A program made the translations under genes and the position numbers. A stretch of 64,000 bases of DNA from Arthrobacter crusticola (lineage in GTDB: Bacteria > Actinomycetota > Actinomycetes > Actinomycetales > Micrococcaceae): positions 1 through 64,000 of the forward strand of contig NZ_SMTK01000006.1 of the NCBI RefSeq assembly GCF_004357995.1, in the 5' to 3' direction. Each line of letters opens with the position of its first letter. The stretch's first letter is position 1. The notes beneath the pieces are model-generated. The model ran no database searches and had not been told where the DNA came from. It saw only the letters and a program-made list of their open reading frames with translations. Below are positions 1 to 64,000 of the stretch, piece by piece.

Positions 1-325
<325 letters not shown>

Positions 326-449
326 TCAGTGATTCGCCTGTTCCTTGTTCGTGTTACTAGACTGGAAGAAGGTCTAACCACCGTCCAGGATGTCCGCACA
401 GATGGACTGTCCCGCGCTCAGGGCTACTTACGGAAGAGGCGTATACCAA

Positions 450-3400
450 GTGCCAGAACAAACCAGCCACCGTCTACCTGAAGAGTTCGGCGGAAACGAG
501 TGGCTTGTTGATGAACTTTACGAACAGTTTCAGAAAGACCGGAACTCGGTCGACCCGAAGTGGTGGGATCTCTTCGACTCATTCGATGCGGAAAATCAGC
601 CAAAAGAGAACGGCCAGGGCAATGGTGCCGCTGCCGCAGAAACCAAGGCACCCGCCGCAACCGCGGCGCCCGCCACCAGCGAAGCGCCGGTCGTGAAGAC
701 CGAAGCCGCCGCGCCCAAGGCCTCGGGCGAATCGCCCGCCTCGACACAGCAGTCGGGAAAGCCTCCCGTGGCCAAGGAGCCGGCGAAGGAGCCGGCCCCC
801 AAGCCCGCAGCGGAGAAGAAGCCCGAACCCGCCAAGCCAGCCGGCCCGCCTATCCCTGCCCAGCTGCCCGAGACGGCGCGGAACACCCAGATGGACGAGG
901 ACACGGTCAGTGTCCTGCGCGGACCGGCGAAGGCCATCGCGACGAACATGGACGCGAGCCTCTCGGTTCCCACCGCCACGAGCGTGCGCACCATCCCAGC
1001 GAAGCTTCTGATTGATAACCGCGTCGTGATCAACAACCACCTCGCCCGCGCCCGTGGCGGGAAGGTGTCGTTCACCCACATCATCGGCTACGCCATCGTG
1101 CGCGCCCTGGCGCAGTTCCCCTCCCAGAACGTCTACTACGACATCATCGACGGCAAGCCCTCGGCGGTGCAGCCGGCACACGTGAACTTCGGCCTCGCGA
1201 TCGACATGCCCAAGCCCGACGGCACGCGGCTGCTTGTAGTGCCGAACATCAAGAAGGCCGAGAACATGAACTTCTCGGAGTTCTGGCGCGCCTACGAGGA
1301 CCTCGTCAAGAAGGCCCGCGGCGGCAAGCTCGGCGCCGACGACTACGCCGGAACCACCGTGTCGCTCACGAACCCCGGAGGCATCGGCACCGTCCACTCC
1401 GTGCCGCGCCTCTCCAAGGGCCAGGCGTGCATCATCGGTGCCGGCGCGCTCGAGTACCCGGCCGCGTTCCAGGGCGCCAGCGAGAAGACCCTGGCCCAGC
1501 ATGCGATTTCCAAGACCATCACGCTGACCTCCACCTACGACCACCGGGTCATCCAGGGTGCCGGCAGCGGCGAGTTCCTGCGCATCATCCACCAGCTCCT
1601 GCTGGGCGAGCAGGGCTTCTACGACGAGATCTTCGAGTCCCTGCGCATCCCGTACGAGCCGGTGCGCTGGAGCGCCGACATCCAGGTCGACCCGATGGAC
1701 GAGATCAACAAGGTCGCCCGCATCCAGCAGCTCATCCACGCCTACCGCGTGCGCGGCCACCTCATGGCCGATACCAACCCGCTGGAATACGTCCAGCGCA
1801 AGCACGCCGACCTCGATGTGCGCACCCACGGCCTGACCCTGTGGGACCTCGACCGCGAATGGCCCACGGGCGGCTTCGGCGGCAAGCCGATGCTGAAGTT
1901 CCGGGACATGCTCGGTGTGCTCCGCGACGCGTACTGCCGCACCACCGGCATCGAATACATGCACATCCAGGACCCGGAAGAGCGCCAGTGGTTCCAGGAC
2001 GAGCTTGAGCACCCCTACTCCAAGCCGAGCCGCGAGGAACAGCTGCGCATCCTGCACAAGCTGAACTCCGCCGAGGCCTTTGAGACCTTCCTGCAGACGA
2101 AGTTCGTCGGCCAGAAGCGCTTCTCCCTCGAGGGCGGTGAATCCCTCATCCCGCTGCTCGACGCGATCATCTCCGGGGCCGCCGACGACGGACTCGACGA
2201 GGTCGCCGTCGGCATGGCGCACCGCGGCCGGCTGAACGTGCTGACGAACATCGCCGGCAAGACCTACGCCCAGGTGTTCCGCGAGTTCGAAGGAACCCAG
2301 GACCCGCGTTCGGTTCAGGGCTCCGGCGACGTGAAGTACCACCTCGGCACCGAAGGGACCTTCACCTCCGACGCCGGCAACACCACCCGCGTGTACCTTG
2401 CGGCGAACCCCTCCCACCTCGAGGCGGTCGACCCGGTGCTCGAGGGCATCGTCAGGGCCAAGCAGGACCGGCTGGACCAGGGCGGGGCGTTCCCCGTGCT
2501 GCCGATCCTGATCCACGGCGACGCGGCCTTCGCCGGCCAGGGCGTCGTGGCGGAGACGCTGAACCTCTCGCAGCTGCGCGGCTACCGCACCGGCGGCACC
2601 ATCCACGTCATCGTGAACAACCAGGTCGGCTTCACCACCTCCCCGACGTCGTCTCGGTCCTCGGTGTACTCCACCGACGTCGCCAAGATGGTCCAGGCGC
2701 CGATCTTCCACGTCAACGGCGACGACCCCGAGGCCGTGGTGCGGGTGGCGCAGCTCGCCTACCAGTTCCGCCAGCGGTTCAACAAGGACGTCGTGATCGA
2801 CATGGTCTGCTACCGCCGCCGCGGACACAACGAGGGCGACGACCCGTCGATGACCCAGCCGATGATGTACAACCTGATCGAGGCCAAGCGTTCGGTCCGC
2901 AAGCTGTACACGGAAGCGCTCATCGGCCGCGGCGACATCACCGAGGAAGAGGCCGAGCAGGCGCTGCGCGACTACCAGGAACGCCTCGAGCGGGTGTTCG
3001 CTGAGACCCACGCCGCCCAGACCTCCCCCATGCCGCTGGTCTCCGAGGATCCCGCCGCGGTCTCGAACCTCGAGCGCCCCTCCGCCCAGCAGTCCGACGG
3101 TGAAGAGGCCGGGCCCAAGGCGACCGCCATCTCGGCCGAGGTCCTCGCCGCCATCGGCAAGGCCCACACCAACGTGCCGGAGGGCTTCACCGTCCACCCC
3201 AAGCTCAAGGCGCTCCTGGAGCGCCGCGAGCAGATGTCCCGCGAAGGCGGCATCGACTGGGGCTTCGGCGAGATGGCCGCCCTCGGCTCGCTGCTGATGG
3301 AGGGCGTCCCCGTCCGCCTCGCCGGGCAGGACACCCGCCGCGGCACCTTCGTGCAGCGCCACGCGGTGTTCCACGACCGGGCCAACGGCACCGAGTGGCT

Positions 3401-4274
3401 GCCGCTGGAGCGCCTCAGCGAGGACCAGGCGAAGCTGTGGATCTACGATTCACTGCTCTCGGAATACGCCGCCATGGGCTTCGAATACGGCTACTCCGTG
3501 GAACGGCCGGACGCGCTGGTGATCTGGGAGGCGCAGTTCGGTGACTTCGTCAACGGCGCGCAGACGATCATCGACGAGTTCATCAGCTCGGCCGAGCAGA
3601 AGTGGGGCCAGCGCTCCTCGCTCGTGCTCATGCTGCCGCATGGCTACGAGGGACAGGGCCCCGACCACTCCTCCGCGCGGATCGAACGGTTCCTCCAGAT
3701 GTGCGCCGAGGAGAACATGTTCGTGGCCAACCCGAGCAGCGCGGCCTCGCACTTCCACCTGCTGCGCCAGCACGCCTACCGCCGTCCGCGCAAGCCGCTG
3801 ATCATCTTCACGCCGAAGCAGCTGCTGCGCCTGAAGGCCGCGGCGAGCTCGGTCGAGGACTTCACCTCCGGCAGCTTCCAGCCGGTCATCCCCGACACCC
3901 TCGAGACTCCGGGTGCCGAGGTCGAGCGGGTCATCCTGGTCTCCGGCCGGCTCTACTACGACCTGCTGTCTGCCCGGCAGAAGGCCGACGACAAGAAGAC
4001 CGCCATCGTGCGTGTCGAGCAGCTCTACCCGCTGCCGCTCGACGAGATCAAGGAGGCGCTGTCGGCGTACCCCAACGCCGACGTCGTCTGGGCGCAGGAC
4101 GAACCGGCCAACCAGGGTCCGTGGCCGTTCATCGGGCTGCACCTGCCCCAGCACATCGAGGGCGGCATCGAGCTCGCCTCGCGGCCGGCCTCGGCTGCGA
4201 CCGCCACGGGCTCCGCCAAGCACCACGCAGTGGAGCAGGAAATCCTCGTGCGCAAGGCCTTCGGAAGAAAGTAA
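450..4274 (+). CDS. kgd: Multifunctional 2-oxoglutarate metabolism enzyme (2-oxoglutarate decarboxylase/dehydrogenase E1 with fused E2-type acyltransferase)
   Basis: The 1274-residue product follows the actinobacterial Kgd/OdhA architecture. There is a short E1 N-terminal motif ([19 protein letters not shown]), a long Ala/Pro/Lys-rich linker (about residues 45-150), an E2-type acyltransferase core ending in the [13 protein letters not shown] motif near residue 363, and then a full thiamine-diphosphate E1 ([11 protein letters not shown] near 588, [11 protein letters not shown] near 690, [12 protein letters not shown] near 785). No lipoyl domain is present, as is usual for this family. It converts 2-oxoglutarate in the TCA cycle; in relatives the FHA protein GarA/OdhI inhibits it. 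I chose the GTG at 450 ([10 protein letters not shown]), which follows GGAAGAGG; an in-frame ATG at 390 would add 20 unconserved residues. A hairpin follows the stop. Confidence 0.97.
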
Positions 4275-4292
4275 CGGGCCGATCAGTATGAT

Positions 4293-4321
4293 GTTGGGTG
4301 GGGACCTGTGCCCCACCCAAC
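4293..4321 (+). terminator. Hairpin after kgd
   Basis: An 11-bp perfect stem (GTTGGGTGGGG paired with CCCCACCCAAC) around a 6-nt loop lies 18 bp after the kgd stop. No T-run follows, so it may be a weak or factor-assisted terminator. The next gene starts about 80 bp downstream on the same strand. Confidence 0.55.
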
Positions 4322-4398
4322 GCATTTAAGGCATGACTCCAGTTCCGCACGGCGCAATCCGTGCGTGCACCGACACCAATCAGTAACCGAGGGATCCA

Positions 4399-4995
4399 GT
4401 GGAACAACGCAGAATCCGGCTAGCCGCAGTGGGCGACGAACTTCTCGCAGGACTCGGAGATCCGCGCGCGCTGGGCTGGCTTGGACGCGTCATGGCCCGC
4501 ACCGCCCCCGACGGCGTGCAGGTCGAGGCCTATCCCCTGGCCGCTCCCCGCGAAGGCACCGAGTCTCTGGCCAACCGGTGGCTGCAGGAGACCGGGCGCC
4601 GGTTCGACGACGGTTTCGAGAACCGCCTCGTTATCGGCCTCTCGGACCGGGACCTCGACCTCGAGCTCTCCACGGCCCGCAGCCGGCTGAACCTCGCGAA
4701 CATCCTCGACGGCGCCGCCCAGATGAGCGTCAAGGTCCTCGTCGTCGGGCCTCCCCCGGGGCTCGACCCCGAGCGCAACCGCCGGCTGGGGGAGCTCTCG
4801 GCGGCCTTCGCCGACGTCACCACCCGCCGCAAGCACGTCTACATCGACACCTTCACCCCGCTGGTGGCCCACGAGCAGTGGCGCAATGACCTCGCGGCGA
4901 ACGGCGGAACCCCCGGCCAGGCGGGCTACGGGCTGATGGCCTGGCTGGTGCTTCACCGCGGCTGGTTCCAGTGGCTTGAGATTCCTGCCTCCTAG
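4399..4995 (+). CDS. SGNH/GDSL-fold protein with degenerate catalytic blocks
   Basis: The 198-residue product has the layout of an SGNH hydrolase. Block I reads AAVGDELLAGLGDPRALGWLGRV, where active enzymes have GDSL. The block III region reads GLSDRD instead of GxND. The C-terminal block reads NGGTPGQAGYG where active enzymes have DxxHPxxxGY. The nucleophilic serine and the catalytic Asp and His therefore all appear to be replaced, so this may be a non-hydrolytic family member. There is no signal peptide, so it is probably cytoplasmic. It starts with GTG behind CCGAGGGA and lies alone between the kgd hairpin and a very strong terminator. Substrate or partner unknown. Confidence 0.75.
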   Translation: MEQRRIRLAAVGDELLAGLGDPRALGWLGRVMARTAPDGVQVEAYPLAAPREGTESLANRWLQETGRRFDDGFENRLVIGLSDRDLDLELSTARSRLNLANILDGAAQMSVKVLVVGPPPGLDPERNRRLGELSAAFADVTTRRKHVYIDTFTPLVAHEQWRNDLAANGGTPGQAGYGLMAWLVLHRGWFQWLEIPAS

Positions 4996-5007
4996 CGGCC
5001 CCCAGCC

Positions 5008-5070
5008 CGCCGAAACAGCACAAAACCACCCTTTCACGCCGTGGAAGGGTGGTTTTCTGCTGTTTCGGCG
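5008..5070. terminator. Long hairpin terminator after the SGNH gene
   Basis: A near-perfect inverted repeat of about 28 bp per arm (CGCCGAAACAGCA... mirrored by ...TGCTGTTTCGGCG) surrounds a very short loop, 13 bp after the stop. The inner stem AAAACCACCCTT/AAGGGTGGTTTT makes it look like an intrinsic terminator in either direction. It is much longer than the other terminators in the window. Confidence 0.8.
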
Positions 5071-5201
5071 TGTGAAGGCTGTGACCCGGCGCTGTTGAAT
5101 CTGTGAAACCGGATTTCTTCACATGTCCGCAAGATAACGAATGGGTTATTACTTATTTACTGGGTGTCCGAGGCAACAAACCTTGGCTATGCTGACGGAA
5201 G

Positions 5202-5217
5202 TGTGATCGCTGTCACT
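5202..5217. promoter_or_regulatory. CRP/GlxR-like binding site upstream of the peptide importer
   Basis: The sequence TGTGA-TCGCTG-TCACT fits the CRP-family consensus TGTGA-N6-TCACA with one mismatch. It lies about 68 bp before the lipoprotein start codon. Actinobacteria carry CRP-family regulators (GlxR/Crp) with this consensus. The regulator gene is not in the window, so control by cAMP status is an inference. An inverted repeat, ACGGGAC/GTCCCGT (about 5233-5256), lies between this site and the gene. Confidence 0.5.
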
Positions 5218-5284
5218 GGAGCTATCCACTTGAACGGGACTGACCAACCGGTCCCGTGCGCCTCTAGCACAGTAAGGATGACGA

Positions 5285-7063
5285 ATGCGTAATAAGCGCA
5301 CAGCCACGCTCGCGGCTCTTTCCATCGGGGTGCTTCTGCTCAGCGCCTGTGGATCGGCCGGCGGGACGGCGCAGCAGCCCTCCGAGGCTGCAGAGGAAGA
5401 CCTCGCCACGACCATCAATGTGGCCATCAGCCAGACCCCGGACGCGTACAACAGCTACACCGCCAACGCCAACAGCGTCTACAACACCTACGTGAACAAC
5501 GTCGTTCACAGTACGTTCGTCGCCTTCAACGCCGACGGCGAGCTGGAGCGCAACGAGGATTTCGGCACCTTCGAAAAGACCAGCGACGACCCGCTGACCG
5601 TCAAGTACACCATCAATGAGGATGCCGTGTGGTCCGACGGGACGCCGATCGACTTCGACGACGTCCTCCTGCAGTGGGCCGCCGCCTCCGGCAAGCACCC
5701 GAGCGGCGAAAAGGATCCCGATACCGGCGCCGAGACCGATCTGTTCCAGGCCGCCTCGACCAACGGCTTCGGCCAGATCGAGCTACCCGATGGCGAGGCC
5801 GGCGACAAGGAGTTCGAGTTCGTCTACGCCGAGCCCTACGCCGACTGGGAGTCGCTCCTCTCCGAACCCATGATGCCCGCCCACATCGCGGCGGAGCAGG
5901 GCGGAATGTCCCCCGAAGGCGACGGAGCCGAACTCATTGAAGCGATCAAGGGCACCGACATCGAGGCGCTCAAGCCCGTCGCCGAGTTCTGGAACACCGG
6001 CTGGAACTACGAGGCCGACCTGCCCAAGCTGCCCGACGCCGCCCTGATTCCCTCCTCCGGCCCCTACAAGCTGGACAACGCGGTCGACGGCACGCTGACC
6101 CTGGTCAAGAACGACAAGTACTGGGGCAAGGAGCGCGGAGCAAAGACCGAAACCCTCGTCTACAAGACGGTCGTCGACGAAGAGGCCGTCCAGGCCCTGC
6201 AGAACGGCGACGTCGACGTCATCGATCCCTCGAGCCCCACGGTGGACACCAAGTCGGCTCTCGAGCAGATCGGCGAAACCGTCACCGTCGAAACCGGTGA
6301 AACCCTCACCTTCTCCCACGTCGACCTCGCCCAGCGGCCCGGTGACGTCTTCGAGGACCTGAAGGTGCGTCAGGCCTTCGCCAAGTGCATGCCGCGCGAG
6401 GACATGGTCGAGAAGTTCGTCAAGCCCATCGAGCCCGAGGGCCAGGTGATGGACCTGCGCGAATACCAGCCGGCCCAGCCCGACTACAAGACCGTGCTTG
6501 ACGGTGCCCCCGCGGCCACCGAGAACGCCGAGCTCGACATCGAGGGCGCCAAGGCCCTGCTCGCCGAGGCCGGCAAGACCGAGCCGGTCAAGGTGAGCCT
6601 GATGTATGCATCCACCAGCCAGCTGCGCGCCGACATGGTGGCCCTGATGAAGGCCTCCTGCGACGAGGCCGGCTTCGAGATCATCCCCCAGCCCGAGGAG
6701 GAGTGGGCCGCAATGCTCGCCCAGCCCGGGTCCTGGGACGCGGTGCTCTTCGGCTGGGCCGGATCCGGCCTCGTGGCCTCCGCCGAGTCGATCTACGTCT
6801 CCGACGGCGAGCAGAACTTCGGCGGCTACAAGGACGAGAAGGTCGACAGCATCTGGAAGGAAATCGTCACGAACACCGACCCCGAAAAGGTCGTCGAGAT
6901 GAAGACCGAACTCGAGCAGCGGCTCGCCGAAACGCAGTACAACGTGGTGCTCTACGCCAACCCGGGCATCAACGCCTGGAACTCCAAGGTCGAGGGCGTC
7001 CAGCCCAACCCGACGCAGACGGGCCTGACCTGGAACGCCTACGAGTGGACGAAGAAGAAATAA
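5285..7063 (+). CDS. Oligopeptide/dipeptide ABC transporter substrate-binding lipoprotein (family 5)
   Basis: The 592-residue product has a lipoprotein signal ending in the lipobox LLLSAC (lipidated Cys22) followed by a Gly/Ser/Ala-rich tether. The body is a family 5 solute-binding protein: VKYTINEDAVWSDGTPIDFDD is the family signature region, and LKVRQAFAKCMPRED and ALLAEAGKTEPVKVSLMY fit the C-terminal lobe. It should sit outside the membrane and hand peptides (or another family 5 ligand) to the permeases that follow. The ATG follows AAGGATGACGA. A strong hairpin separates this gene from the permease genes, which fits the usual excess of binding protein over membrane parts. Confidence 0.93.
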   Translation: MRNKRTATLAALSIGVLLLSACGSAGGTAQQPSEAAEEDLATTINVAISQTPDAYNSYTANANSVYNTYVNNVVHSTFVAFNADGELERNEDFGTFEKTSDDPLTVKYTINEDAVWSDGTPIDFDDVLLQWAAASGKHPSGEKDPDTGAETDLFQAASTNGFGQIELPDGEAGDKEFEFVYAEPYADWESLLSEPMMPAHIAAEQGGMSPEGDGAELIEAIKGTDIEALKPVAEFWNTGWNYEADLPKLPDAALIPSSGPYKLDNAVDGTLTLVKNDKYWGKERGAKTETLVYKTVVDEEAVQALQNGDVDVIDPSSPTVDTKSALEQIGETVTVETGETLTFSHVDLAQRPGDVFEDLKVRQAFAKCMPREDMVEKFVKPIEPEGQVMDLREYQPAQPDYKTVLDGAPAATENAELDIEGAKALLAEAGKTEPVKVSLMYASTSQLRADMVALMKASCDEAGFEIIPQPEEEWAAMLAQPGSWDAVLFGWAGSGLVASAESIYVSDGEQNFGGYKDEKVDSIWKEIVTNTDPEKVVEMKTELEQRLAETQYNVVLYANPGINAWNSKVEGVQPNPTQTGLTWNAYEWTKKK

Positions 7064-7084
7064 CCCGCTGACGCGGGGCTGTGC

Positions 7085-7122
7085 AGAAGGGCGGGCAGAT
7101 CCTTGGGTCTGCCCGCCCTTCT
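7085..7122 (+). terminator. Intra-operon hairpin between binding protein and permease genes
   Basis: A perfect 15-bp stem (AGAAGGGCGGGCAGA paired with TCTGCCCGCCCTTCT) with an 8-nt loop lies 21 bp after the lipoprotein stop and 44 bp before the permease start. It is not followed by a T-tract. It probably causes partial termination or 3' end protection of the upstream message. Confidence 0.7.
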
Positions 7123-7166
7123 GACGGCACCCGGCTCATCTGCAGACCGTCCCTAGGAGCCCCCCT

Positions 7167-8699
7167 TTGTTGTTTTTCATTGCCAAACGTCTAGTCATCT
7201 CCTTTTTCATCATGGCGGCGGCCACCACGCTCATGTTCTTCCTCGTCATCTCGTCGGGTGATCCCCTCAGCGACCTCGGTGAAGCCTCCGGCTCGGCCAA
7301 GAAGGCAACGATCGCCGCACGCACCGAGGCAATGAACCTCGACCAGCCCCCGCTCATGCGCTACTTCCTGTGGCTCCAGGACCTGGGCCACTGCCTGGTC
7401 CCGGGTGGGGTCGACTGCACCCTGGGCACCGACCGCTCGGGGAACCCCGTCCTCCCCCAGCTCGAAAGTGCCATCGGCTCGACCTTCCGCCTCGTCCTGG
7501 TGGCCACGGTGATCGCCCTGGTCCTCGGGGTGATCGTAGGAATCGTCACGGCGATCCGCCAGTACACGACGTTCGACTACTCGATCACTTTCATCTCCTT
7601 CGTCCTGTTCTCGCTGCCGCTGTTCTGGCTTTCGACCCTGCTCAAGCAGTACCTGGCGATCGACCTCAATACATGGCTTGCCAATCCGCAGTTCCCCTAC
7701 GTGTCCATCCTGCTCGTGGGGGTGGTCGCCGGCATCATCTGGGCCGTCGTCGTCGGCGGCGACAGGAAGCGCAGGCTCGCCGTTTTCGGCATCGCCGCCG
7801 CCGCAACCGCAGTCGCCCTGTGGCTGCTGCTGGTGACCGGCTGGTTCATGACCCCGGGTCTCGGCCCGGTCGGCATGTTGATCTCGGCCGGAGCCGTCGC
7901 CCTGCTCTGGACCGCCCTGCTTGCCGGCTTCCGTCGCCGGCGCATCCTCTACGCCGCCCTGACGGCGGCCGGGGTGGGCTATGCCGGGTACCTCCTGTCC
8001 ATTCCGCTGCTGGCTGATCCGACCTGGCTCACCGTCCTTGCGCTCCTCGGGCTGACCGTGGCCGCGGCCTACGCCGCCGGCGGGTTCGTCGGCGGCCCCT
8101 ACCGGGCACGCACGGCACGGATCTCCGCGGTGATCGCCTTCAGCATCGGACTGCTGATCTTCCTCGACCGGCTCCTGCAGGCCTACCCCGAACTCTCGGC
8201 GCGGGCCGGCGGCCGCCCCATCCCCACCACCGGCTCGGCGTCCCCGAACCTCTCCGGGGGCTTTTGGGAGACCAACCTCGATTACGCACTTCACCTGATC
8301 CTGCCCACCATCGCCATCACCCTGATCTCCTTCGCCACCTACACCCGGTACACGCGGGCGAGCCAGCTCGATGTCATGAACCAGGACTACATCCGGACGG
8401 CGCGGGCCAAGGGGCTCAGCGAGCGGACGGTGCTGGTGAAGCATGCCTTCCGCAACGCGATGATCCCGATCACCACGCTGATGGCGTTCGACTTCGCCGG
8501 CGTGCTGGGCGGGGCCGTGATCACCGAGACGGTCTTCGGCTGGAACGGCATGGGCAAGATGTTCGTCGACGGCGTCCATACCGTCGATCCCGGACCCGTT
8601 ATGGCCTTCTTCCTCGTCGTGGGAACGGCGGCGGTGCTCTTCAACATGCTCGCCGACATCGCCTACGCCTTCCTCGACCCGCGCATCACCCTGAGCTAG
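7167..8699 (+). CDS. Peptide ABC transporter permease, DppB/OppB type, with an extra membrane block
   Basis: The 510-residue membrane protein starts in the DppB manner (MLFFIAKRLVISFFIM). It has the cytoplasmic EAA loop near its C terminus (NQDYIRTARAKGLSERTVL... then GGAVITETVFGWNGMG). Typical DppB proteins have about 310-340 residues. The excess is a hydrophobic insertion at about residues 175-345, with roughly five or six additional membrane segments separated by short Arg-rich loops (GGDRKRR, GFRRRR). Start TTG follows AGGAGC with 6-bp spacing. It should form the channel with the next gene product. Confidence 0.92.
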   Translation: MLFFIAKRLVISFFIMAAATTLMFFLVISSGDPLSDLGEASGSAKKATIAARTEAMNLDQPPLMRYFLWLQDLGHCLVPGGVDCTLGTDRSGNPVLPQLESAIGSTFRLVLVATVIALVLGVIVGIVTAIRQYTTFDYSITFISFVLFSLPLFWLSTLLKQYLAIDLNTWLANPQFPYVSILLVGVVAGIIWAVVVGGDRKRRLAVFGIAAAATAVALWLLLVTGWFMTPGLGPVGMLISAGAVALLWTALLAGFRRRRILYAALTAAGVGYAGYLLSIPLLADPTWLTVLALLGLTVAAAYAAGGFVGGPYRARTARISAVIAFSIGLLIFLDRLLQAYPELSARAGGRPIPTTGSASPNLSGGFWETNLDYALHLILPTIAITLISFATYTRYTRASQLDVMNQDYIRTARAKGLSERTVLVKHAFRNAMIPITTLMAFDFAGVLGGAVITETVFGWNGMGKMFVDGVHTVDPGPVMAFFLVVGTAAVLFNMLADIAYAFLDPRITLS

Positions 8700-8709
8700 G
8701 AGCCGAATC

Positions 8710-9744
8710 ATGAGCAGATCCGACATCGAGCCGGCAGATTCCCGGCCGCAGGTCGAACTATCCGAAATGACGCTCGCGAGCCAGGACACCGACATCGCCC
8801 GCGGCGCTCCCACCCGCCAGCAGACCGAGCGCATCCGCACCACCGAAGCCAAGAGCCAGGGCCGCCTGGTGCGCGAGCGCTTCTTCCGCCACAAGGGCGC
8901 CCTCGCCGGCATGGGCCTGCTGGCCCTTATCGTCCTGCTGTCCTTCAGCTCCATCGGGGTGGCGGGCATCCCCGGCTGGTGGAACAAGGACTACGACGTC
9001 CTGGCCGCCCGCTTCAACGAGGGCAGGCCGACACTGACCCTCTGGCCGTTCCGCCTCGGCGAGCACCCCTTCGGGCAGGACGTGCTGGGCCGTGACTACT
9101 TCGCGCTCACCATGCGCGGAATCCAGACCTCGCTGATCATCGCCCTGACCGTCGGCCTGGTCGCCACGCTCGTCGGCACCGCCGTCGGGGCCATCGCCGG
9201 ATACTTCCGGGGCTGGACCGAGGCCGTCCTGATGCGCATCACGGACGTCGTGATCACCATCCCCACGGTGGTCATCGCCGCGGTCATGGCCGGCGTCGTC
9301 GCACGCTTCGGCATCCTTCCCTTCGGCGTCTTCCTCGGCCTGGTCACCTGGACCGGCCTGGCCCGGATCGTGCGCGGCGAGTTCCTCTCGCTGCGGGAGA
9401 AGGAATTCGTCGAGTCGGCGAAGTCGGTGGGCGCGAGCTCGGCGCGGATCATCTTCCGGCACATCCTTCCCAATACGGTCGGGGTGATCATCGTCTTCGC
9501 GACCCTCGCGATCTCCGGGGCGATCCTGCTCGAGACCGCCCTGAGCTACCTCGGGCTCGGCGTCGTCGCGCCCGACACCTCGCTGGGCAAGGCGATCAAC
9601 GACAACCGCTCGGCGCTGACGGTACGGCCCTGGCTGTTCCTCTGGCCCGGCGCCTTCATCGTCGGCATCGCCCTCGCCGTGAACTTCATCGGAGACGGCC
9701 TGCGCGACGCCTTCGATCCCAAGCAGACAAGGATCAAGCAATGA
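8710..9744 (+). CDS. Peptide ABC transporter permease, DppC/OppC type
   Basis: The 344-residue product has a hydrophilic N-terminal stretch of about 60 residues, then the OppC-N region (RFFRHKGALAGMGLLALIVLL), the GEHPFGQDVLGRDYFAL motif typical of DppC, and the EAA loop (REKEFVESAKSVGASSARIIFRHILPN). About six membrane segments are visible. It starts 10 bp after the previous stop and its stop overlaps the ATPase start (ATGA), so the genes are translationally coupled. It is the second channel half of the importer. Confidence 0.94.
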   Translation: MSRSDIEPADSRPQVELSEMTLASQDTDIARGAPTRQQTERIRTTEAKSQGRLVRERFFRHKGALAGMGLLALIVLLSFSSIGVAGIPGWWNKDYDVLAARFNEGRPTLTLWPFRLGEHPFGQDVLGRDYFALTMRGIQTSLIIALTVGLVATLVGTAVGAIAGYFRGWTEAVLMRITDVVITIPTVVIAAVMAGVVARFGILPFGVFLGLVTWTGLARIVRGEFLSLREKEFVESAKSVGASSARIIFRHILPNTVGVIIVFATLAISGAILLETALSYLGLGVVAPDTSLGKAINDNRSALTVRPWLFLWPGAFIVGIALAVNFIGDGLRDAFDPKQTRIKQ

Positions 9745-11525
9745 CAGCTGAGCACACCGGGACTCTCTCCGACGACGCCGTGTCCCCGGCCGACGGCCCC
9801 ATCCTCTCGGTGCGCGGACTCGGCGTCGACTTCAACGTTGACAATGAATGGGTGATGGCCGCCGAGGACGTCTCCTACGACATCCACCCGGGCGAGATCC
9901 TGGCCATCGTGGGCGAGTCCGGCTCCGGCAAGAGCATGTCCTCGATGGCGCTGCTGGGGCTGCTGCCCCGCAACGGCCGGTCCAAGGGCAGCGCCCGGCT
10001 GATGGGCAAAGAGCTGATCGGCGCTCCGCAGAAGACCCTGCGCCGGATCCGCGGCAACGACGTCGCCATGATCTTCCAGGAACCGATGACTGCGCTCAAC
10101 CCGGTGCTGACCGTGGGTGAGCAGATCCGCGAGGCGGTCGAGCAGCATACCGAGGCCTCCCCCGCCGCCGCCAAGGAGCGGGCGATCGAACTGCTGCGGA
10201 TGGTGGAGATCCCCGAGCCGGAACGGCGTTACGACTCCTATCCGCACCAGTTCTCCGGCGGGCAGCGCCAACGGGCGATGATCGCCATCGCCCTGGCCAA
10301 CGACCCGATGCTGCTCATTGCCGACGAGCCGACGACGGCGCTCGACGTCACCGTGCAGGCGGAGGTCCTCGAACTGCTGCGCCGGCTCAACAAGCGCCTG
10401 CGCAGCGCCATCCTCCTGATCACCCACGACATGGGGGTGGTGGCCGACCTCGCGGACCACATCGTGGTGATGGAGCGCGGCCGGATCGTTGAGTCCGCCC
10501 CCTCGAAGCAGCTCTTCCTCGCCCCGAAGGAGCCCTACACCCGCCAACTGCTCGACGCGGTACCGTATTTGGGCTCGAAGGTCGGAGGGGTCCTCACCGA
10601 CGTCGAGGTCATCGACGGCAGCATCCGGATCCACGAGGACTACGCCGCACGCGCCCTGGCGCACCGGGAGGAGCACACCGCAGCCGGCACTGTGCCCGCG
10701 TTGGAGCTGGCGGGCGTGGACATCGAGTATCCGGGCCGTTTCCGGCAGCCGCCCTTCAAGGCGGTCCACGACGTGTCCTTCACCATCCTGCCCGGGGAGG
10801 TCATGGGGCTGGTCGGCGAGTCGGGCTCGGGCAAGTCGACGATCGCCAGGGCGGTCACCGGGCTGATCCGGACCACCGCGGGCAGCGTGCGGATCGCGGG
10901 GACGGACATCACCTCGCTCTCGGCCCGGCAGATCCTGCCGCTGCGCAAGAAGTTCGCCATCGTCTTCCAGGACCCGGCCGCCTCGCTGAATCCGCGTCTC
11001 TCAATCGGGGACAGCATCGGCGAACCGCTGTACCTCCACGAGAAGCTCTCCCGGGCCGACCTCGACCGGCGGGTGCAGGGACTGCTTGAGGACGTGCAGC
11101 TGCCGGTCTCCTTCCGCAACCGGTACCCGCACGAGCTCTCCGGGGGCCAGCGCCAGCGGGTCGGCATCGCCCGGGCCCTGTCGCTCCGGCCGTCCCTCCT
11201 CGTCGCCGACGAGCCGACGTCGGCCCTCGACGTGTCGGTGCAGGCCGCGGTGCTGAAGCTGCTGCAGGACCTGCAGCGCGAGCGGGGCTTCGCCTGCCTG
11301 TTCGTCAGCCACGACCTTGCCGTCGTCGAGCTGCTCGCCAGCCACATCGCGGTGCTCAGCAAGGGCCGTCTGGTGGAGCAGGGCACCACCGAGCAGGTGC
11401 TGAAGTATCCGCGGGATCCGTACACCCGCCGGCTCCTGGCGGCGGCGCCGGTGCCCGATCCCACGGAGCAGGCCGTGCGGCGCGAACAGCGCAACGCGAT
11501 CCTCGCCGCAGGTGCCCCCGGATAG
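9741..11525 (+). CDS. Peptide ABC transporter, fused double ATP-binding protein (DppD-DppF type)
   Basis: The 594-residue product contains two complete ABC ATPase domains. Domain 1 has Walker [11 protein letters not shown] near residue 58, signature FSGGQRQR near 171 and [12 protein letters not shown] near 191. Domain 2 has [10 protein letters not shown] near 359, [10 protein letters not shown] near 467 and [12 protein letters not shown]. Each ends in the oligopeptide-type tail seen in DppD/DppF ([30 protein letters not shown]). The fusion is common in actinobacteria and supplies both ATPases of the importer. It overlaps the permease stop by 4 bp and is followed by a strong terminator. Confidence 0.95.
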
Positions 11526-11538
11526 CTCCGCCCCTCGG

Positions 11539-11575
11539 CCGTCCGGGTCCGCCGCATCCCCGCGGACCCGGACGG
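11539..11575 (+). terminator. Hairpin terminator after the peptide importer operon
   Basis: A 14-bp perfect stem (CCGTCCGGGTCCGC paired with GCGGACCCGGACGG) around a 9-nt loop starts 13 bp after the ATPase stop. It is GC-rich with no T-run, the common form in this genome. Confidence 0.75.
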
Positions 11576-11641
11576 CGGTGTGGCCCGCGGCGCGGTGCCA
11601 CGTATGCTGAGCGCACCATCCTATTCGTGAGCGGAGTACAC

Positions 11642-12736
11642 GTGGTCAAGGGGCCTACCGTCTATGACGTTGCGGAGCTGGCCGGAGTGTCGATCGCCAC
11701 GGTGTCCTTCACCTTCCGCCAGCCGCACCGGGTGCGCCAGTCGACCCGGGAGGCCGTCCTGGCCGCGGCGCAGGCCCTGAATTATCTACCCAGCGGCAAC
11801 GCGCGCGGGCTGGCCCGGGGCCGCACCGGGGCCCTGGGCATCTACTCGTTCGACTTCTACTTCCTTGACGACCCGGCGAGCGCCGGTGGCGCAGGGACCC
11901 GCGCCGCCGCGCCGGCGGGCTCGGATCCGAACGCTGACTACCGCGTCTTCCCCCTGTACGTTGACGAGGTGCAGCGCGGGGTGGCCCTTGAATGCTGGCG
12001 GCGCGGTTACACGCTGATGGTCGGCGGCGGCAACCGGACGACCGGCCGGACGGCGATCGCGGACATTGCGGGGCAGGTCGACGGCCTTGCGGTCTTCCCG
12101 CGGACGGTCCCCGTCGAGGTGCTCTCGCTGATCTCCCGGCGCATCCCGGTGGTCGAGCTCTCCGAGCCGTCCCACGACGACAGCCTTCACCATGTGACAG
12201 TCGATAACGCAGCTGGCATGCACGCCCTCACGACGCACCTGATCACCGCGCACGGACTGCGCGACCTGCAGTTCGCTGCCCCGCGTGATCCGTGGTCGGA
12301 CTTCCAGCTCCGCTTCCGCGGTTTCCAGGCCGCCCTGGCGGAGGCCGGCCTGCCGGTTCCGGAACGACCGGTCACGGAGGGCGACGGCGCGCCGCAGTCG
12401 GCAGAGGCCCTCGCCGCGGCCCTTCTGGCGGGCGGGCGGCTCCCCGACGGGATCGTCTGCGCCCACGACGAGTACGCCCTGCCGCTCATCGACGCCCTTC
12501 TCCGGAGGGGCGTCGATGTCCCCGGCCGGGTGGCGGTCACCGGATTCGACGGCATTGTTGCAGGACGCCTTCAACGCCCGCAGCTGACCACCGTGCGCCA
12601 GCCGATGGAACAGATGGGGCGCACCGCGGCCGCGATCCTCATCGACGGGTTCGAAGATCGGACGCTGCCACCGCAGAGCCGGCAGCTGCCGGTCGAGGTG
12701 GTCCTGCGCGAGAGCTGCGGGTGCCCCCCGGCGTAG
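11642..12736 (+). CDS. LacI-family transcriptional regulator
   Basis: The 364-residue product begins with a canonical LacI helix-turn-helix (GPTVYDVAELAGVSIATVSF, then LNYLPSGNARGLARGRTGALGI hinge). A periplasmic-binding-like sensor domain follows (TVDNAAGMHALTTHLI, VAVTGFDGI, LTTVRQPMEQMGRTAA) and a Cys-containing tail (RESCGCPP). I chose the GTG at 11642 because AGCGGAG precedes it with good spacing; a GTG 15 bp upstream is possible. The paired LacI-type operators lie about 130 bp after its stop, directly before the carbohydrate importer operon, so this protein most likely represses that operon and responds to its sugar. The inducer cannot be read from the sequence. Confidence 0.92.
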   Translation: MVKGPTVYDVAELAGVSIATVSFTFRQPHRVRQSTREAVLAAAQALNYLPSGNARGLARGRTGALGIYSFDFYFLDDPASAGGAGTRAAAPAGSDPNADYRVFPLYVDEVQRGVALECWRRGYTLMVGGGNRTTGRTAIADIAGQVDGLAVFPRTVPVEVLSLISRRIPVVELSEPSHDDSLHHVTVDNAAGMHALTTHLITAHGLRDLQFAAPRDPWSDFQLRFRGFQAALAEAGLPVPERPVTEGDGAPQSAEALAAALLAGGRLPDGIVCAHDEYALPLIDALLRRGVDVPGRVAVTGFDGIVAGRLQRPQLTTVRQPMEQMGRTAAAILIDGFEDRTLPPQSRQLPVEVVLRESCGCPPA

Positions 12737-12868
12737 GCCGCCGCCGACCAGTCCCCAGGGCGCACCGGCGTCTGTGGGGCTCGTCCCGCCGGAGTATCTC
12801 GCCGGGCCTCCCCCTCCCGGCCTTCCCGGGGTAAAGAGCGCCGACGGGACCTCTTGCCATTCCACTTT

Positions 12869-12912
12869 CTATGCGCTTAGCTGAGGGCTGCGGATGTTTT
12901 CTAAGCGCATAG
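12869..12912. promoter_or_regulatory. Paired LacI-type operators before the carbohydrate operon
   Basis: Two 12-bp sites, CTATGCGCTTAG (12869-12880) and CTAAGCGCATAG (12901-12912), are exact reverse complements. Each is also an imperfect palindrome of the form CTAWGCGCWTAG with the central CG step typical of LacI-family operators. The outer match extends to 15 bp (TTTCT.../...AGAAA). Their centres are 32 bp apart, close to three helical turns, placing them on one DNA face. They lie about 100 bp before the binding-protein gene and 130 bp after the LacI gene. Confidence 0.75.
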
Positions 12913-13012
12913 AAATCTCCGGACATTTCGCGAGTTCAAGCTATGGGGGCATGTTCTTTTCCTGCCGCCGGCCGATATTGGGCGGACGAAACAATTCATG
13001 AAAGGAACAATG

Positions 13013-14287
13013 ATGATCCAAGTGAATGTTCGAAAAGCGGCGGCCGTCGGGGTTGCGGCCGCCTTGCTGCTGACCGGCTGCGGCCGGGACGGCGACGCCT
13101 CCGAATCCGGCCAGGCGGCCGGACTCTCCGACGGTCCCGCCAAGGGGACTCTCACGGTCTGGGCCCAGGCCGCCGAGGCCGAGGCGCTGCCGGAGCTGCT
13201 GAAGGAGTTTGAAGCCGCCAACCCCGACGTCGAGGTCGAGGTCACGGCGCTGCCCTGGGATGCGGCACACAACAAGTACCAGACGGCCATTGCCGGCGGC
13301 AGTGCCCCCGACATCGCACACATGGGCACCACCTGGATGGGCGACTTCGCGTACGCCTTCGACGCCGCCCCCAAAGAAATTGACACTGACGCCTTCTTCC
13401 CCGGTTCGGTCCAGTCCACGGAGGTCGACGGAGAGAAGTACGGCGTCCCGTGGTACGTGGACACCCGGATGGTCTACTACCGCACGGACCTGGCCGAAAA
13501 GGCAGGCTACAAAGAGTTCCCCGAGACCTGGGAGGACTTCAAGGCCCTGGCCAAGGCTCTGCAGGACAAGGCCGGAGCGGAGTACGGAGTCGGCCTGCCG
13601 GCCGGCGGAGCCGACGCGTTCCAGTCAATGCTGCTCTTCCCCTGGTCCAACGGCGCCGAACTGATGAACGAGGACAACACCGAATGGACCTTCGACACCC
13701 CGGAGATGGTTGAGGCACTGGAGTACTACCAGAGTTTCTTCGACGAGGGCCTCGCCGACGAGAACGCGGCCACCGATGCCGGCGCAGCCGAGGCGGCCTT
13801 CGTCAACGGCAGCACCCCGATGCTCTTCGCGGGCCCCTCGATGATCGGCCAGCTTGAGGCGGTGGGCGGCAAGGAATTCGCCGAGAAGTACGCCGTCGCA
13901 ACGGTTCCGGCGAAGAAGAGCTCAACCTCGTTCTCCGGCGGCGGCAACCTGGTGGTGTTCAAGGACACCGACAACCGCGACGCGGCGTGGAAGCTCGTCC
14001 AGTGGCTCACCGAGCAGGAGACCCAGGTGAAGTGGAACCGCGCGACCGGAGACCTGCCCTCGGCGGCCGAGGCGTGGGACGCCCCCGAGCTTGCCGATGA
14101 CCCGAAGCTCGCCGAGTTCGGCACGCAGCTCAAGGACACCAACTCCCCGCCCGCCGTGGCGAGCTGGACCAAGGTCTCGGCCGCCGCCGACACCGAGCTC
14201 GAGCAGATCGTCAAGGCAGGAAAGGACCCGGCGGAGGCCATGAAGGCCCTCCAGGCCACCGCCGACTCACTCGGAACAGGCGACTGA
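13013..14287 (+). CDS. Carbohydrate ABC transporter substrate-binding lipoprotein (family 1)
   Basis: The product of about 424 residues has a lipoprotein signal (VAAALLLTGC, lipidated Cys at about 23). The extracellular sugar-binding fold of family 1 follows (GTLTVWAQAAEAEALPELLKE, TAIAGGSAPDIAHMGTTWMG, YGVPWYVDTRMVYYRTDL). Three in-frame ATGs lie at 12998, 13010 and 13013. AAAGGA at 13001-13006 fits the last one best, because the first ATG overlaps the ribosome binding site. It is the first gene of a six-gene operon under the paired LacI operators. The ligand is unknown; the isomerase and dehydrogenase downstream suggest a sugar or sugar derivative that needs oxidation and isomerisation. Confidence 0.92.
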   Translation: MIQVNVRKAAAVGVAAALLLTGCGRDGDASESGQAAGLSDGPAKGTLTVWAQAAEAEALPELLKEFEAANPDVEVEVTALPWDAAHNKYQTAIAGGSAPDIAHMGTTWMGDFAYAFDAAPKEIDTDAFFPGSVQSTEVDGEKYGVPWYVDTRMVYYRTDLAEKAGYKEFPETWEDFKALAKALQDKAGAEYGVGLPAGGADAFQSMLLFPWSNGAELMNEDNTEWTFDTPEMVEALEYYQSFFDEGLADENAATDAGAAEAAFVNGSTPMLFAGPSMIGQLEAVGGKEFAEKYAVATVPAKKSSTSFSGGGNLVVFKDTDNRDAAWKLVQWLTEQETQVKWNRATGDLPSAAEAWDAPELADDPKLAEFGTQLKDTNSPPAVASWTKVSAAADTELEQIVKAGKDPAEAMKALQATADSLGTGD

Positions 14288-14289
14288 CA

Positions 14290-15219
14290 GTGGCCGCTGC
14301 CCCGCTCCTGCTGGCCGGCACCCCACGGGGTTCCGGCCAGCGGGCCCGCGAGCGCCGGAACGGTGTGGTCGCGTGGGCCTTCGCCCTGCCGTTCGTGCTC
14401 GTCTTCGCGGCGTTCATGCTGATGCCGCTCGTGTCCTCCTTTGTTCTGTCCTTCACCGACTTCACCAGCCGCGACGTCCAGGACCCGCTGACCGTGGAGT
14501 TCGTCGGCCTCGAGCAGTACGCCGCCCTTTTCGAGGATCCCCGGTTCCGGCGCTCAATGATCAACACCGGCTACTTCGTGGTGGTGGGCATCCCGCTGAC
14601 CATGGTCGTGGCCCTCGCCCTGGCCGTCGCCCTCAACAGCGGGATCGGGCGCCTGCGCACCCTGTTCCGCACCGCCTTCTTCACCCCGGTCGTGACGAGC
14701 ATCGTGGCCGTCGCCGTGCTGTGGAGGTTCATCCTCCAGCCGGACGGGCTGCTGAACACGATGCTGGAATCGTTCGGTGCGGCCGCGCCCGACTGGCTGA
14801 ACAGCACCACCTGGGCGATGCCCTCGATGATCCTCATGGCCGTGTGGCGCAACATGGGCACGCTGATGATTATCTTCCTCGCCGGTCTGCAGACCATCCC
14901 GCGGGAGATGCTCGAGGCCGCCGAGGTCGACGGCGCCAACGCCGTCCAGCGCTTTTTCTCCATCACGGTGCCGATGCTGCGGCCGACCCTGCTGTTGGGC
15001 GCGGTGCTGCTCTCCGTCGGCTATCTGCAGTTCTTCGAAGAGCCCTTCGTCATGACCAATGGAGGCCCCCTCGATTCGACGTACTCCGTCAGCTATTACA
15101 CCTACAACCAATTCGGCTTCGGGCAGTACGGGCTTGCCTCCGCGGCGAGCTACGTGCTCTTTCTTGCGATAGTGCTCCTGAGCATTGTGCAGTTCCGTGC
15201 CCTGCGATCCAAGGACTGA
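14290..15219 (+). CDS. Sugar ABC transporter permease, MalF/UgpA type
   Basis: The 309-residue product has about six membrane segments. It contains the binding-protein-dependent EAA motif (PREMLEAAEVDGANAVQRFFSITVP) and the C-terminal FVMTNGGPLDSTYS region typical of the MalF/UgpA branch. It begins with GTG 2 bp after the binding-protein stop, so it is probably translationally coupled. It pairs with the next permease. No ATPase gene is present in this operon. As in many actinobacterial carbohydrate importers, a shared MsiK-like ATPase elsewhere would be required. Confidence 0.94.
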   Translation: MAAAPLLLAGTPRGSGQRARERRNGVVAWAFALPFVLVFAAFMLMPLVSSFVLSFTDFTSRDVQDPLTVEFVGLEQYAALFEDPRFRRSMINTGYFVVVGIPLTMVVALALAVALNSGIGRLRTLFRTAFFTPVVTSIVAVAVLWRFILQPDGLLNTMLESFGAAAPDWLNSTTWAMPSMILMAVWRNMGTLMIIFLAGLQTIPREMLEAAEVDGANAVQRFFSITVPMLRPTLLLGAVLLSVGYLQFFEEPFVMTNGGPLDSTYSVSYYTYNQFGFGQYGLASAASYVLFLAIVLLSIVQFRALRSKD

Positions 15220-15231
15220 CAGGTTTCCCGC

Positions 15232-16119
15232 ATGACAATGCTCAAGAACGCCCCCGCGGAGGCGGTGCCGCACACCGGCCCGCCGATCCGCCGCCGCGCC
15301 CGCGGCCGCGGCCTGCGGGCCCTGACCTACGCCGGACTCGTCGCAGCGGCCGCGGCGACGCTGCTCCCCTTCATCTGGATGCTGCTTGGCTCCTTCAAAA
15401 CCCAGGGGGAGCTGCTCCGCCGGCCCCTCACCTGGTGGCCGAAGGATCCGATCCTCAGCAACTACACCACCTGGTTCACCGACCACGGCATCGGGCAGTT
15501 CTTCGTGAACAGCCTCGTCGTCGCCGTCGTCACGGTGCTGGGCAATCTGCTCTTCTGCTCCATGGTCGGTTACGCGCTGGCCAAGATGGAGTTTCCGGGC
15601 AAGCGGCTGCTGTTCCTCGTAGTGATGCTGACCCTGATGGTGCCCGGGGTCGTGACCTTCGTTCCCCTGTTCGTCATGGTCAGCAAGCTCGACCTGGTGA
15701 ACACCTATCCCGGACTGATCCTGCCGTTCCTCGTCTCCCCGCTGGGGGTCTTCCTCATGCGCCAGTTCATGCTGGGGATCCCGCAGTCGCTGCTTGAGGC
15801 GGCACGCATCGACGGCGCCGGGGAGTTCCGTACGTTCACCCGGATCGTGATGCCGCTGTGCGGGCCACCCCTCGCCACCCTGGGCATCCTGACCTTCCTC
15901 AGCTCCTGGAACAACTTCCTCTGGCCGCTCGTCGCCGCCCAGAGCGAGGAGAAATACACACTGCCGGTCGCCCTGGCACTGTTCTCCACGGGCCAGCACG
16001 CCACCGACTACGGCCTGCTGCTGGCCGGAGCGGTGCTGATCATCACGCCCATCATCGCCCTGTTCGTCGCACTCCAGCGCTACTTCATCCAGGGCGTAGC
16101 GGGAACCGGCATCAAGTAG
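15232..16119 (+). CDS. Sugar ABC transporter permease, MalG/UgpE type
   Basis: The 295-residue product has about six membrane segments, the MalG-type N terminus (AATLLPFIWMLLGSFKTQGEL) and the EAA loop (PQSLLEAARIDGAGEFRTF). The C-terminal FLSSWNNFLWPLVAAQSEEK is characteristic of the family. It follows its partner by 12 bp. With the lipoprotein and MalF-type subunit it forms the membrane part of the importer, whose ATPase is not encoded nearby. Confidence 0.94.
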   Translation: MTMLKNAPAEAVPHTGPPIRRRARGRGLRALTYAGLVAAAAATLLPFIWMLLGSFKTQGELLRRPLTWWPKDPILSNYTTWFTDHGIGQFFVNSLVVAVVTVLGNLLFCSMVGYALAKMEFPGKRLLFLVVMLTLMVPGVVTFVPLFVMVSKLDLVNTYPGLILPFLVSPLGVFLMRQFMLGIPQSLLEAARIDGAGEFRTFTRIVMPLCGPPLATLGILTFLSSWNNFLWPLVAAQSEEKYTLPVALALFSTGQHATDYGLLLAGAVLIITPIIALFVALQRYFIQGVAGTGIK

Positions 16120-16180
16120 GCGCACCCGCCCCGTGCCGGCCGAAGCGCCCTCCTCCAATCCCTTCGTGAAAGGACACGCA

Positions 16181-16921
16181 ATGCGTACCTCAGTCCAGCT
16201 CTACACCGTCCGGGACGCCCTCGAGGCGGATCTTCCGGGCACGATCGCCAGGGTGGCCCACGCCGGGTTCGGCCACGTCGAACCCTATGACTTTGTTGCC
16301 CGTGCCGGGGAGCTCGGGCGGGCGCTGGAGGAGCATTCCCTCACCGCCCCGTCGGGGCATGCGCCGCTGCTGAGCGCGGACCAGGACGAGATCTTCGCCG
16401 CCGCCGCGCGCCTCGGCATTGGAACGGTCATCGAGCCCCTCGTCCCGGCCGAGCGCTGGCAGGAGGCCGCGGACATCGAAGCCACCGCGGAGAAGCTCAA
16501 TGCCGCCGCGGCCAGGGGTGCCGCTTCCGGGATCCGGGTGGGTTACCACAACCACGCCTGGGAGCTGGAGTCGTTGATCGATGGAACCACGGCCCTTGAA
16601 TACCTCGCGGCCCGGCTGGACCCCGGGGTCCTCCTCGAGGTCGACGCCTACTGGGCGGCGGTCGGCGGGCAGGACCCGGCGCAGCTGGTGCGCCGCCTCG
16701 GCGACAGGGTCCGTTTCCTCCACATCAAGGACGGACCGGCCACGACGGACACGATGGCGCAGGTCCCGGCCGGGCAGGGCAGCATTCCGGTGCGCGCGGT
16801 CCTGTCCGCGGCGGGTTCCCTCGAAGTGGGTGTCGTGGAGTTCGACGACTACGCCGGCGACATCTTCGAGGGCATCGCCCAGAGCCTTGCGTTCCTCCGC
16901 CGGGGAGCGGTGCACGCATGA
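16181..16921 (+). CDS. Sugar phosphate isomerase/epimerase (AP endonuclease 2-like TIM barrel)
   Basis: The 246-residue product is a xylose-isomerase-like TIM barrel. It shows MRTSVQLYTVRDALEADLPG at the start, the metal-site strand GYHNHAWELE, VLLEVDAYWAAVGGQDP (metal-binding acid) and RVRFLHIKDGP. These are the usual motifs of the IolE/IolI/YcjR-type isomerases. I start it at the ATG behind GAAAGGA. Its stop overlaps the next ORF by 4 bp. Together with the dehydrogenase it probably handles the imported sugar in the cytoplasm, for example a keto-sugar or inositol-type intermediate; the exact substrate is not decidable from sequence. Confidence 0.88.
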   Translation: MRTSVQLYTVRDALEADLPGTIARVAHAGFGHVEPYDFVARAGELGRALEEHSLTAPSGHAPLLSADQDEIFAAAARLGIGTVIEPLVPAERWQEAADIEATAEKLNAAAARGAASGIRVGYHNHAWELESLIDGTTALEYLAARLDPGVLLEVDAYWAAVGGQDPAQLVRRLGDRVRFLHIKDGPATTDTMAQVPAGQGSIPVRAVLSAAGSLEVGVVEFDDYAGDIFEGIAQSLAFLRRGAVHA

Positions 16922-18027
16922 GCCGCACGGGCCCGGTCGGCGTCGGCATCATCGGCGCGGGGAACATCAGCACCCAGTACCTGGACAGCCTCACCGCGTT
17001 TCCCGACATCGAGGTGCACGTTGTCGCCGACCTCTCGGAGGCGGCGGCCGCATCGCGCGCCGCCGAGTACCGCATCGATGCCTGGGGCGGCGTCGATGCC
17101 GCGCTGAACCATCCGGACGTCGAGATCATCGTCAACCTCACGACGCCGGCCGCCCACGTCGAGGTGGCGACGGCAGCGGTGCGCGCGGGCAAGCACGTCT
17201 GGAGCGAGAAGCCGTTCTCACTGGACCGGGAGAGCGGGCTGGCGCTGCTGCGCACGGCCGAAGCGGCGGGCCTGCGGCTTGGCTGCGCCCCCGACACCTT
17301 CCTCGGCGCCGGGCTGCAGTCGGCCCGGCGGGCCATTGACCACGGCGACATCGGCGTTCCCCTGACCGGCCAGACCGTGATGCAGTACGCGGGGCCCGAC
17401 GCCTGGCACCCGAACCCCGGCTTCCTCTTCGGAGAGGGCGCCGGCCCCCTGTTCGACATGGGCCCGTACTACCTCACCGCCCTGATCCAGACCTTCGGCC
17501 CGGTGGCCAAGGTGGCGGCGGTGGGATCACGGGCCCGGGAGGTCCGCACGGTCGGCTCGGGCACCAGGGCCGGCGAGCAGTTCCCCGTCACGGTGCCCAC
17601 CCACGTCAGCGCCCTGGCCCAGTTCCGCAACGGCACCTCCTCACACAGCGTGTTCAGCTTCGATTCACCGCTGACCCGGACTGGCTTCTTCGAGATTACG
17701 GGCACCGAGGCGACCCTGGCGATTCCCGACCCGAACGTCTTTGACGGTCAACTGCGCATCCTGCCCCGGGGCTCCGAGGACTGGAAGACACTGCCGGTGA
17801 CCGGCTCCGCGGCCGGCCGGGGCGTCGGGGTGCTGGAGATGGCGCGGGCCCTGCGCTCCGGCGTCCCGCACCGGGCGCAGGGCGAACTCGCGTACCACGT
17901 GCTCGACACCATGGTCTCCATCAGCGAGTCGATTGACACCGGGGCCTTCGTCGGCGTCGACAGCTCCGCCGCGCCGGCTCCGGCCCTGCCCGAGGACTGG
18001 GACCCCGCCGAGGCGACCCTGGGCTGA
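16918..18027 (+). CDS. Gfo/Idh/MocA-family NAD(P)-dependent oxidoreductase
   Basis: The 369-residue product has an N-terminal Rossmann fold (VGVGIIGAGNISTQYLDSL) and the family's EKP catalytic-lysine motif (GKHVWSEKPFSLDRE). A C-terminal alpha/beta domain follows (GPDAWHPNPGFLFGEGAGPLFDMGPYYLTAL, where the conserved DMG..Y region lines the substrate site). Relatives oxidise sugars, inositols or sugar acids. It is coupled to the isomerase by a 4-bp overlap and closes the operon. The isomerase plus Gfo/Idh pairing is typical of catabolic routes for less common sugars. Confidence 0.9.
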   Translation: MSRTGPVGVGIIGAGNISTQYLDSLTAFPDIEVHVVADLSEAAAASRAAEYRIDAWGGVDAALNHPDVEIIVNLTTPAAHVEVATAAVRAGKHVWSEKPFSLDRESGLALLRTAEAAGLRLGCAPDTFLGAGLQSARRAIDHGDIGVPLTGQTVMQYAGPDAWHPNPGFLFGEGAGPLFDMGPYYLTALIQTFGPVAKVAAVGSRAREVRTVGSGTRAGEQFPVTVPTHVSALAQFRNGTSSHSVFSFDSPLTRTGFFEITGTEATLAIPDPNVFDGQLRILPRGSEDWKTLPVTGSAAGRGVGVLEMARALRSGVPHRAQGELAYHVLDTMVSISESIDTGAFVGVDSSAAPAPALPEDWDPAEATLG

Positions 18028-18049
18028 CCGCAGCCCGCCCGCGCGGGCC

Positions 18050-18086
18050 GTGCTGTACCCGCCGGCACCGCCGGCGGGTACAGCAC
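18050..18086. terminator. Bidirectional terminator between convergent genes
   Basis: A 16-bp perfect stem (GTGCTGTACCCGCCGG paired with CCGGCGGGTACAGCAC) with a 5-nt loop lies between the Gfo/Idh stop and the stop codon of the convergent oxidoreductase, whose last base it touches. It can serve both transcripts. Confidence 0.85.
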
Positions 18087-19051
18087 TAGTGCCGGAAGAC
18101 GATCTTGCCGAACACGTCACCGGCGGCCATCCGGGCGAAGCCGTCCGCCGCCTCCTCGAGGCCGAGTACCGAATCGATCGGCGGGCGGACGCCCGTGGCC
18201 GCCAGAAGACGGGTCAGCCGGAGCAGCTCGTCCCGGGTGCCCATGGTGGAGCCGAGGACCCGCAACTGGAGGAAGAACACCCGGTTCAGCTCCGCCGAGG
18301 GCGCGGACCCGCTGGTGGCGCCGCAGGTCACCACCGCTCCCCCGGGCCGCAGCGCCTTGAGCGAGTGGGACCAGGTCGCCTCGCCGACGGAGTCGAACAC
18401 GACGTCGACCCGCTCCGGCAGGCGGGCACCGGCCTCGAAGGCGTCCGCGGCCCCCAGGGCGCGGGCACGGTCGAGCTTCTCGGCGTTCCTGCCCGTGACC
18501 CAGACGCGGAAGCCGGCGGCCGCCGCGAGGCTGATCAGGGCCGTGGAAACGCCGCCGCCCGACCCCTGGACCAGGATCGTCGAACCGGGGGCCGCGGGCG
18601 AGACGGTGAACAGCATCCGGTAGGCGGTCAGCCACGCGGTAGGAAGGCAGGCGGCCTCCTCGAAGGAAAGATCCTCGGGCTTGGGCACCAGGTTGCGTTC
18701 GGGCACCCACACATAGTCCGCCATGGTGCCCGGGTGGCGTTCGGAGAGCAGGGAGCGTCGCGGGTCCAAGGTCTCATCGCCCTCCCATCCCGGCGAGGCC
18801 AGCACCGAGTGCACAATCACGCTGCGCCCGTCGTCGTCGACCCCCGCCGCATCGCACCCGAGGACCATGGGGAGGCGCTCATCCGGCAGGCCCACCCCCT
18901 GGAGGGAGAACAGGTCATGGCGGTTCAGCGCGGAGGCCACCACCCTCACCCGGCGGAACCCGTCCGGCGGCGCGGGCGGCTCGAACTCCCCCACCCGCAG
19001 GGCCCCGAGCGGGTTGTCCTTCGATGTCGCTTCGACGTAGGCGGCGCGCAT
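18086..19051 (-). CDS. MDR-superfamily oxidoreductase, quinone-oxidoreductase-like
   Basis: The 321-residue product has the MDR layout: an N-terminal GroES-like domain (VVASALNRHDLFSLQG, LGCDAAG) and a Rossmann domain with the motif ILVQGSGGGVSTALISLAAAAG followed by VTGRNAEKLDRARALGA. The catalytic-zinc positions of classical alcohol dehydrogenases (CGSD, GHE) are replaced by NRHD and GCD. It therefore probably belongs to the zinc-independent NADPH quinone/enone reductase side, even if annotation tools call it zinc-binding dehydrogenase. The ATG at 19051 follows AGGAGATTT. Substrate unknown. Confidence 0.85.
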   Translation of the reverse strand: MRAAYVEATSKDNPLGALRVGEFEPPAPPDGFRRVRVVASALNRHDLFSLQGVGLPDERLPMVLGCDAAGVDDDGRSVIVHSVLASPGWEGDETLDPRRSLLSERHPGTMADYVWVPERNLVPKPEDLSFEEAACLPTAWLTAYRMLFTVSPAAPGSTILVQGSGGGVSTALISLAAAAGFRVWVTGRNAEKLDRARALGAADAFEAGARLPERVDVVFDSVGEATWSHSLKALRPGGAVVTCGATSGSAPSAELNRVFFLQLRVLGSTMGTRDELLRLTRLLAATGVRPPIDSVLGLEEAADGFARMAAGDVFGKIVFRH

Positions 19052-19196
19052 TGGAAATCTCCTCCGGTAGGTGCTGTGCCCCCATCCTAGGGCGGGCCTG
19101 CGCGCCGGGCGCCCGAGGCGCAGGGCGTTTAGGAGGCACCCGCCGGATGTGGGAGACTTGAATGCAGTTCTGTAGGCATATCTAAGGAGGCCAGCC

Positions 19197-19271
19197 ATGA
19201 GCAAGCGAGCACGCAAGCGCCGCGACCGTAAGCGCGGAGGCGCTAACCACGGTAAGCGTCCCAACACCTGA
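19197..19271 (+). CDS. 50S ribosomal protein bL37 (24 residues)
   Basis: A tiny, very basic ORF (24 codons, about half Arg/Lys) begins MSKRARKRRDRKR and ends GANHGKRPNT. This matches the actinobacterial-specific large-subunit protein bL37, first recognised in mycobacterial ribosome structures. It has an excellent AAGGAGG ribosome binding site 7 bp upstream and an intrinsic terminator 16 bp after the stop, so it is a compact monocistronic gene. Automatic annotation often misses it because of its size. Confidence 0.93.
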   Translation: MSKRARKRRDRKRGGANHGKRPNT

Positions 19272-19286
19272 TCGTTGGAACACAGC

Positions 19287-19323
19287 AAAAGACCCCCGGC
19301 CTTCCGGCACGGGGGTCTTTTTC
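19287..19323 (+). terminator. Intrinsic terminator of bL37
   Basis: The stem AAAAGACCCCCG/CGGGGGTCTTTT with a loop of about 11 nt, followed by a T-run, is a classical Rho-independent terminator. The A-tract on the left arm gives a U-run on the other strand as well, so it may also serve the convergent rsrA transcript. Confidence 0.9.
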
Positions 19324-19338
19324 TGTCTGCGGCCGGGC

Positions 19339-19599
19339 CTAGTGCCCGGCGGTCTTCAGCTGGCCGATCCGCTCGAGGATATTGTCCTTCAGCGAGGTCG
19401 GTGCCGTCTCCCTGCAGGAGCGCTTCACGACCTCCCGGATGACGCACTCGAGGTCGTACTCCTTGGCGCACTCGGCGCAGCTGTCGAGGTGCGCCTTGAT
19501 CTCTACGAGGTCCTTGTGCGAGAGCTCGCCGTCAAGGTAGTCGTACAGCTTCTCGATCCGCGCATCGGGGCAGTCCCCCAACTCTTCGCAATCCTTCAT
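19339..19599 (-). CDS. rsrA: Zinc-binding anti-sigma factor, RsrA family
   Basis: The 86-residue product carries the ZAS motif H-x3-C-x2-C as [12 protein letters not shown] and an upstream cysteine ([21 protein letters not shown]). In Streptomyces RsrA and mycobacterial RshA, these residues bind zinc and form disulfides under oxidative stress, releasing the sigma factor. The ATG overlaps the SigR stop (ATGA), so sigma and anti-sigma are made in step. A short Cys/Arg-rich helix ([11 protein letters not shown]) and an amphipathic tail follow. It should hold SigR inactive in the reduced cytoplasm. Confidence 0.93.
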
Positions 19600-20270
19600 T
19601 TCGCACTCTCCTGTTTCGTGCCCTTGACACCCTCCACCGCGGCCGGGGTGCCGAGCCCCCGCTCCAGCGCGTACTCCGACAGGAGGTCGCGCAGCAGCTT
19701 TCGCCCGCGGTGCAACCGGGACATCACCGTCCCGATGGGCGTATTCATGATTTCTGAGATTTCCTTGTACGCAAAGCCTTCGACGTCCGAGAAGTACACC
19801 GCGAGGCGGAACTCCTCCGGGATCGACTGGAGCGCGTTCTTAATGTCCGAGTCCGGCAGGTGGTCCAGCGCCTCGGCCTCGGCCGACCGCAGACCCGAGG
19901 AGGTGTGTTCTGCCGCCTTGGCCAGCTGCCAGTCCTCGATCGTGTCCGAATGCGACTGCAGCGGCTCCCGCTGGCGCTTCCGGTAGAGATTGATATAGGT
20001 GTTCGTCAGGATCCGGTACAGCCAGGCCTTGAGGTTCGTTCCCGGCTTGTACTGGTGGAACGCCGAGAACGCCTTGGTATAGGCCTCCTGCACCAGGTCC
20101 TCGGCGTCGCTGGGGTTGCGGGCCATGCGCATGGCCGCCGAGTACAACTGGTCGACGTACTGCATGGCGTCCCGCTCGAAGCGGGCCTTGCGGTCTGCGT
20201 CCGATTCCGTGGATACGTCCAACTGGTCATTTTCGGTCGAGCTGCTGCCCGCCGGAGCTGTTGTATTCAT
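19596..20270 (-). CDS. sigR: ECF RNA polymerase sigma factor, SigR/SigH type (thiol-oxidative stress)
   Basis: The product of about 224 residues has sigma region 2 ([20 protein letters not shown], then [20 protein letters not shown]) and region 4 ([40 protein letters not shown]). These features and the adjacent RsrA place it with Streptomyces SigR and mycobacterial SigH, which direct thioredoxin, mycothiol and protein quality genes. I use the ATG at 20270; an in-frame TTG at 20387 would add 39 residues, and longer SigR isoforms are known in relatives. The promoter upstream fits its own consensus, so it is probably autoregulated. Confidence 0.94.
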
Positions 20271-20423
20271 TGGGGGAAAGTCTACGCGCCCGTTGCTGGG
20301 CGCCGCCGAGCGGCGCCGCTGCTCCAGCGTAACGTTCAGCTGGAATCCCGGCGCGAGCTGTTCCGAAACACTTGCAGGTGTACCCAATGTGCCCCCGTCC
20401 GTCGATTTCGCTTACTCAGATGG

Positions 20424-20449
20424 AACCCCGGCAGGCGCCGCCTTATTCC
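20424..20449 (-). promoter_or_regulatory. SigR-type autoregulatory promoter
   Basis: On the minus strand GGAAT (20449-20445) is followed by exactly 18 bp and GTT (20426-20424). This is the SigR/SigH consensus GGAAT-N18-GTT. The predicted start of transcription near 20416 lies upstream of both candidate sigR start codons. It implies positive autoregulation of the sigR-rsrA operon. Confidence 0.8.
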
Positions 20450-20637
20450 ACCGGCTCCCCCGGCACTGTGAGGGAACACCGCGGAGCACATTTTTCCGGC
20501 GGGATCACCCCCTGCCGGTACGGCGGCGGGCGGATCGCCTCGCACGTCCAAAAGTGCAAAACTAGACGCAGCGTGCTTCGTAAGTTCCGAATCATCATGA
20601 ACACCGGCGCCGGTGCGCCGGCAACCAGGAGGCTCTT

Positions 20638-21186
20638 GTGACCCTTGTCCGCGTTATCGCCCGACCACTGACCGCCAGCAGCTTCGCCTTCTCGGGGGTG
20701 GACCGGCTGCGGAGCGCAGGAAAAAGCGCCGAGCAGCTCCAACCCGTCCTGACCCGGCTGGGCAAGGCCGTCCCCTCCCTGGCCCCGGTGACCGCTGACG
20801 CCAAGCGGGTCGCCCAGGTCCTGGGCGGCGTGCAGCTCGGCGCGGGCATCCTGCTCGGTCTCGGACGGTTCTCCCGGGTCGCCGGCACGCTGCTCGCGGT
20901 CTCCGCCGCGGCCAACACGCTTGTCGATTTCAAGTCGGCCGACTCCTCGACTCCGGCAGCCCGCAAGGAACGCCGCGGCCAACTGCTGCGCAACCTCTCC
21001 CTCGTGGGGGCGGCGCTGCTGGCCTCCGTTGACACCAACGGCCGCCCCGGCCTGGCCTGGCGCGCGGAGCACTTCGCCTCGGGTGCCAAGAAGAACGCGG
21101 TGGGGATCAGCAAGGACGCCCGCAAGCAGCTGAAGAAGGCCGACCTCGCCGTCCGCCGCACCGCCGCCGACGTTGTGGGTTCCTAA
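20638..21186 (+). CDS. DoxX-family membrane protein
   Basis: The 182-residue product has the DoxX signature region ([20 protein letters not shown]), a hydrophobic stretch [26 protein letters not shown] and a later [18 protein letters not shown] basic cytoplasmic tail follows. DoxX proteins are four-helix membrane proteins linked in some actinobacteria to redox homeostasis. Start is GTG behind CCAGGAGG. It is divergent from the sigR operon across a 250-bp (or 370-bp) region holding the SigR promoter, and aroA follows 5 bp after its stop, so it may be the first gene of doxX-aroA-rsgA. Confidence 0.85.
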
Positions 21187-21191
21187 CCTCC

Positions 21192-22541
21192 ATGACCCAT
21201 CCTTCTGCCGGGACCGCCGAGCCTCAGCTATCTCACGACGCCTGGCCGGCCCCCCGGCCCGCCGCGCCCGTCGACGCCGTCATTGAGGTTCCGGGCTCCA
21301 AGTCCCTGACCAACCGCTACCTCGTACTGGCGGCCCTGGCCGACGGGCCGTCGACCCTGCGCAACCCCCTCCACTCCCGCGATTCGGCGCTCATGATCGA
21401 CGCCCTGCGTGCGCTCGGCGCAACGGTCACCGAGATCGGGGGGACCGGGCGGTTCGGGCCGGACCTGCACGTGGTCCCCTTTCCGCGGGAGCGCCGGGAG
21501 CGGCGGATCGACTGCGGACTGGCCGGAACGGTGATGCGCTTCGTGCCGGTGCTGGCGGCGCTGCAGGAGGGCGCCACCGCGTTCGACGGCGATCCGCACG
21601 CCCGCCGGCGCCCCATGGGTGCCACCATCGGTGCCCTGCGCGGCCTGGGGGTCTCCGTCGAGGACGGCGGCGCCGGCGCCCTTCCCTTCACCGTCGACGG
21701 CCGCGGCGCCGTCGAGGGCGGGCACCTGGCGATCGACGCCGGTGCGTCCTCGCAGTTTGTCTCCGCACTGCTGCTGGCCGGGGCGGCGTTTACCCGGGGG
21801 CTCCACCTCGAGCACGCCGGCGGCAGGCTGCCCAGCCTCGAGCACATCGCGATGACGGTGAAGGTGCTCCGGAGTGTCGGCGTCGACGTCGATGACAGCG
21901 TCCCGATGTCCTGGCGGATCAGCCCCGGCCCGATCCGCGCCTTCGACATCGCCATCGAACCGGACCTTTCCAATGCCGGGCCGTTCCTCGCCGCCGCGGT
22001 GGTCACCGGCGGCAGGGTGACCATCCCGAACTGGCCGGCGGAGACCACCCAGGTGGGCGACGCGTGGCGGCAGATCCTTCCCCGCCTGGGCGCCTCGGTG
22101 GAGCTGGCCGGCGGCGCCCTGACGGTCACCGGCGGCCCGCGCATCACCGGCGGGGATTTCGCCGACACCAGCGAACTGGCGCCGACGGTGGCCGCGCTGT
22201 GCGCCCTCGCCGAGACCCCTTCGACCCTGAGCGGCATCGCCCACCTGCGGGGTCACGAGACGGACCGGCTGGCGGCCCTGGTGCGGGAGATCAACGCCCT
22301 GGGCGGGGACGCCGAGGAAACCGCGGACGGCCTCCTCATCCGGCCCGCTTCCCTTCACGGCGGTGTGTTTTCCACCTACGACGACCACCGCATGGCCACG
22401 GCCGGCGCGGTGATCGGCCTCGCCGTCGACGGGGTCCTCGTCGAGAACATCGCCACCACGGCCAAGACGCTGCCGCAGTTCCCCGACCTGTGGGCGCAGC
22501 TCGTGGCCACGGCGCGCACCGGGGACTCCCCGGGTGACTGA
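21192..22541 (+). CDS. aroA: 3-phosphoshikimate 1-carboxyvinyltransferase (EPSP synthase)
   Basis: The 449-residue product shows the EPSP synthase signatures. These are [19 protein letters not shown] (shikimate-phosphate and PEP binding), [44 protein letters not shown], and near the C terminus [22 protein letters not shown] and [14 protein letters not shown]. The enzyme joins PEP and shikimate-3-phosphate in aromatic amino acid synthesis. The gene overlaps rsgA by 8 bp. The doxX/sigR-aroA-rsgA order is conserved in related actinobacteria. Confidence 0.97.
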
Positions 22542-23667
22542 GGCCGGCAACCGGAGGGGCTCCCGGGCCTGGGACGAGTCCGACGTGCGGATCCGCCCCA
22601 ACAAGAAGGGGTCCCGCCCCCGCACCAAGAACCGCCCGGCCTACGAGGACGCCGTCACCGGCAGGATCGTCACCGTCGACCGCGGCCGCTACACCGCCGT
22701 CGTCGACGAGGACACCCCCGACGAGCGGCTCATCGTCGCCGCGCGGGCCCGCGAACTGCGCCGCAGTGCCGTCGTCGCCGGCGACCTGGTGGCGCTCGTC
22801 GGAGATCTCTCCGGCGGCCCTGACTCCCTGGCGCGTCTGGTGCGCGTCGAGGAGCGGCGCACCGTGCTGCGCCGCAGCGCGGACGACACCGACCCGGTGG
22901 AGCGTGTCGTGGTCGCCAACGCCGACCAGCTGGTCATCGTCGTCGCCGCCGCCAACCCGGAACCGCGCACCGGATTCATCGACCGCGCGCTGGTCGCCGC
23001 CTACGACGCCGGCATCCGCCCCCTGCTGTGCGTCACAAAGGCTGACCTGGTAGACCCTGCGCCCCTGCTTGCGAACTACGAGCACCTCGACCTGCGGGTG
23101 GTGATCAGCAGGACCGCCGCCGACACCGGCGGCATCGAGGCCACCTCCGACGACGGCGCCTCGGCCCGGCTCTCCGGCGGTGCCATCAGCACCCTACGGG
23201 AGGAACTCGACGGGCAGGTCAGCGTGCTGCTGGGCCACTCGGGGGTCGGCAAGTCCACCCTGGTCAACGCCCTCACGGGCTCCACGCGCGCCACCGGAGG
23301 GGTCAACGCCGTCACGGGCCGCGGCCGCCACACCTCGTCCTCGGCCGTTGCGCTCAAGGCCGCCGGGTCCGCCCCCGGCACCTGGATCATCGACACTCCC
23401 GGCATCCGGTCCTTCGGACTGGCCCACGTCGACCCCGACCGGATCCTCCAGGCCTTCCCCGACCTTGAACCGGGCACCGTCGACTGCGAACGCGGCTGCC
23501 TGCACGACTCCAACGCCGTGAACTGCGGCCTCGACGGGTGGGTGGCCAGCGGCGCCGCCGGCGAATCAGGGCCGGTGCGCCTTGCCTCCCTGCGGCGCCT
23601 GCTCGGCGCCGGGTCCACGGACTCCCGCCAGGCGGCCCAGGAGGCGAAGGAACTGGGAAGCCAGTGA
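22534..23667 (+). CDS. rsgA: Ribosome small subunit-dependent GTPase A
   Basis: The 377-residue product has an OB-fold N terminus and a circularly permuted GTPase domain in the order G4 (CVTKADLV near 168), G1 ([16 protein letters not shown] near 235) and G3 ([10 protein letters not shown] near 286). A C-terminal zinc-knuckle region ([14 protein letters not shown]) follows. RsgA assists late maturation of the 30S subunit. It starts with a GTG inside the aroA 3' end. Its basic N-terminal extension ([15 protein letters not shown]) is usual in actinobacteria. Confidence 0.95.
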
Positions 23668-23823
23668 AGCCTGTTAGACTTGACGAAGTTGTTGTGTTGC
23701 GCATTGAATTTCTGGCCTTGAATCCTCCTTTCGGAGTTCGAAAGCTGTTTTGATAAGCGAAAACGAACACCACGACGAGCGCACCGGATTACGGGGCGTC
23801 TCTCACAAGGTAAGGATCCAAAA
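23668..23823 (+). promoter_or_regulatory. Promoter and untranslated leader of cspA
   Basis: This AT-richer 156-bp stretch separates rsgA from cspA. A TTGACG hexamer near 23681 is a plausible -35 element, with ATTGAA 17 bp on as a weak -10. The remaining leader of roughly 110 nt before an AAGGATCC-type ribosome binding site resembles the long leaders of cold-shock mRNAs, which often control translation by folding. Leader function is an inference. Confidence 0.45.
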
Positions 23824-24027
23824 ATGGCTACAGGTACAGTGAAATGGTTCAACGCTGAAAAGGGCTTTGGTTTCATCGCTCCCGAAGACGGCGGCGCCGA
23901 CGTGTTCGCACACTTCTCCGCAATCAATTCGAACGGCTTCCGTTCACTCGAAGAAAACCAGAAGGTCAACTTCGAGACCACCCAGGGACCCAAGGGCCCC
24001 CAGGCTGAGAACATCACCGTTCTCTAA
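23824..24027 (+). CDS. cspA: Cold-shock protein, CspA family
   Basis: The 67-residue product is a single cold-shock domain with both RNA-binding motifs: RNP1 ([11 protein letters not shown]) and RNP2 (DVFAHFSAI). The start is the standard [13 protein letters not shown]. It binds single-stranded RNA/DNA as a chaperone. Its codon use is the biased kind expected for a highly expressed gene. A hairpin terminator follows. Confidence 0.97.
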
Positions 24028-24076
24028 GGTTCCCTTCCTCCGGGATTGCAACCTCCGGCCGCGCTAAGCGGCCGAA

Positions 24077-24118
24077 CCAAGGGTCACCGCTGCGGCATCC
24101 GCCGCCGGTGGCCCTTGG
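24077..24118. terminator. Terminator between cspA and the formamidase gene
   Basis: The arms CCAAGGGTCACCG and CGGTGGCCCTTGG, with an inner GCGG/CCGC, form a strong hairpin with minor mismatches. It lies between the convergent cspA and formamidase genes and may serve both. Confidence 0.75.
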
Positions 24119-24153
24119 CCGTTAATGGCTCCCGGTGGAGGCCGGGGGCTCTC

Positions 24154-25410
24154 CTACGTGTTGTTCGACCGCGGCGCGCCCATGCCGGCGTTCACCCGGT
24201 GCGGGCCGGCCGCCGAGGGACGCACATCGAAGTCGAAGATCGCCGTCGGAATGTAGACCGTCGAACACGAGTTGGGAATGTCCACCACGCCTGACAGCCT
24301 GCCCTCGATCGGCGCCGATCCCAGCAGCAGGTAGGCCTGCTCGGGGCTGTAGCCGAACTTCGTCAGGTAGTCGATGGCGTGAAGGCACGCACGCTGGTAG
24401 GACAGGTGCGAGTCGAGATAGTGCTGCTTGCCGTCCAGGGTCACCGACGTGCCCGAAAACGCGATCCACTCGCTGTACCGGGGGTCCACGATGCCCGGCA
24501 TAAAAATTGCGTTCTCGCTCACGCCGTAGGTTTCCATGCCTCCCTTGATGACATCGACCCGAAGGTCAACGAAGCCGCCCATCTCGATCGCACCGCAGAA
24601 GGTGATCTCGCCGTCGCCCTGGGAGAAGTGGAGATCGCCCAGCGAGAGGTTCGCGCCGTCGACGAACACCGGATAGAAGATCCGGGTGCCCTTCGAGAGG
24701 TTCTTGATGTCCTGGTTGCCGCCGTTCTCCCGGGGCGGTGCCGTGCGCGCGGCCTCCCCCGCCACCCTCTCGAACTCCGACGCCGGCAGGCTGCCGAGCA
24801 CCGCCTCCCGCGGTTCCGGCGGCAGCGCGAGCGGCGGCACGCGGTTGGGGTCCGTGGCGATCAGGTCGCCTTCGCGCTGGTTCCACTTCGCCAGCAGCTG
24901 CGCCGAGGGCGCTGTGCCCATCAGGCCGGGGTGGATGAGCCCTACATAGGACACCTCCGGCACATGCCGCGAGGTTGCCACCTGGCCCGTGAAGTCCCAG
25001 ATCGCCTTGTAGGCGTCAGGGAACTGGTCGGTCAGGAACCCGCCGCCGTTGTTCCGGGCGAAAATGCCGGTGTAGCCCCACCCCTGCCCGGCCAGCGGCC
25101 CGGAGTCCTCCTGCGGAATCGGTCCGACATCGAGAATGTCGACGACGAGGAGGTCTCCCGGCCTCGCTCCTTCGACGGCGAAGGGCCCGCTGAGCTTGTG
25201 GACGGTAAGGAGCGGGGCGTTGAGGATGTCGTCGGCGGAGTCGTCGTTGACAATGGCGCCGTCGAACCACTCACGGCAGTGGACCCTGAACGAATCACCG
25301 CGCCTCACCGTGGCGACCGGCGGAATTTCCGGATGCCACCGGTTGTGTCCGACCTTCTCCTGGTCTTCGAATTTTCGCGTCGAATCGAGCGGGAATATAA
25401 CGTCAGGCAT
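24154..25410 (-). CDS. fmdA: Formamidase (acetamidase/formamidase family)
   Basis: The 418-residue product belongs to the FmdA_AmdA family, which hydrolyses formamide (or short amides) to ammonia. The family's conserved stretches are present: HNRWHPEIPPVATVRRGDSF, FDGAIVNDDSADDI, GARPGDLLVVDILDVGP, HPGLMGTAPS, the long acidic region GDLHFSQGDGEITFCGAIEM, and IPNSCSTVYIPTAIFDFDV. Length agrees with characterised FmdA (about 410). The ATG at 25410 follows GGAGGAG. It lies downstream of a zinc-ribbon gene and an amide channel gene on the same strand, a classical amide-utilisation cluster used for nitrogen supply. Confidence 0.93.
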   Translation of the reverse strand: MPDVIFPLDSTRKFEDQEKVGHNRWHPEIPPVATVRRGDSFRVHCREWFDGAIVNDDSADDILNAPLLTVHKLSGPFAVEGARPGDLLVVDILDVGPIPQEDSGPLAGQGWGYTGIFARNNGGGFLTDQFPDAYKAIWDFTGQVATSRHVPEVSYVGLIHPGLMGTAPSAQLLAKWNQREGDLIATDPNRVPPLALPPEPREAVLGSLPASEFERVAGEAARTAPPRENGGNQDIKNLSKGTRIFYPVFVDGANLSLGDLHFSQGDGEITFCGAIEMGGFVDLRVDVIKGGMETYGVSENAIFMPGIVDPRYSEWIAFSGTSVTLDGKQHYLDSHLSYQRACLHAIDYLTKFGYSPEQAYLLLGSAPIEGRLSGVVDIPNSCSTVYIPTAIFDFDVRPSAAGPHRVNAGMGAPRSNNT

Positions 25411-25451
25411 TTGAACTCCTCCGATATCTGGATCTGGCCGCACCCCGGAAA

Positions 25452-25742
25452 CTAGGGCCGCGGCAGTTTCTGGTGAAGCGGATGGGACGAATAGGACGGG
25501 GTCCTGCGTGAATTCGCCGACGGCAGCGTCCCGGTCACCACCTGCGGTTCCGACGCACTGCGGTGGGTTGAATCGATCAGTGAAAAGGCCGCCGTGCCGG
25601 TCCTTGAAAGGTGGGGCGCGCTGATCTTCCGCCGCGCCTCCGAACCGCAGGTGGGGCAGGCCTGGGCGTCCGCTGCTGCTTCCATAGGACGGATCACTTC
25701 GAATGCTGCGCACTGCGGACAGGAATACTCATAGATGGGCAT
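25452..25742 (-). CDS. fmdB: FmdB-family zinc-ribbon protein
   Basis: The 96-residue product starts MPIYEYSCPQCAAFEVIRPM and has a second CPTCG pair, forming the small zinc ribbon of the FmdB family. A low-complexity Ser/Thr/Pro tail follows. FmdB was proposed as a regulator of formamidase in Methylophilus, which fits the position between the amide channel and formamidase genes. It is 41 bp upstream of fmdA and 31 bp downstream of the channel gene, so all three probably form one transcript. Confidence 0.85.
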   Translation of the reverse strand: MPIYEYSCPQCAAFEVIRPMEAAADAQACPTCGSEARRKISAPHLSRTGTAAFSLIDSTHRSASEPQVVTGTLPSANSRRTPSYSSHPLHQKLPRP

Positions 25743-25773
25743 AGGGCACACCTTTCTTTTGGGTGATCGACAC

Positions 25774-26409
25774 TCAGGCCGGCGACACAGCCGCCCCCTC
25801 CTCCGACCTCTTTCCGCGCGGGATGCCTTTCCGCCCGAGGAAGAGGCCTGCCGCCAGGGCGGCAACCGCCGCAACCGTCACCAGCAGGGCAAGCCCCGCG
25901 TTCGTCTCGTACCTGCCCACCAGCAGGAAGAACGCCGGAACCGTCCCGGTGATGTGGGCGACGAAGATCGTGAACCAGCCGGTGGCATAGGTCAGGGATT
26001 CCCGCCCGAGGGCCAACAGGAGGAAGAACAGGAACCAGAGAACGGCCCACGTCAGCCAGATGACACCGAAGACGGGGTCCCCAACGAGGGTGAACTGGAG
26101 TGCGCCGATCACAACGGCACAGGCGGCAACGAAAAGCGAGAACCAGCCAAGGCCCTCACCGCTGACCCCCGTGACCTGGAGTATCCCAACGTAGAGGTAG
26201 GTAAAGCCGAAGAGATACAGACCGGCAGCCCCGAAAATGGTGGGCAGGTCATTATTGGCCTGAATGAGGATGATGGTTGGAAAGACAACCTGCATCGTCC
26301 CGACAAAGAAATTGAGAATGGCCGCGGATTTACCGGGGACTACCCCGATAAGCATTAGCCCGTTGATGAAGAGAACCGCGCCCACGTATAGCAAACCAAC
26401 GCTGCTCAT
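25774..26409 (-). CDS. AmiS/UreI-family amide or urea channel
   Basis: The 211-residue integral membrane protein begins MSSVGLLYVGAVLFINGLML. It has six or seven hydrophobic segments, including FFVGTMQVVFPTIILIQAN and YLFGFTYLYVGILQV, which are hallmarks of the AmiS/UreI family. The charged C-terminal tail (GRKGIPRGKRSEE) is cytoplasmic. Family members let short amides or urea through the membrane. Being first in the amiS-fmdB-fmdA order, it probably imports formamide. The ATG at 26409 follows GGAGCGCC. Confidence 0.9.
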   Translation of the reverse strand: MSSVGLLYVGAVLFINGLMLIGVVPGKSAAILNFFVGTMQVVFPTIILIQANNDLPTIFGAAGLYLFGFTYLYVGILQVTGVSGEGLGWFSLFVAACAVVIGALQFTLVGDPVFGVIWLTWAVLWFLFFLLLALGRESLTYATGWFTIFVAHITGTVPAFFLLVGRYETNAGLALLVTVAAVAALAAGLFLGRKGIPRGKRSEEGAAVSPA

Positions 26410-26754
26410 GGCGCTCCGTCGCGATACCAGGAGTGGACAGAGATACAAGGCGACTATTCCCGGCCGCCTCGGCGGGGATCCGGAAACAGCGGACGACATC
26501 AGAAGAATTACGTTGTGACGGCGAGCCTAGTCCTGCCCCCCAGGAGTGTCGACACCGGCCCGGCGGCCGCGCCCGGCGTGGACCGCCGGATAGGCGGCGG
26601 ATATAATATGCAGCCCGCCTGTGCGCCGATTTGGGGAATGGAGAACGCGGGGCGCCTCCCGGACAGGCAGGCTGAAATCATTCCCGGCCATCCGGGCAGA
26701 GCCGGGCCCCGGCGCCTTTCCGGGTAATGGCCCCGGAAGCGATAAGTTGAAGGC
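26410..26754. other. Divergent intergenic region, no gene recognised
   Basis: These 345 bp separate the amide cluster from hisN and must hold both promoters. A TATAAT hexamer occurs at about 26601-26606 on the plus strand (gcggaTATAATatg), a good -10 candidate for hisN, without a clear -35. Short open frames here have no recognisable product. Confidence 0.4.
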
Positions 26755-27564
26755 ATGAACCTCGTCCAGAGCTACAACGATGACCTGCGCCTTGCCCACG
26801 TGATGGCGGACTCGGTCGATGACCAGACCATGTCCCGGTTCCGGGCGCAGGACCTCCGCGTAGAGACCAAGCCCGACCTCACCCCGGTCACCGACGCCGA
26901 CCGGGCGGCGGAGGAATCCATCCGCAGTCAGCTCTCGCGCGTGCGCCCGCGCGACGCCGTGCTGGGCGAGGAGTTCGGGAGCACCGGGTCGGGGTCGCGG
27001 CGCTGGATCATCGATCCGATCGACGGAACCAAAAACTTCGTGCGCGGCGTGCCCGTCTGGGGCACGCTGATCGCCCTCGTGGACGAAGGACGGCCGGTTG
27101 TGGGCCTGGTGAGCGCCCCGGCGCTGGGCAAGCGGTGGTGGGCAGCCGAAGGCACCGGTGCGTTCATGGGCAAGTCCCTGGCGGCCGCAACCCGCCTGCG
27201 GGTCTCGAACGTGTCCCGCCTCGAGGACGCCTCGCTTTCCTATTCGAGCCTCTCTGGGTGGAAGGCGCGTTCGGCCCTGCCGGAGTTCGTCAACCTCACC
27301 GAGCGGGTCTGGCGCACCCGCGCCTACGGGGACTTCTGGTCGTACTGCCTGGTGGCCGAGGGCGCCGTCGACATCGCCTGCGAACCCGAACTAAACCTTC
27401 ACGACATGGCGGCCCTGGTGCCGATCGTCACCGAGGCCGGCGGACGGTTCACCTCCCTCGACGGCACCGACGGCCCCTACGGCGGCAACGCACTGGCCAC
27501 CAACGGCACGCTCCACAGCGAGGTGCTCCGGATGCTCAACCCGCAGATGGACGATCTTCTCTGA
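26755..27564 (+). CDS. hisN: Histidinol-phosphatase, inositol monophosphatase type
   Basis: The 269-residue product has the metal-site motifs of the IMPase superfamily: GEEFG (Glu72-73), [14 protein letters not shown] (Asp87, Asp90) and a C-terminal [15 protein letters not shown]. The overall sequence is of the actinobacterial HisN type, which dephosphorylates histidinol phosphate in histidine synthesis and replaces the HisB phosphatase domain. Other members act on inositol phosphate, so specificity rests on family resemblance. It starts 10 bp after an AAGCGAT-like weak ribosome binding site. Confidence 0.88.
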
Positions 27565-27629
27565 CGGGCGCACCCCAGGGGCCACCGGCCGGTCCGCGCA
27601 GGCCCGCCCCGGCGCGCAGCGGACCCCGA

Positions 27630-28379
27630 ATGGACCCGGGCCGCCGGCGCTCGCTAGCTGCCGGGTACCTCACCGGCGCCGGCCGCTACGACCGCGTCCG
27701 CCCGTCCTACCCCGAGCAGATCCTGGAGTGGCTGATCCCGCCGGGCGCCGCCTCCGCCGCCGACCTCGGTGCCGGCACCGGGATCTTCACCCGGATGCTG
27801 CTCGACCACGGGCTCACCGTGACCGCCGTCGACCCCTCGGCCGACATGCTCTCCGTGCTCGCTTCCCGCCTGCCCGGTGCGGCCGTGCTCACCGGGACCG
27901 CCGAGACCACGGGGCTGCCCGGCGCCTCGGTGGACCTGGTCACCCTCGCCCAGGCCTGGCACTGGGTCGACCCCGCGGCGGCCGCGGCAGAGGCCGCCCG
28001 CATCCTCGCGCCGGGAGGCACGCTCGGGGTCCTGTGGAACCAGCTCGACGTCGGCCTGCCCTGGGTCCACCGCCTCTCGCGCATCATGCACGCCGGTGAC
28101 GTCTACTCCCCCGGGTACCGGCCCGGCTTCGGGCCGCTCTTCACCCGGCCCGAACCCATGAGGGTGCGCTGGACCCAGGAGCTGGACCCCGCCGGCGTGG
28201 TCGACCTGGCGAAGTCCCGCAGCTATTACCAGCGCGCCTCCGAAGCCACCCGGGCCCGGCTCGAGGCCAACCTCCGGTGGTACCTCCACGACTATCTCGC
28301 GTTTGAACCCGACGCGGTCATCTCGCTGCCCTACTTCACCTACGCCTGGCGGGCCAGGGCTCACGCGACCTCCCCATAG
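27630..28379 (+). CDS. Class I SAM-dependent methyltransferase
   Basis: The 249-residue product has motif I ADLGAGTGIFTRMLLDHG, the acidic strand TVTAVDPSADML, and [21 protein letters not shown] followed by LAPGGTLGVLWNQ. These place it in the Methyltransf_11/UbiE-like group. The N-terminal GAGRYDRVRPSYPEQ is frequent in fungal and actinobacterial trans-aconitate or small-molecule methyltransferases. I use the ATG at 27630, because the open frame upstream is a shadow of hisN. Substrate unknown. It starts 65 bp after hisN and ends 32 bp before mntA. Confidence 0.85.
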   Translation: MDPGRRRSLAAGYLTGAGRYDRVRPSYPEQILEWLIPPGAASAADLGAGTGIFTRMLLDHGLTVTAVDPSADMLSVLASRLPGAAVLTGTAETTGLPGASVDLVTLAQAWHWVDPAAAAAEAARILAPGGTLGVLWNQLDVGLPWVHRLSRIMHAGDVYSPGYRPGFGPLFTRPEPMRVRWTQELDPAGVVDLAKSRSYYQRASEATRARLEANLRWYLHDYLAFEPDAVISLPYFTYAWRARAHATSP

Positions 28380-28400
28380 CGTTACGGGTCGCCGAAGCCC

Positions 28401-28421
28401 TATATTTAGGTATGCCGAAAT
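28401..28421 (+). promoter_or_regulatory. Candidate leaderless promoter and metal-regulator operator of the manganese importer
   Basis: TATATT (28401-28406) would place transcription start at or next to the ATG at 28412, giving a leaderless mRNA. The palindrome ATTTAGGTA|TGCCGAAAT (28404-28421, 7 of 9 positions matching between arms) overlaps the -10 and start codon. It resembles operators of DtxR/MntR-family repressors. A DtxR-family gene is the last gene of this operon. Both readings are inference from sequence. Confidence 0.5.
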
Positions 28422-29317
28422 TCCTCGCTGGCCTGCTGCTGTGCGGAGGGCTCACCCTCGCCGGCTGCGCGGGTGCGCCGGTGCCGGAGCCCGCCGCCGC
28501 CTCGGACGACCGGCCCGTCGTCCTGACCACCTTCACCGTGCTCGCCGACCTCGTCGACGAGGTCGGCGGCGGGCATGTCCGGGTGGAGTCGGTCACCAAG
28601 GTCGGCGCCGAGATCCACGGCTACGAGCCGACCCCGTCGGACCTCATCCGCGCCCAGGACGCCGACCTCATCCTCGACAACGGGCTCGGTCTCGAGCGCT
28701 GGTTCGAGCGTTTCCTGCTCTCGGTCGACGCCCCCCACGTGGTGCTCTCCGACGGCGTCGACCCCGTGGATATCCGCTCCGGGGACTATCGCGGCCTCGC
28801 GAACCCGCACGCGTGGATGTCACCGCTCGCAGCCCAGGCCTACGTCGACAACACCGTCCGGGCTCTCTCGGACCTCAGCCCGCAGCACGCAGCGGCCTTC
28901 GAGGCCAACGGTGCGGCCCTCAAGGCCGAGCTGCAGGCCCTGCTGGAGACCCTGCGGGCCGGTGCCCGCAGCACCGAGGGTGCCGCCCTGGTGACCTGCG
29001 AGGGCGCCTTCTCCTACCTCGCCCGCGACGCCGGACTTCAGGAGGCGTTCATCTGGCCGGTGAACGCCGACGCCGAGGGCACGCCCCGGCAGATCCGCGC
29101 GGTCATCGACTTCGTCTCCCGCCACGAGGTCCCCGCCGTCTTCTGCGAGTCGACGGTCAACCCCTCCGCCCAGGAGCAGGTCGCCGCCGCCACCGGCGTG
29201 AGGCTCGAGGGACCCCTGTATGTCGATTCCCTCTCCGGCCCGGACGGCCCGGTTCCGACCTTCCTGGACCTGCTGCGTTACGACATCTCCCTGATCACCG
29301 AAGGACTTTCCCGATGA
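28412..29317 (+). CDS. mntA: Manganese/zinc-type ABC transporter substrate-binding lipoprotein
   Basis: The 301-residue product has a lipobox (LTLAGC, Cys19) and the cluster A-I metal-binding fold (VVLTTFTVLADLVDEVGG). The expected metal ligands can be placed at His69 (EIHGYEP), His133 (NPHAWMS), Glu196 (TCEGAFSY) and Asp271 (YVDSLS). The His-His-Glu-Asp set is that of Mn(II)-binding PsaA/MntA/SitA proteins rather than the three-His zinc type. It captures metal outside the cell for the two genes that follow. No ribosome binding site precedes the ATG. Confidence 0.9.
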   Translation: MPKFLAGLLLCGGLTLAGCAGAPVPEPAAASDDRPVVLTTFTVLADLVDEVGGGHVRVESVTKVGAEIHGYEPTPSDLIRAQDADLILDNGLGLERWFERFLLSVDAPHVVLSDGVDPVDIRSGDYRGLANPHAWMSPLAAQAYVDNTVRALSDLSPQHAAAFEANGAALKAELQALLETLRAGARSTEGAALVTCEGAFSYLARDAGLQEAFIWPVNADAEGTPRQIRAVIDFVSRHEVPAVFCESTVNPSAQEQVAAATGVRLEGPLYVDSLSGPDGPVPTFLDLLRYDISLITEGLSR

Positions 29318-30072
29318 GCACCCCTATTGCCAGCCCCGCCCCGCCCGCGCTGCTGGCCCGGAACCTCACCGTGAGCTACAACGACGTGCGGGCCCTCGAC
29401 GCGGTTGGCGTGAGCGTGGGCACCGGCAGCATCTGCGGCCTGATCGGGGTCAACGGGTCGGGCAAGTCGACGCTCTTCAAGGCCCTCATGGGCCTGCTCG
29501 TGCCGGCAGCGGGCACCGTTGAGCTGTACGGGCGTTCGAGCCGGGAGGCCCGCCAGCGCGGCCTCGTCGCGTACGTGCCCCAGGCCGAGGATGTCGACTG
29601 GGACTTCCCGGTCTCCGTCGCCGACGTCGTCGCCATGGGACGGTACGGGCTGATGGGTCCCTCCCGGCGCGCCTCGGCCGCCGACCGGGCCGCCGTCGAC
29701 GCCGCCCTGGAGCGGGTGGGTCTGTCCGGTCTCCGCCGCCGGCAGATCGGCGAACTCTCCGGCGGGCAGCGCAAGCGGGCGTTCGTCGCCCGCAGCATCG
29801 CACAGGACGCGAAGCTGCTGCTGCTCGATGAACCCTTCGCCGGGGTTGACCGCTCCAGCGAGACGACCCTGACCGCGCTCCTGCAGGAACTGCGCGACGA
29901 GGGCCGGTCGGTGCTGATGTCGACCCACGACCTCGCCGGGGTGTCCCAGCTGTGCGACTCGGCCGTCCTGCTGCACAACCGGGTCCTCGCCCGGGGCCGC
30001 CCGGAGGACGTGCTCACCCCCAGCAACCTCGCGCTTGCCTTCGGCGGCGCCCTCGAAATCCGGGAGCCCTGA
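29314..30072 (+). CDS. mntB: Manganese-type ABC transporter ATP-binding protein
   Basis: The 252-residue ABC ATPase has Walker A GVNGSGKSTL, signature ELSGGQRKRAFVARSIA and Walker B LLLLDEPFAGVD. VPQAEDVDWDFPVSVADVV is typical of the metal-importer (MntB/SitB/ZnuC) group. The ATG at 29314 overlaps the mntA stop as ATGA, so I discard the longer open frame upstream. It powers import by the permease encoded 1 bp downstream. Confidence 0.93.
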   Translation: MSTPIASPAPPALLARNLTVSYNDVRALDAVGVSVGTGSICGLIGVNGSGKSTLFKALMGLLVPAAGTVELYGRSSREARQRGLVAYVPQAEDVDWDFPVSVADVVAMGRYGLMGPSRRASAADRAAVDAALERVGLSGLRRRQIGELSGGQRKRAFVARSIAQDAKLLLLDEPFAGVDRSSETTLTALLQELRDEGRSVLMSTHDLAGVSQLCDSAVLLHNRVLARGRPEDVLTPSNLALAFGGALEIREP

Positions 30073-30073
30073 G

Positions 30074-30982
30074 ATGGACCTTCTGACCTGGCTCACCGAG
30101 CCCCTGCAGTACGGGTTCCTGACCCGCGCCCTGGTCGTGACCATCGCGGCGGCCGTGGTGTCCGCCGTCCTGTCCTGCTGGCTGATCCTGATGGGCTGGT
30201 CGCTGATGGGCGATGCCGTCTCGCACGCCGTCCTGCCCGGGGTGGCCCTGGCCTACATCGTCGGGCTGCCGTTCTCCATCGGCGCGTTCGTCTTCGGGGC
30301 CGGCGCCGTCGCCCTGATCGGGGTGGTGCGCTCAACGACGAAGCTCAAACCCGACACGGTGATCGGCGTGGTGTTCACTGCCTTGTTCGCCGCGGGGCTG
30401 GCCATCGTCTCCAGCACCCCCTCGCAGATCGACCTCCTTCACATCCTGTTCGGCAACGTGCTCGGGGTGACGGACGGTGAACTGTGGCAGGTGCTCATCC
30501 TCGGCGCCGTGACCCTCGCGGTGGTGCTGTTCAAGCGCCGCGACCTGACCCTGCTGGCCTTCGACCGCACCCATGCCCACGTGATCGGGCTGAACACGAA
30601 ATTCCTCTCGGCGCTGCTGCTGGGCCTGCTCGCGCTCAGCGTGGTGGTCGGGCTGCAGGCGGTGGGCATCATCCTCGTGGTCGCCATGCTCATCACCCCG
30701 GGCGCCACGGCGTTCCTCCTGACCCGCAGCTTCGACCGCATGCTGGTCCTGGCCGTCGGCATTACGGTCGCCGCCTCCCTGGCCGGAATCTACGCCAGCT
30801 ACTACCTCGACATCTCCACCGGCGCCGCCGTCGTCCTCGCCCAGTCCCTCGTCTTCACCGTCGTCTATCTGGTGGCCCGGCCCAACGGCGTGCTCTGGCA
30901 GCGCCTCCGCGTGCGCCGCAGCCGCAGGGGCCCGTCCGCTCGGGCGCACGTGGGGGACGAACCTGCCGGGGCGGTGTCCTGA
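30074..30982 (+). CDS. mntC: Manganese-type ABC transporter permease
   Basis: The 302-residue ABC-3 family permease has about eight or nine membrane segments. It contains the family motifs LMGWSLMGDAVSHAVLPGVALAY, KPDTVIGVVFTALFAAGLA, the LLHILFGNVLGV region, and GLQAVGIILVVAMLITPGATAFLLT. The basic C-terminal tail lies in the cytoplasm. The ATG follows the mntB stop by 1 bp and its own stop abuts the mntR start. It forms the metal channel with the preceding proteins. Confidence 0.93.
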   Translation: MDLLTWLTEPLQYGFLTRALVVTIAAAVVSAVLSCWLILMGWSLMGDAVSHAVLPGVALAYIVGLPFSIGAFVFGAGAVALIGVVRSTTKLKPDTVIGVVFTALFAAGLAIVSSTPSQIDLLHILFGNVLGVTDGELWQVLILGAVTLAVVLFKRRDLTLLAFDRTHAHVIGLNTKFLSALLLGLLALSVVVGLQAVGIILVVAMLITPGATAFLLTRSFDRMLVLAVGITVAASLAGIYASYYLDISTGAAVVLAQSLVFTVVYLVARPNGVLWQRLRVRRSRRGPSARAHVGDEPAGAVS

Positions 30983-31720
30983 ATGGGGCCGAGGAACACT
31001 CCGGCCCTGAGCGTCGGTTCGGCCAGCGTCCAGGATTACGTCAAGACCGTCTACGCCTTCACCGAGTGGCAGGACAAGCCGATCACGGCGTCGCAGCTGG
31101 CCGGGCGGCTGTCCATCGCGGCGTCCTCGGTGACCGAGATGGTCGGCAAGCTCGTCGACCTGGGCCTGGCGGAGCGGGAAAAATACGGGCCCATCCGGCT
31201 CACCCCGGAGGGACGCCGACTGGCCCTGGCCATGGTGCGCCGCCACCGGCTTCTTGAAGCGTTCCTTGTGCAGGAGCTCGGCTACCGCTGGGACGAGGTG
31301 CACGACGAGGCGGAGGTGCTCGAGCACACGGTGTCGGACGCCTTCATCCAACGCCTCGATGCCAAGCTCGGGCACCCGCACCGGGACCCGCACGGCGATC
31401 CGATCCCGACGGCCGATGGGCGTATCCGCCTTCCAGCGGCCTTTCCCATCGCCACGCTCGACGACGGGCACCGCGCCCGTTTGGCCCGGGTGAGCGACGA
31501 CGACCCGGAGGTGCTGCGCTACCTCAGCGGCAGGTCCGTGGGCCTTGACGTGCCGCTGACGGTCACCGGCCGCCGGCCGTTCGGCGGGGCCCTGGCCGTG
31601 GTGTTCGACACCGCGGCGGGCCCGGCCGCGGTGGAGGTCAGCGACGCGCTGGCGCAGGCTCTGTGGGTCGAGACCCTTGAACCCCACCCGGGCTGTGTCA
31701 TGCCAGCCACGGCGGGCTGA
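30983..31720 (+). CDS. mntR: DtxR/MntR-family metal-dependent transcriptional regulator
   Basis: The 245-residue product has an N-terminal winged helix (VQDYVKTVYAFTEWQDKPIT, SQLAGRLSIAASSVTEMVGKL), a dimerisation and metal-binding domain (RRHRLLEAFLVQELGYRWDEVHDEAEVLEHTVSD) and a C-terminal SH3-like/FeoA-type domain. This is the three-domain DtxR layout. With Mn-type transporter genes directly upstream (1 bp gap or less), it probably represses the operon when manganese is sufficient. The palindrome at the mntA start is the likely operator. Iron cannot be excluded as corepressor. Confidence 0.88.
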   Translation: MGPRNTPALSVGSASVQDYVKTVYAFTEWQDKPITASQLAGRLSIAASSVTEMVGKLVDLGLAEREKYGPIRLTPEGRRLALAMVRRHRLLEAFLVQELGYRWDEVHDEAEVLEHTVSDAFIQRLDAKLGHPHRDPHGDPIPTADGRIRLPAAFPIATLDDGHRARLARVSDDDPEVLRYLSGRSVGLDVPLTVTGRRPFGGALAVVFDTAAGPAAVEVSDALAQALWVETLEPHPGCVMPATAG

Positions 31721-31824
31721 CCGGTCCGGTTTCGGCCTGCGTTTCCGGATGGTGTGTCCGGTGTCCTTAGACTGGTCAGGAAATGCCGCGTCACGTCCGC
31801 ACCCCACGACCCCGGAGCCGCCCC

Positions 31825-32925
31825 ATGACCACTCTTGGCCTTGAAGAGGAGTACCTGCTGGTGGACCCGGCCTCGGGCCTGCCCGTCCACCGCGCCACGG
31901 AGATCCAGGAGCGGCTCGAGCTGACCCCGGAGATCGACCCGGACGACATCCAGCGGGAGCTGCTCAGCTGCCAGATTGAAACCGCGACGCCGGTGTGCAG
32001 CACCCTGACCGAGGCCGAGGAGTCCCTGCTGAACTTCCGGCGCCAGCTCGACGCGGCGGCACGCAGGTTCGGGGTGCTCGCCGCGGCGACGGCCACCGCC
32101 CCGCGCATCGAGCAGGAGTACCCCCAGCTGACCGACAAGCAGCGCTACCACGAACTGAAGGCCAGCGCGCCCGGGATCGTCGGCGACCAGTTCGTCAACG
32201 GACTGCACGTCCACGTCGGCATCCCCGACAAGGAGACCGGGGTCCAGGCCCTGAACCGGATCCGCCCGTGGCTCCCCATTGTCACCGCCCTGAGCACGAA
32301 CTCCCCGTTCTGGCTCGACCGGGACAGCGGCTTCGGCAGCTGGCGGCTCGTCCACTACCGCCGGTGGCCGGTCCAAGGCGTGCCGCCGGTGTTCGAGGAT
32401 GCCGCCGACTACGAGCGGCGCATCAAGCGGCTCGTGGCCACCGGGGCGATCATCGACCGCGGGGTGCTGACCTGGGTGGCGCGCCTCTCCGACCGCTACC
32501 CGACCCTCGAGGTCCGCGCCGGGGACGTCCAGCTTGAGGCGCAGGACTCGGTGCTTCTCGGTGCGCTCATCCGCGCCCTGGTGACCACCGCCGTCGCCGA
32601 CGTCGACGCCGACACCCGCTTCCTCGACCCCCATCCCGAACTGCTTGACGCGGCCCTGTGGCAGGCCGCCCGGGACGGACTCACCGGCGACTCGGTGGAC
32701 CTGCGCACCGGCACGCTCACCCCGGCCCGGGCCCAGATGGAACGCCTGCTCGATTACGTGGGCCCCGCCCTCGACGCCGCCGGGGACACCGCCTGGGTGC
32801 AGGCGGGCCTGGCGACGGTCTGGGAGCAGGGTACCGGCGCCGAGCGCCAGCGCCGGGCCATGAAGGAAGGCGGCATGCCGGCCCTGCTTGAGCTTTACTC
32901 CTCCACCCTCATCAACGAGCGGTAG
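31825..32925 (+). CDS. Carboxylate-amine ligase, YbdK / glutamate-cysteine ligase 2 family
   Basis: The 366-residue product has the GCS2 family motifs: LGLEEEYLLVDPASG at the start (catalytic acidic pair), CQIETATPVCSTLTEAEESL, QFVNGLHVHVGIPDKETGV and TNSPFWLDRDSGFGSWR. YbdK in E. coli has weak glutamate-cysteine ligase activity. In actinobacteria the physiological product of these ligases is mostly unknown, since mycothiol replaces glutathione. I use the ATG at 31825 preceded by GGAG, since the 14 upstream in-frame codons lack conservation signs. It is probably a monocistronic gene convergent with the GH13 gene. Confidence 0.9.
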   Translation: MTTLGLEEEYLLVDPASGLPVHRATEIQERLELTPEIDPDDIQRELLSCQIETATPVCSTLTEAEESLLNFRRQLDAAARRFGVLAAATATAPRIEQEYPQLTDKQRYHELKASAPGIVGDQFVNGLHVHVGIPDKETGVQALNRIRPWLPIVTALSTNSPFWLDRDSGFGSWRLVHYRRWPVQGVPPVFEDAADYERRIKRLVATGAIIDRGVLTWVARLSDRYPTLEVRAGDVQLEAQDSVLLGALIRALVTTAVADVDADTRFLDPHPELLDAALWQAARDGLTGDSVDLRTGTLTPARAQMERLLDYVGPALDAAGDTAWVQAGLATVWEQGTGAERQRRAMKEGGMPALLELYSSTLINER

Positions 32926-32934
32926 GGGCGTCCG

Positions 32935-34689
32935 TCAGGACACCTCGAGGATGCGCACCTCCCAGGGTCGCAGGGTGTCCTGCTCCATCACCGAGGCCCG
33001 CCCGGTCGCCCCCTGACCCGCGGTGCCCCGGGCGGTGCCGGCGTCGCCCGGGGCACCGTAGTTGCCCAGCAGCAGCGTGCCGCCGCCGAGGCCGGGCGGA
33101 AGCCCGAGGGGCTCCCCCGAGACGTTCCCGAGCACCCGGAGCACGGCGCCGTCCAGCGTGCGGGTGAAAGCATAGAGCACCGGGTGGTCGGCCTGCTCGA
33201 GGCCGAAGCGTCCGAGCTGCACCACCGCGCTCCCGTGCCGCAGGGCGATCAGGCGCTGGTAGAACCGGTAGACCGAGCGCGGGGAGGAGCGGTCGAGTTC
33301 GGCGTTGACCGTCGGATAGTTCGGGTTCACGGCAATCCAGGGGGTGCCGGTGGTGAACCCGGCGTTGGCCCCGCCCGTCCATTGGACGGGCGTGCGCGCG
33401 TTGTCCCGGCTCATCCTGCGCAGGGCGGCCAGGACCTCCTGCGGGTCACGGCCGAGCTTCATCGTCGCCTCGTCGTACCAGTTGAGGGATTCGATGTCCC
33501 GGAAGTCCTCGATCGAGGTGAAGGGCACGTTCGTCATGCCCAGTTCCTCGCCCTGGTAGATGTACGGGGTGCCGCGGTGAAGGTGCAGCAGGGCCGCCCA
33601 CAGGGTCGCTGATTCGTAGCGGTAGGCGCCGTCGTCGCCGAAGCGCGAGACCAGGCGGGGCTGATCGTGGTTGTCGAGGTAGAGGCTGTTCCAGCCCGTC
33701 TCCGCCAGGCCCTTCTGCCACCGGTTCCACGAGGTCTTTAGGTCGCGCAGATCCAGCCCCCGGTAGTCCCACTTGCCGCCGGGGCCCTGGTCGAGGCTGA
33801 CATGCTCAAACTGGAAGACCATGTCCACCTCGGCGCGGGCCGGGTTAGTGAACAGCCTCGCCTCCTCCACGGTGACCCCCGGCATCTCCGCCACCGTGAT
33901 CAGCTCGGCCTGCCGGCCGGCGAAGACCTCCCGGTGCATCTCAGCGAGGAATTCGTGGATCCGCGGACCGGACATGAACTGGGGTCCGCCGTCGCCCCAC
34001 AGGTGCCCGGGCGGGACGGCGCCGTCGGCCAGCGGGAGGGTCTTGGATAGGAAGTTGACGACGTCCATCCGGAAACCGTCGACCCCGCGGTCGAGCCACC
34101 AGGTCATCATGTCGTACACGGCGGCGCGGACCTCGGGATTTTCCCAGTTGAGGTCGGGCTGCTCCCGGGCGAAAAGGTGGAGGTAGTACTGCCCGCTGGC
34201 CGGATCGAGCGTCCAGGTGGGGCCGCTGAAGAAGGACCCCCAGTTGGTGGGCTCGGCGCCGGGCTCCCCCGGCGCGAAGCCCTTCCTGGGGTCCCTCCAC
34301 CAGTACCAGTCCCGCTTGGGGCTCTGCGGGGAGGACGCCGACTCAAGGAACCAAGGGTGCTCGTTGGAGGTGTGGTTCACCACCAGGTCCATCACCAGCT
34401 TCATGCCGCGGGCATGGAGCCCCTCCACGAGCGCGTCGAAGTCGGCGAAGGTCCCGAAGACCGGGTCGATGCGTTGATAGTCACTGATGTCGTAGCCGTT
34501 GTCCTTTTGGGGCGAGGCGTAGATCGGTGAGAGCCAGAGAATGTCGACGCCGAGCTCCGCCAGATAGTCGAGCTTGCCGAGGATTCCGGCGAGGTCGCCG
34601 ATGCCGTCCCCGTCGGCGTCGGCGAAACTGCGGGGGTAGACCTGGTACACGACGGCGCGGGTCCACCAGGGCCCGGAGGTTTCGGTCAT
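32935..34689 (-). CDS. Alpha-glucosidase / oligo-1,6-glucosidase, glycoside hydrolase family 13
   Basis: The 584-residue enzyme begins WWTRAVVYQVYPRSFADADG with the calcium-site DxDGxGD. It shows the GH13 regions DLVVNHTSNEHPWF, GVDGFRMDVVNF (nucleophile Asp near 207), ITVAEMPG (acid/base Glu near 264) and LYLDNHDQPRLVSRFG (third Asp near 340). The whole resembles GH13_23/29/31 cytoplasmic alpha-glucosidases that release glucose from maltose or isomaltose ends. There is no signal peptide, so it works on imported oligosaccharides. No transporter or regulator is adjacent. Confidence 0.94.
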   Translation of the reverse strand: MTETSGPWWTRAVVYQVYPRSFADADGDGIGDLAGILGKLDYLAELGVDILWLSPIYASPQKDNGYDISDYQRIDPVFGTFADFDALVEGLHARGMKLVMDLVVNHTSNEHPWFLESASSPQSPKRDWYWWRDPRKGFAPGEPGAEPTNWGSFFSGPTWTLDPASGQYYLHLFAREQPDLNWENPEVRAAVYDMMTWWLDRGVDGFRMDVVNFLSKTLPLADGAVPPGHLWGDGGPQFMSGPRIHEFLAEMHREVFAGRQAELITVAEMPGVTVEEARLFTNPARAEVDMVFQFEHVSLDQGPGGKWDYRGLDLRDLKTSWNRWQKGLAETGWNSLYLDNHDQPRLVSRFGDDGAYRYESATLWAALLHLHRGTPYIYQGEELGMTNVPFTSIEDFRDIESLNWYDEATMKLGRDPQEVLAALRRMSRDNARTPVQWTGGANAGFTTGTPWIAVNPNYPTVNAELDRSSPRSVYRFYQRLIALRHGSAVVQLGRFGLEQADHPVLYAFTRTLDGAVLRVLGNVSGEPLGLPPGLGGGTLLLGNYGAPGDAGTARGTAGQGATGRASVMEQDTLRPWEVRILEVS

Positions 34690-34740
34690 GGGCGGCTCGC
34701 TTTCGGTAGGGGCATGGCGGTGCCGGCGGGCACCGGGCCG

Positions 34741-34962
34741 CTACCGGCCCTCATTGCGCCGTAGCAGTCCGACGATGAGGCAGAGCAGGCCCAGGGCCAG
34801 TGGAACCAGGGTGTAGAGGGTGTGGGTTCCGCCCAGGTAGCTCATCACGAAAATGTAGATGAAGCTTCCTCCAACGAGCAGCCAGCCCAGGATGATCAGC
34901 ACGCGCCCGCGGTTCGGCGGGGGCAGCGGTGGAAGCCATGACGGCCGATCGGTCGAACTCAT
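34741..34962 (-). CDS. Small two-helix membrane protein
   Basis: The 73-residue product has a Pro-rich cytoplasmic start (WLPPLPPPNRGRVLIIL), two hydrophobic segments (ILGWLLVGGSFIYIFVMSYL and LYTLVPLALGLLCLIVGLL) and a short basic tail. Its size and codon use are those of a real gene and it resembles small conserved membrane proteins of Micrococcaceae. Function unknown. It sits 51 bp downstream of the GH13 start region but is transcribed separately toward it. Confidence 0.7.
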   Translation of the reverse strand: MSSTDRPSWLPPLPPPNRGRVLIILGWLLVGGSFIYIFVMSYLGGTHTLYTLVPLALGLLCLIVGLLRRNEGR

Positions 34963-35250
34963 GGCGCCAGTCTAGTGTTGCGGCGACTGCCGCCGGTGCT
35001 TCTCCGCGTGCGGCCGGCACCGCGCACCGCAAGCGGCGTAAGGGGTTAAACTGCTGGATCCTGGGCAGCCTGCTGCAACACGCATTGAACCACACCCCAC
35101 CTGGAGGGGCGATCACCGCGCACACGGCCGCAGCCCGCCGGTTGACCCGGTGTGCCGGACCCGGATAAGGATCTCGACGTTGGTCCGGACGTGCCCGGTC
35201 GGTCCGCTTCGGGCTGCAGGAGTACACCTTTTGCGGGGTGCCCATGACGG
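34963..35250. other. Intergenic region without recognisable gene
   Basis: The 288 bp between two minus-strand genes contain only short frames without family resemblance. The GGCTGGCG-type codon pattern of neighbouring genes is absent. It probably holds the promoter of the small membrane protein gene and the 3' end of the next transcript. No clear terminator hairpin was seen. Confidence 0.4.
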
Positions 35251-36480
35251 TTACTTGCGCATGGTTCCTCCGGAGCCACCGACCACCAGCCGGCGGGTGC
35301 CTTTCACAGCGGCGGCGACCACCCGCTCCAAGGGCCCCTGTCTTAGGGCTCTTTGCCAGGCCACCGCGAATAGGACAGCTGCGACAACATTGATCGTGAA
35401 CCACAGGTAGGGCTGGTCATAGTGGAGCTCACGGGACAGCCCCACCAGGTGCGCCGTGTACAAGGTCAGGGTCATCGTACCCATTGCCGACAACGGCAGC
35501 AGCCACGGCCCGGCCTTCGAGCCCACCAGCAGGAAGACACCCACAATGATCAGACCAACACCCAGGCTGGTCGCGATCGCCAGCGGGGTGTTGGTGTGCG
35601 GAGTGGTAATCACCAGCCACCACCCCGTTGGATCCGACATCTCATCCGGTCCCCAGATCAGCGCTTCCCGCAGGTCGCGCTCGCTCAGCGAGGAGGCATT
35701 AAGCAACCGCTCGAAGCCACCGAAGGCGTAGAGCAAGAGATATGAGGCGGTCTGGGCGCAAATCGCCAGGCCGGCACCAACGACGAGGATCCGGATCTGC
35801 ACCCCGGTCCTGCCCAGATCCAGCCGCCCGATCCCCAGTCCGACGAACACGTAGGTCAGGTAGGCCAGGGCCGGGTAGGTGCCGGTCAGCATCAGCTGGG
35901 CAGTTACCGCCCCCGGCTCGGTTACCAGATCGCTGAACGTGGGGTTTTGGGACACGAAGTCGGGCAGCACTTCCCCTAACCGTAAGGCCAGGATCGGGGC
36001 CAGGATCCCGAAGCCCGCCGCGGAGGCGAACAACGCCTTGGGCCCCAGGTGCAGAAACGGGACGGCCAGAAGGAAGAACGCCCCGTAGTAGATCAGGATG
36101 TTGTCCGTTGGCGCGTCCTCGGGCATCACGGTCCCGATACACAATCCCACAGCGGCGATCAGCACGGCCCGCACCACCAGGCCCACTCGATCAGCGGTCA
36201 TCGCCCTGCCCTCGTGCCGGCGACGGCCGCCGGAGGCCAGCGCCAGCCCCACACCTGCCAGCAGGGCGAACAGCGCCGCCGATTTTCCTGAAAACAGGAT
36301 CCACGCCCAACTGGGCTCCCCCGCCTCCTCGCTGCCGTCCGGCAGCAGGTGAATGGCCATCAGCCCGATAATTGCCAGCCCCCGGGCCGCGTCAACGCCG
36401 ACCAGCCGACGAGCCGACCGCGCCGATGCCTCACCCGGTTCGGTTCGGGCGGATTTCCCCGTCCATGGCATTCCACCCAT
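35251..36480 (-). CDS. Polytopic membrane protein, heparan-alpha-glucosaminide N-acetyltransferase-like (DUF418/YeiB type)
   Basis: The 409-residue product has about ten membrane segments. It begins with RLVGVDAARGLAIIGLMAIH, the signature of the YeiB/HGSNAT acyltransferase-like superfamily, and ends with a DUF418-type block (LPLSAMGTMTLTLYTAHLVG). A ligand is unknown; relatives transfer acyl groups across membranes. The ATG at 36480 follows AGGAGAA; an in-frame ATG 24 bp upstream lacks a ribosome binding site. It is the last gene with typical high GC before the accessory island. Confidence 0.85.
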   Translation of the reverse strand: MGGMPWTGKSARTEPGEASARSARRLVGVDAARGLAIIGLMAIHLLPDGSEEAGEPSWAWILFSGKSAALFALLAGVGLALASGGRRRHEGRAMTADRVGLVVRAVLIAAVGLCIGTVMPEDAPTDNILIYYGAFFLLAVPFLHLGPKALFASAAGFGILAPILALRLGEVLPDFVSQNPTFSDLVTEPGAVTAQLMLTGTYPALAYLTYVFVGLGIGRLDLGRTGVQIRILVVGAGLAICAQTASYLLLYAFGGFERLLNASSLSERDLREALIWGPDEMSDPTGWWLVITTPHTNTPLAIATSLGVGLIIVGVFLLVGSKAGPWLLPLSAMGTMTLTLYTAHLVGLSRELHYDQPYLWFTINVVAAVLFAVAWQRALRQGPLERVVAAAVKGTRRLVVGGSGGTMRK

Positions 36481-37122
36481 AGCTTCTCCTGATCGTGCCG
36501 GCACCGTCCGGGGATCTCCTCACAGCGTGCGGCTGACGGCCGCGCCCGAGGTCCCGGAAGCCGGACCCTGCTGCCTCCAAGTTCTGGACCGCATACAACG
36601 CCCATGTGAGGGTTCCTCAGGATTCCATGAAAAGTGCGCGGCCGTCACCTGCAGCCCGCGGTGCAGCTCCGGGTTCCGTGTCGGGCGGATGAGGGCTCCA
36701 CCCCCCCCGTGTTAGATCGTGCCACTCATGCCGGGCGCCATCTGGTAGCGGGATGGTCGTGCCCCGAGGCACGATCGATGACACCACTTTCCAAGAGCTG
36801 CGTTAACCGAAGAGGCCTCTCAGATCTGAGAGGCCTCCTACTACGGTACGGGTCAGGCATGCATTACACGAAACCATAAGTGGCTCGCGGATGAGACACA
36901 ATCTTGGGCTCCATGATTGACTGGAAGTCATGAGGCACGAAGCAGATTGCACATGTGGCACTAACTGTCAGAAAGGCCACTGTCTTCCCGCTTCGCATCT
37001 TCCCTCTTCGTTCGCCAGGTGGCTACTTGGTGTCTTCCAACACTTACGTCCTGACAAGAGCAGCGATAACACTTTGGTTCACATCATGCTGTCGGCCGGA
37101 GGTGGCGCAGGGTGAATGATCC
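36481..37122. other. Intergenic region spanning the probable left island boundary
   Basis: Of these 642 bp the first 320 are GC-rich like the chromosome. After about 36850 the composition shifts to the lower GC of the accessory region. It holds a C8 homopolymer (about 36701-36709), an inverted pair GATCGTGCC/GGCACGATC (36716-36724 and 36766-36774) and a 26-bp perfect palindrome. No gene or ssrA-like repeat was recognised. The exact junction cannot be set from this sequence alone. Confidence 0.5.
36812..36837. repeat. 26-bp perfect palindrome near the left island boundary
   Basis: Thirteen bases are followed by their exact reverse complement (GAGGCCTCTCAGA then TCTGAGAGGCCTC). As RNA it would form a terminator-like stem of 10-11 bp in either direction. 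The GC content drops right after it, so it may be the chromosomal terminator at the insertion point or part of the element end. Confidence 0.75.
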
Positions 37123-40100
37123 TTAAGCCTCGCCGTCGGTCCCAGGTGCCTCTGGTGCATCTAACCGGTCCAGAATGCGGGCAGCGAGCTCGATCGGCTC
37201 GTCGCAAAGCCCCATCCGGGCCAACTCCACCGCTGCAGCTGGGATTTGTAAAGTTGGGTCGGGGAAATTGCTTTCAGCAGCGACTGCCTTTGCACGTCTG
37301 ATACCATCGAGGATTTCCGAATCACTGGAGGACAGTCCGAAACCAATCAACGCCACCAAAGCTAAGAGTTTCGCGCTTGTTTCGGGATGTGTTGAGAGCC
37401 TACCGATACCAGTCATAGCCGATAGCTGCCAGTCCGAGAGGCTTCCTGGCCTAGCTTCACGGACCCGACTGTAGAGCTTCAGCAGTATCTCAAGAGGATT
37501 CATCTGCCACACCCACCAAGCTGCCCGTGTTAGAACCGCTGAAGCAGCGCGAGGAAGCCAAGCGTCTCTCTCGGCCAAATTCAGGAGGTCCTCATCAGCC
37601 AAGACCAGGTCCACAAGGAAGTCTTGGGCTAGCAGGAGGTTTGCGGATGTCGCAGTAAGGATGGCATCGTCATCTGTGTCTTTTGCAGACGACAGCTCAA
37701 GCGAGCGATCGCGGACGGCGTCAACCAGGGCTGGGGTTCCGAAGCTTGGGAGGTCAAGTGCACGTGCCAGCCGTCGGAGACCTAGGTCATCGGACCACAG
37801 GGCGAGAGCCTCATCATGTGCGAGTTGGATCGAGTGCGACCACGGGGAATGTTCCGCTTCATTTCCAACCTCATTGAGAAGAGTTACCTCGGCCTCATTT
37901 CCGACCTCCTCAAAAACGCTTACCTCGGTCACAACTCGGACATGCAGCTTTTGAGCGAAACCTTCCAAGGCTTCAGCCCGGCGCAACTGACGAACAAACT
38001 CTGCTTCAGGCAAATCTCTGAAAACAAGGGCAGATTGGTCCGGGTCCCAAGTCAAGGTTCCGGGGCTTCCGGCTCGGCCTCGAATTTCGGAAACCCCTCG
38101 ATGAACGTCGCCCATTGTTGCAGCCGTAACCTGAAGGGAAGCGAAGTGACCGCTGAGCCCGCGTACAGAAGCGTGGCCTGACAGTGTCAGGAGGGCTGCT
38201 GCATCCACAACGATCGATTGGCCTAATGCTGCGCGTGCGGCGGCGACCTCATGGGCGTGCTCGTCGTCGTCCGCTGATCCTGCAACCAGCACTCCAAAAG
38301 CTCGCTCTACTAGGATTGCGGCGTAGCTGTGATTGCGTAAACCGGCGAAGAGGCCAATAGGCACCGTGGCATTTCGGACGGCCCTGATTAGATCTCGAAG
38401 GTGACCTTCTTCTGCCGCGCGCTCCTTGAGGATTTCTGTAAGCTGACCGATAGCTTCTTCTGGCATACCTTGGAGCACCGTTACCCCAGTCTCGTCCCCG
38501 AATTCAGAAACGAGTTCCTGCATAGCCGCGAAAGCTTGTCGGTGCAGTTCCCCGGGGACGGCACCTTGCCCTAGACGGCGGCGAGTATCCAACGCATGGG
38601 CCTCGGATGCTGCCGGGTCCAGATTCTGGTCGACTGCGTAAGTGTTGCTGATAAGTTGTCCCAAGAGAGCGATGGAAAGCTTAGGGTCTGGGAAGCGACG
38701 GGCTAGCGCCAGCGCTTCTGAAGCCTTCGACTCATCCCACATTACTGTCGCGTTCGCGCGTGCCCATAGTGTTGCCTCTTCCTTTGTGCGGGCAACGGGC
38801 CGGTATTTGGCAATCAACTCGGCCGCCTGCGCTGCTTTGCCTTGGTTAAGTTGCGAAACGACGACACGCCATACTTCCGCGGGGCCAGGGGAACCGAATA
38901 GCTTTAGAGCTTCGACCAGATGTGTCTCCGCCACATCCCAGTTACCGCGGCCACCTTCTCTCTCAGCCAAGAATGTCAGGAGGCGCGCGCGTTCCACAGG
39001 GTGGGCCTCGCCCGTATTGGCCGCAAGACTAGCAGCGGCTTCGGCGTTCTCGTCCCCGGCGTCAACCAGGCACGAAGCTCTCCGGATTAGGAACCAGGGA
39101 TTGCCAGCAGCCGAGTAGAGCGCCTGGCAAGTTTCCGCCGCCTCAAGGAAGCGACGCGCTTCGCGCAGCTTCATGATCAGGTGTTCCCCAACCATGGGGT
39201 CCTCCAAAGCCAGCATCCGCAGAGCTGGCAATGCTCTATCCAAGTCGGCATAAGCGATGTGCGCCGCCTTAACAAAGTCCACCAACCACGAGGGCATGAT
39301 GGATTGGGCTACATAGGAGTCCAAGCTGCTGCTCTTATCCACGCCGAGGTCAGCTAGAGCAATACCAGCAATCACGATCTGTCGATAGTCCGCAGTATCC
39401 ACTGCTCTGTCGAACTCCGCTGACCACAACTCCCTTGCCTCCTCTGGCGATGGGTCTAAGAGCCCCACCCTCATCTTGAGGATTCGGTCACTGACCGTTT
39501 CACCTAGGCGTTGGGCTAGTTCAACCACCAAGTTTTGTCGTCCAAGAAAATAAGCCGCGTTCAGAGCGAAACGTAGCATTCTGGGATCTTCGGACTCCTC
39601 ATGAGTGGCAGACCCTATCGGCCCAGGCAAACAAATCTGCAATACCGTCTCGAACCGTCCCTGCAACATATAACACTGGGATAATGCTTCTAGAAGATCG
39701 GTGGTCGGACCCGCCCATCTGCGGCGCTGGGAAATAGCTGATTCCAAGTGTGTCGCTGCCTCGGACAGGTCATCCGTAGCAGGGCTGGAGCTTCCACGTC
39801 GGCGGAGAATTTCAGAACCCAATCGCAGTGAATGCGTGTTCCCAGAGTCGGACTGCAACTGCAGACGCCAGTGGCGAACAGCACCTTCCATGTCGCCTCT
39901 TCGCATGGCCTGTTCCGCGAGGAATGCCTGAACAGGAGAAGCTTTTCGGACTTCGTCGGAGTCTGCCAACAGGATGGGATCTATCGGCAGTGGGCCAGCG
40001 TTTTCGTCGGGATTAGCGAGTAGTGCTCGTCCAACGGCCACTAGCAGGGGTGCATCACCGGTTGCCGCAGCCTCGTCGAGGAGATCGCCGGATCGCTTAC

Positions 40101-40905
40101 GGTCAAATGCCATTATGTTCAAGGCCGCTGCCGCTAAGTTGCTCCCACAGTCTTGTACGGAAGCTCGGCCGGCCCGTTCAAATGCTTCAGCACTCACATC
40201 GTATTCTTCGTGTTGTGCAGCATAAGTAGCCACCACTGCCCATGCCCATGAGCCATTGCGTTCGATCCAGAGAGGCGACGCCGCCAGAAGTGACTGAGCG
40301 GTGCCACGCGGGTTTGCACGACCCTCGGCCAGATGGGAAGCCAATAGCGCTGCGTCTTGTCGTTCAGCAGGCGGGCGAGCCTGCAGCGCGCTGCAAACGG
40401 GCGGCGGCAGCTGCGTTAAGGCGTGCTCGAAACGCGCCTCGGCCAGAGTCTCAAGACCACTGGCGATGTGTCTCCATTCTTTACCTGCCGCTGACATCGG
40501 TTGCGATGAAGGCACCTCGACCTTGTAACCCTTGCCAGTCGATAGCACGGTCGTGCTGGAAATTCGCTGCCAATACACAGCGTTGTTCTTGAGATCGACG
40601 AGGACAACAACCACCGGCAGTGCGTGCCCCAGCCATAGCTTCGCCTTTTTCGCACTGAACGGGAACCACCAACCATTTGCTGACGGTTTCCTGAAGTAGG
40701 AGGGCCCACCCTTGATCTGGATGGCAATCAACCGACCTGTTCCAACCTCGACTGTCGGTTTGCCCTCCTCTTCGCTGAGTCGGACCTCCTCGACGTGAGC
40801 ATCAATACCTTGGTCGCTTATGTCCTGGGGTCGGAAGAACCATCCGATCTGCAGAGCCAACTTTTCAACGGCATTGACCGCTTTGCGATTCGTGAACTCG
40901 CTCAT
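37123..40905 (-). CDS. DUF4365 nuclease-like / helical-repeat / PIN-like domain protein
   Basis: The 1260-residue product begins with a DUF4365 domain (about 1-150). GWFFRPQDISDQGIDAHVEE (Asp35) and LIAIQIKGGPSYF (Gln63-x-Lys65) give the D...(E/Q)xK pattern of PD-(D/E)xK nuclease-like folds. Residues about 160-880 are Ala/Leu-rich helical hairpins of TPR type (for example AFLAEQAMRRGDMEGAVRHW). Near residue 897 SIVVDAAALLTLSGH starts what looks like a PIN domain: Asp901, then HDEALALWSDDLGLRRLARA (Asp1031, Glu1032, Asp1039, Asp1040) and FGTPALVDAVRDR. About 200 helical residues end the protein. GC is clearly below the chromosome. It diverges from the Toprim gene across 261 bp. A nuclease-armed defense or abortive-infection role is inferred. 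Confidence 0.75.
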   Translation of the reverse strand: MSEFTNRKAVNAVEKLALQIGWFFRPQDISDQGIDAHVEEVRLSEEEGKPTVEVGTGRLIAIQIKGGPSYFRKPSANGWWFPFSAKKAKLWLGHALPVVVVLVDLKNNAVYWQRISSTTVLSTGKGYKVEVPSSQPMSAAGKEWRHIASGLETLAEARFEHALTQLPPPVCSALQARPPAERQDAALLASHLAEGRANPRGTAQSLLAASPLWIERNGSWAWAVVATYAAQHEEYDVSAEAFERAGRASVQDCGSNLAAAALNIMAFDRKRSGDLLDEAAATGDAPLLVAVGRALLANPDENAGPLPIDPILLADSDEVRKASPVQAFLAEQAMRRGDMEGAVRHWRLQLQSDSGNTHSLRLGSEILRRRGSSSPATDDLSEAATHLESAISQRRRWAGPTTDLLEALSQCYMLQGRFETVLQICLPGPIGSATHEESEDPRMLRFALNAAYFLGRQNLVVELAQRLGETVSDRILKMRVGLLDPSPEEARELWSAEFDRAVDTADYRQIVIAGIALADLGVDKSSSLDSYVAQSIMPSWLVDFVKAAHIAYADLDRALPALRMLALEDPMVGEHLIMKLREARRFLEAAETCQALYSAAGNPWFLIRRASCLVDAGDENAEAAASLAANTGEAHPVERARLLTFLAEREGGRGNWDVAETHLVEALKLFGSPGPAEVWRVVVSQLNQGKAAQAAELIAKYRPVARTKEEATLWARANATVMWDESKASEALALARRFPDPKLSIALLGQLISNTYAVDQNLDPAASEAHALDTRRRLGQGAVPGELHRQAFAAMQELVSEFGDETGVTVLQGMPEEAIGQLTEILKERAAEEGHLRDLIRAVRNATVPIGLFAGLRNHSYAAILVERAFGVLVAGSADDDEHAHEVAAARAALGQSIVVDAAALLTLSGHASVRGLSGHFASLQVTAATMGDVHRGVSEIRGRAGSPGTLTWDPDQSALVFRDLPEAEFVRQLRRAEALEGFAQKLHVRVVTEVSVFEEVGNEAEVTLLNEVGNEAEHSPWSHSIQLAHDEALALWSDDLGLRRLARALDLPSFGTPALVDAVRDRSLELSSAKDTDDDAILTATSANLLLAQDFLVDLVLADEDLLNLAERDAWLPRAASAVLTRAAWWVWQMNPLEILLKLYSRVREARPGSLSDWQLSAMTGIGRLSTHPETSAKLLALVALIGFGLSSSDSEILDGIRRAKAVAAESNFPDPTLQIPAAAVELARMGLCDEPIELAARILDRLDAPEAPGTDGEA
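37856..37927 (-). repeat. Imperfect 36-bp tandem duplication inside the DUF4365/PIN gene
   Basis: Two adjacent 36-bp units (37856-37891 and 37892-37927) agree at about three quarters of positions. They encode two copies of a 12-residue unit containing EVGNEAE. The duplication keeps frame and inserts an acidic loop before the HDEALALWSDD motif of the PIN-like domain. Confidence 0.75.
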
Positions 40906-41166
40906 CCATCCCCCAAATCAAGGAAGCCAGCATCCAATCTGACTGCAAACATCTAGAAGCTTATAGCGGATCATGCGAATGCCAGCCCTGCGTCTTGTCG
41001 GGCTCCGTCTAGCTGAGGGTGGTTCCCGATCGCCTTTGGGAAGCTCCTGAGTCATGGCAGTTGATGCCAGCAAGCCTGCCGATTCATTGACTTGCTGTTG
41101 TTACTGTTGGCAAGCATGTCCCTGTGGTTTCGTGGGATGGGACGCAAAGAGTGAACGGGAGGCAGA
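40906..41166. promoter_or_regulatory. Divergent promoter region between the DUF4365/PIN and Toprim genes
   Basis: The two large genes start back to back with 261 bp between them, so their promoters lie here and may be co-regulated. No clear operator palindrome was seen. The Toprim gene has a GGGAGG ribosome binding site; the DUF4365 gene start (ATG at 40905) is preceded on its strand by GGGGGATG. Confidence 0.5.
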
Positions 41167-42342
41167 GTGGCAGCATATTCGTGGGTTTGCATCGGCGAGG
41201 ATCAGACTGTCCCAGTTTCGGGATTCGTCCGAGAAGGTTACAGCCTCCAGCACGCTGCGTTGTTTTTGGACAACGAACGGGTTAGTGAGGGCCTCTACTT
41301 GTCGAGTGCCAAGACAATCCGCGACCGCCTGCAACTGCTTGGATTCGGTCGAGCCCGCGCGGACGCAGTGGTTCTCCAAGGATGGGCAACACGGCACCAC
41401 GTCGAGAATAAGAACCTGGCTGATGATCCGGAGAAGCTCATAGCCGACTTCGTCATTGATCTTGAATCGGAAGGAGGGGCTCCTTCAGTTTACGAAAATC
41501 CATCGAAACAACGCCTTCGCAGCTCTTGGGGCTACATATGGGGCGAGGAACGCAGTCAACTTCGTTACTTGGTTGACAGATTGCCGGACGAGCACCCGGT
41601 CGCCTTCGACCTTAGAGAAGTTATCGGGAGAGGACACGCTGCCGCCTCTGAAACGCTGTGTGCGGATGCGCGGGCTGAGGAAATCACCGAGGCCTCCGGC
41701 ACCATGCCGACCATCACGCTGACGGAGGGGTCTTCGGATGCCAGCATATTGGAAAAGGCCCTCGAGATACTACGACCTGATCTGGTTGGATTCTTGACGT
41801 TCATGGATTACTCGCACAAACCTGACGGCGGCGTGGGAGCCGTCACGAATGGGCTAAAGGCGTTCTCTGCCGCTGGAGTCGGCAACAGAATAATAGGGCT
41901 CTACGACAACGACACAGCCGGCCGTCAGGGGCTCCTATCGCTTCGGAAGTCGCCGTTACGACCGCATATGCGGGGTACTGTTCTTCCTGAACTCGAGCTC
42001 GCCCGTAGCTACCCCACTTATGGACCTGACGGCCTGAGCTGTACTGACATCAATGGGCGAGCAGTATCGGTGGAACTCTTCCTCGGACGAGATGTTCTGA
42101 CTATTGACGGTGAACTTTCGCCCGTACAGTGGACTCAGTACGTCAAGCCCATGAATTCCTACCAAGGCGAGATTTCGCAGAAGGGCCTCATCCAAGAGCG
42201 CTTTTACGAAAAGGTAAAGACGTTCAGCGCTGCAAGTAGACATGAAAAGTCGGACGACTGGCAGGACCTTGAACATCTCATCGACTACATCGTCCAACTC
42301 ATGAGCACTGAGGATAACAGCCAGAAGGAGCCTCAGAATTGA
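41167..42342 (+). CDS. HEPN/Toprim-associated domain protein with Toprim fold
   Basis: The 391-residue product has an N-terminal region of about 170 residues of the HEPN/Toprim-associated kind (AAYSWVCIGEDQTVPVSGF, FVIDLESEGGAPSVY). A Toprim domain follows: TITLTEGSSDASILEKALEI carries the catalytic Glu near residue 184, and IIGLYDNDTAGRQGLLSL the DxD near 245. This metal-binding fold occurs in topoisomerases, primases and OLD-type nucleases. The rest (about 300-391) is acidic and helical. GTG start with GGGAGG upstream. It diverges from the DUF4365-PIN gene and precedes a wrecked restriction gene, so it probably acts in defense against foreign nucleic acid. No ATPase domain is present. Confidence 0.75.
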   Translation: MAAYSWVCIGEDQTVPVSGFVREGYSLQHAALFLDNERVSEGLYLSSAKTIRDRLQLLGFGRARADAVVLQGWATRHHVENKNLADDPEKLIADFVIDLESEGGAPSVYENPSKQRLRSSWGYIWGEERSQLRYLVDRLPDEHPVAFDLREVIGRGHAAASETLCADARAEEITEASGTMPTITLTEGSSDASILEKALEILRPDLVGFLTFMDYSHKPDGGVGAVTNGLKAFSAAGVGNRIIGLYDNDTAGRQGLLSLRKSPLRPHMRGTVLPELELARSYPTYGPDGLSCTDINGRAVSVELFLGRDVLTIDGELSPVQWTQYVKPMNSYQGEISQKGLIQERFYEKVKTFSAASRHEKSDDWQDLEHLIDYIVQLMSTEDNSQKEPQN

Positions 42343-42438
42343 CGCAAGCCCCACTCATTGTGCGGTTCTGTTACCGGCTATGTTGCAGGATTAGCTAGAT
42401 CATTGCTTGCGTAGCAACGGCATGGGGACCGTGAGCAG

Positions 42439-43331
42439 ATGGCGAGAAAGCACTGGTGGGCCAGCCAGAGCAAAAACAATAAAGCAGCAAACCAAGCTGG
42501 GACACTTTGGACAGGGCCACGGCAGAATCCCGGAGGATGATCATGGATCTGCAACGGGACGACATCGTGTTGCGCCACCATGAGGCCCATCTGCTGGCCG
42601 TCAGCAGGGTGACCGCTTCTTGAACGCCCTCGCGTCGTCCGCCCGATAACCCGAAAATGGCACCCGGAGGAACCTGATGAGGGGTGGTTGGTCACAATCG
42701 AACCCGTTCGGACCGGAGTGGATTTGCACTGTAAAGACGTAGCAAAGCTGCTGAGAACTGGACCGGACAAGCCAATTAATAGCGGCAGAGTGCCTAAACC
42801 GTGCCCGGTTTCTGTCCACCCTCTCTGAAGAAGAGGGGCTTGCCCTTCTTGCAGCGTTCGACCTGCCGTTGTCGAAGGCATCCGAGGAAGGGCTTTATGG
42901 TCGCCCGGACGACGGGGACGGCGGAGACACAGACGAAGTTTCACCTGGATCAGTCCGACGAGAGCAGACGGACCTGCGCCGCCATCTGCTGAAAGGCCGG
43001 GCAACGGCCCCTGCGACATACGCAGCGAGGAGCGTCCGGCCAGACTCGTGGTCGCCGGGCATATTAAGCTACGCAGCCTGTGCACGGAGGAGGAACGCAA
43101 AGGCTTCCGCTCAGTGGCCATGCTTGTCTACAGCTTGGGCTGCGACGCCTTGTTCAGGTGGGGTTACGTCTTTGTGAGCCCTGGACGCAAGGTGTGTCGC
43201 GGTAATGACGCGAAACCCATGACGTCCAGAACGCCGTTGATCTGCTAATCGGCAAGATATGCGCCGCCCCAAATGACGCACACTCCCCCCGTTTCGCTAC
43301 CCATGCGGAACTTCACCTCGGGTGGGCTTGA
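42439..43331 (+). pseudogene. Frameshifted EVE-like/HNH type IV restriction endonuclease remnant
   Basis: Reading across frames reconstructs one protein. ATG at 42439 gives ARKHWWASQSKNNKAANQAG, the start of the EVE/PUA-like modified-base reader in HNH restriction proteins. Further pieces are DLQRDDIVLRHHEAHLLAVSR (about 42542-42617), EEPDEGWLVTIEPV..GVDLHCKDVAKLLRTG (about 42670-42770), FLSTLSEEEGLALLAAFDLP and DLRRHLLKGRATAP (42812-43010), then AGHIKLRSLCTEEERKGFRS with WGYVFVSPGRKVCRGNDA (43050-43220; AGHIK carries the HNH histidine), and HDVQNAVDLLIGKICAAPND to HAELHLGWA before the stop at 43329-43331. At least five frame changes and several stops show it is dead. Confidence 0.8.
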
Positions 43332-43427
43332 TAGAGACGGCTCACCCAGACAGGACCGGAGGTCGTTCGCCAGCCGGTGAACAACCGGTGGCGCTTGTCG
43401 TGTGAAAACCGTATCTGACCTCTGCCG

Positions 43428-44864
43428 CTATCCCAGCGCCTCACATAGGGGGAGCAGATCTTGGAGCCGCTCCACTATCCGTTTCTGCTCCGCCAGGGGC
43501 GGGACCGGAATAAGGTAGTCCTTCAAGAACGACGCTCCCACCCGTTGTTGTCCCGCTGTCCCTGTCATTGCCCTGACGCCATCGCGGATGAAGTCCGCCG
43601 TTTTGAAGAAGAACAGCAGGTACCTCATGTCGATTGTTTGGTCAATCCCACGAAGGACGTGAAATTCCGTTGTCCCCGCGCCGAGGCCCGATTCAAGGCC
43701 GTTGAGGACAGCAGACTTACGGTTCTGGAAACAGGGCGTGATCTTCGCGAGGACTAGGTCTCCGTCTTGGAAGTGCGTATATCCCGAGCGAACCTCACCC
43801 CATCGTCGGATCTCGAACTCGTATTCACTGCCATAACCGTCCTGCAGGCGGGCCATGGGCAAAAAACCGACCTTGACGTCGTCCGAAGCAGTGTTGCGGG
43901 GACTCAGGATACAGATCTGGCCAACTCGGGCCCACGCCCAACTCTTCGGAACCTGAAACGGGATCTCGCTCTCGAGGATTGGTGGCAACGGCTTCTCTTG
44001 CTTGAGCTGCCCTGCAGCAACCATCTGCGCTTTCTTTACATCGATTTGCGCCAACAGCTCGCCCGCATCGCCATCAGGAGGCAGTTGCTGGGTCAAACGG
44101 CCCGAAACTGCGTCTTGCAGTATTGCGTTCCGCATATCATCCGGAAAACGCTTCCTAAGGGCATCAAGCTCAATTTCGTTGGAGGCGAGCTCATTTACTT
44201 GCGGCAGAAGCTGCTCGAGCCGTTCAACAATACGCTCCTGCTCCGCAAGGGGCGGCAACGGCATCATTCTGGGCATCATATTCGTCATTGACACGTGCAC
44301 CATCGTGCTTCCAGTCGTCGAATTACGGATGGAATCTACGTCGCGCATCAGCATGTAGTAAACAAACTTTTTCACCAGCGGGCCGTACTTAACGTTCCAA
44401 ATATGATAGTGAAAAATAGCCCGTCCAGCATCCCACAAGTGCGGGCCGAACGACGCGGACCAGCAGTAGAGTAAGTCACCAGAGTCGCAGTATTTCTCGT
44501 CCTCAAGCTCCAGGTCCGAGTAATACCAGTGCGCGTTTGTGAAGAGGTTCCCGACGCGGAGCACTTTGTACTTTCCGTCCGACAGCAACTCGTCCTGCTT
44601 ATATGCGCGACCATTGATGAACCGTAGGACGTCACCAAACCGCACCCATACCCAGTTGGCCGGGATGTCGAACGGAATCTCCTCCTCAGAGATTGGAGGC
44701 AGCAGCTTGTCTTTCTTGCGCTCTCCCGACGCAACCAGCGCTGCTCTCTCCGCACGAATGCGCGCGAGTAGTTCCCGGGCATCCCCATCCGAAGGCAGTT
44801 GATTCGTCAACAGGCCTGACATTGCATCCTGCAGTATTGACTTGCGCAGCTTGTCGGCGATCAC
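43428..44864 (-). CDS. hsdS: Type I restriction-modification specificity subunit
   Basis: The 478-residue product has two target recognition domains. Each is introduced by the same element: IPFDIPANWVWVRFGDVLRF in the first half and IPFQVPKSWAWARVGQICIL in the second. The repeated helical spacers (KLRKSILQDAMSGLLTNQLP and DMRNAILQDAVSGRLTQQLP) and the two PLAEQERIVERLEQLLP-type segments give the usual pseudo-twofold symmetry. HsdS directs the methylase and nuclease to a bipartite DNA site. It starts with GTG overlapping the hsdM stop by 4 bp. It appears intact. Confidence 0.94.
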   Translation of the reverse strand: MIADKLRKSILQDAMSGLLTNQLPSDGDARELLARIRAERAALVASGERKKDKLLPPISEEEIPFDIPANWVWVRFGDVLRFINGRAYKQDELLSDGKYKVLRVGNLFTNAHWYYSDLELEDEKYCDSGDLLYCWSASFGPHLWDAGRAIFHYHIWNVKYGPLVKKFVYYMLMRDVDSIRNSTTGSTMVHVSMTNMMPRMMPLPPLAEQERIVERLEQLLPQVNELASNEIELDALRKRFPDDMRNAILQDAVSGRLTQQLPPDGDAGELLAQIDVKKAQMVAAGQLKQEKPLPPILESEIPFQVPKSWAWARVGQICILSPRNTASDDVKVGFLPMARLQDGYGSEYEFEIRRWGEVRSGYTHFQDGDLVLAKITPCFQNRKSAVLNGLESGLGAGTTEFHVLRGIDQTIDMRYLLFFFKTADFIRDGVRAMTGTAGQQRVGASFLKDYLIPVPPLAEQKRIVERLQDLLPLCEALG

Positions 44865-46336
44865 TTGCCCGCCCCAAGCATTTGCTCGATGAGCATCAGT
44901 CGCTCGTCAATTCGCACGTTGAGCTCGTCCCGGCGGCGCTTGTACTGGTCGATGGTCTCTTCGGGCGAGAGCACCTCCTCCTCATCGCGCGGATACCCAC
45001 ACAGGTCCAGGTTGTAACTGCGCTCGGCGAGCTCGGCCGCGGTGAACGACTGCGCCGTGAACGAACCGGTCTTGGGGTTTGTGAGCTCAACTCGGTCGTC
45101 CCACCAACTCATGCAACCTTCAAAGTGTTCAAGCAGCATCGGCTTCGTCTTCGAGAAGTGTTTGTACCCGTCAGGCTTGTCGACGCGATAGAACCAAGTG
45201 CGCTCGGTTGGGCCCGTATTGTCGAAGAACAAAATGTTCGTTGCGATCGATGTGTAAGGTGCAAACACACTCATTGGCATCCGGACAATAGTGTGCAGGT
45301 TGAACTCCTCGACGAGCTTGCGTTTGATCGCACGCTTCGGCCCATCAGCGCCGAATAGGAATCCGTCAGGTAGGATAAGCGCTGCCCGCCCGTCGCGTTT
45401 AAGGCGGTACATCGCCAGCACGACGAACAGATCCGCAGTCTCGCCGCTGCGCAGCTCAGCTGGGAAGTTCATTTTCAGATTTTCCTGCTCAGTGCCGCCA
45501 TAGGGCGGATTCATAAGCACGACTTCGAATCGGTCCTGGTCCTTGAACTGGCGGACGTTCCGCTCGAGTGAGTTGCCATGAAACAGCTGCGGGCTATCAA
45601 CGTCGTGGATCAAGAGATTCGTCACAGCAAGCAGGTACGGGAACTGCTTCTTCTCGATGCCGAACACGCTCTTTGCGTAAAGCTCGCGGTCTCCAACAGA
45701 GCTCACCTGAGGCTCGAGGTAGTTGAGTGAAGATGTAAGGAACCCGCCTGTGCCTGCTGCGAAGTCTGCGATACGCTCACCGAGCTGCGGCGCGAGCATC
45801 TGAGCCATGAAGTCGGTCACCGCACGTGGCGTGTAGAACTCGCCGGCGTTGCCCGCCCCCTGCAGGCTCCGCAGGATCGTTTCGTATATCTCTCCGAACG
45901 CGTGCCGCTCCTTATAGTCGTCGAACTGGATCGCGTCGATCTCATTGATAATTTGACGCAGAAGCACGCCGTCTTTCATGTACTGGTTGCTGTCCTCGAA
46001 TACTGCCCGGACAATGCTCTGCCGCAAAGGCGTACGCGAGTCGAGCTGAAGGTTCTTCAACTTCGGAAACAGAGTGACGTTGACGAAGTCGAGTAGCCCC
46101 TGGCCCGTGAGCGCAGCACCATCCTTCGTGTCCACAGCCCAGTTCCGCCAGCGGAGCGGCTCAGGGATGATCGAGTGGAACGTTTCGTCGTGGAACTCCC
46201 AGTCCTCCTCCTTGACGTCATAGACCTTGAGGAAGAGGATCCACACCATCTGCTCAATACGCTGGGCATCACCGTTGATGCCGCTATCGCCGCGCATGAT
46301 GTTTTGGATCTTTTTGACGAATCCGCCGATTACCAC
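44861..46336 (-). CDS. hsdM: Type I restriction-modification DNA adenine methyltransferase subunit
   Basis: The 491-residue product begins with the HsdM helical domain (FVKKIQNIMRGDSGINGDAQ). The N6-adenine methylase core follows: GAGNAGEFYTPRAVTDFMAQM, the SAM motif IADFAAGTGGFLTSSLNYL, and catalytic VVLMNPPYGGTEQ near residue 276. The C terminus pairs with HsdS. It methylates host sites and is the partner for restriction by HsdR. GTG start follows GGAGTACGA. It lies 15 bp after hsdR and is coupled to hsdS. Confidence 0.95.
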   Translation of the reverse strand: MVIGGFVKKIQNIMRGDSGINGDAQRIEQMVWILFLKVYDVKEEDWEFHDETFHSIIPEPLRWRNWAVDTKDGAALTGQGLLDFVNVTLFPKLKNLQLDSRTPLRQSIVRAVFEDSNQYMKDGVLLRQIINEIDAIQFDDYKERHAFGEIYETILRSLQGAGNAGEFYTPRAVTDFMAQMLAPQLGERIADFAAGTGGFLTSSLNYLEPQVSSVGDRELYAKSVFGIEKKQFPYLLAVTNLLIHDVDSPQLFHGNSLERNVRQFKDQDRFEVVLMNPPYGGTEQENLKMNFPAELRSGETADLFVVLAMYRLKRDGRAALILPDGFLFGADGPKRAIKRKLVEEFNLHTIVRMPMSVFAPYTSIATNILFFDNTGPTERTWFYRVDKPDGYKHFSKTKPMLLEHFEGCMSWWDDRVELTNPKTGSFTAQSFTAAELAERSYNLDLCGYPRDEEEVLSPEETIDQYKRRRDELNVRIDERLMLIEQMLGAGK

Positions 46337-46351
46337 TCGTACTCCTGTCGA

Positions 46352-48691
46352 CTATGCGGCGAGGCCATAAATCGCACGTTCGAGCTCGCGCACCGCCTCA
46401 AGATACTCCTGCTTGCCGCCGAACATCCGGGCGATCCGGGCAGGGCTACCTAGTCTATCGAACGGCGCGTTGCCGAGGATGCGAGTATCCTTGAGGTCCG
46501 TGATCCCCTCGTTCATGTACTTGTCGAGGAGTCCCTCAAGCACGGCACGACATACATCTGAGTACTTGTAGAGGTACCCCTGCTTTTTCACGCGGTCGAT
46601 TCGCTCCCGCTTCGTGACAGGTTTTTGGTCATACGCAATGTGAAGTATCAGGTCGAAGGGATCGAGCTCAGCACTTGCTTTCCCCGCGTCGTCTCGAAGC
46701 GCATCAAGGAGTACACCTTGCTCCTCAAGCGCACTGATGATTGCCTGCTTTTTCTCGGCGTCGCGCCAGGCGGAAATGAAGTGCTCAAGCGTTGCGAACT
46801 CTCCGAGGATGTTTCGGCGGCTGTAATCGACGATGCTCTCAACCGTGAGCCTGCCGTCCTGGTCATAGTACTGGACCCGCTCGTTGAGGATAGTGACCTC
46901 CACTCCATTGACGAACACCTTCGTTCGCTTGTCGCGCGAGTCATCGAGGCTGTCCTGCGCCTCATTCGAACTCGACCCGCGCCGATTTGCTTCCGGCGGG
47001 GTCTCGTCATCTTCCTCGTATACGACGATTGGATCCCCGTCAAACGCAGGATCGGCAAATAACCGCGAGACTCCGCGGAAGTCCATGACTGTGAAGTACA
47101 TCTTCCCGGCATCTGGATACAGACGGGTCCCTCGGCCGATGATTTGCTTAAACTCGGTCATCGAGTTGATGTTCGCATCTAGCACGATGAGCTGCACCGT
47201 CTTCGTGTCTACACCTGTCGTCATTAGCTTCGAGGTAGTCACGACGGTTGGATACGACTCATTAACATCAATGAAGTTGTCGAGCTGATTCTTGCCTTCT
47301 TGGTTGTCACCGGTGATGCGCATCACGTAGCGAGGGTTTTGGGCCGTTAGATCTCTGTTTGCGTTCACCATGGCCTGTCGCATTCGCTCAGCGTGCTCGA
47401 TGTCCACACAGAAGATGATGGTCTTGCTCAGCCGCCCGTGATGGTTGAGCCAGGCCGTCACTCGCTCGGCCACTCGCTGAGTCCGTTCGTCGATAACGAG
47501 GGTCTTGTCGAAATCGAGTGAGTTGTATTCGCGGTCCTCAATCTCATTCCCATCGATGTCGGTCTGGCCTCGCTCAGGGCGCCAGCCTTCGAGGTCCTTA
47601 TCAAGACCAACGCGGAATACTTTGTATGGCGCAAGGAATCCGTCGTCGATACCCTGTTTCAGGCTGTAGGTGTAGATAGGATCTCCAAAATAGCTTGAGT
47701 TGCTTATGTCTTGGTTCTCCTTGGGTGTGGCCGTCATACCGATGTGCACCGCCCCTGTGAAGTAATCGAGCACACGGCGCCACCGCGAGTTAGCCTTTGC
47801 ACTCCCCCGGTGGCACTCGTCGACGATGATCAGGTCGAAGAACTCCGGCTTGAAGTCGCGGAACGGCTCTGTGCCCTCGTCGCCGACAAGCTGGTGGTAG
47901 AGGCTCATATAGATCTCGTAGGAACTATCCAGTTCCTGACTGCGAACCTTAGTCATCACCTTCTCGAACGGTTTAAAGTCTTGCTGCATAGTCTGATCGA
48001 TGAGGATATTCCGGTCTGCCAGATACAGCACCCTTTTGAATTGGCCGGCGCCCTTCATTAGTCGCCAGATTATCTGGAACGCTGTGTAGGTCTTCCCGGT
48101 GCCTGTCGCCATAACGAGCAGTGCTCGACTTTCTCCCTTCGAGATCGATTCGACGGTGCGGTCAATGGCTACGCGCTGATAGTACCGTGGCGCCTTCCCT
48201 GAGAAAGGGTCGAAATAGTAAGGTTCTGTAATTGTCTCCTGTTGTTCCGGACTTAGACCCTTGCCGGCAATGTAGCGTTGCCAAAGTTCATCATTTGTTG
48301 GAAATTCGTGCATTGCAAGCATTCGCTCAGTGCCAGTGAAGAAGTCGTGTTCAAGAAAACCATGGCCATTCGACGAGTATGCAAAAGGCACATCGAGCGC
48401 GACCGCATACTCGATCGCTTGCTGCATGCCGTCGCCGACGCTATGACGCTCATCCTTCGCCTCCACGACCGCGAGCGGCTGTTGGGCCTCGTGGTGCACC
48501 AGCAAGTAATCGGCCATTTTTCGCGCCCCGCGCTTCACCGTCTCACCGCGCACGATGACCCGGCCGTCGGTGAAGGTATGTTCCATAAAGATTTGGCCCT
48601 GACCCCAACCTGCCTGCTCCATAATCGCAGGCGTGATCAGACGCAGCTTGGTCGTTTCCTCGTTAAGTGCCACTACCGCCTGCTTCCCCAT
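46352..48691 (-). CDS. hsdR: Type I restriction endonuclease motor subunit
   Basis: The 779-residue product has an N-terminal nuclease domain (ADYLLVHHEAQQPLAVVEAK, with the ExK motif near 78-80, then MQQAIEYAVALDVPFAYSSN). A superfamily 2 translocase follows: Walker A LLVMATGTGKTYTAFQ near 196, DECHRGSAKANSRW near 293, HIGMTATPKENQD, QIIGRGTRLYPDAGK. A C-terminal HsdM-contact region (YKYSDVCRAVLEGLLDKYMN) ends it. It cuts unmethylated DNA after translocation. I use the ATG at 48691; a TTG two codons upstream is possible. It is first in the operon hsdR-hsdM-hsdS and seems intact. Confidence 0.94.
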   Translation of the reverse strand: MGKQAVVALNEETTKLRLITPAIMEQAGWGQGQIFMEHTFTDGRVIVRGETVKRGARKMADYLLVHHEAQQPLAVVEAKDERHSVGDGMQQAIEYAVALDVPFAYSSNGHGFLEHDFFTGTERMLAMHEFPTNDELWQRYIAGKGLSPEQQETITEPYYFDPFSGKAPRYYQRVAIDRTVESISKGESRALLVMATGTGKTYTAFQIIWRLMKGAGQFKRVLYLADRNILIDQTMQQDFKPFEKVMTKVRSQELDSSYEIYMSLYHQLVGDEGTEPFRDFKPEFFDLIIVDECHRGSAKANSRWRRVLDYFTGAVHIGMTATPKENQDISNSSYFGDPIYTYSLKQGIDDGFLAPYKVFRVGLDKDLEGWRPERGQTDIDGNEIEDREYNSLDFDKTLVIDERTQRVAERVTAWLNHHGRLSKTIIFCVDIEHAERMRQAMVNANRDLTAQNPRYVMRITGDNQEGKNQLDNFIDVNESYPTVVTTSKLMTTGVDTKTVQLIVLDANINSMTEFKQIIGRGTRLYPDAGKMYFTVMDFRGVSRLFADPAFDGDPIVVYEEDDETPPEANRRGSSSNEAQDSLDDSRDKRTKVFVNGVEVTILNERVQYYDQDGRLTVESIVDYSRRNILGEFATLEHFISAWRDAEKKQAIISALEEQGVLLDALRDDAGKASAELDPFDLILHIAYDQKPVTKRERIDRVKKQGYLYKYSDVCRAVLEGLLDKYMNEGITDLKDTRILGNAPFDRLGSPARIARMFGGKQEYLEAVRELERAIYGLAA

Positions 48692-49235
48692 TGGCAACGG
48701 TTTCTATTGCAACAGTTTATGGGAGCAAGCCGGCTGCCTGCCTCGCGACTCGGCTGTTCGCGATGGAGCGAGCCGGACACCTGGGCTCAGGTGAAATAGT
48801 CAAAGCCCCACGTATTGGGGAGCGCCTGAGGCCGGCCCTTCAGCGTTAGCCAGGAGGGACTGGACACCATGGAGAAAACTTGCCGGGTAGTCTGGCGCAG
48901 GGTGCTCATCCATCAATCAGGCCGGGGCATGTCGAAGCACGGGCCAGTGGTTGCACAAGACATTTTCACCTGTTCTATGTTTACCTGCTCAGCCGTCTTT
49001 AAGCACCCTCATGGCTGTGCCCGGCTCCTACGTCACCTCGGCTTCCTGTCGGGCGATTCCTTGGAGGTAAGGAGTCTCGCCGTGATGCGCTGGTCCAGCC
49101 CGGGCGGCCTCCGTCAGTCGTTGAGCAGGATCGGACCCACACGGCACGCCCCAATTTCCGCTTCGAAATGCATGCAAATGGATGGTTCATCATTTCCCCT
49201 CCTTGACGTCGGTCAGGTCATTCATCGGCGGAAGG
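48692..49235. other. Region without recognisable gene between hsdR and the GIY-YIG gene
   Basis: The 544 bp contain only short frames. The longest, about 140 codons on the plus strand from 48869, has no family resemblance and an unconvincing composition. The hsdR promoter must lie near its left end. Decayed cargo is possible, but no ancestral product could be pieced together here. Confidence 0.4.
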
Positions 49236-49937
49236 CTAAGTCGTGTCAGCGCCGGAATACGGGACGAGTACCCAATCCACGATCTTTTTGATTTCATCGG
49301 GGCTGGACAAAAACCATTCGGCGCCAGGGGCATCAACTAGCTGCTGGCCTCTGCAGTGAAGGATGGCATGCAGGCCCTGTTCGAGCCGGCGGGGCGTGTC
49401 CGTCCGGCGCACATAGGCGACCACCGGAGCCTCAGGCATGGCCGTGCCCTGCTGATTGAACACCCGGATGCAGGAATTGCCGGTGGCGGTCATTCCTACT
49501 TTCACCGGCCAGCGTGCCTCCTGCTTTCGGACGGCCAGCTCCTTGTAGGTCGGGAAATAGTAGACATAAATGCACCCAGACCCCCGGCCCTCACTGGCTC
49601 CCTGCGGGGCCACTTCAAATTCCCCTGCTGCCAGAACACCTGCGCCGAACTGCTGCTCGGCCGGGATGTTTGCGCCTGCCCGCCAGCGCCACCAACCGGG
49701 TTTGCCCGCAGGCTCAAGCAACCCCGTACGCGCCAGTATGAGCACAGCTTTCTTGATTAGGGTCCGAATGTCCGTCTCGGTCGGCGCCCCGCCCATTGCC
49801 AGGTGGTACTCCTGTATCTTTCCAAGCACGGAACGCCGGAACACCGGCTCCTGCACAAGGTTCCTCGCAAGGTCTGCCATTATTGATGGTGTTAATCGCC
49901 TGCCCTCGTGTCTGTATCTCAGCGGCCCGTCACCCAC
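49236..49937 (-). CDS. GIY-YIG nuclease family protein
   Basis: The 233-residue product has an N-terminal helical region of about 100 residues. A GIY-YIG domain of the T5orf172/MUG113 style follows: GCIYVYYFPTYKELAVRKQE (first tyrosine strand), WPVKVGMTATGNSCIRVFNQ (the KVGxT and Arg motifs) and RRLEQGLHAILHCRGQQL with the catalytic Glu. It ends in AEWFLSSPDEIKKIVDWV, the usual EWF finish of this group. GIY-YIG nucleases make single cuts in DNA. The GTG at 49937 lies 21 bp after the HicB-like stop, so the genes are probably co-transcribed. The target is unknown; defense or mobile-element function is inferred. Confidence 0.8.
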   Translation of the reverse strand: MGDGPLRYRHEGRRLTPSIMADLARNLVQEPVFRRSVLGKIQEYHLAMGGAPTETDIRTLIKKAVLILARTGLLEPAGKPGWWRWRAGANIPAEQQFGAGVLAAGEFEVAPQGASEGRGSGCIYVYYFPTYKELAVRKQEARWPVKVGMTATGNSCIRVFNQQGTAMPEAPVVAYVRRTDTPRRLEQGLHAILHCRGQQLVDAPGAEWFLSSPDEIKKIVDWVLVPYSGADTT

Positions 49938-49958
49938 GATTGCAGCCTGCTCCCTGAC

Positions 49959-50204
49959 TCACCACATATCCTTCCACTTGCTCCGCACCGGCCACGGCGA
50001 CCGATGCAGCCATGCATCGCCGTAGTCGACTTCCAGCGCGACGAGAAATGGCTCGGGCAGGGCACCAGTCAGTTGTTCGTACGCTGTGGCGACCACATCG
50101 ACCACTTCGTGGACATGGCGTGCCCGGGTGACCAGACCTGGGACCTCCGTCACCTCGACGGCCCACGAGTCACCAGCTCTCCACACCCGAGCGATCAGTT
50201 CCAT
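49959..50204 (-). CDS. HicB-like protein (orphan antitoxin-type fold)
   Basis: The 81-residue product starts MELIARVWRAGDSWAVEVTE and continues VPGLVTRARHVHEVVDVVAT. This is the partial RNase H-like fold of HicB antitoxins (WxVExPExPGxxTxA...). No HicA toxin gene (a double-stranded-RNA-binding fold of about 60-80 residues) is found on either side. It is placed 7 bp after an unknown gene and 21 bp before the GIY-YIG gene on the same strand. It could be a solitary actinobacterial HicB-like regulator or could act with its neighbours. Confidence 0.7.
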   Translation of the reverse strand: MELIARVWRAGDSWAVEVTEVPGLVTRARHVHEVVDVVATAYEQLTGALPEPFLVALEVDYGDAWLHRSPWPVRSKWKDMW

Positions 50205-50211
50205 AGCTGTC

Positions 50212-50853
50212 TCATGCCCCGTCAAGCCGTTCGATCGAAACGACCGGGGTGGTGCTGCGGACCGTGGGAATACCATCCCGGCGCACATCGAGGAGCAGGG
50301 CTGCGGGTTGGCCGAGCTGCAGCTGCCCTACAGCCAGCAGGGGCAGGGTTTCCCCGTCCCGCCGGAGGCCGGCTACCTCGATCCGGGCGTAGTCTCCCTT
50401 CGGCTTCTCCCGGCCAGGCAGGCGGGTCAGGGTGCGCTGGCCCGGGCCCAGGTCCAGGAGATACACCGTGCCCGAGGCGGTGATGACCTGCCAGAGCCCC
50501 TCGTCGCGGTCGGTGAGGCGGTCTGTCAGCTCGACCATATGAAGCAGGACCTCACGGGCTGCCGGATCGCGCAAGCCGTCGAGGTCCCCAATCCCATCCA
50601 CCCCGACAGTGGCTCCTGGTACGATCCGCTCCACGGCCTCACTGAACCAGGGCACCGTCTTCAGGGACACCGTGCGGCCGAGGCCCACCCGCACGATCAG
50701 GTACAGCTCCACCCGACCAGCAAAGCGCCCCATGGCAGTGTCTGCGGCCATCCACACCCGATCGAAGGCGATCTCCCGACCCACCTGCAGGATTTCCACC
50801 AGCTGTTTAACGCTGAGTTGAACCACCGCCGGTCCTCTTCCTGGTGATGCCAT
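50212..50853 (-). CDS. Hypothetical protein in the GIY-YIG/HicB operon
   Basis: The product is about 213 residues from the ATG at 50853 (an in-frame GTG at 50913 would add 20). I do not recognise a family. The sequence is rich in beta-type segments (GRVELYLIVRVGLGRTVSLK, GLWQVITASGTVYLLDLGPG, RIEVAGLRRDGETLPLLAVG, PAALLLDVRRDGIPTVRSTT) with a predicted helical start (VVQLSVKQLVEILQVGREIA). There are no membrane segments or signal peptide. It is the first gene of a probable three-gene operon with HicB-like and GIY-YIG genes and is divergent from the XRE regulator. Confidence 0.6.
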   Translation of the reverse strand: MASPGRGPAVVQLSVKQLVEILQVGREIAFDRVWMAADTAMGRFAGRVELYLIVRVGLGRTVSLKTVPWFSEAVERIVPGATVGVDGIGDLDGLRDPAAREVLLHMVELTDRLTDRDEGLWQVITASGTVYLLDLGPGQRTLTRLPGREKPKGDYARIEVAGLRRDGETLPLLAVGQLQLGQPAALLLDVRRDGIPTVRSTTPVVSIERLDGA

Positions 50854-50998
50854 GGCCTGAGGGGCTAGTTGTCCGGCAGCCGGTCGGGTTATACGTTCCA
50901 TTGGTCGCGACACGCTGTGGGACGAACGTCACGTCCACTGCAGAAAAAACCTTATCTATAGGGTCGATTGTATTAGGCCATATTGACATGTTCAATGC

Positions 50999-51262
50999 AT
51001 GCCTTGGACGAAACAACACGCGCTCCAACTTGGACTGCGGATCCGAGAGCTGCGGCTGCTAAACGGTCTGACGCAGGAAACCTTGGCCTACCGTGCAGGG
51101 ATCACCAAGAATCAGATCCAACTTATCGAGGCAGGCCGGGGATCACCTGGGGATCCCCTGCCCGGCTCCAACCCGAAGGCATCAACTCTCGTCGGGATTG
51201 CCGAAGTGCTTAGCGTCAAGCCGGGAGATCTTCTCAATGAAGCGGTAACACCACCTGCGTAA
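50999..51262 (+). CDS. XRE-family helix-turn-helix regulator
   Basis: The 87-residue product is essentially one lambda-repressor-like HTH domain: QLGLRIRELRLLNGLTQETL, AYRAGITKNQIQLIEAGRGS and STLVGIAEVLSVKPGDLL. A short Gly/Pro insertion lies before the last helix. It diverges from the three-gene GIY-YIG operon across about 145 bp and may control it, in the manner of controller proteins. No good ribosome binding site precedes the ATG, so the message may be leaderless or weakly translated. Confidence 0.85.
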   Translation: MPWTKQHALQLGLRIRELRLLNGLTQETLAYRAGITKNQIQLIEAGRGSPGDPLPGSNPKASTLVGIAEVLSVKPGDLLNEAVTPPA

Positions 51263-51491
51263 GTCACAGCACTTTCGGATGGTCGCAGCTTCTCTCTCCT
51301 GGGCGATAGTCAGGTCTCGTAGCGGAAGCTGTTGTACGGCATGGCTCACGGGACGTTGGGTCGGCGGCGGGCGAGGTAGAAACAGATCAGCCCGGGCCGC
51401 GGATTGAGGCGGGAAACATTCGCTAGGGTCCGGTCAGTCTCTGTCCCTGAGGCCGTACCCACATCACCTCAACTGTATAGAGGACGTGGCA
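51263..51491. other. Intergenic region, nothing recognised
   Basis: These 229 bp lie between the XRE gene and the metallophosphoesterase fragment. No convincing gene, hairpin or repeat was seen. Confidence 0.35.
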
Positions 51492-51692
51492 CTAACGGTT
51501 CCGGAGTCCTTCGTGGCGTCCTCGTTTGGGCCCCGGCCAGTCCAGCCCGAAGTCACCCACATGCAGGATCGTAGTAGCTCCTTCGCGGGCTGCCGACCGG
51601 CTCGCGGTGATCGCCCAGCCCAGATCGCCGTGCCAGTCGCCGGCCACCACAAAGGGCGGTCCGTGGTGTTCCCGTGGTACTCGACGCAACAC
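51492..51692 (-). pseudogene. N-terminal fragment of a metallophosphoesterase
   Basis: A 66-codon minus-strand frame encodes VVAGDWHGDLGWAITASRSA followed by TTILHVGDFGLDWPGPKRGR. These are the first two metal-binding motifs of calcineurin-like phosphoesterases (GDxHG and GDxxD-like GDFG). Everything after the second motif is missing, including the GNHE/D and GH motifs, so this is a truncated remnant. It overlaps nothing functional and ends 71 bp before the AlbA-type gene start. Confidence 0.7.
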
Positions 51693-51762
51693 TTTCGAGG
51701 ATGGACTGACGCACGCGCTGTATGACGTGGTGGTCAGCCTCAGAACAAGGCAGAGTACGTAT

Positions 51763-53133
51763 ATGGCTTTGAACTGGGATGTGGAGAAGTTTCCCCGCCG
51801 GCAGGGTGATTGGGAGAGATTTGTGGTCGCCCTTGCGGATCAGCAGCAGTCCGAGCCGCCTTTCGAGGACTTCTGGCTGGAACAAAAGTCCCAGATCGAA
51901 CCGTTACGGAGCCCTGGCATTGGAAAAATTGCTAAGTGCTTGATCGGGATGGCCAACAGACTGCCTGAGGTAGCCGATCGTGCCATGGGAGGGCACGGAT
52001 TGATGGTGTGCGGATTGGAAGATGGACACCGCATTGGTGTTGCTCGGACTGAGGATCACCAGCTCGAAAACGCGTTACGCCTGTTTCTGGGTGATGAAGG
52101 CCCTGTCTGGTCTGCACGTCGCCTTCCAGCTGACCAGAATGACCGCGAAGTTCTCATCCTTATCGTTGATGCTCCTGTTGCGGGCGATCCGATTCATGTG
52201 TCCTATAGGGCGAGTGAGGGCATTCAGGATGGGGGCGTATATGTGCGAAACCGGACTGAGACCAGAAGCGCCCGCGGCAACGAGCACCGGGCGCTCGTAC
52301 AGCGCCTACAGGCTGGTGGTGGACCGCCGGATCTCGACTTGACCGTAGAACTTGTGAGCCCTCTCTACGGGGCCCGATGGGAGCGGACGTTTTTGGAGCG
52401 GTATACAACTACAACCAAAGAGTCTCTGCTGTCTCCTGCACGTCCGGCCACAAGCTCAGGGTCAGGGTCAGGGTCAGGAGGATCGTCTCCTTTCGGTATT
52501 CTTGGCAACCCCTTCCAAAAGCCCGAGACGCGCACCCGAGTCCGATTCGAACACGAGGTGGAGGAATGGGCTGCAATCGGCCTCGAGCTGGCCGACGAGA
52601 TAGCTGAGCAGTACCTCGCACGCGCTCTGCCAGGGGCAGTTTTCCGGGTCGTGAACAACTCGGACATATACCTCAAAAACGTTCAGTTGGCTGTCCACCT
52701 CGAACAAGTGAAACACATTGAGCACCAAGACACCGACGAACTCGACCTGTCTGACATCCTTCCTCAGCCACGGCCCTACGGGCCCTATGACGATCCCTTC
52801 ACTGGAATCCCCAGTCACCCGAGCCTGGCGAGCATGATCCCTGGCACATGGCAGTCCGCTTTTCGAAGCGACGGTTCAGCCGACGCTGTTTTCGAGGAGC
52901 CTGCCCTTCGGCCGCGAGGATCATTCGACACTGACCGCGAGGACTCTGTGCTGTACGTGCCTGGTGGAAAGGAGGGGGATCAGGTTAAAGGCACTTGGAC
53001 TCTCACCGCCGAAGGACTTGATCGGCGATACGAGGGATCTCTGACCATTTCAGTCGCAACGGGACTCGTACTCGGTGACGGGCTCATCAGGAACGAACGC
53101 GTAGTCGTGAGGCAGGACGTGAGGAACCCCTAG
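51763..53133 (+). CDS. Schlafen/AlbA_2-domain protein
   Basis: The 456-residue product has an AlbA_2 domain at about 20-190. FEDFWLEQKSQIEPLRSPGI carries the ExK-type motif, then KIAKCLIGMANR, LILIVDAPVAGDPIHVSYRA and GGVYVRNRTETRSARGNEHR are the family's strand order. A flexible GSGSGSGGSS linker (about 232-241) follows. The C-terminal half is a beta-rich domain of unknown type (LPGAVFRVVNNSDIYLKNVQ, GTWTLTAEGLDRRYEGSLTI). AlbA_2 domains occur in proteins that bind nucleic acid or NTPs, including antiviral Schlafens. I start at the ATG at 51763, because the open frame upstream only reads through the antisense of the phosphoesterase fragment. Confidence 0.75.
   Translation: MALNWDVEKFPRRQGDWERFVVALADQQQSEPPFEDFWLEQKSQIEPLRSPGIGKIAKCLIGMANRLPEVADRAMGGHGLMVCGLEDGHRIGVARTEDHQLENALRLFLGDEGPVWSARRLPADQNDREVLILIVDAPVAGDPIHVSYRASEGIQDGGVYVRNRTETRSARGNEHRALVQRLQAGGGPPDLDLTVELVSPLYGARWERTFLERYTTTTKESLLSPARPATSSGSGSGSGGSSPFGILGNPFQKPETRTRVRFEHEVEEWAAIGLELADEIAEQYLARALPGAVFRVVNNSDIYLKNVQLAVHLEQVKHIEHQDTDELDLSDILPQPRPYGPYDDPFTGIPSHPSLASMIPGTWQSAFRSDGSADAVFEEPALRPRGSFDTDREDSVLYVPGGKEGDQVKGTWTLTAEGLDRRYEGSLTISVATGLVLGDGLIRNERVVVRQDVRNP
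52456..52479 (+). repeat. Hexanucleotide tandem repeat in the AlbA_2 gene
   Basis: TCAGGG occurs three times in a row and is followed by TCAGGA, four units in all. It encodes the Ser-Gly linker between the AlbA_2 and C-terminal domains. As the unit is two codons, slippage would change linker length without breaking the frame. Confidence 0.85.
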
Positions 53134-53310
53134 CGCGAGGTGTTGGAACCTGTCAGGAAGCAGGTTCAATGAGCTGAGGTCCATTGTTACGCACTGATGC
53201 AACGGCAAAAGCGACATTGCGAAACCTCCTTATCGCGCGCACATCAGGATGGTGGCTAGTCTGCGGACGAGATATGCAGACGGAGTGCTGCTTCAGTTCT
53301 GTAATACATT

Positions 53311-53739
53311 TCAGTGCCTTTGCTGTCGGTGTCGACGAATGGAGACGGCTCTGCTCGCTTCGGCGCTCGGGTTGTCTGCCAGATAGACCGCAAAAAGTGT
53401 CATTGCGTATCGGTCGAGCTGACGGTTAAGTTCGCTGACCTGTTGCTTGAGCTCGACAATTTTTTGCTTGTCTTGATACTTTTCTTCGGCGGCGGGGCTC
53501 CGCCGGCTGGTGCCAAGTGGCGCGATCAGTCGGTTGAGTTTCTCGTTTAGCCGGTGCGGATTGTCCGATTCGGCGGCGTCTTGCCTGAACGCCCGAGCCA
53601 CAGCGTCATGGCCAAGCCCGCTGAGGATTTCAATCTGCCGCTTTGTCCGCGGCGCGCTTTGGTCGGCAGCAAGGGCATCAATGGCTTTCGAAACACGGGT
53701 CATCACGTCGTCGGAAACGCGCTTTCGACTTGCGGGCAT
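53311..53739 (-). CDS. Small coiled-coil protein of the recombinase operon (GinD / Tn554 TnpC-like, DUF6262)
   Basis: The 142-residue product starts with a helix-turn-helix-like region (RVSKAIDALAADQSAPRTKR, QIEILSGLGHDAVARAFRQD). It continues with a coiled coil (EKYQDKQKIVELKQQVSELN) and a basic tail. Proteins of this size and layout follow the recombinases in GInt islands (ginD) and Tn554 (tnpC); in GInts all four genes are needed for recombination. Its start overlaps the stop of the upstream recombinase gene, so it is the last gene of a tightly coupled operon. Confidence 0.8.
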   Translation of the reverse strand: MPASRKRVSDDVMTRVSKAIDALAADQSAPRTKRQIEILSGLGHDAVARAFRQDAAESDNPHRLNEKLNRLIAPLGTSRRSPAAEEKYQDKQKIVELKQQVSELNRQLDRYAMTLFAVYLADNPSAEASRAVSIRRHRQQRH

Positions 53740-55793
53740 TACTCCTCCATCGGGTTGGACGAGGACGGGCCTTGACCTAGGTCACGGAGCGCTCGAGAGA
53801 GGTTGGTTCGGTTGCGCTGCATCTGCTCCCGCATGTCCGGGTTTCCCTTTTCCCGGTCAAGGTAGGCGTCAATACGGGCGATACCATCCCGTAGGACAGG
53901 AGCATGGGCTTGCGTGAGCAGTGCGTTAGAGCAGTCCAATCCGATGCAGATGTGATCGCTCAGGTGAGGTCGATCCGTTCCGCAGCCACTGGTGGCCGCA
54001 TTCCACATGCAGTCATTGGTGAGACCGAAGTGGAGGCGATCGGCGATGGTGTCAGCGATGCGGTCTGCACGAGACGAATCGGCGACAACCTGGGCGCGGA
54101 AAGAAGTGATATGCCGTGCTGCCGGTCCGGCGACGGGGGTTGGGTCCGCAATGAGTGCGGCGGCCTGCTCGCGCAGGATCCCTTTCCGGACAGAGTCAAG
54201 GTGTTGAACAGCCTGCTGTTGGCCGTCACTGAAATAACCGCTGGTCATGCGCCATGCCGAATGGCCCAATTGAATTCCCAGACCAAGTTCTGCTCCGGGT
54301 TTGGTCGTGGAGTAAACCGCGAACGAGCGGCGCAGGGTGACGGCGTTGATGCTGTCAGAATCTGTTGTGTCGATCGGTCGGAGGCCAAGACCGGAGCCGC
54401 GCCCGGGCCGTGTGATCGGATCACCGTTAACGAACGATATGAGGCGAGGGAGGTCCCGGTCGCCACTGTAGGGGCCAGCGTTGGTCGCCATACGCGCAAA
54501 GAGGTAGTCGGAGTGTTGACTAACTTCAGCGAGTACCTCGCATGCGCGAATCACCGGTTGCGGGGCCCACCACGATCGTGCTTCTCCCTCCAGTCTGTCA
54601 TTGCCTTTGTGCTGAATGCTCGCCAGAGCGGGTAAACCGTCGCGCGTGGTGACTGAGTCCCGCCGCAGCTCTTGGATCTCCCCGTCCCGCATACCACTCA
54701 GACAGGCGATGACGACGTAGCAGGCGGCACGCAGCACACCAACGAAACGCTCGGTCTCACCAAGGCCGATTTCGCCAACCCACGGGGTCCGGGTACCGTC
54801 TCTTTGGGTAACGAGAACTGAAGGCTCAATCAGCCCACCAAAGAGCCTGCGGGCCGGGTCCGCTGCCGCGGCAGCCAAAAGGTCCACTGCCTCCTGACAA
54901 TAGTTGTGGTTGGACCGCCTCAGAATGGTGTCGCTGATTGGCAACAGCCGGCACAACAGCCTCGTGTTAGGTTCACCCCGCGTACCGGGGCTGCGGCCGA
55001 AGCCGGTATGCAGCGGTATTTTACCGCTAGCCGCATCCCATTCCCTGATGATTTTCAGGGCATTCGCGCCCCCTGGCCCGACCGGGTCAGGCGGCAAATC
55101 ACGTCGGGCGCGGAAGGCCGTAATGATGTCCGGCGACCACTGATCGACGATGGCCCACGAGGCTGCGAGAAGCGGCGCCCATAGACTCCATATCAGCGGA
55201 GCGGCCTCGACCTCGGTGCGCCACCCATCCTGACCGGCAATCTCCGCAGCGGAACGGGCACCCCAAGGCTGAAAAGATAACCCCTCGGACAAGACGGCTT
55301 GAAAGTCGCGGAGCAGCTTGAGTACCTCCATGTAACCGCGGACCGTGCCAGGGGCTAAGCCCCGGCCGTTTTCGCGGTGTTGTCCAGCTTGGAGGTCGAC
55401 CAAGAAACCGTCGCAGTCCCGCTGCTCCCAAATCCCGAATGACGGCAGGGACCGGGCGGTGGCCCATCGTGCGAGAGTACGCAATTTTAGGTAGGTGCCG
55501 TACACAGCTGACGTTGGCGCGGGCCCGTCTCGACGGATGACTCCGGCGTTGATGACGGCCGGATGGTCGGGTTGTGCGAGTACCATCATCAGGCCCGCGG
55601 CGTCAGAGCGGTAGCCGTCGGGAATTTCGGCTAAGTCGATCCTGCGCTCGGCTTGAGACTTCCGTGTAATGAGTGGGCCCATGTCCCAAACGGTTTGGCC
55701 GTAACGCGGTCCGTCCGGCTCAGACGCCCAGACCGGTTCGTCGGGGGCGAAGATGCCGAGATTTGGGGAACGTGCGGGGTTAGGCATCGTCAT
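53739..55793 (-). CDS. Third tyrosine-recombinase-like protein of the trio (GinC-like)
   Basis: The 684-residue product has a long N-terminal region with a core-binding-like part (YLKLRTLARWATARSLPSFG). The catalytic domain has ACLSGMRDGEIQELRRDSV (first Arg), LRRSFAVYSTTKPGAELGLG (second Arg) and IQLGHSAWRMTSGYFSDG (His and probable nucleophile Tyr). A Cys/His-rich motif follows (CMWNAATSGCG, then LDCSNALLTQAHAPVL), matching one in the middle protein. It overlaps the preceding gene by 14 bp and the small fourth gene by a base. Together they should integrate and excise the island. Confidence 0.88.
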   Translation of the reverse strand: MTMPNPARSPNLGIFAPDEPVWASEPDGPRYGQTVWDMGPLITRKSQAERRIDLAEIPDGYRSDAAGLMMVLAQPDHPAVINAGVIRRDGPAPTSAVYGTYLKLRTLARWATARSLPSFGIWEQRDCDGFLVDLQAGQHRENGRGLAPGTVRGYMEVLKLLRDFQAVLSEGLSFQPWGARSAAEIAGQDGWRTEVEAAPLIWSLWAPLLAASWAIVDQWSPDIITAFRARRDLPPDPVGPGGANALKIIREWDAASGKIPLHTGFGRSPGTRGEPNTRLLCRLLPISDTILRRSNHNYCQEAVDLLAAAAADPARRLFGGLIEPSVLVTQRDGTRTPWVGEIGLGETERFVGVLRAACYVVIACLSGMRDGEIQELRRDSVTTRDGLPALASIQHKGNDRLEGEARSWWAPQPVIRACEVLAEVSQHSDYLFARMATNAGPYSGDRDLPRLISFVNGDPITRPGRGSGLGLRPIDTTDSDSINAVTLRRSFAVYSTTKPGAELGLGIQLGHSAWRMTSGYFSDGQQQAVQHLDSVRKGILREQAAALIADPTPVAGPAARHITSFRAQVVADSSRADRIADTIADRLHFGLTNDCMWNAATSGCGTDRPHLSDHICIGLDCSNALLTQAHAPVLRDGIARIDAYLDREKGNPDMREQMQRNRTNLSRALRDLGQGPSSSNPMEE

Positions 55794-57483
55794 GAATACC
55801 CCGCATGTCGTTGCGTATGCCGAGATCGAGCGGCACCGATGCGATCTGCTGGCGGGCTGCGCTGACGGTATCGGGAGGGAACGCGGGCAGAATTATCCGG
55901 GTGATGATCTCGTAGATCGGCTTCCAGTGGGAAGCCCACACCTGCGGATCGGCGGCACGGGCCGGGTCGGCGACTTCGGCAATAGCCAGCGCGGCCGGCA
56001 GGTGGCGCTGGGTGATAAGGGCGTTGCCGCAACCAAAACAGGTTCCGGTCATTGATCTGGTGCAAATGGTGTCGGGGGCGTCGAATGGACTGTTCTTGGG
56101 ATCGCGGCACGCGGTCTGGGGCCCGTCAAGGTCCCCCTGCAGCAGGGCCCTCGCGGTGGCCGCGTCGAGTCCGGAGGTTTCTTGGCCATTGGCGAGAATC
56201 TGCTCTGTCTGGGGGGTCACCACGGTGGGTCCGGTCAAAGCGGCCTCGAACATGGCGTCGGTACTCTCGATCAGATGGCGTCCCGCTTCAGCTCGAAGAG
56301 TTCCACTGTTGGTGTAGTGCCGGAAGAATACTTCAGCCCCGTGCCTCCGCCCACTGTCGAGGTAGCGGCGGGGGTTGGCCAGCACCTCGTCGGCCACGAC
56401 GGTTTTCCGGAACCGTGCCCAAACCTGGGGTTCGCTGACCTTCACGCCCGTCCCATCAATCCAACGGCGAAGGCCCAAAGGTTTGGTGTTCCACGTAGGC
56501 TCGGTGATCCGACCGTTCACCTGCTCTCGCTGCCAAAGAGCGGGCAGGCCACTGCGCTCACGCGTCCCCGTGGTAAGCCGGATGATTGCTGTCAGCGCCC
56601 GGTGAACTGCGTGGTCGTGCCGTGTGTAGACGTCTTGGTAGGTTTCCCTCGCTCGGTTCTTGGTCCACGTGATCCCGTACTGTTCCACCAGATTCCGTTC
56701 GGCGAGCCAGGCGAGCCTGGCAGCGGGCGTCATGCCCTCCACTGCCGGGTCATGCTCAGCCGAGGCTGTAGCCTTGATGTCGTCCACCTGAAGGGCACGG
56801 ATGACCTCCGGTGGCTCTCCGGTGGCCAGACTCAGCAGAACGTGGGCAGCGACTAGGACCGGCGGAGGCGGGGCAGGCCCCGGTTTCCCATCTGCCCAGA
56901 GGCGGAGGTGGGAATAAACAAGACGGTGGGCGTGTGACCGCATCCCGCGGGCCTCACCCGGGGAGAAGGCGGGCAGTCCCTCGCCGCGACGCTGGCGGAG
57001 CCTCGTCCCGCGCTCGAGCCGGCGCACGACTTCCGGGTGCAGCACGTGAGGGGTGTCGTCGCGGATGCGTCTCAAGAGGGCGAAGAAGTAGAGTGCGTGC
57101 CGGTAGTAGGTGTCGGTCTTTGACTCCTGGTGCGCGGCGAGGAGGGACATTTCCCATCCGTCGAGGTGCCGGCGGCGCAGATCGCCGAGTGCAAAGGACT
57201 CAGAGCCTGCCGCATGAAGCTGCTCGCCGACATGGGTGAGGAATCTGCGTACTGATACCAGCAATTGCCCCATCTCGCATCCGTTCTCCTGCGCCACCTC
57301 TAGCCACTTGTCACCGAGTTCCGCAGCGAGCACGGGCAGGAGGAAGTCCGCCGGGATGAGGGACAACCTGACGGTGCGCCCATAGTCACGCCGCGTATAG
57401 ATGCGGGAGTCCTCGACCGAGAGGGCGGGTGCCGAAGGCACACCGGAGGGGCTTTCCGGGGTGCTGTATGAGCCTCGCGTCAT
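55780..57483 (-). CDS. Second tyrosine-recombinase-like protein of the trio (GinB-like)
   Basis: The 567-residue product has a SAM-like N-terminal region (GQLLVSVRRFLTHVGEQLHA). In its catalytic domain box I reads LATGEPPEVIRALQVDDI, where active recombinases have GxR, so the first catalytic Arg seems missing. Later FRKTVVADEVL, RRHGAEVFFRHYTNSG supply an Arg, His and Tyr. A C-terminal Cys motif CFGCGNALITQRHLPAALAI resembles that of the third protein. It may be a structural or regulatory partner rather than a full catalyst. ATGA overlap with the first recombinase gene. Confidence 0.85.
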   Translation of the reverse strand: MTRGSYSTPESPSGVPSAPALSVEDSRIYTRRDYGRTVRLSLIPADFLLPVLAAELGDKWLEVAQENGCEMGQLLVSVRRFLTHVGEQLHAAGSESFALGDLRRRHLDGWEMSLLAAHQESKTDTYYRHALYFFALLRRIRDDTPHVLHPEVVRRLERGTRLRQRRGEGLPAFSPGEARGMRSHAHRLVYSHLRLWADGKPGPAPPPPVLVAAHVLLSLATGEPPEVIRALQVDDIKATASAEHDPAVEGMTPAARLAWLAERNLVEQYGITWTKNRARETYQDVYTRHDHAVHRALTAIIRLTTGTRERSGLPALWQREQVNGRITEPTWNTKPLGLRRWIDGTGVKVSEPQVWARFRKTVVADEVLANPRRYLDSGRRHGAEVFFRHYTNSGTLRAEAGRHLIESTDAMFEAALTGPTVVTPQTEQILANGQETSGLDAATARALLQGDLDGPQTACRDPKNSPFDAPDTICTRSMTGTCFGCGNALITQRHLPAALAIAEVADPARAADPQVWASHWKPIYEIITRIILPAFPPDTVSAARQQIASVPLDLGIRNDMRGIHDDA

Positions 57484-59006
57484 GCCTCTTCCTCAACATA
57501 GCGGTGCTGCACGCTTGGGTGGGGGTCCTGTGTCGTGTGTCCAACAAGTCCGGCAGCGAGGGATCGCAAAGCGCGCGGCACTTCACCTTGCCAGGTTTCA
57601 GCGGCATAAAGGTAGTGGTATGTGGCGGCGATGCTGTGGTGCCCCAGTAGTTCCTTGACAGTTAGCACCGGGTTGGCGAGCAGGAGGTAGGGATCACCGG
57701 CGCGATGCTGACCTTCTTGCATCAGCCCGGCCAGCATCGTCACGGCAAAGGTGTGCCGAAGAGTGTGCGGGGTGACGGAGATGTGTGCGGGGGGCCGGTT
57801 CGGACCGCCAAGTTCGAATACCCGGTCCCGGGCATCGGAGAACAATTCGTTCCAGTAAGCCAGCACCGGCGGCAGGCCCCTCGCCACGAACAAGCCGAGC
57901 GGTTCAATGCAGCCATCCTCCAAAATCCGGACTGCTCGAGCGCGATCTTCGTCGGTCATAGCGAGCGTGGGACGGGCGTGCCCGTTCATGATGACGGCCG
58001 GCTGACCCCGCAGCCGCGTGAGTCCATCGACAACGAGGAGTCGGCCTTGGCGGCGATGATTGCGCAGGGAGGACTGGTGGCGCCGGACGAGAGCGATTCG
58101 TTCGGTTTGTCGATAGAGATCGATGGCCTTAGCAACCTCGGCGGTCACGTAGATGGATCGGGTGAAACCCATCTTGCCAGTACGGTCGAAGACGTGCACT
58201 CCGTCGTGAGGAATTCCAGCCAATGGCGGGATTTCGTTATCGAGAAGGAGCGCACCCTCTTCTCTCCGGAGGCCGGTTGCCGCCAACAGCAGCCCGTACG
58301 CGTAATCCCTTTCCGAGGCGGCGGGACGGGACGCTGTATCGGATCCATCACCCCGAAGACCGGCAGCTAAGAAGTGGGCGGTCTGATCGGCAGTCAGGAA
58401 CCGGGCCTGCCGGACCTTCCGTTTACCGGACATGAGCGTATTCCGGTTTCCCCAGCGGGGAAATGGATTGGTCGAAATCCACCCCATGGTCACGGCATAG
58501 CGGAAAAATGAGGACAGACAACTCATCTCGGTATCGAGGGTGGTGAACTCGACGGCACCCTGCCGGCCGTCGCGATAGCCGATGAGATCCTGGCGGGTCG
58601 TCTGGGTTAGATCGATCCTTGGCTCTCCATTGACTGACATCCAGTCCTCGAGCGACTGACCTGCCAACTCGGCCAAGCATTGGGCCCGCTGGCGTCGGAC
58701 GAAGCGGAGGAGCCTCGCAAGGTGATAAACGTGAAAACGGCGAATATTGACCAAGTCGAAGGCTCGCTGCTCGTTAGCGTCGAGCAAGTACTGGTTCAGG
58801 TATCGACAGCCACTGACGCCGCCGTCGTCATCCACGACGAACGGGAACCCGTCAGGCAATCCCCTGTCATCGAAGATCGTGCGAACCCCTGAAACGTCGA
58901 AGGCCTGCCCCTCGGGGAGGGGCAGGCCTTCAGTAGCCAGCTGATGCCGGTTGATAAGTACGGTTCTCACTGCCGTCTCCCCCCGAAAACCATGGTGGAC
59001 AACCAT
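57480..59006 (-). CDS. First tyrosine recombinase of the trio (GinA-like integrase)
   Basis: The 508-residue product is the most canonical of the three. It has a core-binding domain (LARLLRFVRRQRAQCLAELA) and the catalytic set LLAATGLRREEGALLLDN (Arg near 244), HTLRHTFAVTMLAG (HxxR near 418), LLGHHSIAATYHYLYA (His and nucleophile Tyr near 463). It is transcribed away from ssrA, beginning 75 bp from the tmRNA 3' end, which places the operon at the element end. It shares its operon with two larger paralogues and the coiled-coil protein. Confidence 0.93.
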   Translation of the reverse strand: MVVHHGFRGETAVRTVLINRHQLATEGLPLPEGQAFDVSGVRTIFDDRGLPDGFPFVVDDDGGVSGCRYLNQYLLDANEQRAFDLVNIRRFHVYHLARLLRFVRRQRAQCLAELAGQSLEDWMSVNGEPRIDLTQTTRQDLIGYRDGRQGAVEFTTLDTEMSCLSSFFRYAVTMGWISTNPFPRWGNRNTLMSGKRKVRQARFLTADQTAHFLAAGLRGDGSDTASRPAASERDYAYGLLLAATGLRREEGALLLDNEIPPLAGIPHDGVHVFDRTGKMGFTRSIYVTAEVAKAIDLYRQTERIALVRRHQSSLRNHRRQGRLLVVDGLTRLRGQPAVIMNGHARPTLAMTDEDRARAVRILEDGCIEPLGLFVARGLPPVLAYWNELFSDARDRVFELGGPNRPPAHISVTPHTLRHTFAVTMLAGLMQEGQHRAGDPYLLLANPVLTVKELLGHHSIAATYHYLYAAETWQGEVPRALRSLAAGLVGHTTQDPHPSVQHRYVEEEA

Positions 59007-59081
59007 GGTGGTTCGCGTTTAGAAGACGGTAGCAGACCGCTTGCGATTCTCGAAGTAAGAAGACACTTCATGAATCTGTCC

Positions 59082-59448
59082 GGTGGAGATGGCGGGAATT
59101 GAACCCGCGTCCGATGCAGTGTTGTCAGGGCTTCTCCGGGCGCAGTTTGCGTCGGTTTTTCTCAGCTCCAGCCATCGTGCAAACAAGTGGCTGCCGAGCT
59201 CAGTTGTATAAGAGTCCCCCTGGTTCCTACAACAAAAACCAGGAGCAGTGGCCCTCTAAATGACGCCAGGATCCGGGGCGAGAGCAAACCCGGTCTGACG
59301 GACTAGCTAGGCTGCTTAGGCAGCGAGAGCGAAGTCAGTGCGCTTAGATTCGGCACTTATTGTTTTACAGAGAGCGTTAACGAGATAACCCTGTATCCTC
59401 GGCCCGCTTCCCCTGTCGCGACTAACATCGTCGAAACCTGTCATCCCC
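59082..59448 (-). ncRNA. ssrA: Transfer-messenger RNA (tmRNA)
   Basis: Read on the minus strand, the 5' end GGGGATGACAGG and 3' end CATCTCCACC form the acceptor stem, and GGGTTCAATTCCCGCC is the T arm. The tag frame at 59354-59316 starts with GCC and encodes AESKRTDFALAA then TAA, a typical actinobacterial degradation tag. Length is about 367 nt. tmRNA frees stalled ribosomes together with SmpB, whose gene lies about 500 bp upstream. The base after CC is G, so CCA is not encoded in the present sequence; the island begins exactly there. Pseudoknot pairings are plausible but were not folded. Confidence 0.93.
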
Positions 59449-59558
59449 GTATTGAGTTACCAATGTCCGGAACCTGCCGTGAGGCGTGTCCCAGACGTCC
59501 AGTGTAACGCATGGGCCGCCGCGGTGATTCCCTGCCCCCGGGCCTTGACGGGCCGCCG

Positions 59559-59930
59559 TCAGAAGCGGATGCCGAGGATAACCACCTGGGCCTGCCACAG
59601 GGCGACGACGACGAAGGACACCGTGACGAAGGCGACCCCCAGGGCAGCCAGGGCCGTCGTGGCTGCCTGCTTGCGCCGGAAGCTCCACCAGAACACCGCG
59701 GCATTGAGCAGCAGGAGCACCGGAGAGATCCACACCAGCACCTGGGCGAGGTAGATGTAGATCAGGAAGAAGAAGGGGATCAGGGAAAGGATCCCCACCG
59801 GAACGATGGCGAACAGGAGGAGCAGGTCGACGGCGGCGCCCAGGGTGACCCACCACGGGCGCTTGTAGCGCAGCTCCGACTCGTCGGGATGCTCGGACTC
59901 CTCCTGCGCCTCCCAGAAGACATTGCTCAT
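59559..59930 (-). CDS. Hypothetical membrane protein between smpB and ssrA
   Basis: The 123-residue product has a hydrophilic N terminus of about 25 residues (EAQEESEHPDESELRYKR). Four hydrophobic segments follow, such as TLGAAVDLLLLFAIVPVGIL, FFFLIYIYLAQVLVWI and LGVAFVTVSFVVVALW. It starts on the last base of the smpB stop (TGATG), so translation is coupled. Function unknown. The gene appears to be a genuine small conserved membrane protein of the family Micrococcaceae, judged by composition. Confidence 0.7.
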   Translation of the reverse strand: MSNVFWEAQEESEHPDESELRYKRPWWVTLGAAVDLLLLFAIVPVGILSLIPFFFLIYIYLAQVLVWISPVLLLLNAAVFWWSFRRKQAATTALAALGVAFVTVSFVVVALWQAQVVILGIRF

Positions 59931-60403
59931 CAGGCGCCGAGGTTCTTCTCGCGCATCGCGCGCAGCGCCTCGCGGTTGTCCTGCTTTTCGCGCAGCGTCT
60001 GGCGCTTGTCGTAGTCCCGCTTGCCGCGGGCAACGGCGAGTTCGACCTTGGCCCGGCCGTTGAGGAAGTACAGCTGCAGCGGCACCAGGGTGAAGCCGGA
60101 CTCGCGGATCTTCTGGGAGATCTTCGTCAGTTCCTCGCGGTGCAGCAGCAGCTTCCGGCGGCGGCGGGCAGCGTGGTTGGTCCAGCTCCCCTGCGTGTAC
60201 TCCGGAATGTGGATCGCCTCGAGCCACAGCTCGTCGTTGTAGAACACGGCGAAACCGTCAACGAGGGAGGCCCTCCCGGCGCGCAGTGATTTTACCTCGG
60301 TGCCCATCAAGGCGATGCCGGCCTCGTAGGTGTCGAGGATTTCGTAGTCGTGCCGGGCCTTTCGATTGGTGGCCACTACCTTCCGGCCACTTTCCTTGGG
60401 CAC
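59930..60403 (-). CDS. smpB: SsrA-binding protein
   Basis: The 157-residue product has the SmpB core: [60 protein letters not shown] and [20 protein letters not shown]. The basic tail ends in REKNLGA. It binds tmRNA and takes the place of the codon-anticodon duplex in the stalled ribosome. I use the GTG at 60403, preceded by AAGGAG at good spacing. It lies close to its RNA partner ssrA, the common actinobacterial arrangement. Confidence 0.96.
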
Positions 60404-60470
60404 GGCAAACTCCTTCGACAGCGGGGGGCGGGCCGGAGCCCGCGTGGAAACAGTGGGTCCTATTCTACGG

Positions 60471-61970
60471 CTACAGGAGACCGGAGGGATCCACGAGGCT
60501 GCCGTTGAGCACCGTCTCGAAGTGAAGATGGCAGCCGGTGGAGTTGCCGGTGGTCCCGGTGTAGCCGATGAGCTGGCCGGCGCTGACCCGCTGTCCCGGA
60601 TACACGTTGAAGCTGGCCAGGTGGTAGTAGTTGGTCGCCAGGGCGTTGCCGGCCCGCACCCCGTGGTTGAGCACAATCCGGTTTCCGGCGCCCTGCAGGG
60701 CATCGGAGTCGGCGTACCAGACCTCGCCCGACGCCGGGGCGTACAGCGGCGTGCCGCAGCCGACCCCGTAGTCGAGCCCGGTGTGGGTGTAGCCGCCGGT
60801 GCCGTTGAAGTCGATGCTGCCGATCGGGGTGGGGCGCCAGCCGAAACCGGAGCTGACCGGGCCGTTGACCGGCGCAAGGAGCTTGAAGGCGGACGGGTTC
60901 CCCTGGGCCGGCGGCTGAATGACCGGCGCGACCGGGGCGGGTGCCACCGGCGCCACCGGGACGGGGGCCGGACGGTTCTGGGCGGCGGCCTCGGCGGCGC
61001 GGCGCTCGTTCTCGATGCGGGCGGCTTCGGCAGCGGCAGCGGCACGGCGCTCGTTTTCGACCCGCGCACGTTCCTCGGCCTCGGCCTTCAGCCGGGCCTC
61101 CTCGGCCTTGCGCGCTTCCTCGAGAAGGCGGCGCTGGCGTTCGGCGATGTCGGCCGTCACCTTCTCATGGGCCTTTTCAACGCTGGCAAGCTGCGCTTCG
61201 ATGATGGGCTTCTGCTTCTGGAGCTTCGCCGAGAGGGCCGAGGTGTCGGCAATGAGCGTGTCGACCTTCGCCTTTTCGGTGGCGGCGGCGTCGCGCGCCG
61301 CCTGTTCGGCCTGAAGGGCGGCCTCGGCCTGGGACTTCAGGTCCTTGATCTCCGCCTCGACGGCGGTGAGGCGGGCCTGGCTGTTGGCGTTCGTCGCGCT
61401 CTGCTGGGAGAGCCGGTCCATCGCCGCGTTCTGTCCGCGCAGCGCCTGGTCGACCATGTCCATGGAGTTGGTGAGGCTCTCGGCGCCGTCGGCGCCGAGC
61501 ATGAGGGAGACGTCCGAGGGGACGCCGCCGTTCTTGTAGGCCTGCGTGGCGATCTGTCCGATCACCTTGCGCGTGTCTTCGATGGCCGCCTTGTCCTTGG
61601 CGAGCTGGTCGGAAATCTTCGTCTTCGTTTCCTCGGCGAGTTGGACACGCATGGCCAGCGCGCTGACCTCGTTAGCCGCGGATTCTACGCGTCCCTGCGC
61701 ATCGGCGAGGGCCTGCTGGGCCGCCGGGAGCTGCCCCTGGTACACCTTCAGCTGTGCGATGGTTTCGGTGATGTCCTCATCGAGGTACTCGATGGACTGC
61801 TGCACTTCGCTGATTTCCGATTCGAGCGCCGACTTGCGGTCCTCGAGGTCGTCGGCGAAGACGGGCGTGCCGAAGCCCAGGGCAAGGGCGGCCGCAAGCG
61901 CGATCGAGACCCCAGCCGTCGTACGGATGAAAAAGGGCCGTGGGCCCCGATGCACCGAGCGTAAATCCAT
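60471..61970 (-). CDS. EnvC/PcsB-like peptidoglycan hydrolase, M23 (LytM) peptidase with coiled coil
   Basis: The 499-residue product has a signal peptide (about 1-39, ending [10 protein letters not shown]), a coiled coil at about 40-310 ([20 protein letters not shown] onward) and an Ala/Pro linker. The C-terminal M23 domain has zinc ligands HTGLDYG (HxxxD near 395) and CHLHFET (HxH near 480). The layout is that of EnvC and PcsB, which are controlled by FtsEX and open septal peptidoglycan during division. ftsE and ftsX directly upstream support this role. It is exported. The active-site residues are complete, so it may cut peptidoglycan directly. Confidence 0.93.
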
Positions 61971-62006
61971 GAACTGTACCTGTCCCCTAGTACTGCCGAC
62001 CCGGCC

Positions 62007-62921
62007 CTAGACCTTCACGTAGCGCCGCAGGGTCAGGAGTGATGAGACCCCAGCCAGCAGCGCGCCCAGAAGGATGAGCGCCGGAACCAGCAGGACAACC
62101 TGCTGATCCGAAATGAACGCCGTCTCCGGATACTCACGGGCGAGCCAGCCGCCGATGACGAAGCGGGACATTCCCCACAACGCACCGGAGGCCAAGAGAG
62201 CTCCGACAACAGCGGCGATTACCCCTTCCAGGATGAAGGGCAGCTGAATCACTGCCTTCGAGGCTCCGACCAGCCTCATAATCCCGGTTTCCCGCCGTCG
62301 GCTGAATGCCGACAGCCGGATGGTAGTCGCTATGAGGAGTATTGCACACACTGTCATCACCCCCGCAACCAATAAAGCCCCTAGTGAGGCCCGGTTCATG
62401 ACGGAAAAGACCTTTTCGAGGAGTTCGCGCTGGTCGCTGACGACGTCGACGCCGGGCAGGGAGGAGAACGCCTCGTTGATGACCTCATACTTCTCCGGGT
62501 CAACGAGGTTCACCCGGAAGGACTCGGGGAGCTGATCCGCGGTGACCGAATCGACGATCGGGGAATTGGCGAACTGGTCCTTGAAGTGTCCCAGCGCCTC
62601 GTCCTGGGATTCGTATTCGACCGACGCGACGTAGGGGGTGAAGGCCTCCGATTCGAGCATGCCGCGGATGGTGTCCCGCTGCTCCTCGGTGACCGGGCCG
62701 GCGGCGCAGCTCGGCGAGGTCGAGTTTTCGACGCACAGGAACACGGCCACCTGCACGCGGTCGTACCAGTAGCCCTTCATCTGGTTGATCTGCAGCTGCA
62801 GCAGGCCGGCCGCACCGACGAAGGTCAGGGAGATGAAAGTGACCAGGATGACGGAGATGACCATCGAGAGGTTTCGACGGAGCCCTGAGCCGATTTCGGA
62901 AAGGATGAACGCGAGCCTCAT
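62007..62921 (-). CDS. ftsX: Cell division ABC transporter permease FtsX
   Basis: The 304-residue product begins [20 protein letters not shown], has a first membrane segment and a large extracellular loop (about 50-170, [18 protein letters not shown] to [17 protein letters not shown]). Three more segments form the C-terminal FtsX domain ([20 protein letters not shown]). The loop contains two cysteines. FtsX passes the ATPase signal from FtsE to an extracellular hydrolase, most likely the M23 protein encoded 36 bp downstream. ATG overlaps the ftsE stop as ATGA. Confidence 0.95.
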
Positions 62922-63622
62922 TCGGCCACCGCCTCCGTCTCGCCGATGTAGATGCCCTGGGCGTCATCGCGCACCACCGCGCCGTTGCGCAGCTCGACGA
63001 CCCGCTTGCGCATGGTGTTTACGATGTCGTCGTCGTGGGTGGCCATGACCACGGTGGTGCCGTTGGAGTTGATGCGGTCGAGCACCTTCATGATGCCCAT
63101 CGAGGTGGTGGGGTCGAGGTTTCCAGTCGGCTCGTCCGCGAGGAGGATACCGGGGCGGTTCACGATGGCGCGGGCGATCGCCACGCGCTGCTGCTCACCG
63201 CCGGAGAGTTCGTGCGGCATGCGGTTGTTTTTACCTTCGAGGCCCACGGTCTTGAGCACCTCGGGGACGGTCTCGCGAATGACCGCCCGGCTCTTGCCGA
63301 TGACCTGCATGGCGAAGGCGACGTTGGCGAAGACCGTCTTGTTGGGCAGCAGGCGGAAGTCCTGGAAGACGACCCCGATGCCGCGCCGGAGCCGGGGCAC
63401 GCGCCAGCTCGGAATATTGGCCACGTTCTGGCCTGCGACGTAGACGGCGCCGCGGGAGGCGCTGTCCTCCTTGAGCACGAGGCGGATGAAGGTCGACTTG
63501 CCCGAGCCCGAGGCTCCGACAAGGAACACAAACTCGGACCGGTCTACCTCGAGGGAGACTGAATCGAGCGCGGGGCGCGACGTGGCGTCGTACACCTTGG
63601 TGACGTTTTCGAATCGGATCAT
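62918..63622 (-). CDS. ftsE: Cell division ABC transporter ATP-binding protein FtsE
   Basis: The 234-residue ABC ATPase has Walker [15 protein letters not shown] near 40, the Q-loop [11 protein letters not shown], signature [14 protein letters not shown] and Walker [13 protein letters not shown]. It starts [20 protein letters not shown] as FtsE proteins do. It energises FtsX to trigger peptidoglycan hydrolysis at the septum. It is the first gene of the operon ftsE-ftsX-M23, about 310 bp downstream of prfB. Confidence 0.96.
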
Positions 63623-63936
63623 GACTACTCTGCGCCCATAGTGTCCAGCCGGTTCACGGGCATTTGCTGGAGGAAGGAAGCACCGGCTCCTCGACTATAG
63701 CCACGCCTCTTTGCCTTCCGGGACTACCGCACCGTGTGTCGGAAGTGAAAGTTGTTGCTTGAACACCACCCGGAACGGGACTGCCGCACCCCGCAAAGCA
63801 GCGTTCATGCTGCCTAATATAGGGCACCGCATGCCCGCCCGTTGAGGAAAGTGGCGCCCCGGGCGGGAAAGAAGCGCAGGAAACCGGCCAGAGGCGCCGC
63901 AGCATCCTGTGGACCCGGCATGCCGCGTGCCGGCGC
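63623..63936 (-). promoter_or_regulatory. Intergenic region between prfB and ftsE with a candidate promoter
   Basis: The 314 bp hold no recognisable gene. On the minus strand TATATT (63821-63816) is a good -10 hexamer for the ftsE operon, with no clear -35. A short CCGGCA/TGCCGG inverted pair just after the prfB stop may be part of its terminator. Nothing else was seen. Confidence 0.4.
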
Positions 63937-64000
63937 CTACTGGGCGTCGGCGTTGCGGTTGTTCGTGCGCCAGCGGATGCCGGCGTCAATGAAATCGTCG
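63937..64000 (-). CDS. prfB: Peptide chain release factor 2, C-terminal end (cut by window edge)
   Basis: Only the last 20 codons and the TAG stop are inside the window: DDFIDAGIRWRTNNRNADAQ. The LDDFIDAGIRWR-type tail is the standard C terminus of bacterial RF2. The prfB-ftsE-ftsX order is conserved widely, which supports the call. The GGQ and codon-recognition motifs lie outside the window. Confidence 0.85.
   Translation of the reverse strand, partial: DDFIDAGIRWRTNNRNADAQ

Follow-up and report, generated by a model that had tools for sequence, protein, structure and literature searches.

The window analyzed here is a stretch of 64,000 nucleotides from Arthrobacter crusticola (RefSeq assembly GCF_004357995.1, contig NZ_SMTK01000006.1). 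Within it, an island of approximately 24 kb, which has a lower GC content and adjoins tmRNA, carries two divergently arranged ORFs: one on the minus strand (37123..40905; ATG start, 1260 aa) and one on the plus strand (41167..42342; GTG start, 391 aa), with an intergenic region of 261 bp between the two starts (40906..41166). Both ORFs lie where a sequence-only reading of this DNA had placed them. That reading also described an island full of restriction genes, in line with which Pfam and PADLOC identified a type I restriction-modification operon (HsdS, HsdM and HsdR) at 43428..48697 on the minus strand. Since long homologues of each ORF occur in other genomes, both can be regarded as more than chance reading frames.

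The product of the larger gene, delineated with the ORF list, Pfam and an alignment with six same-phylum homologues, is predicted to be a TPR-PIN protein with an N-terminal DUF4365 effector, acting as a stand-alone defense protein. The DUF4365 domain, of the PD-(D/E)xK type, spans residues 7–138 (40492..40887, minus strand) and exceeds its Pfam cut-off (E 3.9e-25). A PD-(D/E)xK-like start had already been proposed on the basis of Asp35, Gln63 and Lys65, and the alignment bore this out: G33, D35, Q63 and K65 are invariant in all six aligned DUF4365 stretches. Further, PADLOC reported an N-terminal match to Aga_REase over residues 4–118 (E 3.2e-16).

The middle of the protein is repeat-like, probably of the TPR type, with approximate limits at residues 180 and 790 (38536..40368, minus strand). 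Here, TPR and ARM models reached sub-threshold scores only, as did TPR in the first six same-phylum homologues. TPR scored over its cut-off at equivalent places in five Pseudomonadota members, and also in homologues L090 and L119, and profile alignment to the Pseudomonadota members placed the region as well. Of the helical repeats claimed earlier, a repeat-like region is supported, assigned from weak hits and homologues; matches over the cut-off were confined to the homologues. Between the repeats and the PIN domain, the same-phylum alignment revealed a conserved segment (approximately residues 840–870; 38296..38388, minus strand), which is possibly HTH-like; weak matches to HTH_upst_double_PIN were limited to three homologues.

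The PIN domain occupies residues 899–1049 (37759..38211, minus strand), as judged from Pfam and the alignments, and belongs to the PF20698 family (PIN-TPR-GreABC; E 1e-21, 78.1 bits vs. a cut-off of 27.8). Among the acidic residues previously put forward for a PIN-like fold, D901 and D1040 occur without exception in the 13 PIN regions aligned, and D1039, together with D933, is invariant in all seven same-phylum members; D1031 and E1032, however, are not conserved in the PIN alignments and were rejected. Typical active PIN nucleases have more universal acids than two. Because D901 and D1040 are the only universal ones across the 13 regions, some family members may have a PIN domain with little or no activity. 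When compared with solved structures, the PIN alignment matched 3ix7 (TTHA0540), which we take to be a PIN protein, with an E value of 0.0038 over 38 columns. The C-terminal tail (residues 1066–1260; 37126..37710, minus strand) aligns with the same-phylum homologues and has no named domain. A single-sequence structure model of the C-terminal 467 residues was unusable (mean pLDDT 47.9).

This architecture had been regarded as part of an undescribed system, a view that does not stand against the published record. A TPR / GreA/B-C / PIN conflict system, with a TPR-PIN core and swappable N-terminal effectors including REase, was described in 2021 (eLife; PMC8195603), and fusions of HEPN/Toprim-NTD1 with Toprim, to which the neighboring gene relates, have been known since 2013 (Biol Direct; PMC3710099; Pfam PF18871). 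In the former account, the genes are termed mostly stand-alone, GreA/B-C is proposed to dock the family on the RNA polymerase used by the phage, and the term DUF4365 is absent from the main text (PMC8195603). The large protein resembles the system described in PMC8195603 in its putative repeat-type region, its PF20698 PIN domain and a swappable N-terminal effector; unlike it, the large protein and the nine other same-phylum members examined lack GreA/B-C.

The absence of GreA/B-C was evident from several comparisons. Ahead of the conserved segment and the PIN domain of the large protein, PF01272 gave no match at E ≤1, and a family-specific GreA/B-C model found none in any of the 10 same-phylum TPR-PIN proteins examined, the large protein included. 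This model was built from six Pseudomonadota members (alignment A6), and in the control it located each left-out member correctly (E 2.2e-23 to 0.0015). Two further Pseudomonadota members outside the alignment, L090 and L092, were scored afterwards, so that 10 same-phylum and eight Pseudomonadota sequences were compared. The domain was present in seven of the eight Pseudomonadota members, L090 being matched with an E value of 6.3e-13. Because the exception, L092, likewise lacks it, loss of GreA/B-C is not confined to one phylum. In hhalign, a consensus gap of approximately 72 columns fell at the place of GreA/B-C, where the large protein has only around 21 extra residues. Since the large protein and its same-phylum relatives carry no recognizable GreA/B-C, docking on RNA polymerase through this domain cannot be their route to a target.

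The N-terminal parts vary across the GreA/B-C-less same-phylum members. None of the first six same-phylum homologues had a Pfam effector match at the N-terminus, L118 has a winged helix and PNP_UDP_1, and four Pseudomonadota members (L090, L093, L094 and L095) showed weak matches to Mrr-type REases. The core is thus constant while the N-terminal effector varies, DUF4365 being present here and other or unassigned N-termini among the homologues. Judged from these sequences, a GreA/B-C-less branch with differing N-termini seems somewhat new. We tentatively suggest, with a little less than even confidence, that the same-phylum branch represents a modular one-protein immune receptor, in which a repeat-PIN sensor of a target other than RNA polymerase is combined with swapped killing domains. 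NLR-type receptors swap effectors, and the branch is proposed to do similarly, with a DUF4365 DNase, a nucleoside phosphorylase-like domain or unassigned domains. A branch that retains repeats and PIN in the absence of GreA/B-C, and whose effectors still differ, makes the published idea of docking on RNA polymerase testable: if its members defend, docking through GreA/B-C is not essential and sensing is carried by the repeat-PIN part.

The distribution of the family is patchy. Among 97 near genomes, a full-length match to the large protein was found in its own genome only, and PF20698 scored over its cut-off in 3 of 396 genomes at the phylum level, 5 of 394 at the class level and 5 of 396 at the order level, the own genome being counted each time. 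Four PF20698 matches below the cut-off were excluded from the members, two such loci (L097 and L098) being kept within the 19 PIN loci; the G537 match (a 459-aa frame, below the cut-off) was likewise excluded as a TPR-PIN member. Searches with peptide patterns detected no close relatives of the large protein in viral contigs, and none of 49 matches in genome contigs was confirmed as one. Two phage records and 27 plasmid records matched the large protein, all of them in the DUF4365 part only.

This rarity bears on whether the large protein might instead be a host regulator of RNA turnover or transcription, with an inactive DUF4365 domain. In the relatives already published, GreA/B-C does point to transcription (PMC8195603), and PIN domains are described as serving in RNA processing too (PMC3710099). 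Nevertheless, such a role appears unlikely given the patchy distribution, the intact D35, Q63 and K65, the location in an island and the differing N-terminal domains.

We consider it probable, short of high confidence, that the product of the large gene is a sensor-nuclease without GreA/B-C that acts against phages as a single protein, and that the adjoining Toprim gene is separate. We infer the defense role, the activities, the trigger and the outcome as follows. The repeat region and the PIN domain, in the C-terminal part, would form the constant module and DUF4365 the swappable N-terminal effector. The repeat region would hold the protein off until contact with an infection-specific partner, whereupon the PIN domain would cut RNA or gate activation and the DUF4365 nuclease would degrade DNA, so that the phage is blocked or the cell killed. 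In the open-license literature searched, we found no activity or phage data for the large protein or the PF20698 family. As a precedent, DUF4365-APAZ with a short prokaryotic Argonaute degrades DNA upon activation (PMC10810196). Both have a DUF4365 DNase effector under a sensor, the activity being a prediction for the large protein; in DUF4365-APAZ the sensor is the Argonaute pair, whereas here it would be a repeat-PIN module within one chain (PMC10810196). DS-3, a one-protein PIN system whose catalytic residues are reported to be required for defense, is likewise a single protein with PIN, its defense having been tested whereas that of the large protein is predicted; this likeness is by description, and the PIN domain of DS-3, unlike that of the large protein, is split between the N and C terminus (PMC13092281).

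The presence of two nuclease-type domains in a protein of an integrated island could also fit a gene whose role is to keep the island in place through toxin-type (addiction) effects and not to counter phages. We regard this as rather improbable, as no antitoxin-like partner recurs beside the homologues in ORF lists judged by eye.

The neighboring 391-aa product is probably of the HEPN/Toprim-NTD1 type. Its Toprim core (approximately residues 182–272; 41710..41982, plus strand), located by alignment and by the strand-helix order of the model, contains E187-G-x-x-D191 and D247-N-D249. All 39 sequences in the alignment share E187, D191, D247 and D249, N248 being nearly invariant only, which supports the Toprim assignment made earlier. 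The same reading had named a HEPN protein. A shared N-terminal domain, HEPN_Toprim_N (PF18871), was indeed matched at E ≤0.1 by all nine members of alignment A3 (best 3.3e-16), although it stayed below the cut-off in the window's protein (19.9 bits vs. 25); a HEPN nuclease was rejected, since Pfam gave no match to any HEPN nuclease family. In the structure model, which is confident (mean pLDDT 85.3), strands alternate with helices at the motifs. With it, Foldseek returned no match at E <0.001 and no significant match among solved structures; in the viral library, a phage DnaG Toprim ranked third (E 0.068). The Toprim alignment retrieved nothing relevant among solved structures. Toprim nucleases of the OLD family, Gabija GajA among them, carry the Toprim acidic motifs. 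The window's protein has these in common with them, but is without an ATPase domain, and GajA ranked 36 in the Foldseek list (E 0.4, not significant). A putative N-terminal domain together with a single Toprim, and defense-related contexts, are shared with the HEPN/Toprim-NTD1 family as described in PMC3710099; unlike the PF18871 type, the window's protein has no HEPN nuclease fusion and its N-terminal match is below the Pfam cut-off.

The two genes had been proposed to form a two-component system, in which the large sensor-nuclease works with the Toprim protein as a second nuclease. They are indeed adjacent, divergent, 261 bp apart and in the same island. However, a TPR-PIN gene was found in none of 54 Toprim loci searched with models that in a leave-one-out control recovered all seven same-phylum members; as these models were clear in only six of eight Pseudomonadota members, more distant genes might escape them in that phylum. 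PF20698 exceeded its cut-off in none of 42 Toprim-bearing genomes, one of which gave a sub-threshold match. Conversely, the Toprim protein was detected in none of the 17 other TPR-PIN genomes, the own genome serving as positive, nor in the flanks of any of the 19 PIN loci. Across these searches, the shortness of several contigs truncated some flanks. The earlier reading had named beforehand homologues never lying side by side as the outcome that speaks against a pair, and this was the outcome in the samples searched. The pairing therefore appears largely refuted there, and we give it only a very slight chance; the co-occurrence result takes a tempting two-gene system off the candidate list. 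The Toprim family is broad and mostly solitary, with no gene family recurring next to it in more than four loci, and its member here is taken as an independent neighbor rather than a shown partner. The best reading is that two genes, both predicted to be antiviral and both of types already described, are separate and lie side by side by happenstance in a mobile island, and that they and the type I operon are cargo brought together. For an island attachment repeat, no direct repeat of at least 18 bases and no convincing shorter one was found; the insertion site beside tmRNA was nearly empty in one of the three same-genus genomes compared.

The TPR-PIN gene was read from the window as a minus-strand ORF at 37123-40905 (1260 aa) and the Toprim gene as a plus-strand ORF at 41167-42342 (391 aa), both where the sequence-only reading had placed them; the two are divergent, with their starts 261 bp apart. 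NCBIfam gave no family above cut-off for either protein. The larger one carries a DUF4365 domain (residues 7-138, Pfam E = 3.9e-25), its N-terminus being also matched by the REase part of the PADLOC Aga_REase models (E = 3.2e-16), and a match at residues 899-1049 to PF20698, 'PIN domain associated with the TPR-GreAB-C-PIN system' (E = 1e-21). G33, D35, Q63 and K65 were invariant across six aligned DUF4365 stretches (the window, four plasmid records and one same-genus genome), which bears out the D35 and Q63-x-K65 residues singled out earlier. In the PIN part, D901, D933, D1039 and D1040 were invariant among seven same-phylum full-length proteins; after six Pseudomonadota members were added, D901 and D1040 were retained in 13/13 sequences and an acid at position 886 in 12/13. 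D1031/E1032, previously proposed as PIN acids, were without conservation in these alignments.

A GreA/B-C domain is present in the published TPR / GreA/B-C / PIN system, whereas none was detected in the window protein. Pfam GreA_GreB matched three of the eight Pseudomonadota members (L089, L091 and L095; E = 1e-5 to 1.1e-3, all under cut-off) and none of the ten same-phylum members. A family-specific model was evaluated by leave-one-out, using that region from six Pseudomonadota proteins; each left-out member was recovered where expected (E = 6.6e-22, 2.2e-23, 1.2e-16, 3e-14, 1.2e-19 and 0.0015), and L090 was also recovered (6.3e-13) but not L092, giving seven of eight. Against the ten same-phylum proteins, this model produced chance-level matches only, the best of which (E = 0.1) fell within the repeats of L020. 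A profile-profile alignment of the same-phylum and Pseudomonadota groups (probability 99.8, E = 3.3e-29) spanned the repeats up to at least the PIN start; at the GreA/B-C position its consensus was gapped over about 72 columns, and the window protein has about 21 residues there. The 1260-aa protein thus lacks a defining feature of the published system, although it is clearly a relative and might function similarly. Loss of the domain is not limited to one phylum, because the Pseudomonadota protein L092 (6052-9354, 1100 aa) has no detectable GreA/B-C either; this PF20698 variant also shows little similarity to the repeat models.

PF20698 was found above cut-off in 3/396 genomes of the window's phylum, which we take as Actinomycetota, 5/394 of the class and 5/396 of the order, where each count includes the window's own genome and one genome (G763) falls in both the class and order draws, and in 8/249 genomes of Pseudomonadota, the phylum of the Burkholderiaceae genome G858. 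A full-length match to the 1260-aa protein was confined to the own genome in a set of 97 near genomes, two others of which matched it in the DUF4365 part. The N-termini of homologues differ, so this part is swapped: DUF4365 occupies it in one of ten same-phylum members, and weak Mrr-type matches were seen there in four Pseudomonadota proteins (L090, L093, L094 and L095). Of the nine other same-phylum members (L009, L010, L018-L021 and L117-L119), L118 (9290-13906), from the window's order, has a winged helix and a nucleoside phosphorylase-like N-terminus (PNP_UDP_1, E = 1.6e-13), another effector swap in the branch without GreA/B-C, while the remaining eight gave no Pfam effector match at the N-terminus. 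A 1267-aa protein with a sub-threshold PF20698 match (L097, 1077-4880) is possibly a distant relative; its genome also carries the Toprim family, on a contig of different length and hence not adjacent to it in the data examined. A same-genus genome encodes a different DUF4365-repeat fusion, of 941 aa with weak HEAT-repeat matches (L012, 9162-11984).

PMC8195603 describes TPR / GreA/B-C / PIN genes as mostly stand-alone with few conserved neighbours, and predicts that GreA/B-C engages RNA polymerase, that PIN cuts the transcript and that the N-terminal effector serves as a fallback. Going beyond domains, conservation, architecture and distribution, we infer that the large gene fairly probably encodes a one-protein sensor-nuclease, in which the repeats would do the sensing, the PIN domain would cut RNA or act as a gate, and the DUF4365 domain would degrade DNA. 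There are two precedents: the DUF4365-APAZ/short Argonaute complex, with DNA degraded on activation (PMC10810196), and the one-protein PIN system DS-3, which depends on its catalytic residues to defend the cell (PMC13092281).

The 391-aa protein was matched by HEPN_Toprim_N under the Pfam cut-off, and its E187, G188, D191, D247 and D249 were invariant in 39/39 aligned sequences. In a model built with 39 sequences (mean pLDDT 85.3), strands 182-185 and 242-246 directly precede the Toprim motifs within a region of alternating strands and helices. Pfam Toprim models matched just three entries among nine family members (best E = 0.0067). Foldseek found no match to the model at E <0.001 in PDB or BFVD, so the Toprim assignment depends on motifs, topology and family label. 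According to PMC3710099, the HEPN/Toprim-NTD1 domain occurs fused to HEPN families, Toprim or an Mrr-like REase.

The two genes had been read as a two-component system; in the samples searched beyond the window, no co-occurrence of their families was seen from either side. Toprim proteins of this family occur widely (45 genome-contig loci from many phyla, 48 plasmid records), and no TPR-PIN gene was found in 54 Toprim loci (8 plasmid, 45 genome contigs and L011; best E = 0.16), some of which lie on contigs that end early and have short flanks. The TPR-PIN models recovered 7/7 same-phylum proteins in a leave-one-out control (E = 4.4e-19 or better) and are less sensitive to distant members, with 6/8 Pseudomonadota found clearly and L092 and L095 missed. 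PF20698 exceeded its cut-off in none of the 42 genomes that carry Toprim and gave a single sub-threshold match there, and no large TPR-PIN gene lay beside the Toprim gene in eight plasmid regions read with annotation. Besides Toprim itself, no gene family was common to more than four of the Toprim loci; one of the two four-locus clusters comprised three Flavobacterium loci with identical gene layout plus the window's HsdM. Conversely, the Toprim alignment, which retrieves the protein in its own genome, found none in six other same-phylum TPR-PIN genomes, nor in 11 further ones (three same-order, eight Pseudomonadota) in a search run without its own positive control; likewise, no Toprim gene lay in the flanks of the 19 PIN loci, which include two sub-threshold members. 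The best explanation for the adjacency of the two genes is that both are cargo of the same island.

GC content is 0.55-0.64 over most of 37-59 kb, compared with 0.63-0.74 to the left of position ~36 kb and 0.64-0.68 near the right-hand end. In the same-genus genome L113, 63 bp separate window positions 34976 and 59082, and in L112, also of the genus, the same flanks enclose about 2.5 kb of other sequence, so the roughly 24 kb between 34.98 and 59.08 kb look inserted; in L111 the right flank alone was matched, from 59079. This lower-GC insert (34980-59080) appears to adjoin the 3' end of the minus-strand tmRNA gene (59082-59448); no attachment repeat of the island was found. It holds the TPR-PIN and Toprim genes, a type I R-M operon, near it an ORF (49236-49937) with T5orf172 and MUG113 matches, which are of the GIY-YIG type, and, at the tmRNA end, three long overlapping tandem ORFs (53739-59006; 684, 567 and 508 aa). 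The last of these has a sub-threshold phage-integrase match (2.3e-5) and the first one of E = 0.22 only; the three are possibly a recombinase trio.
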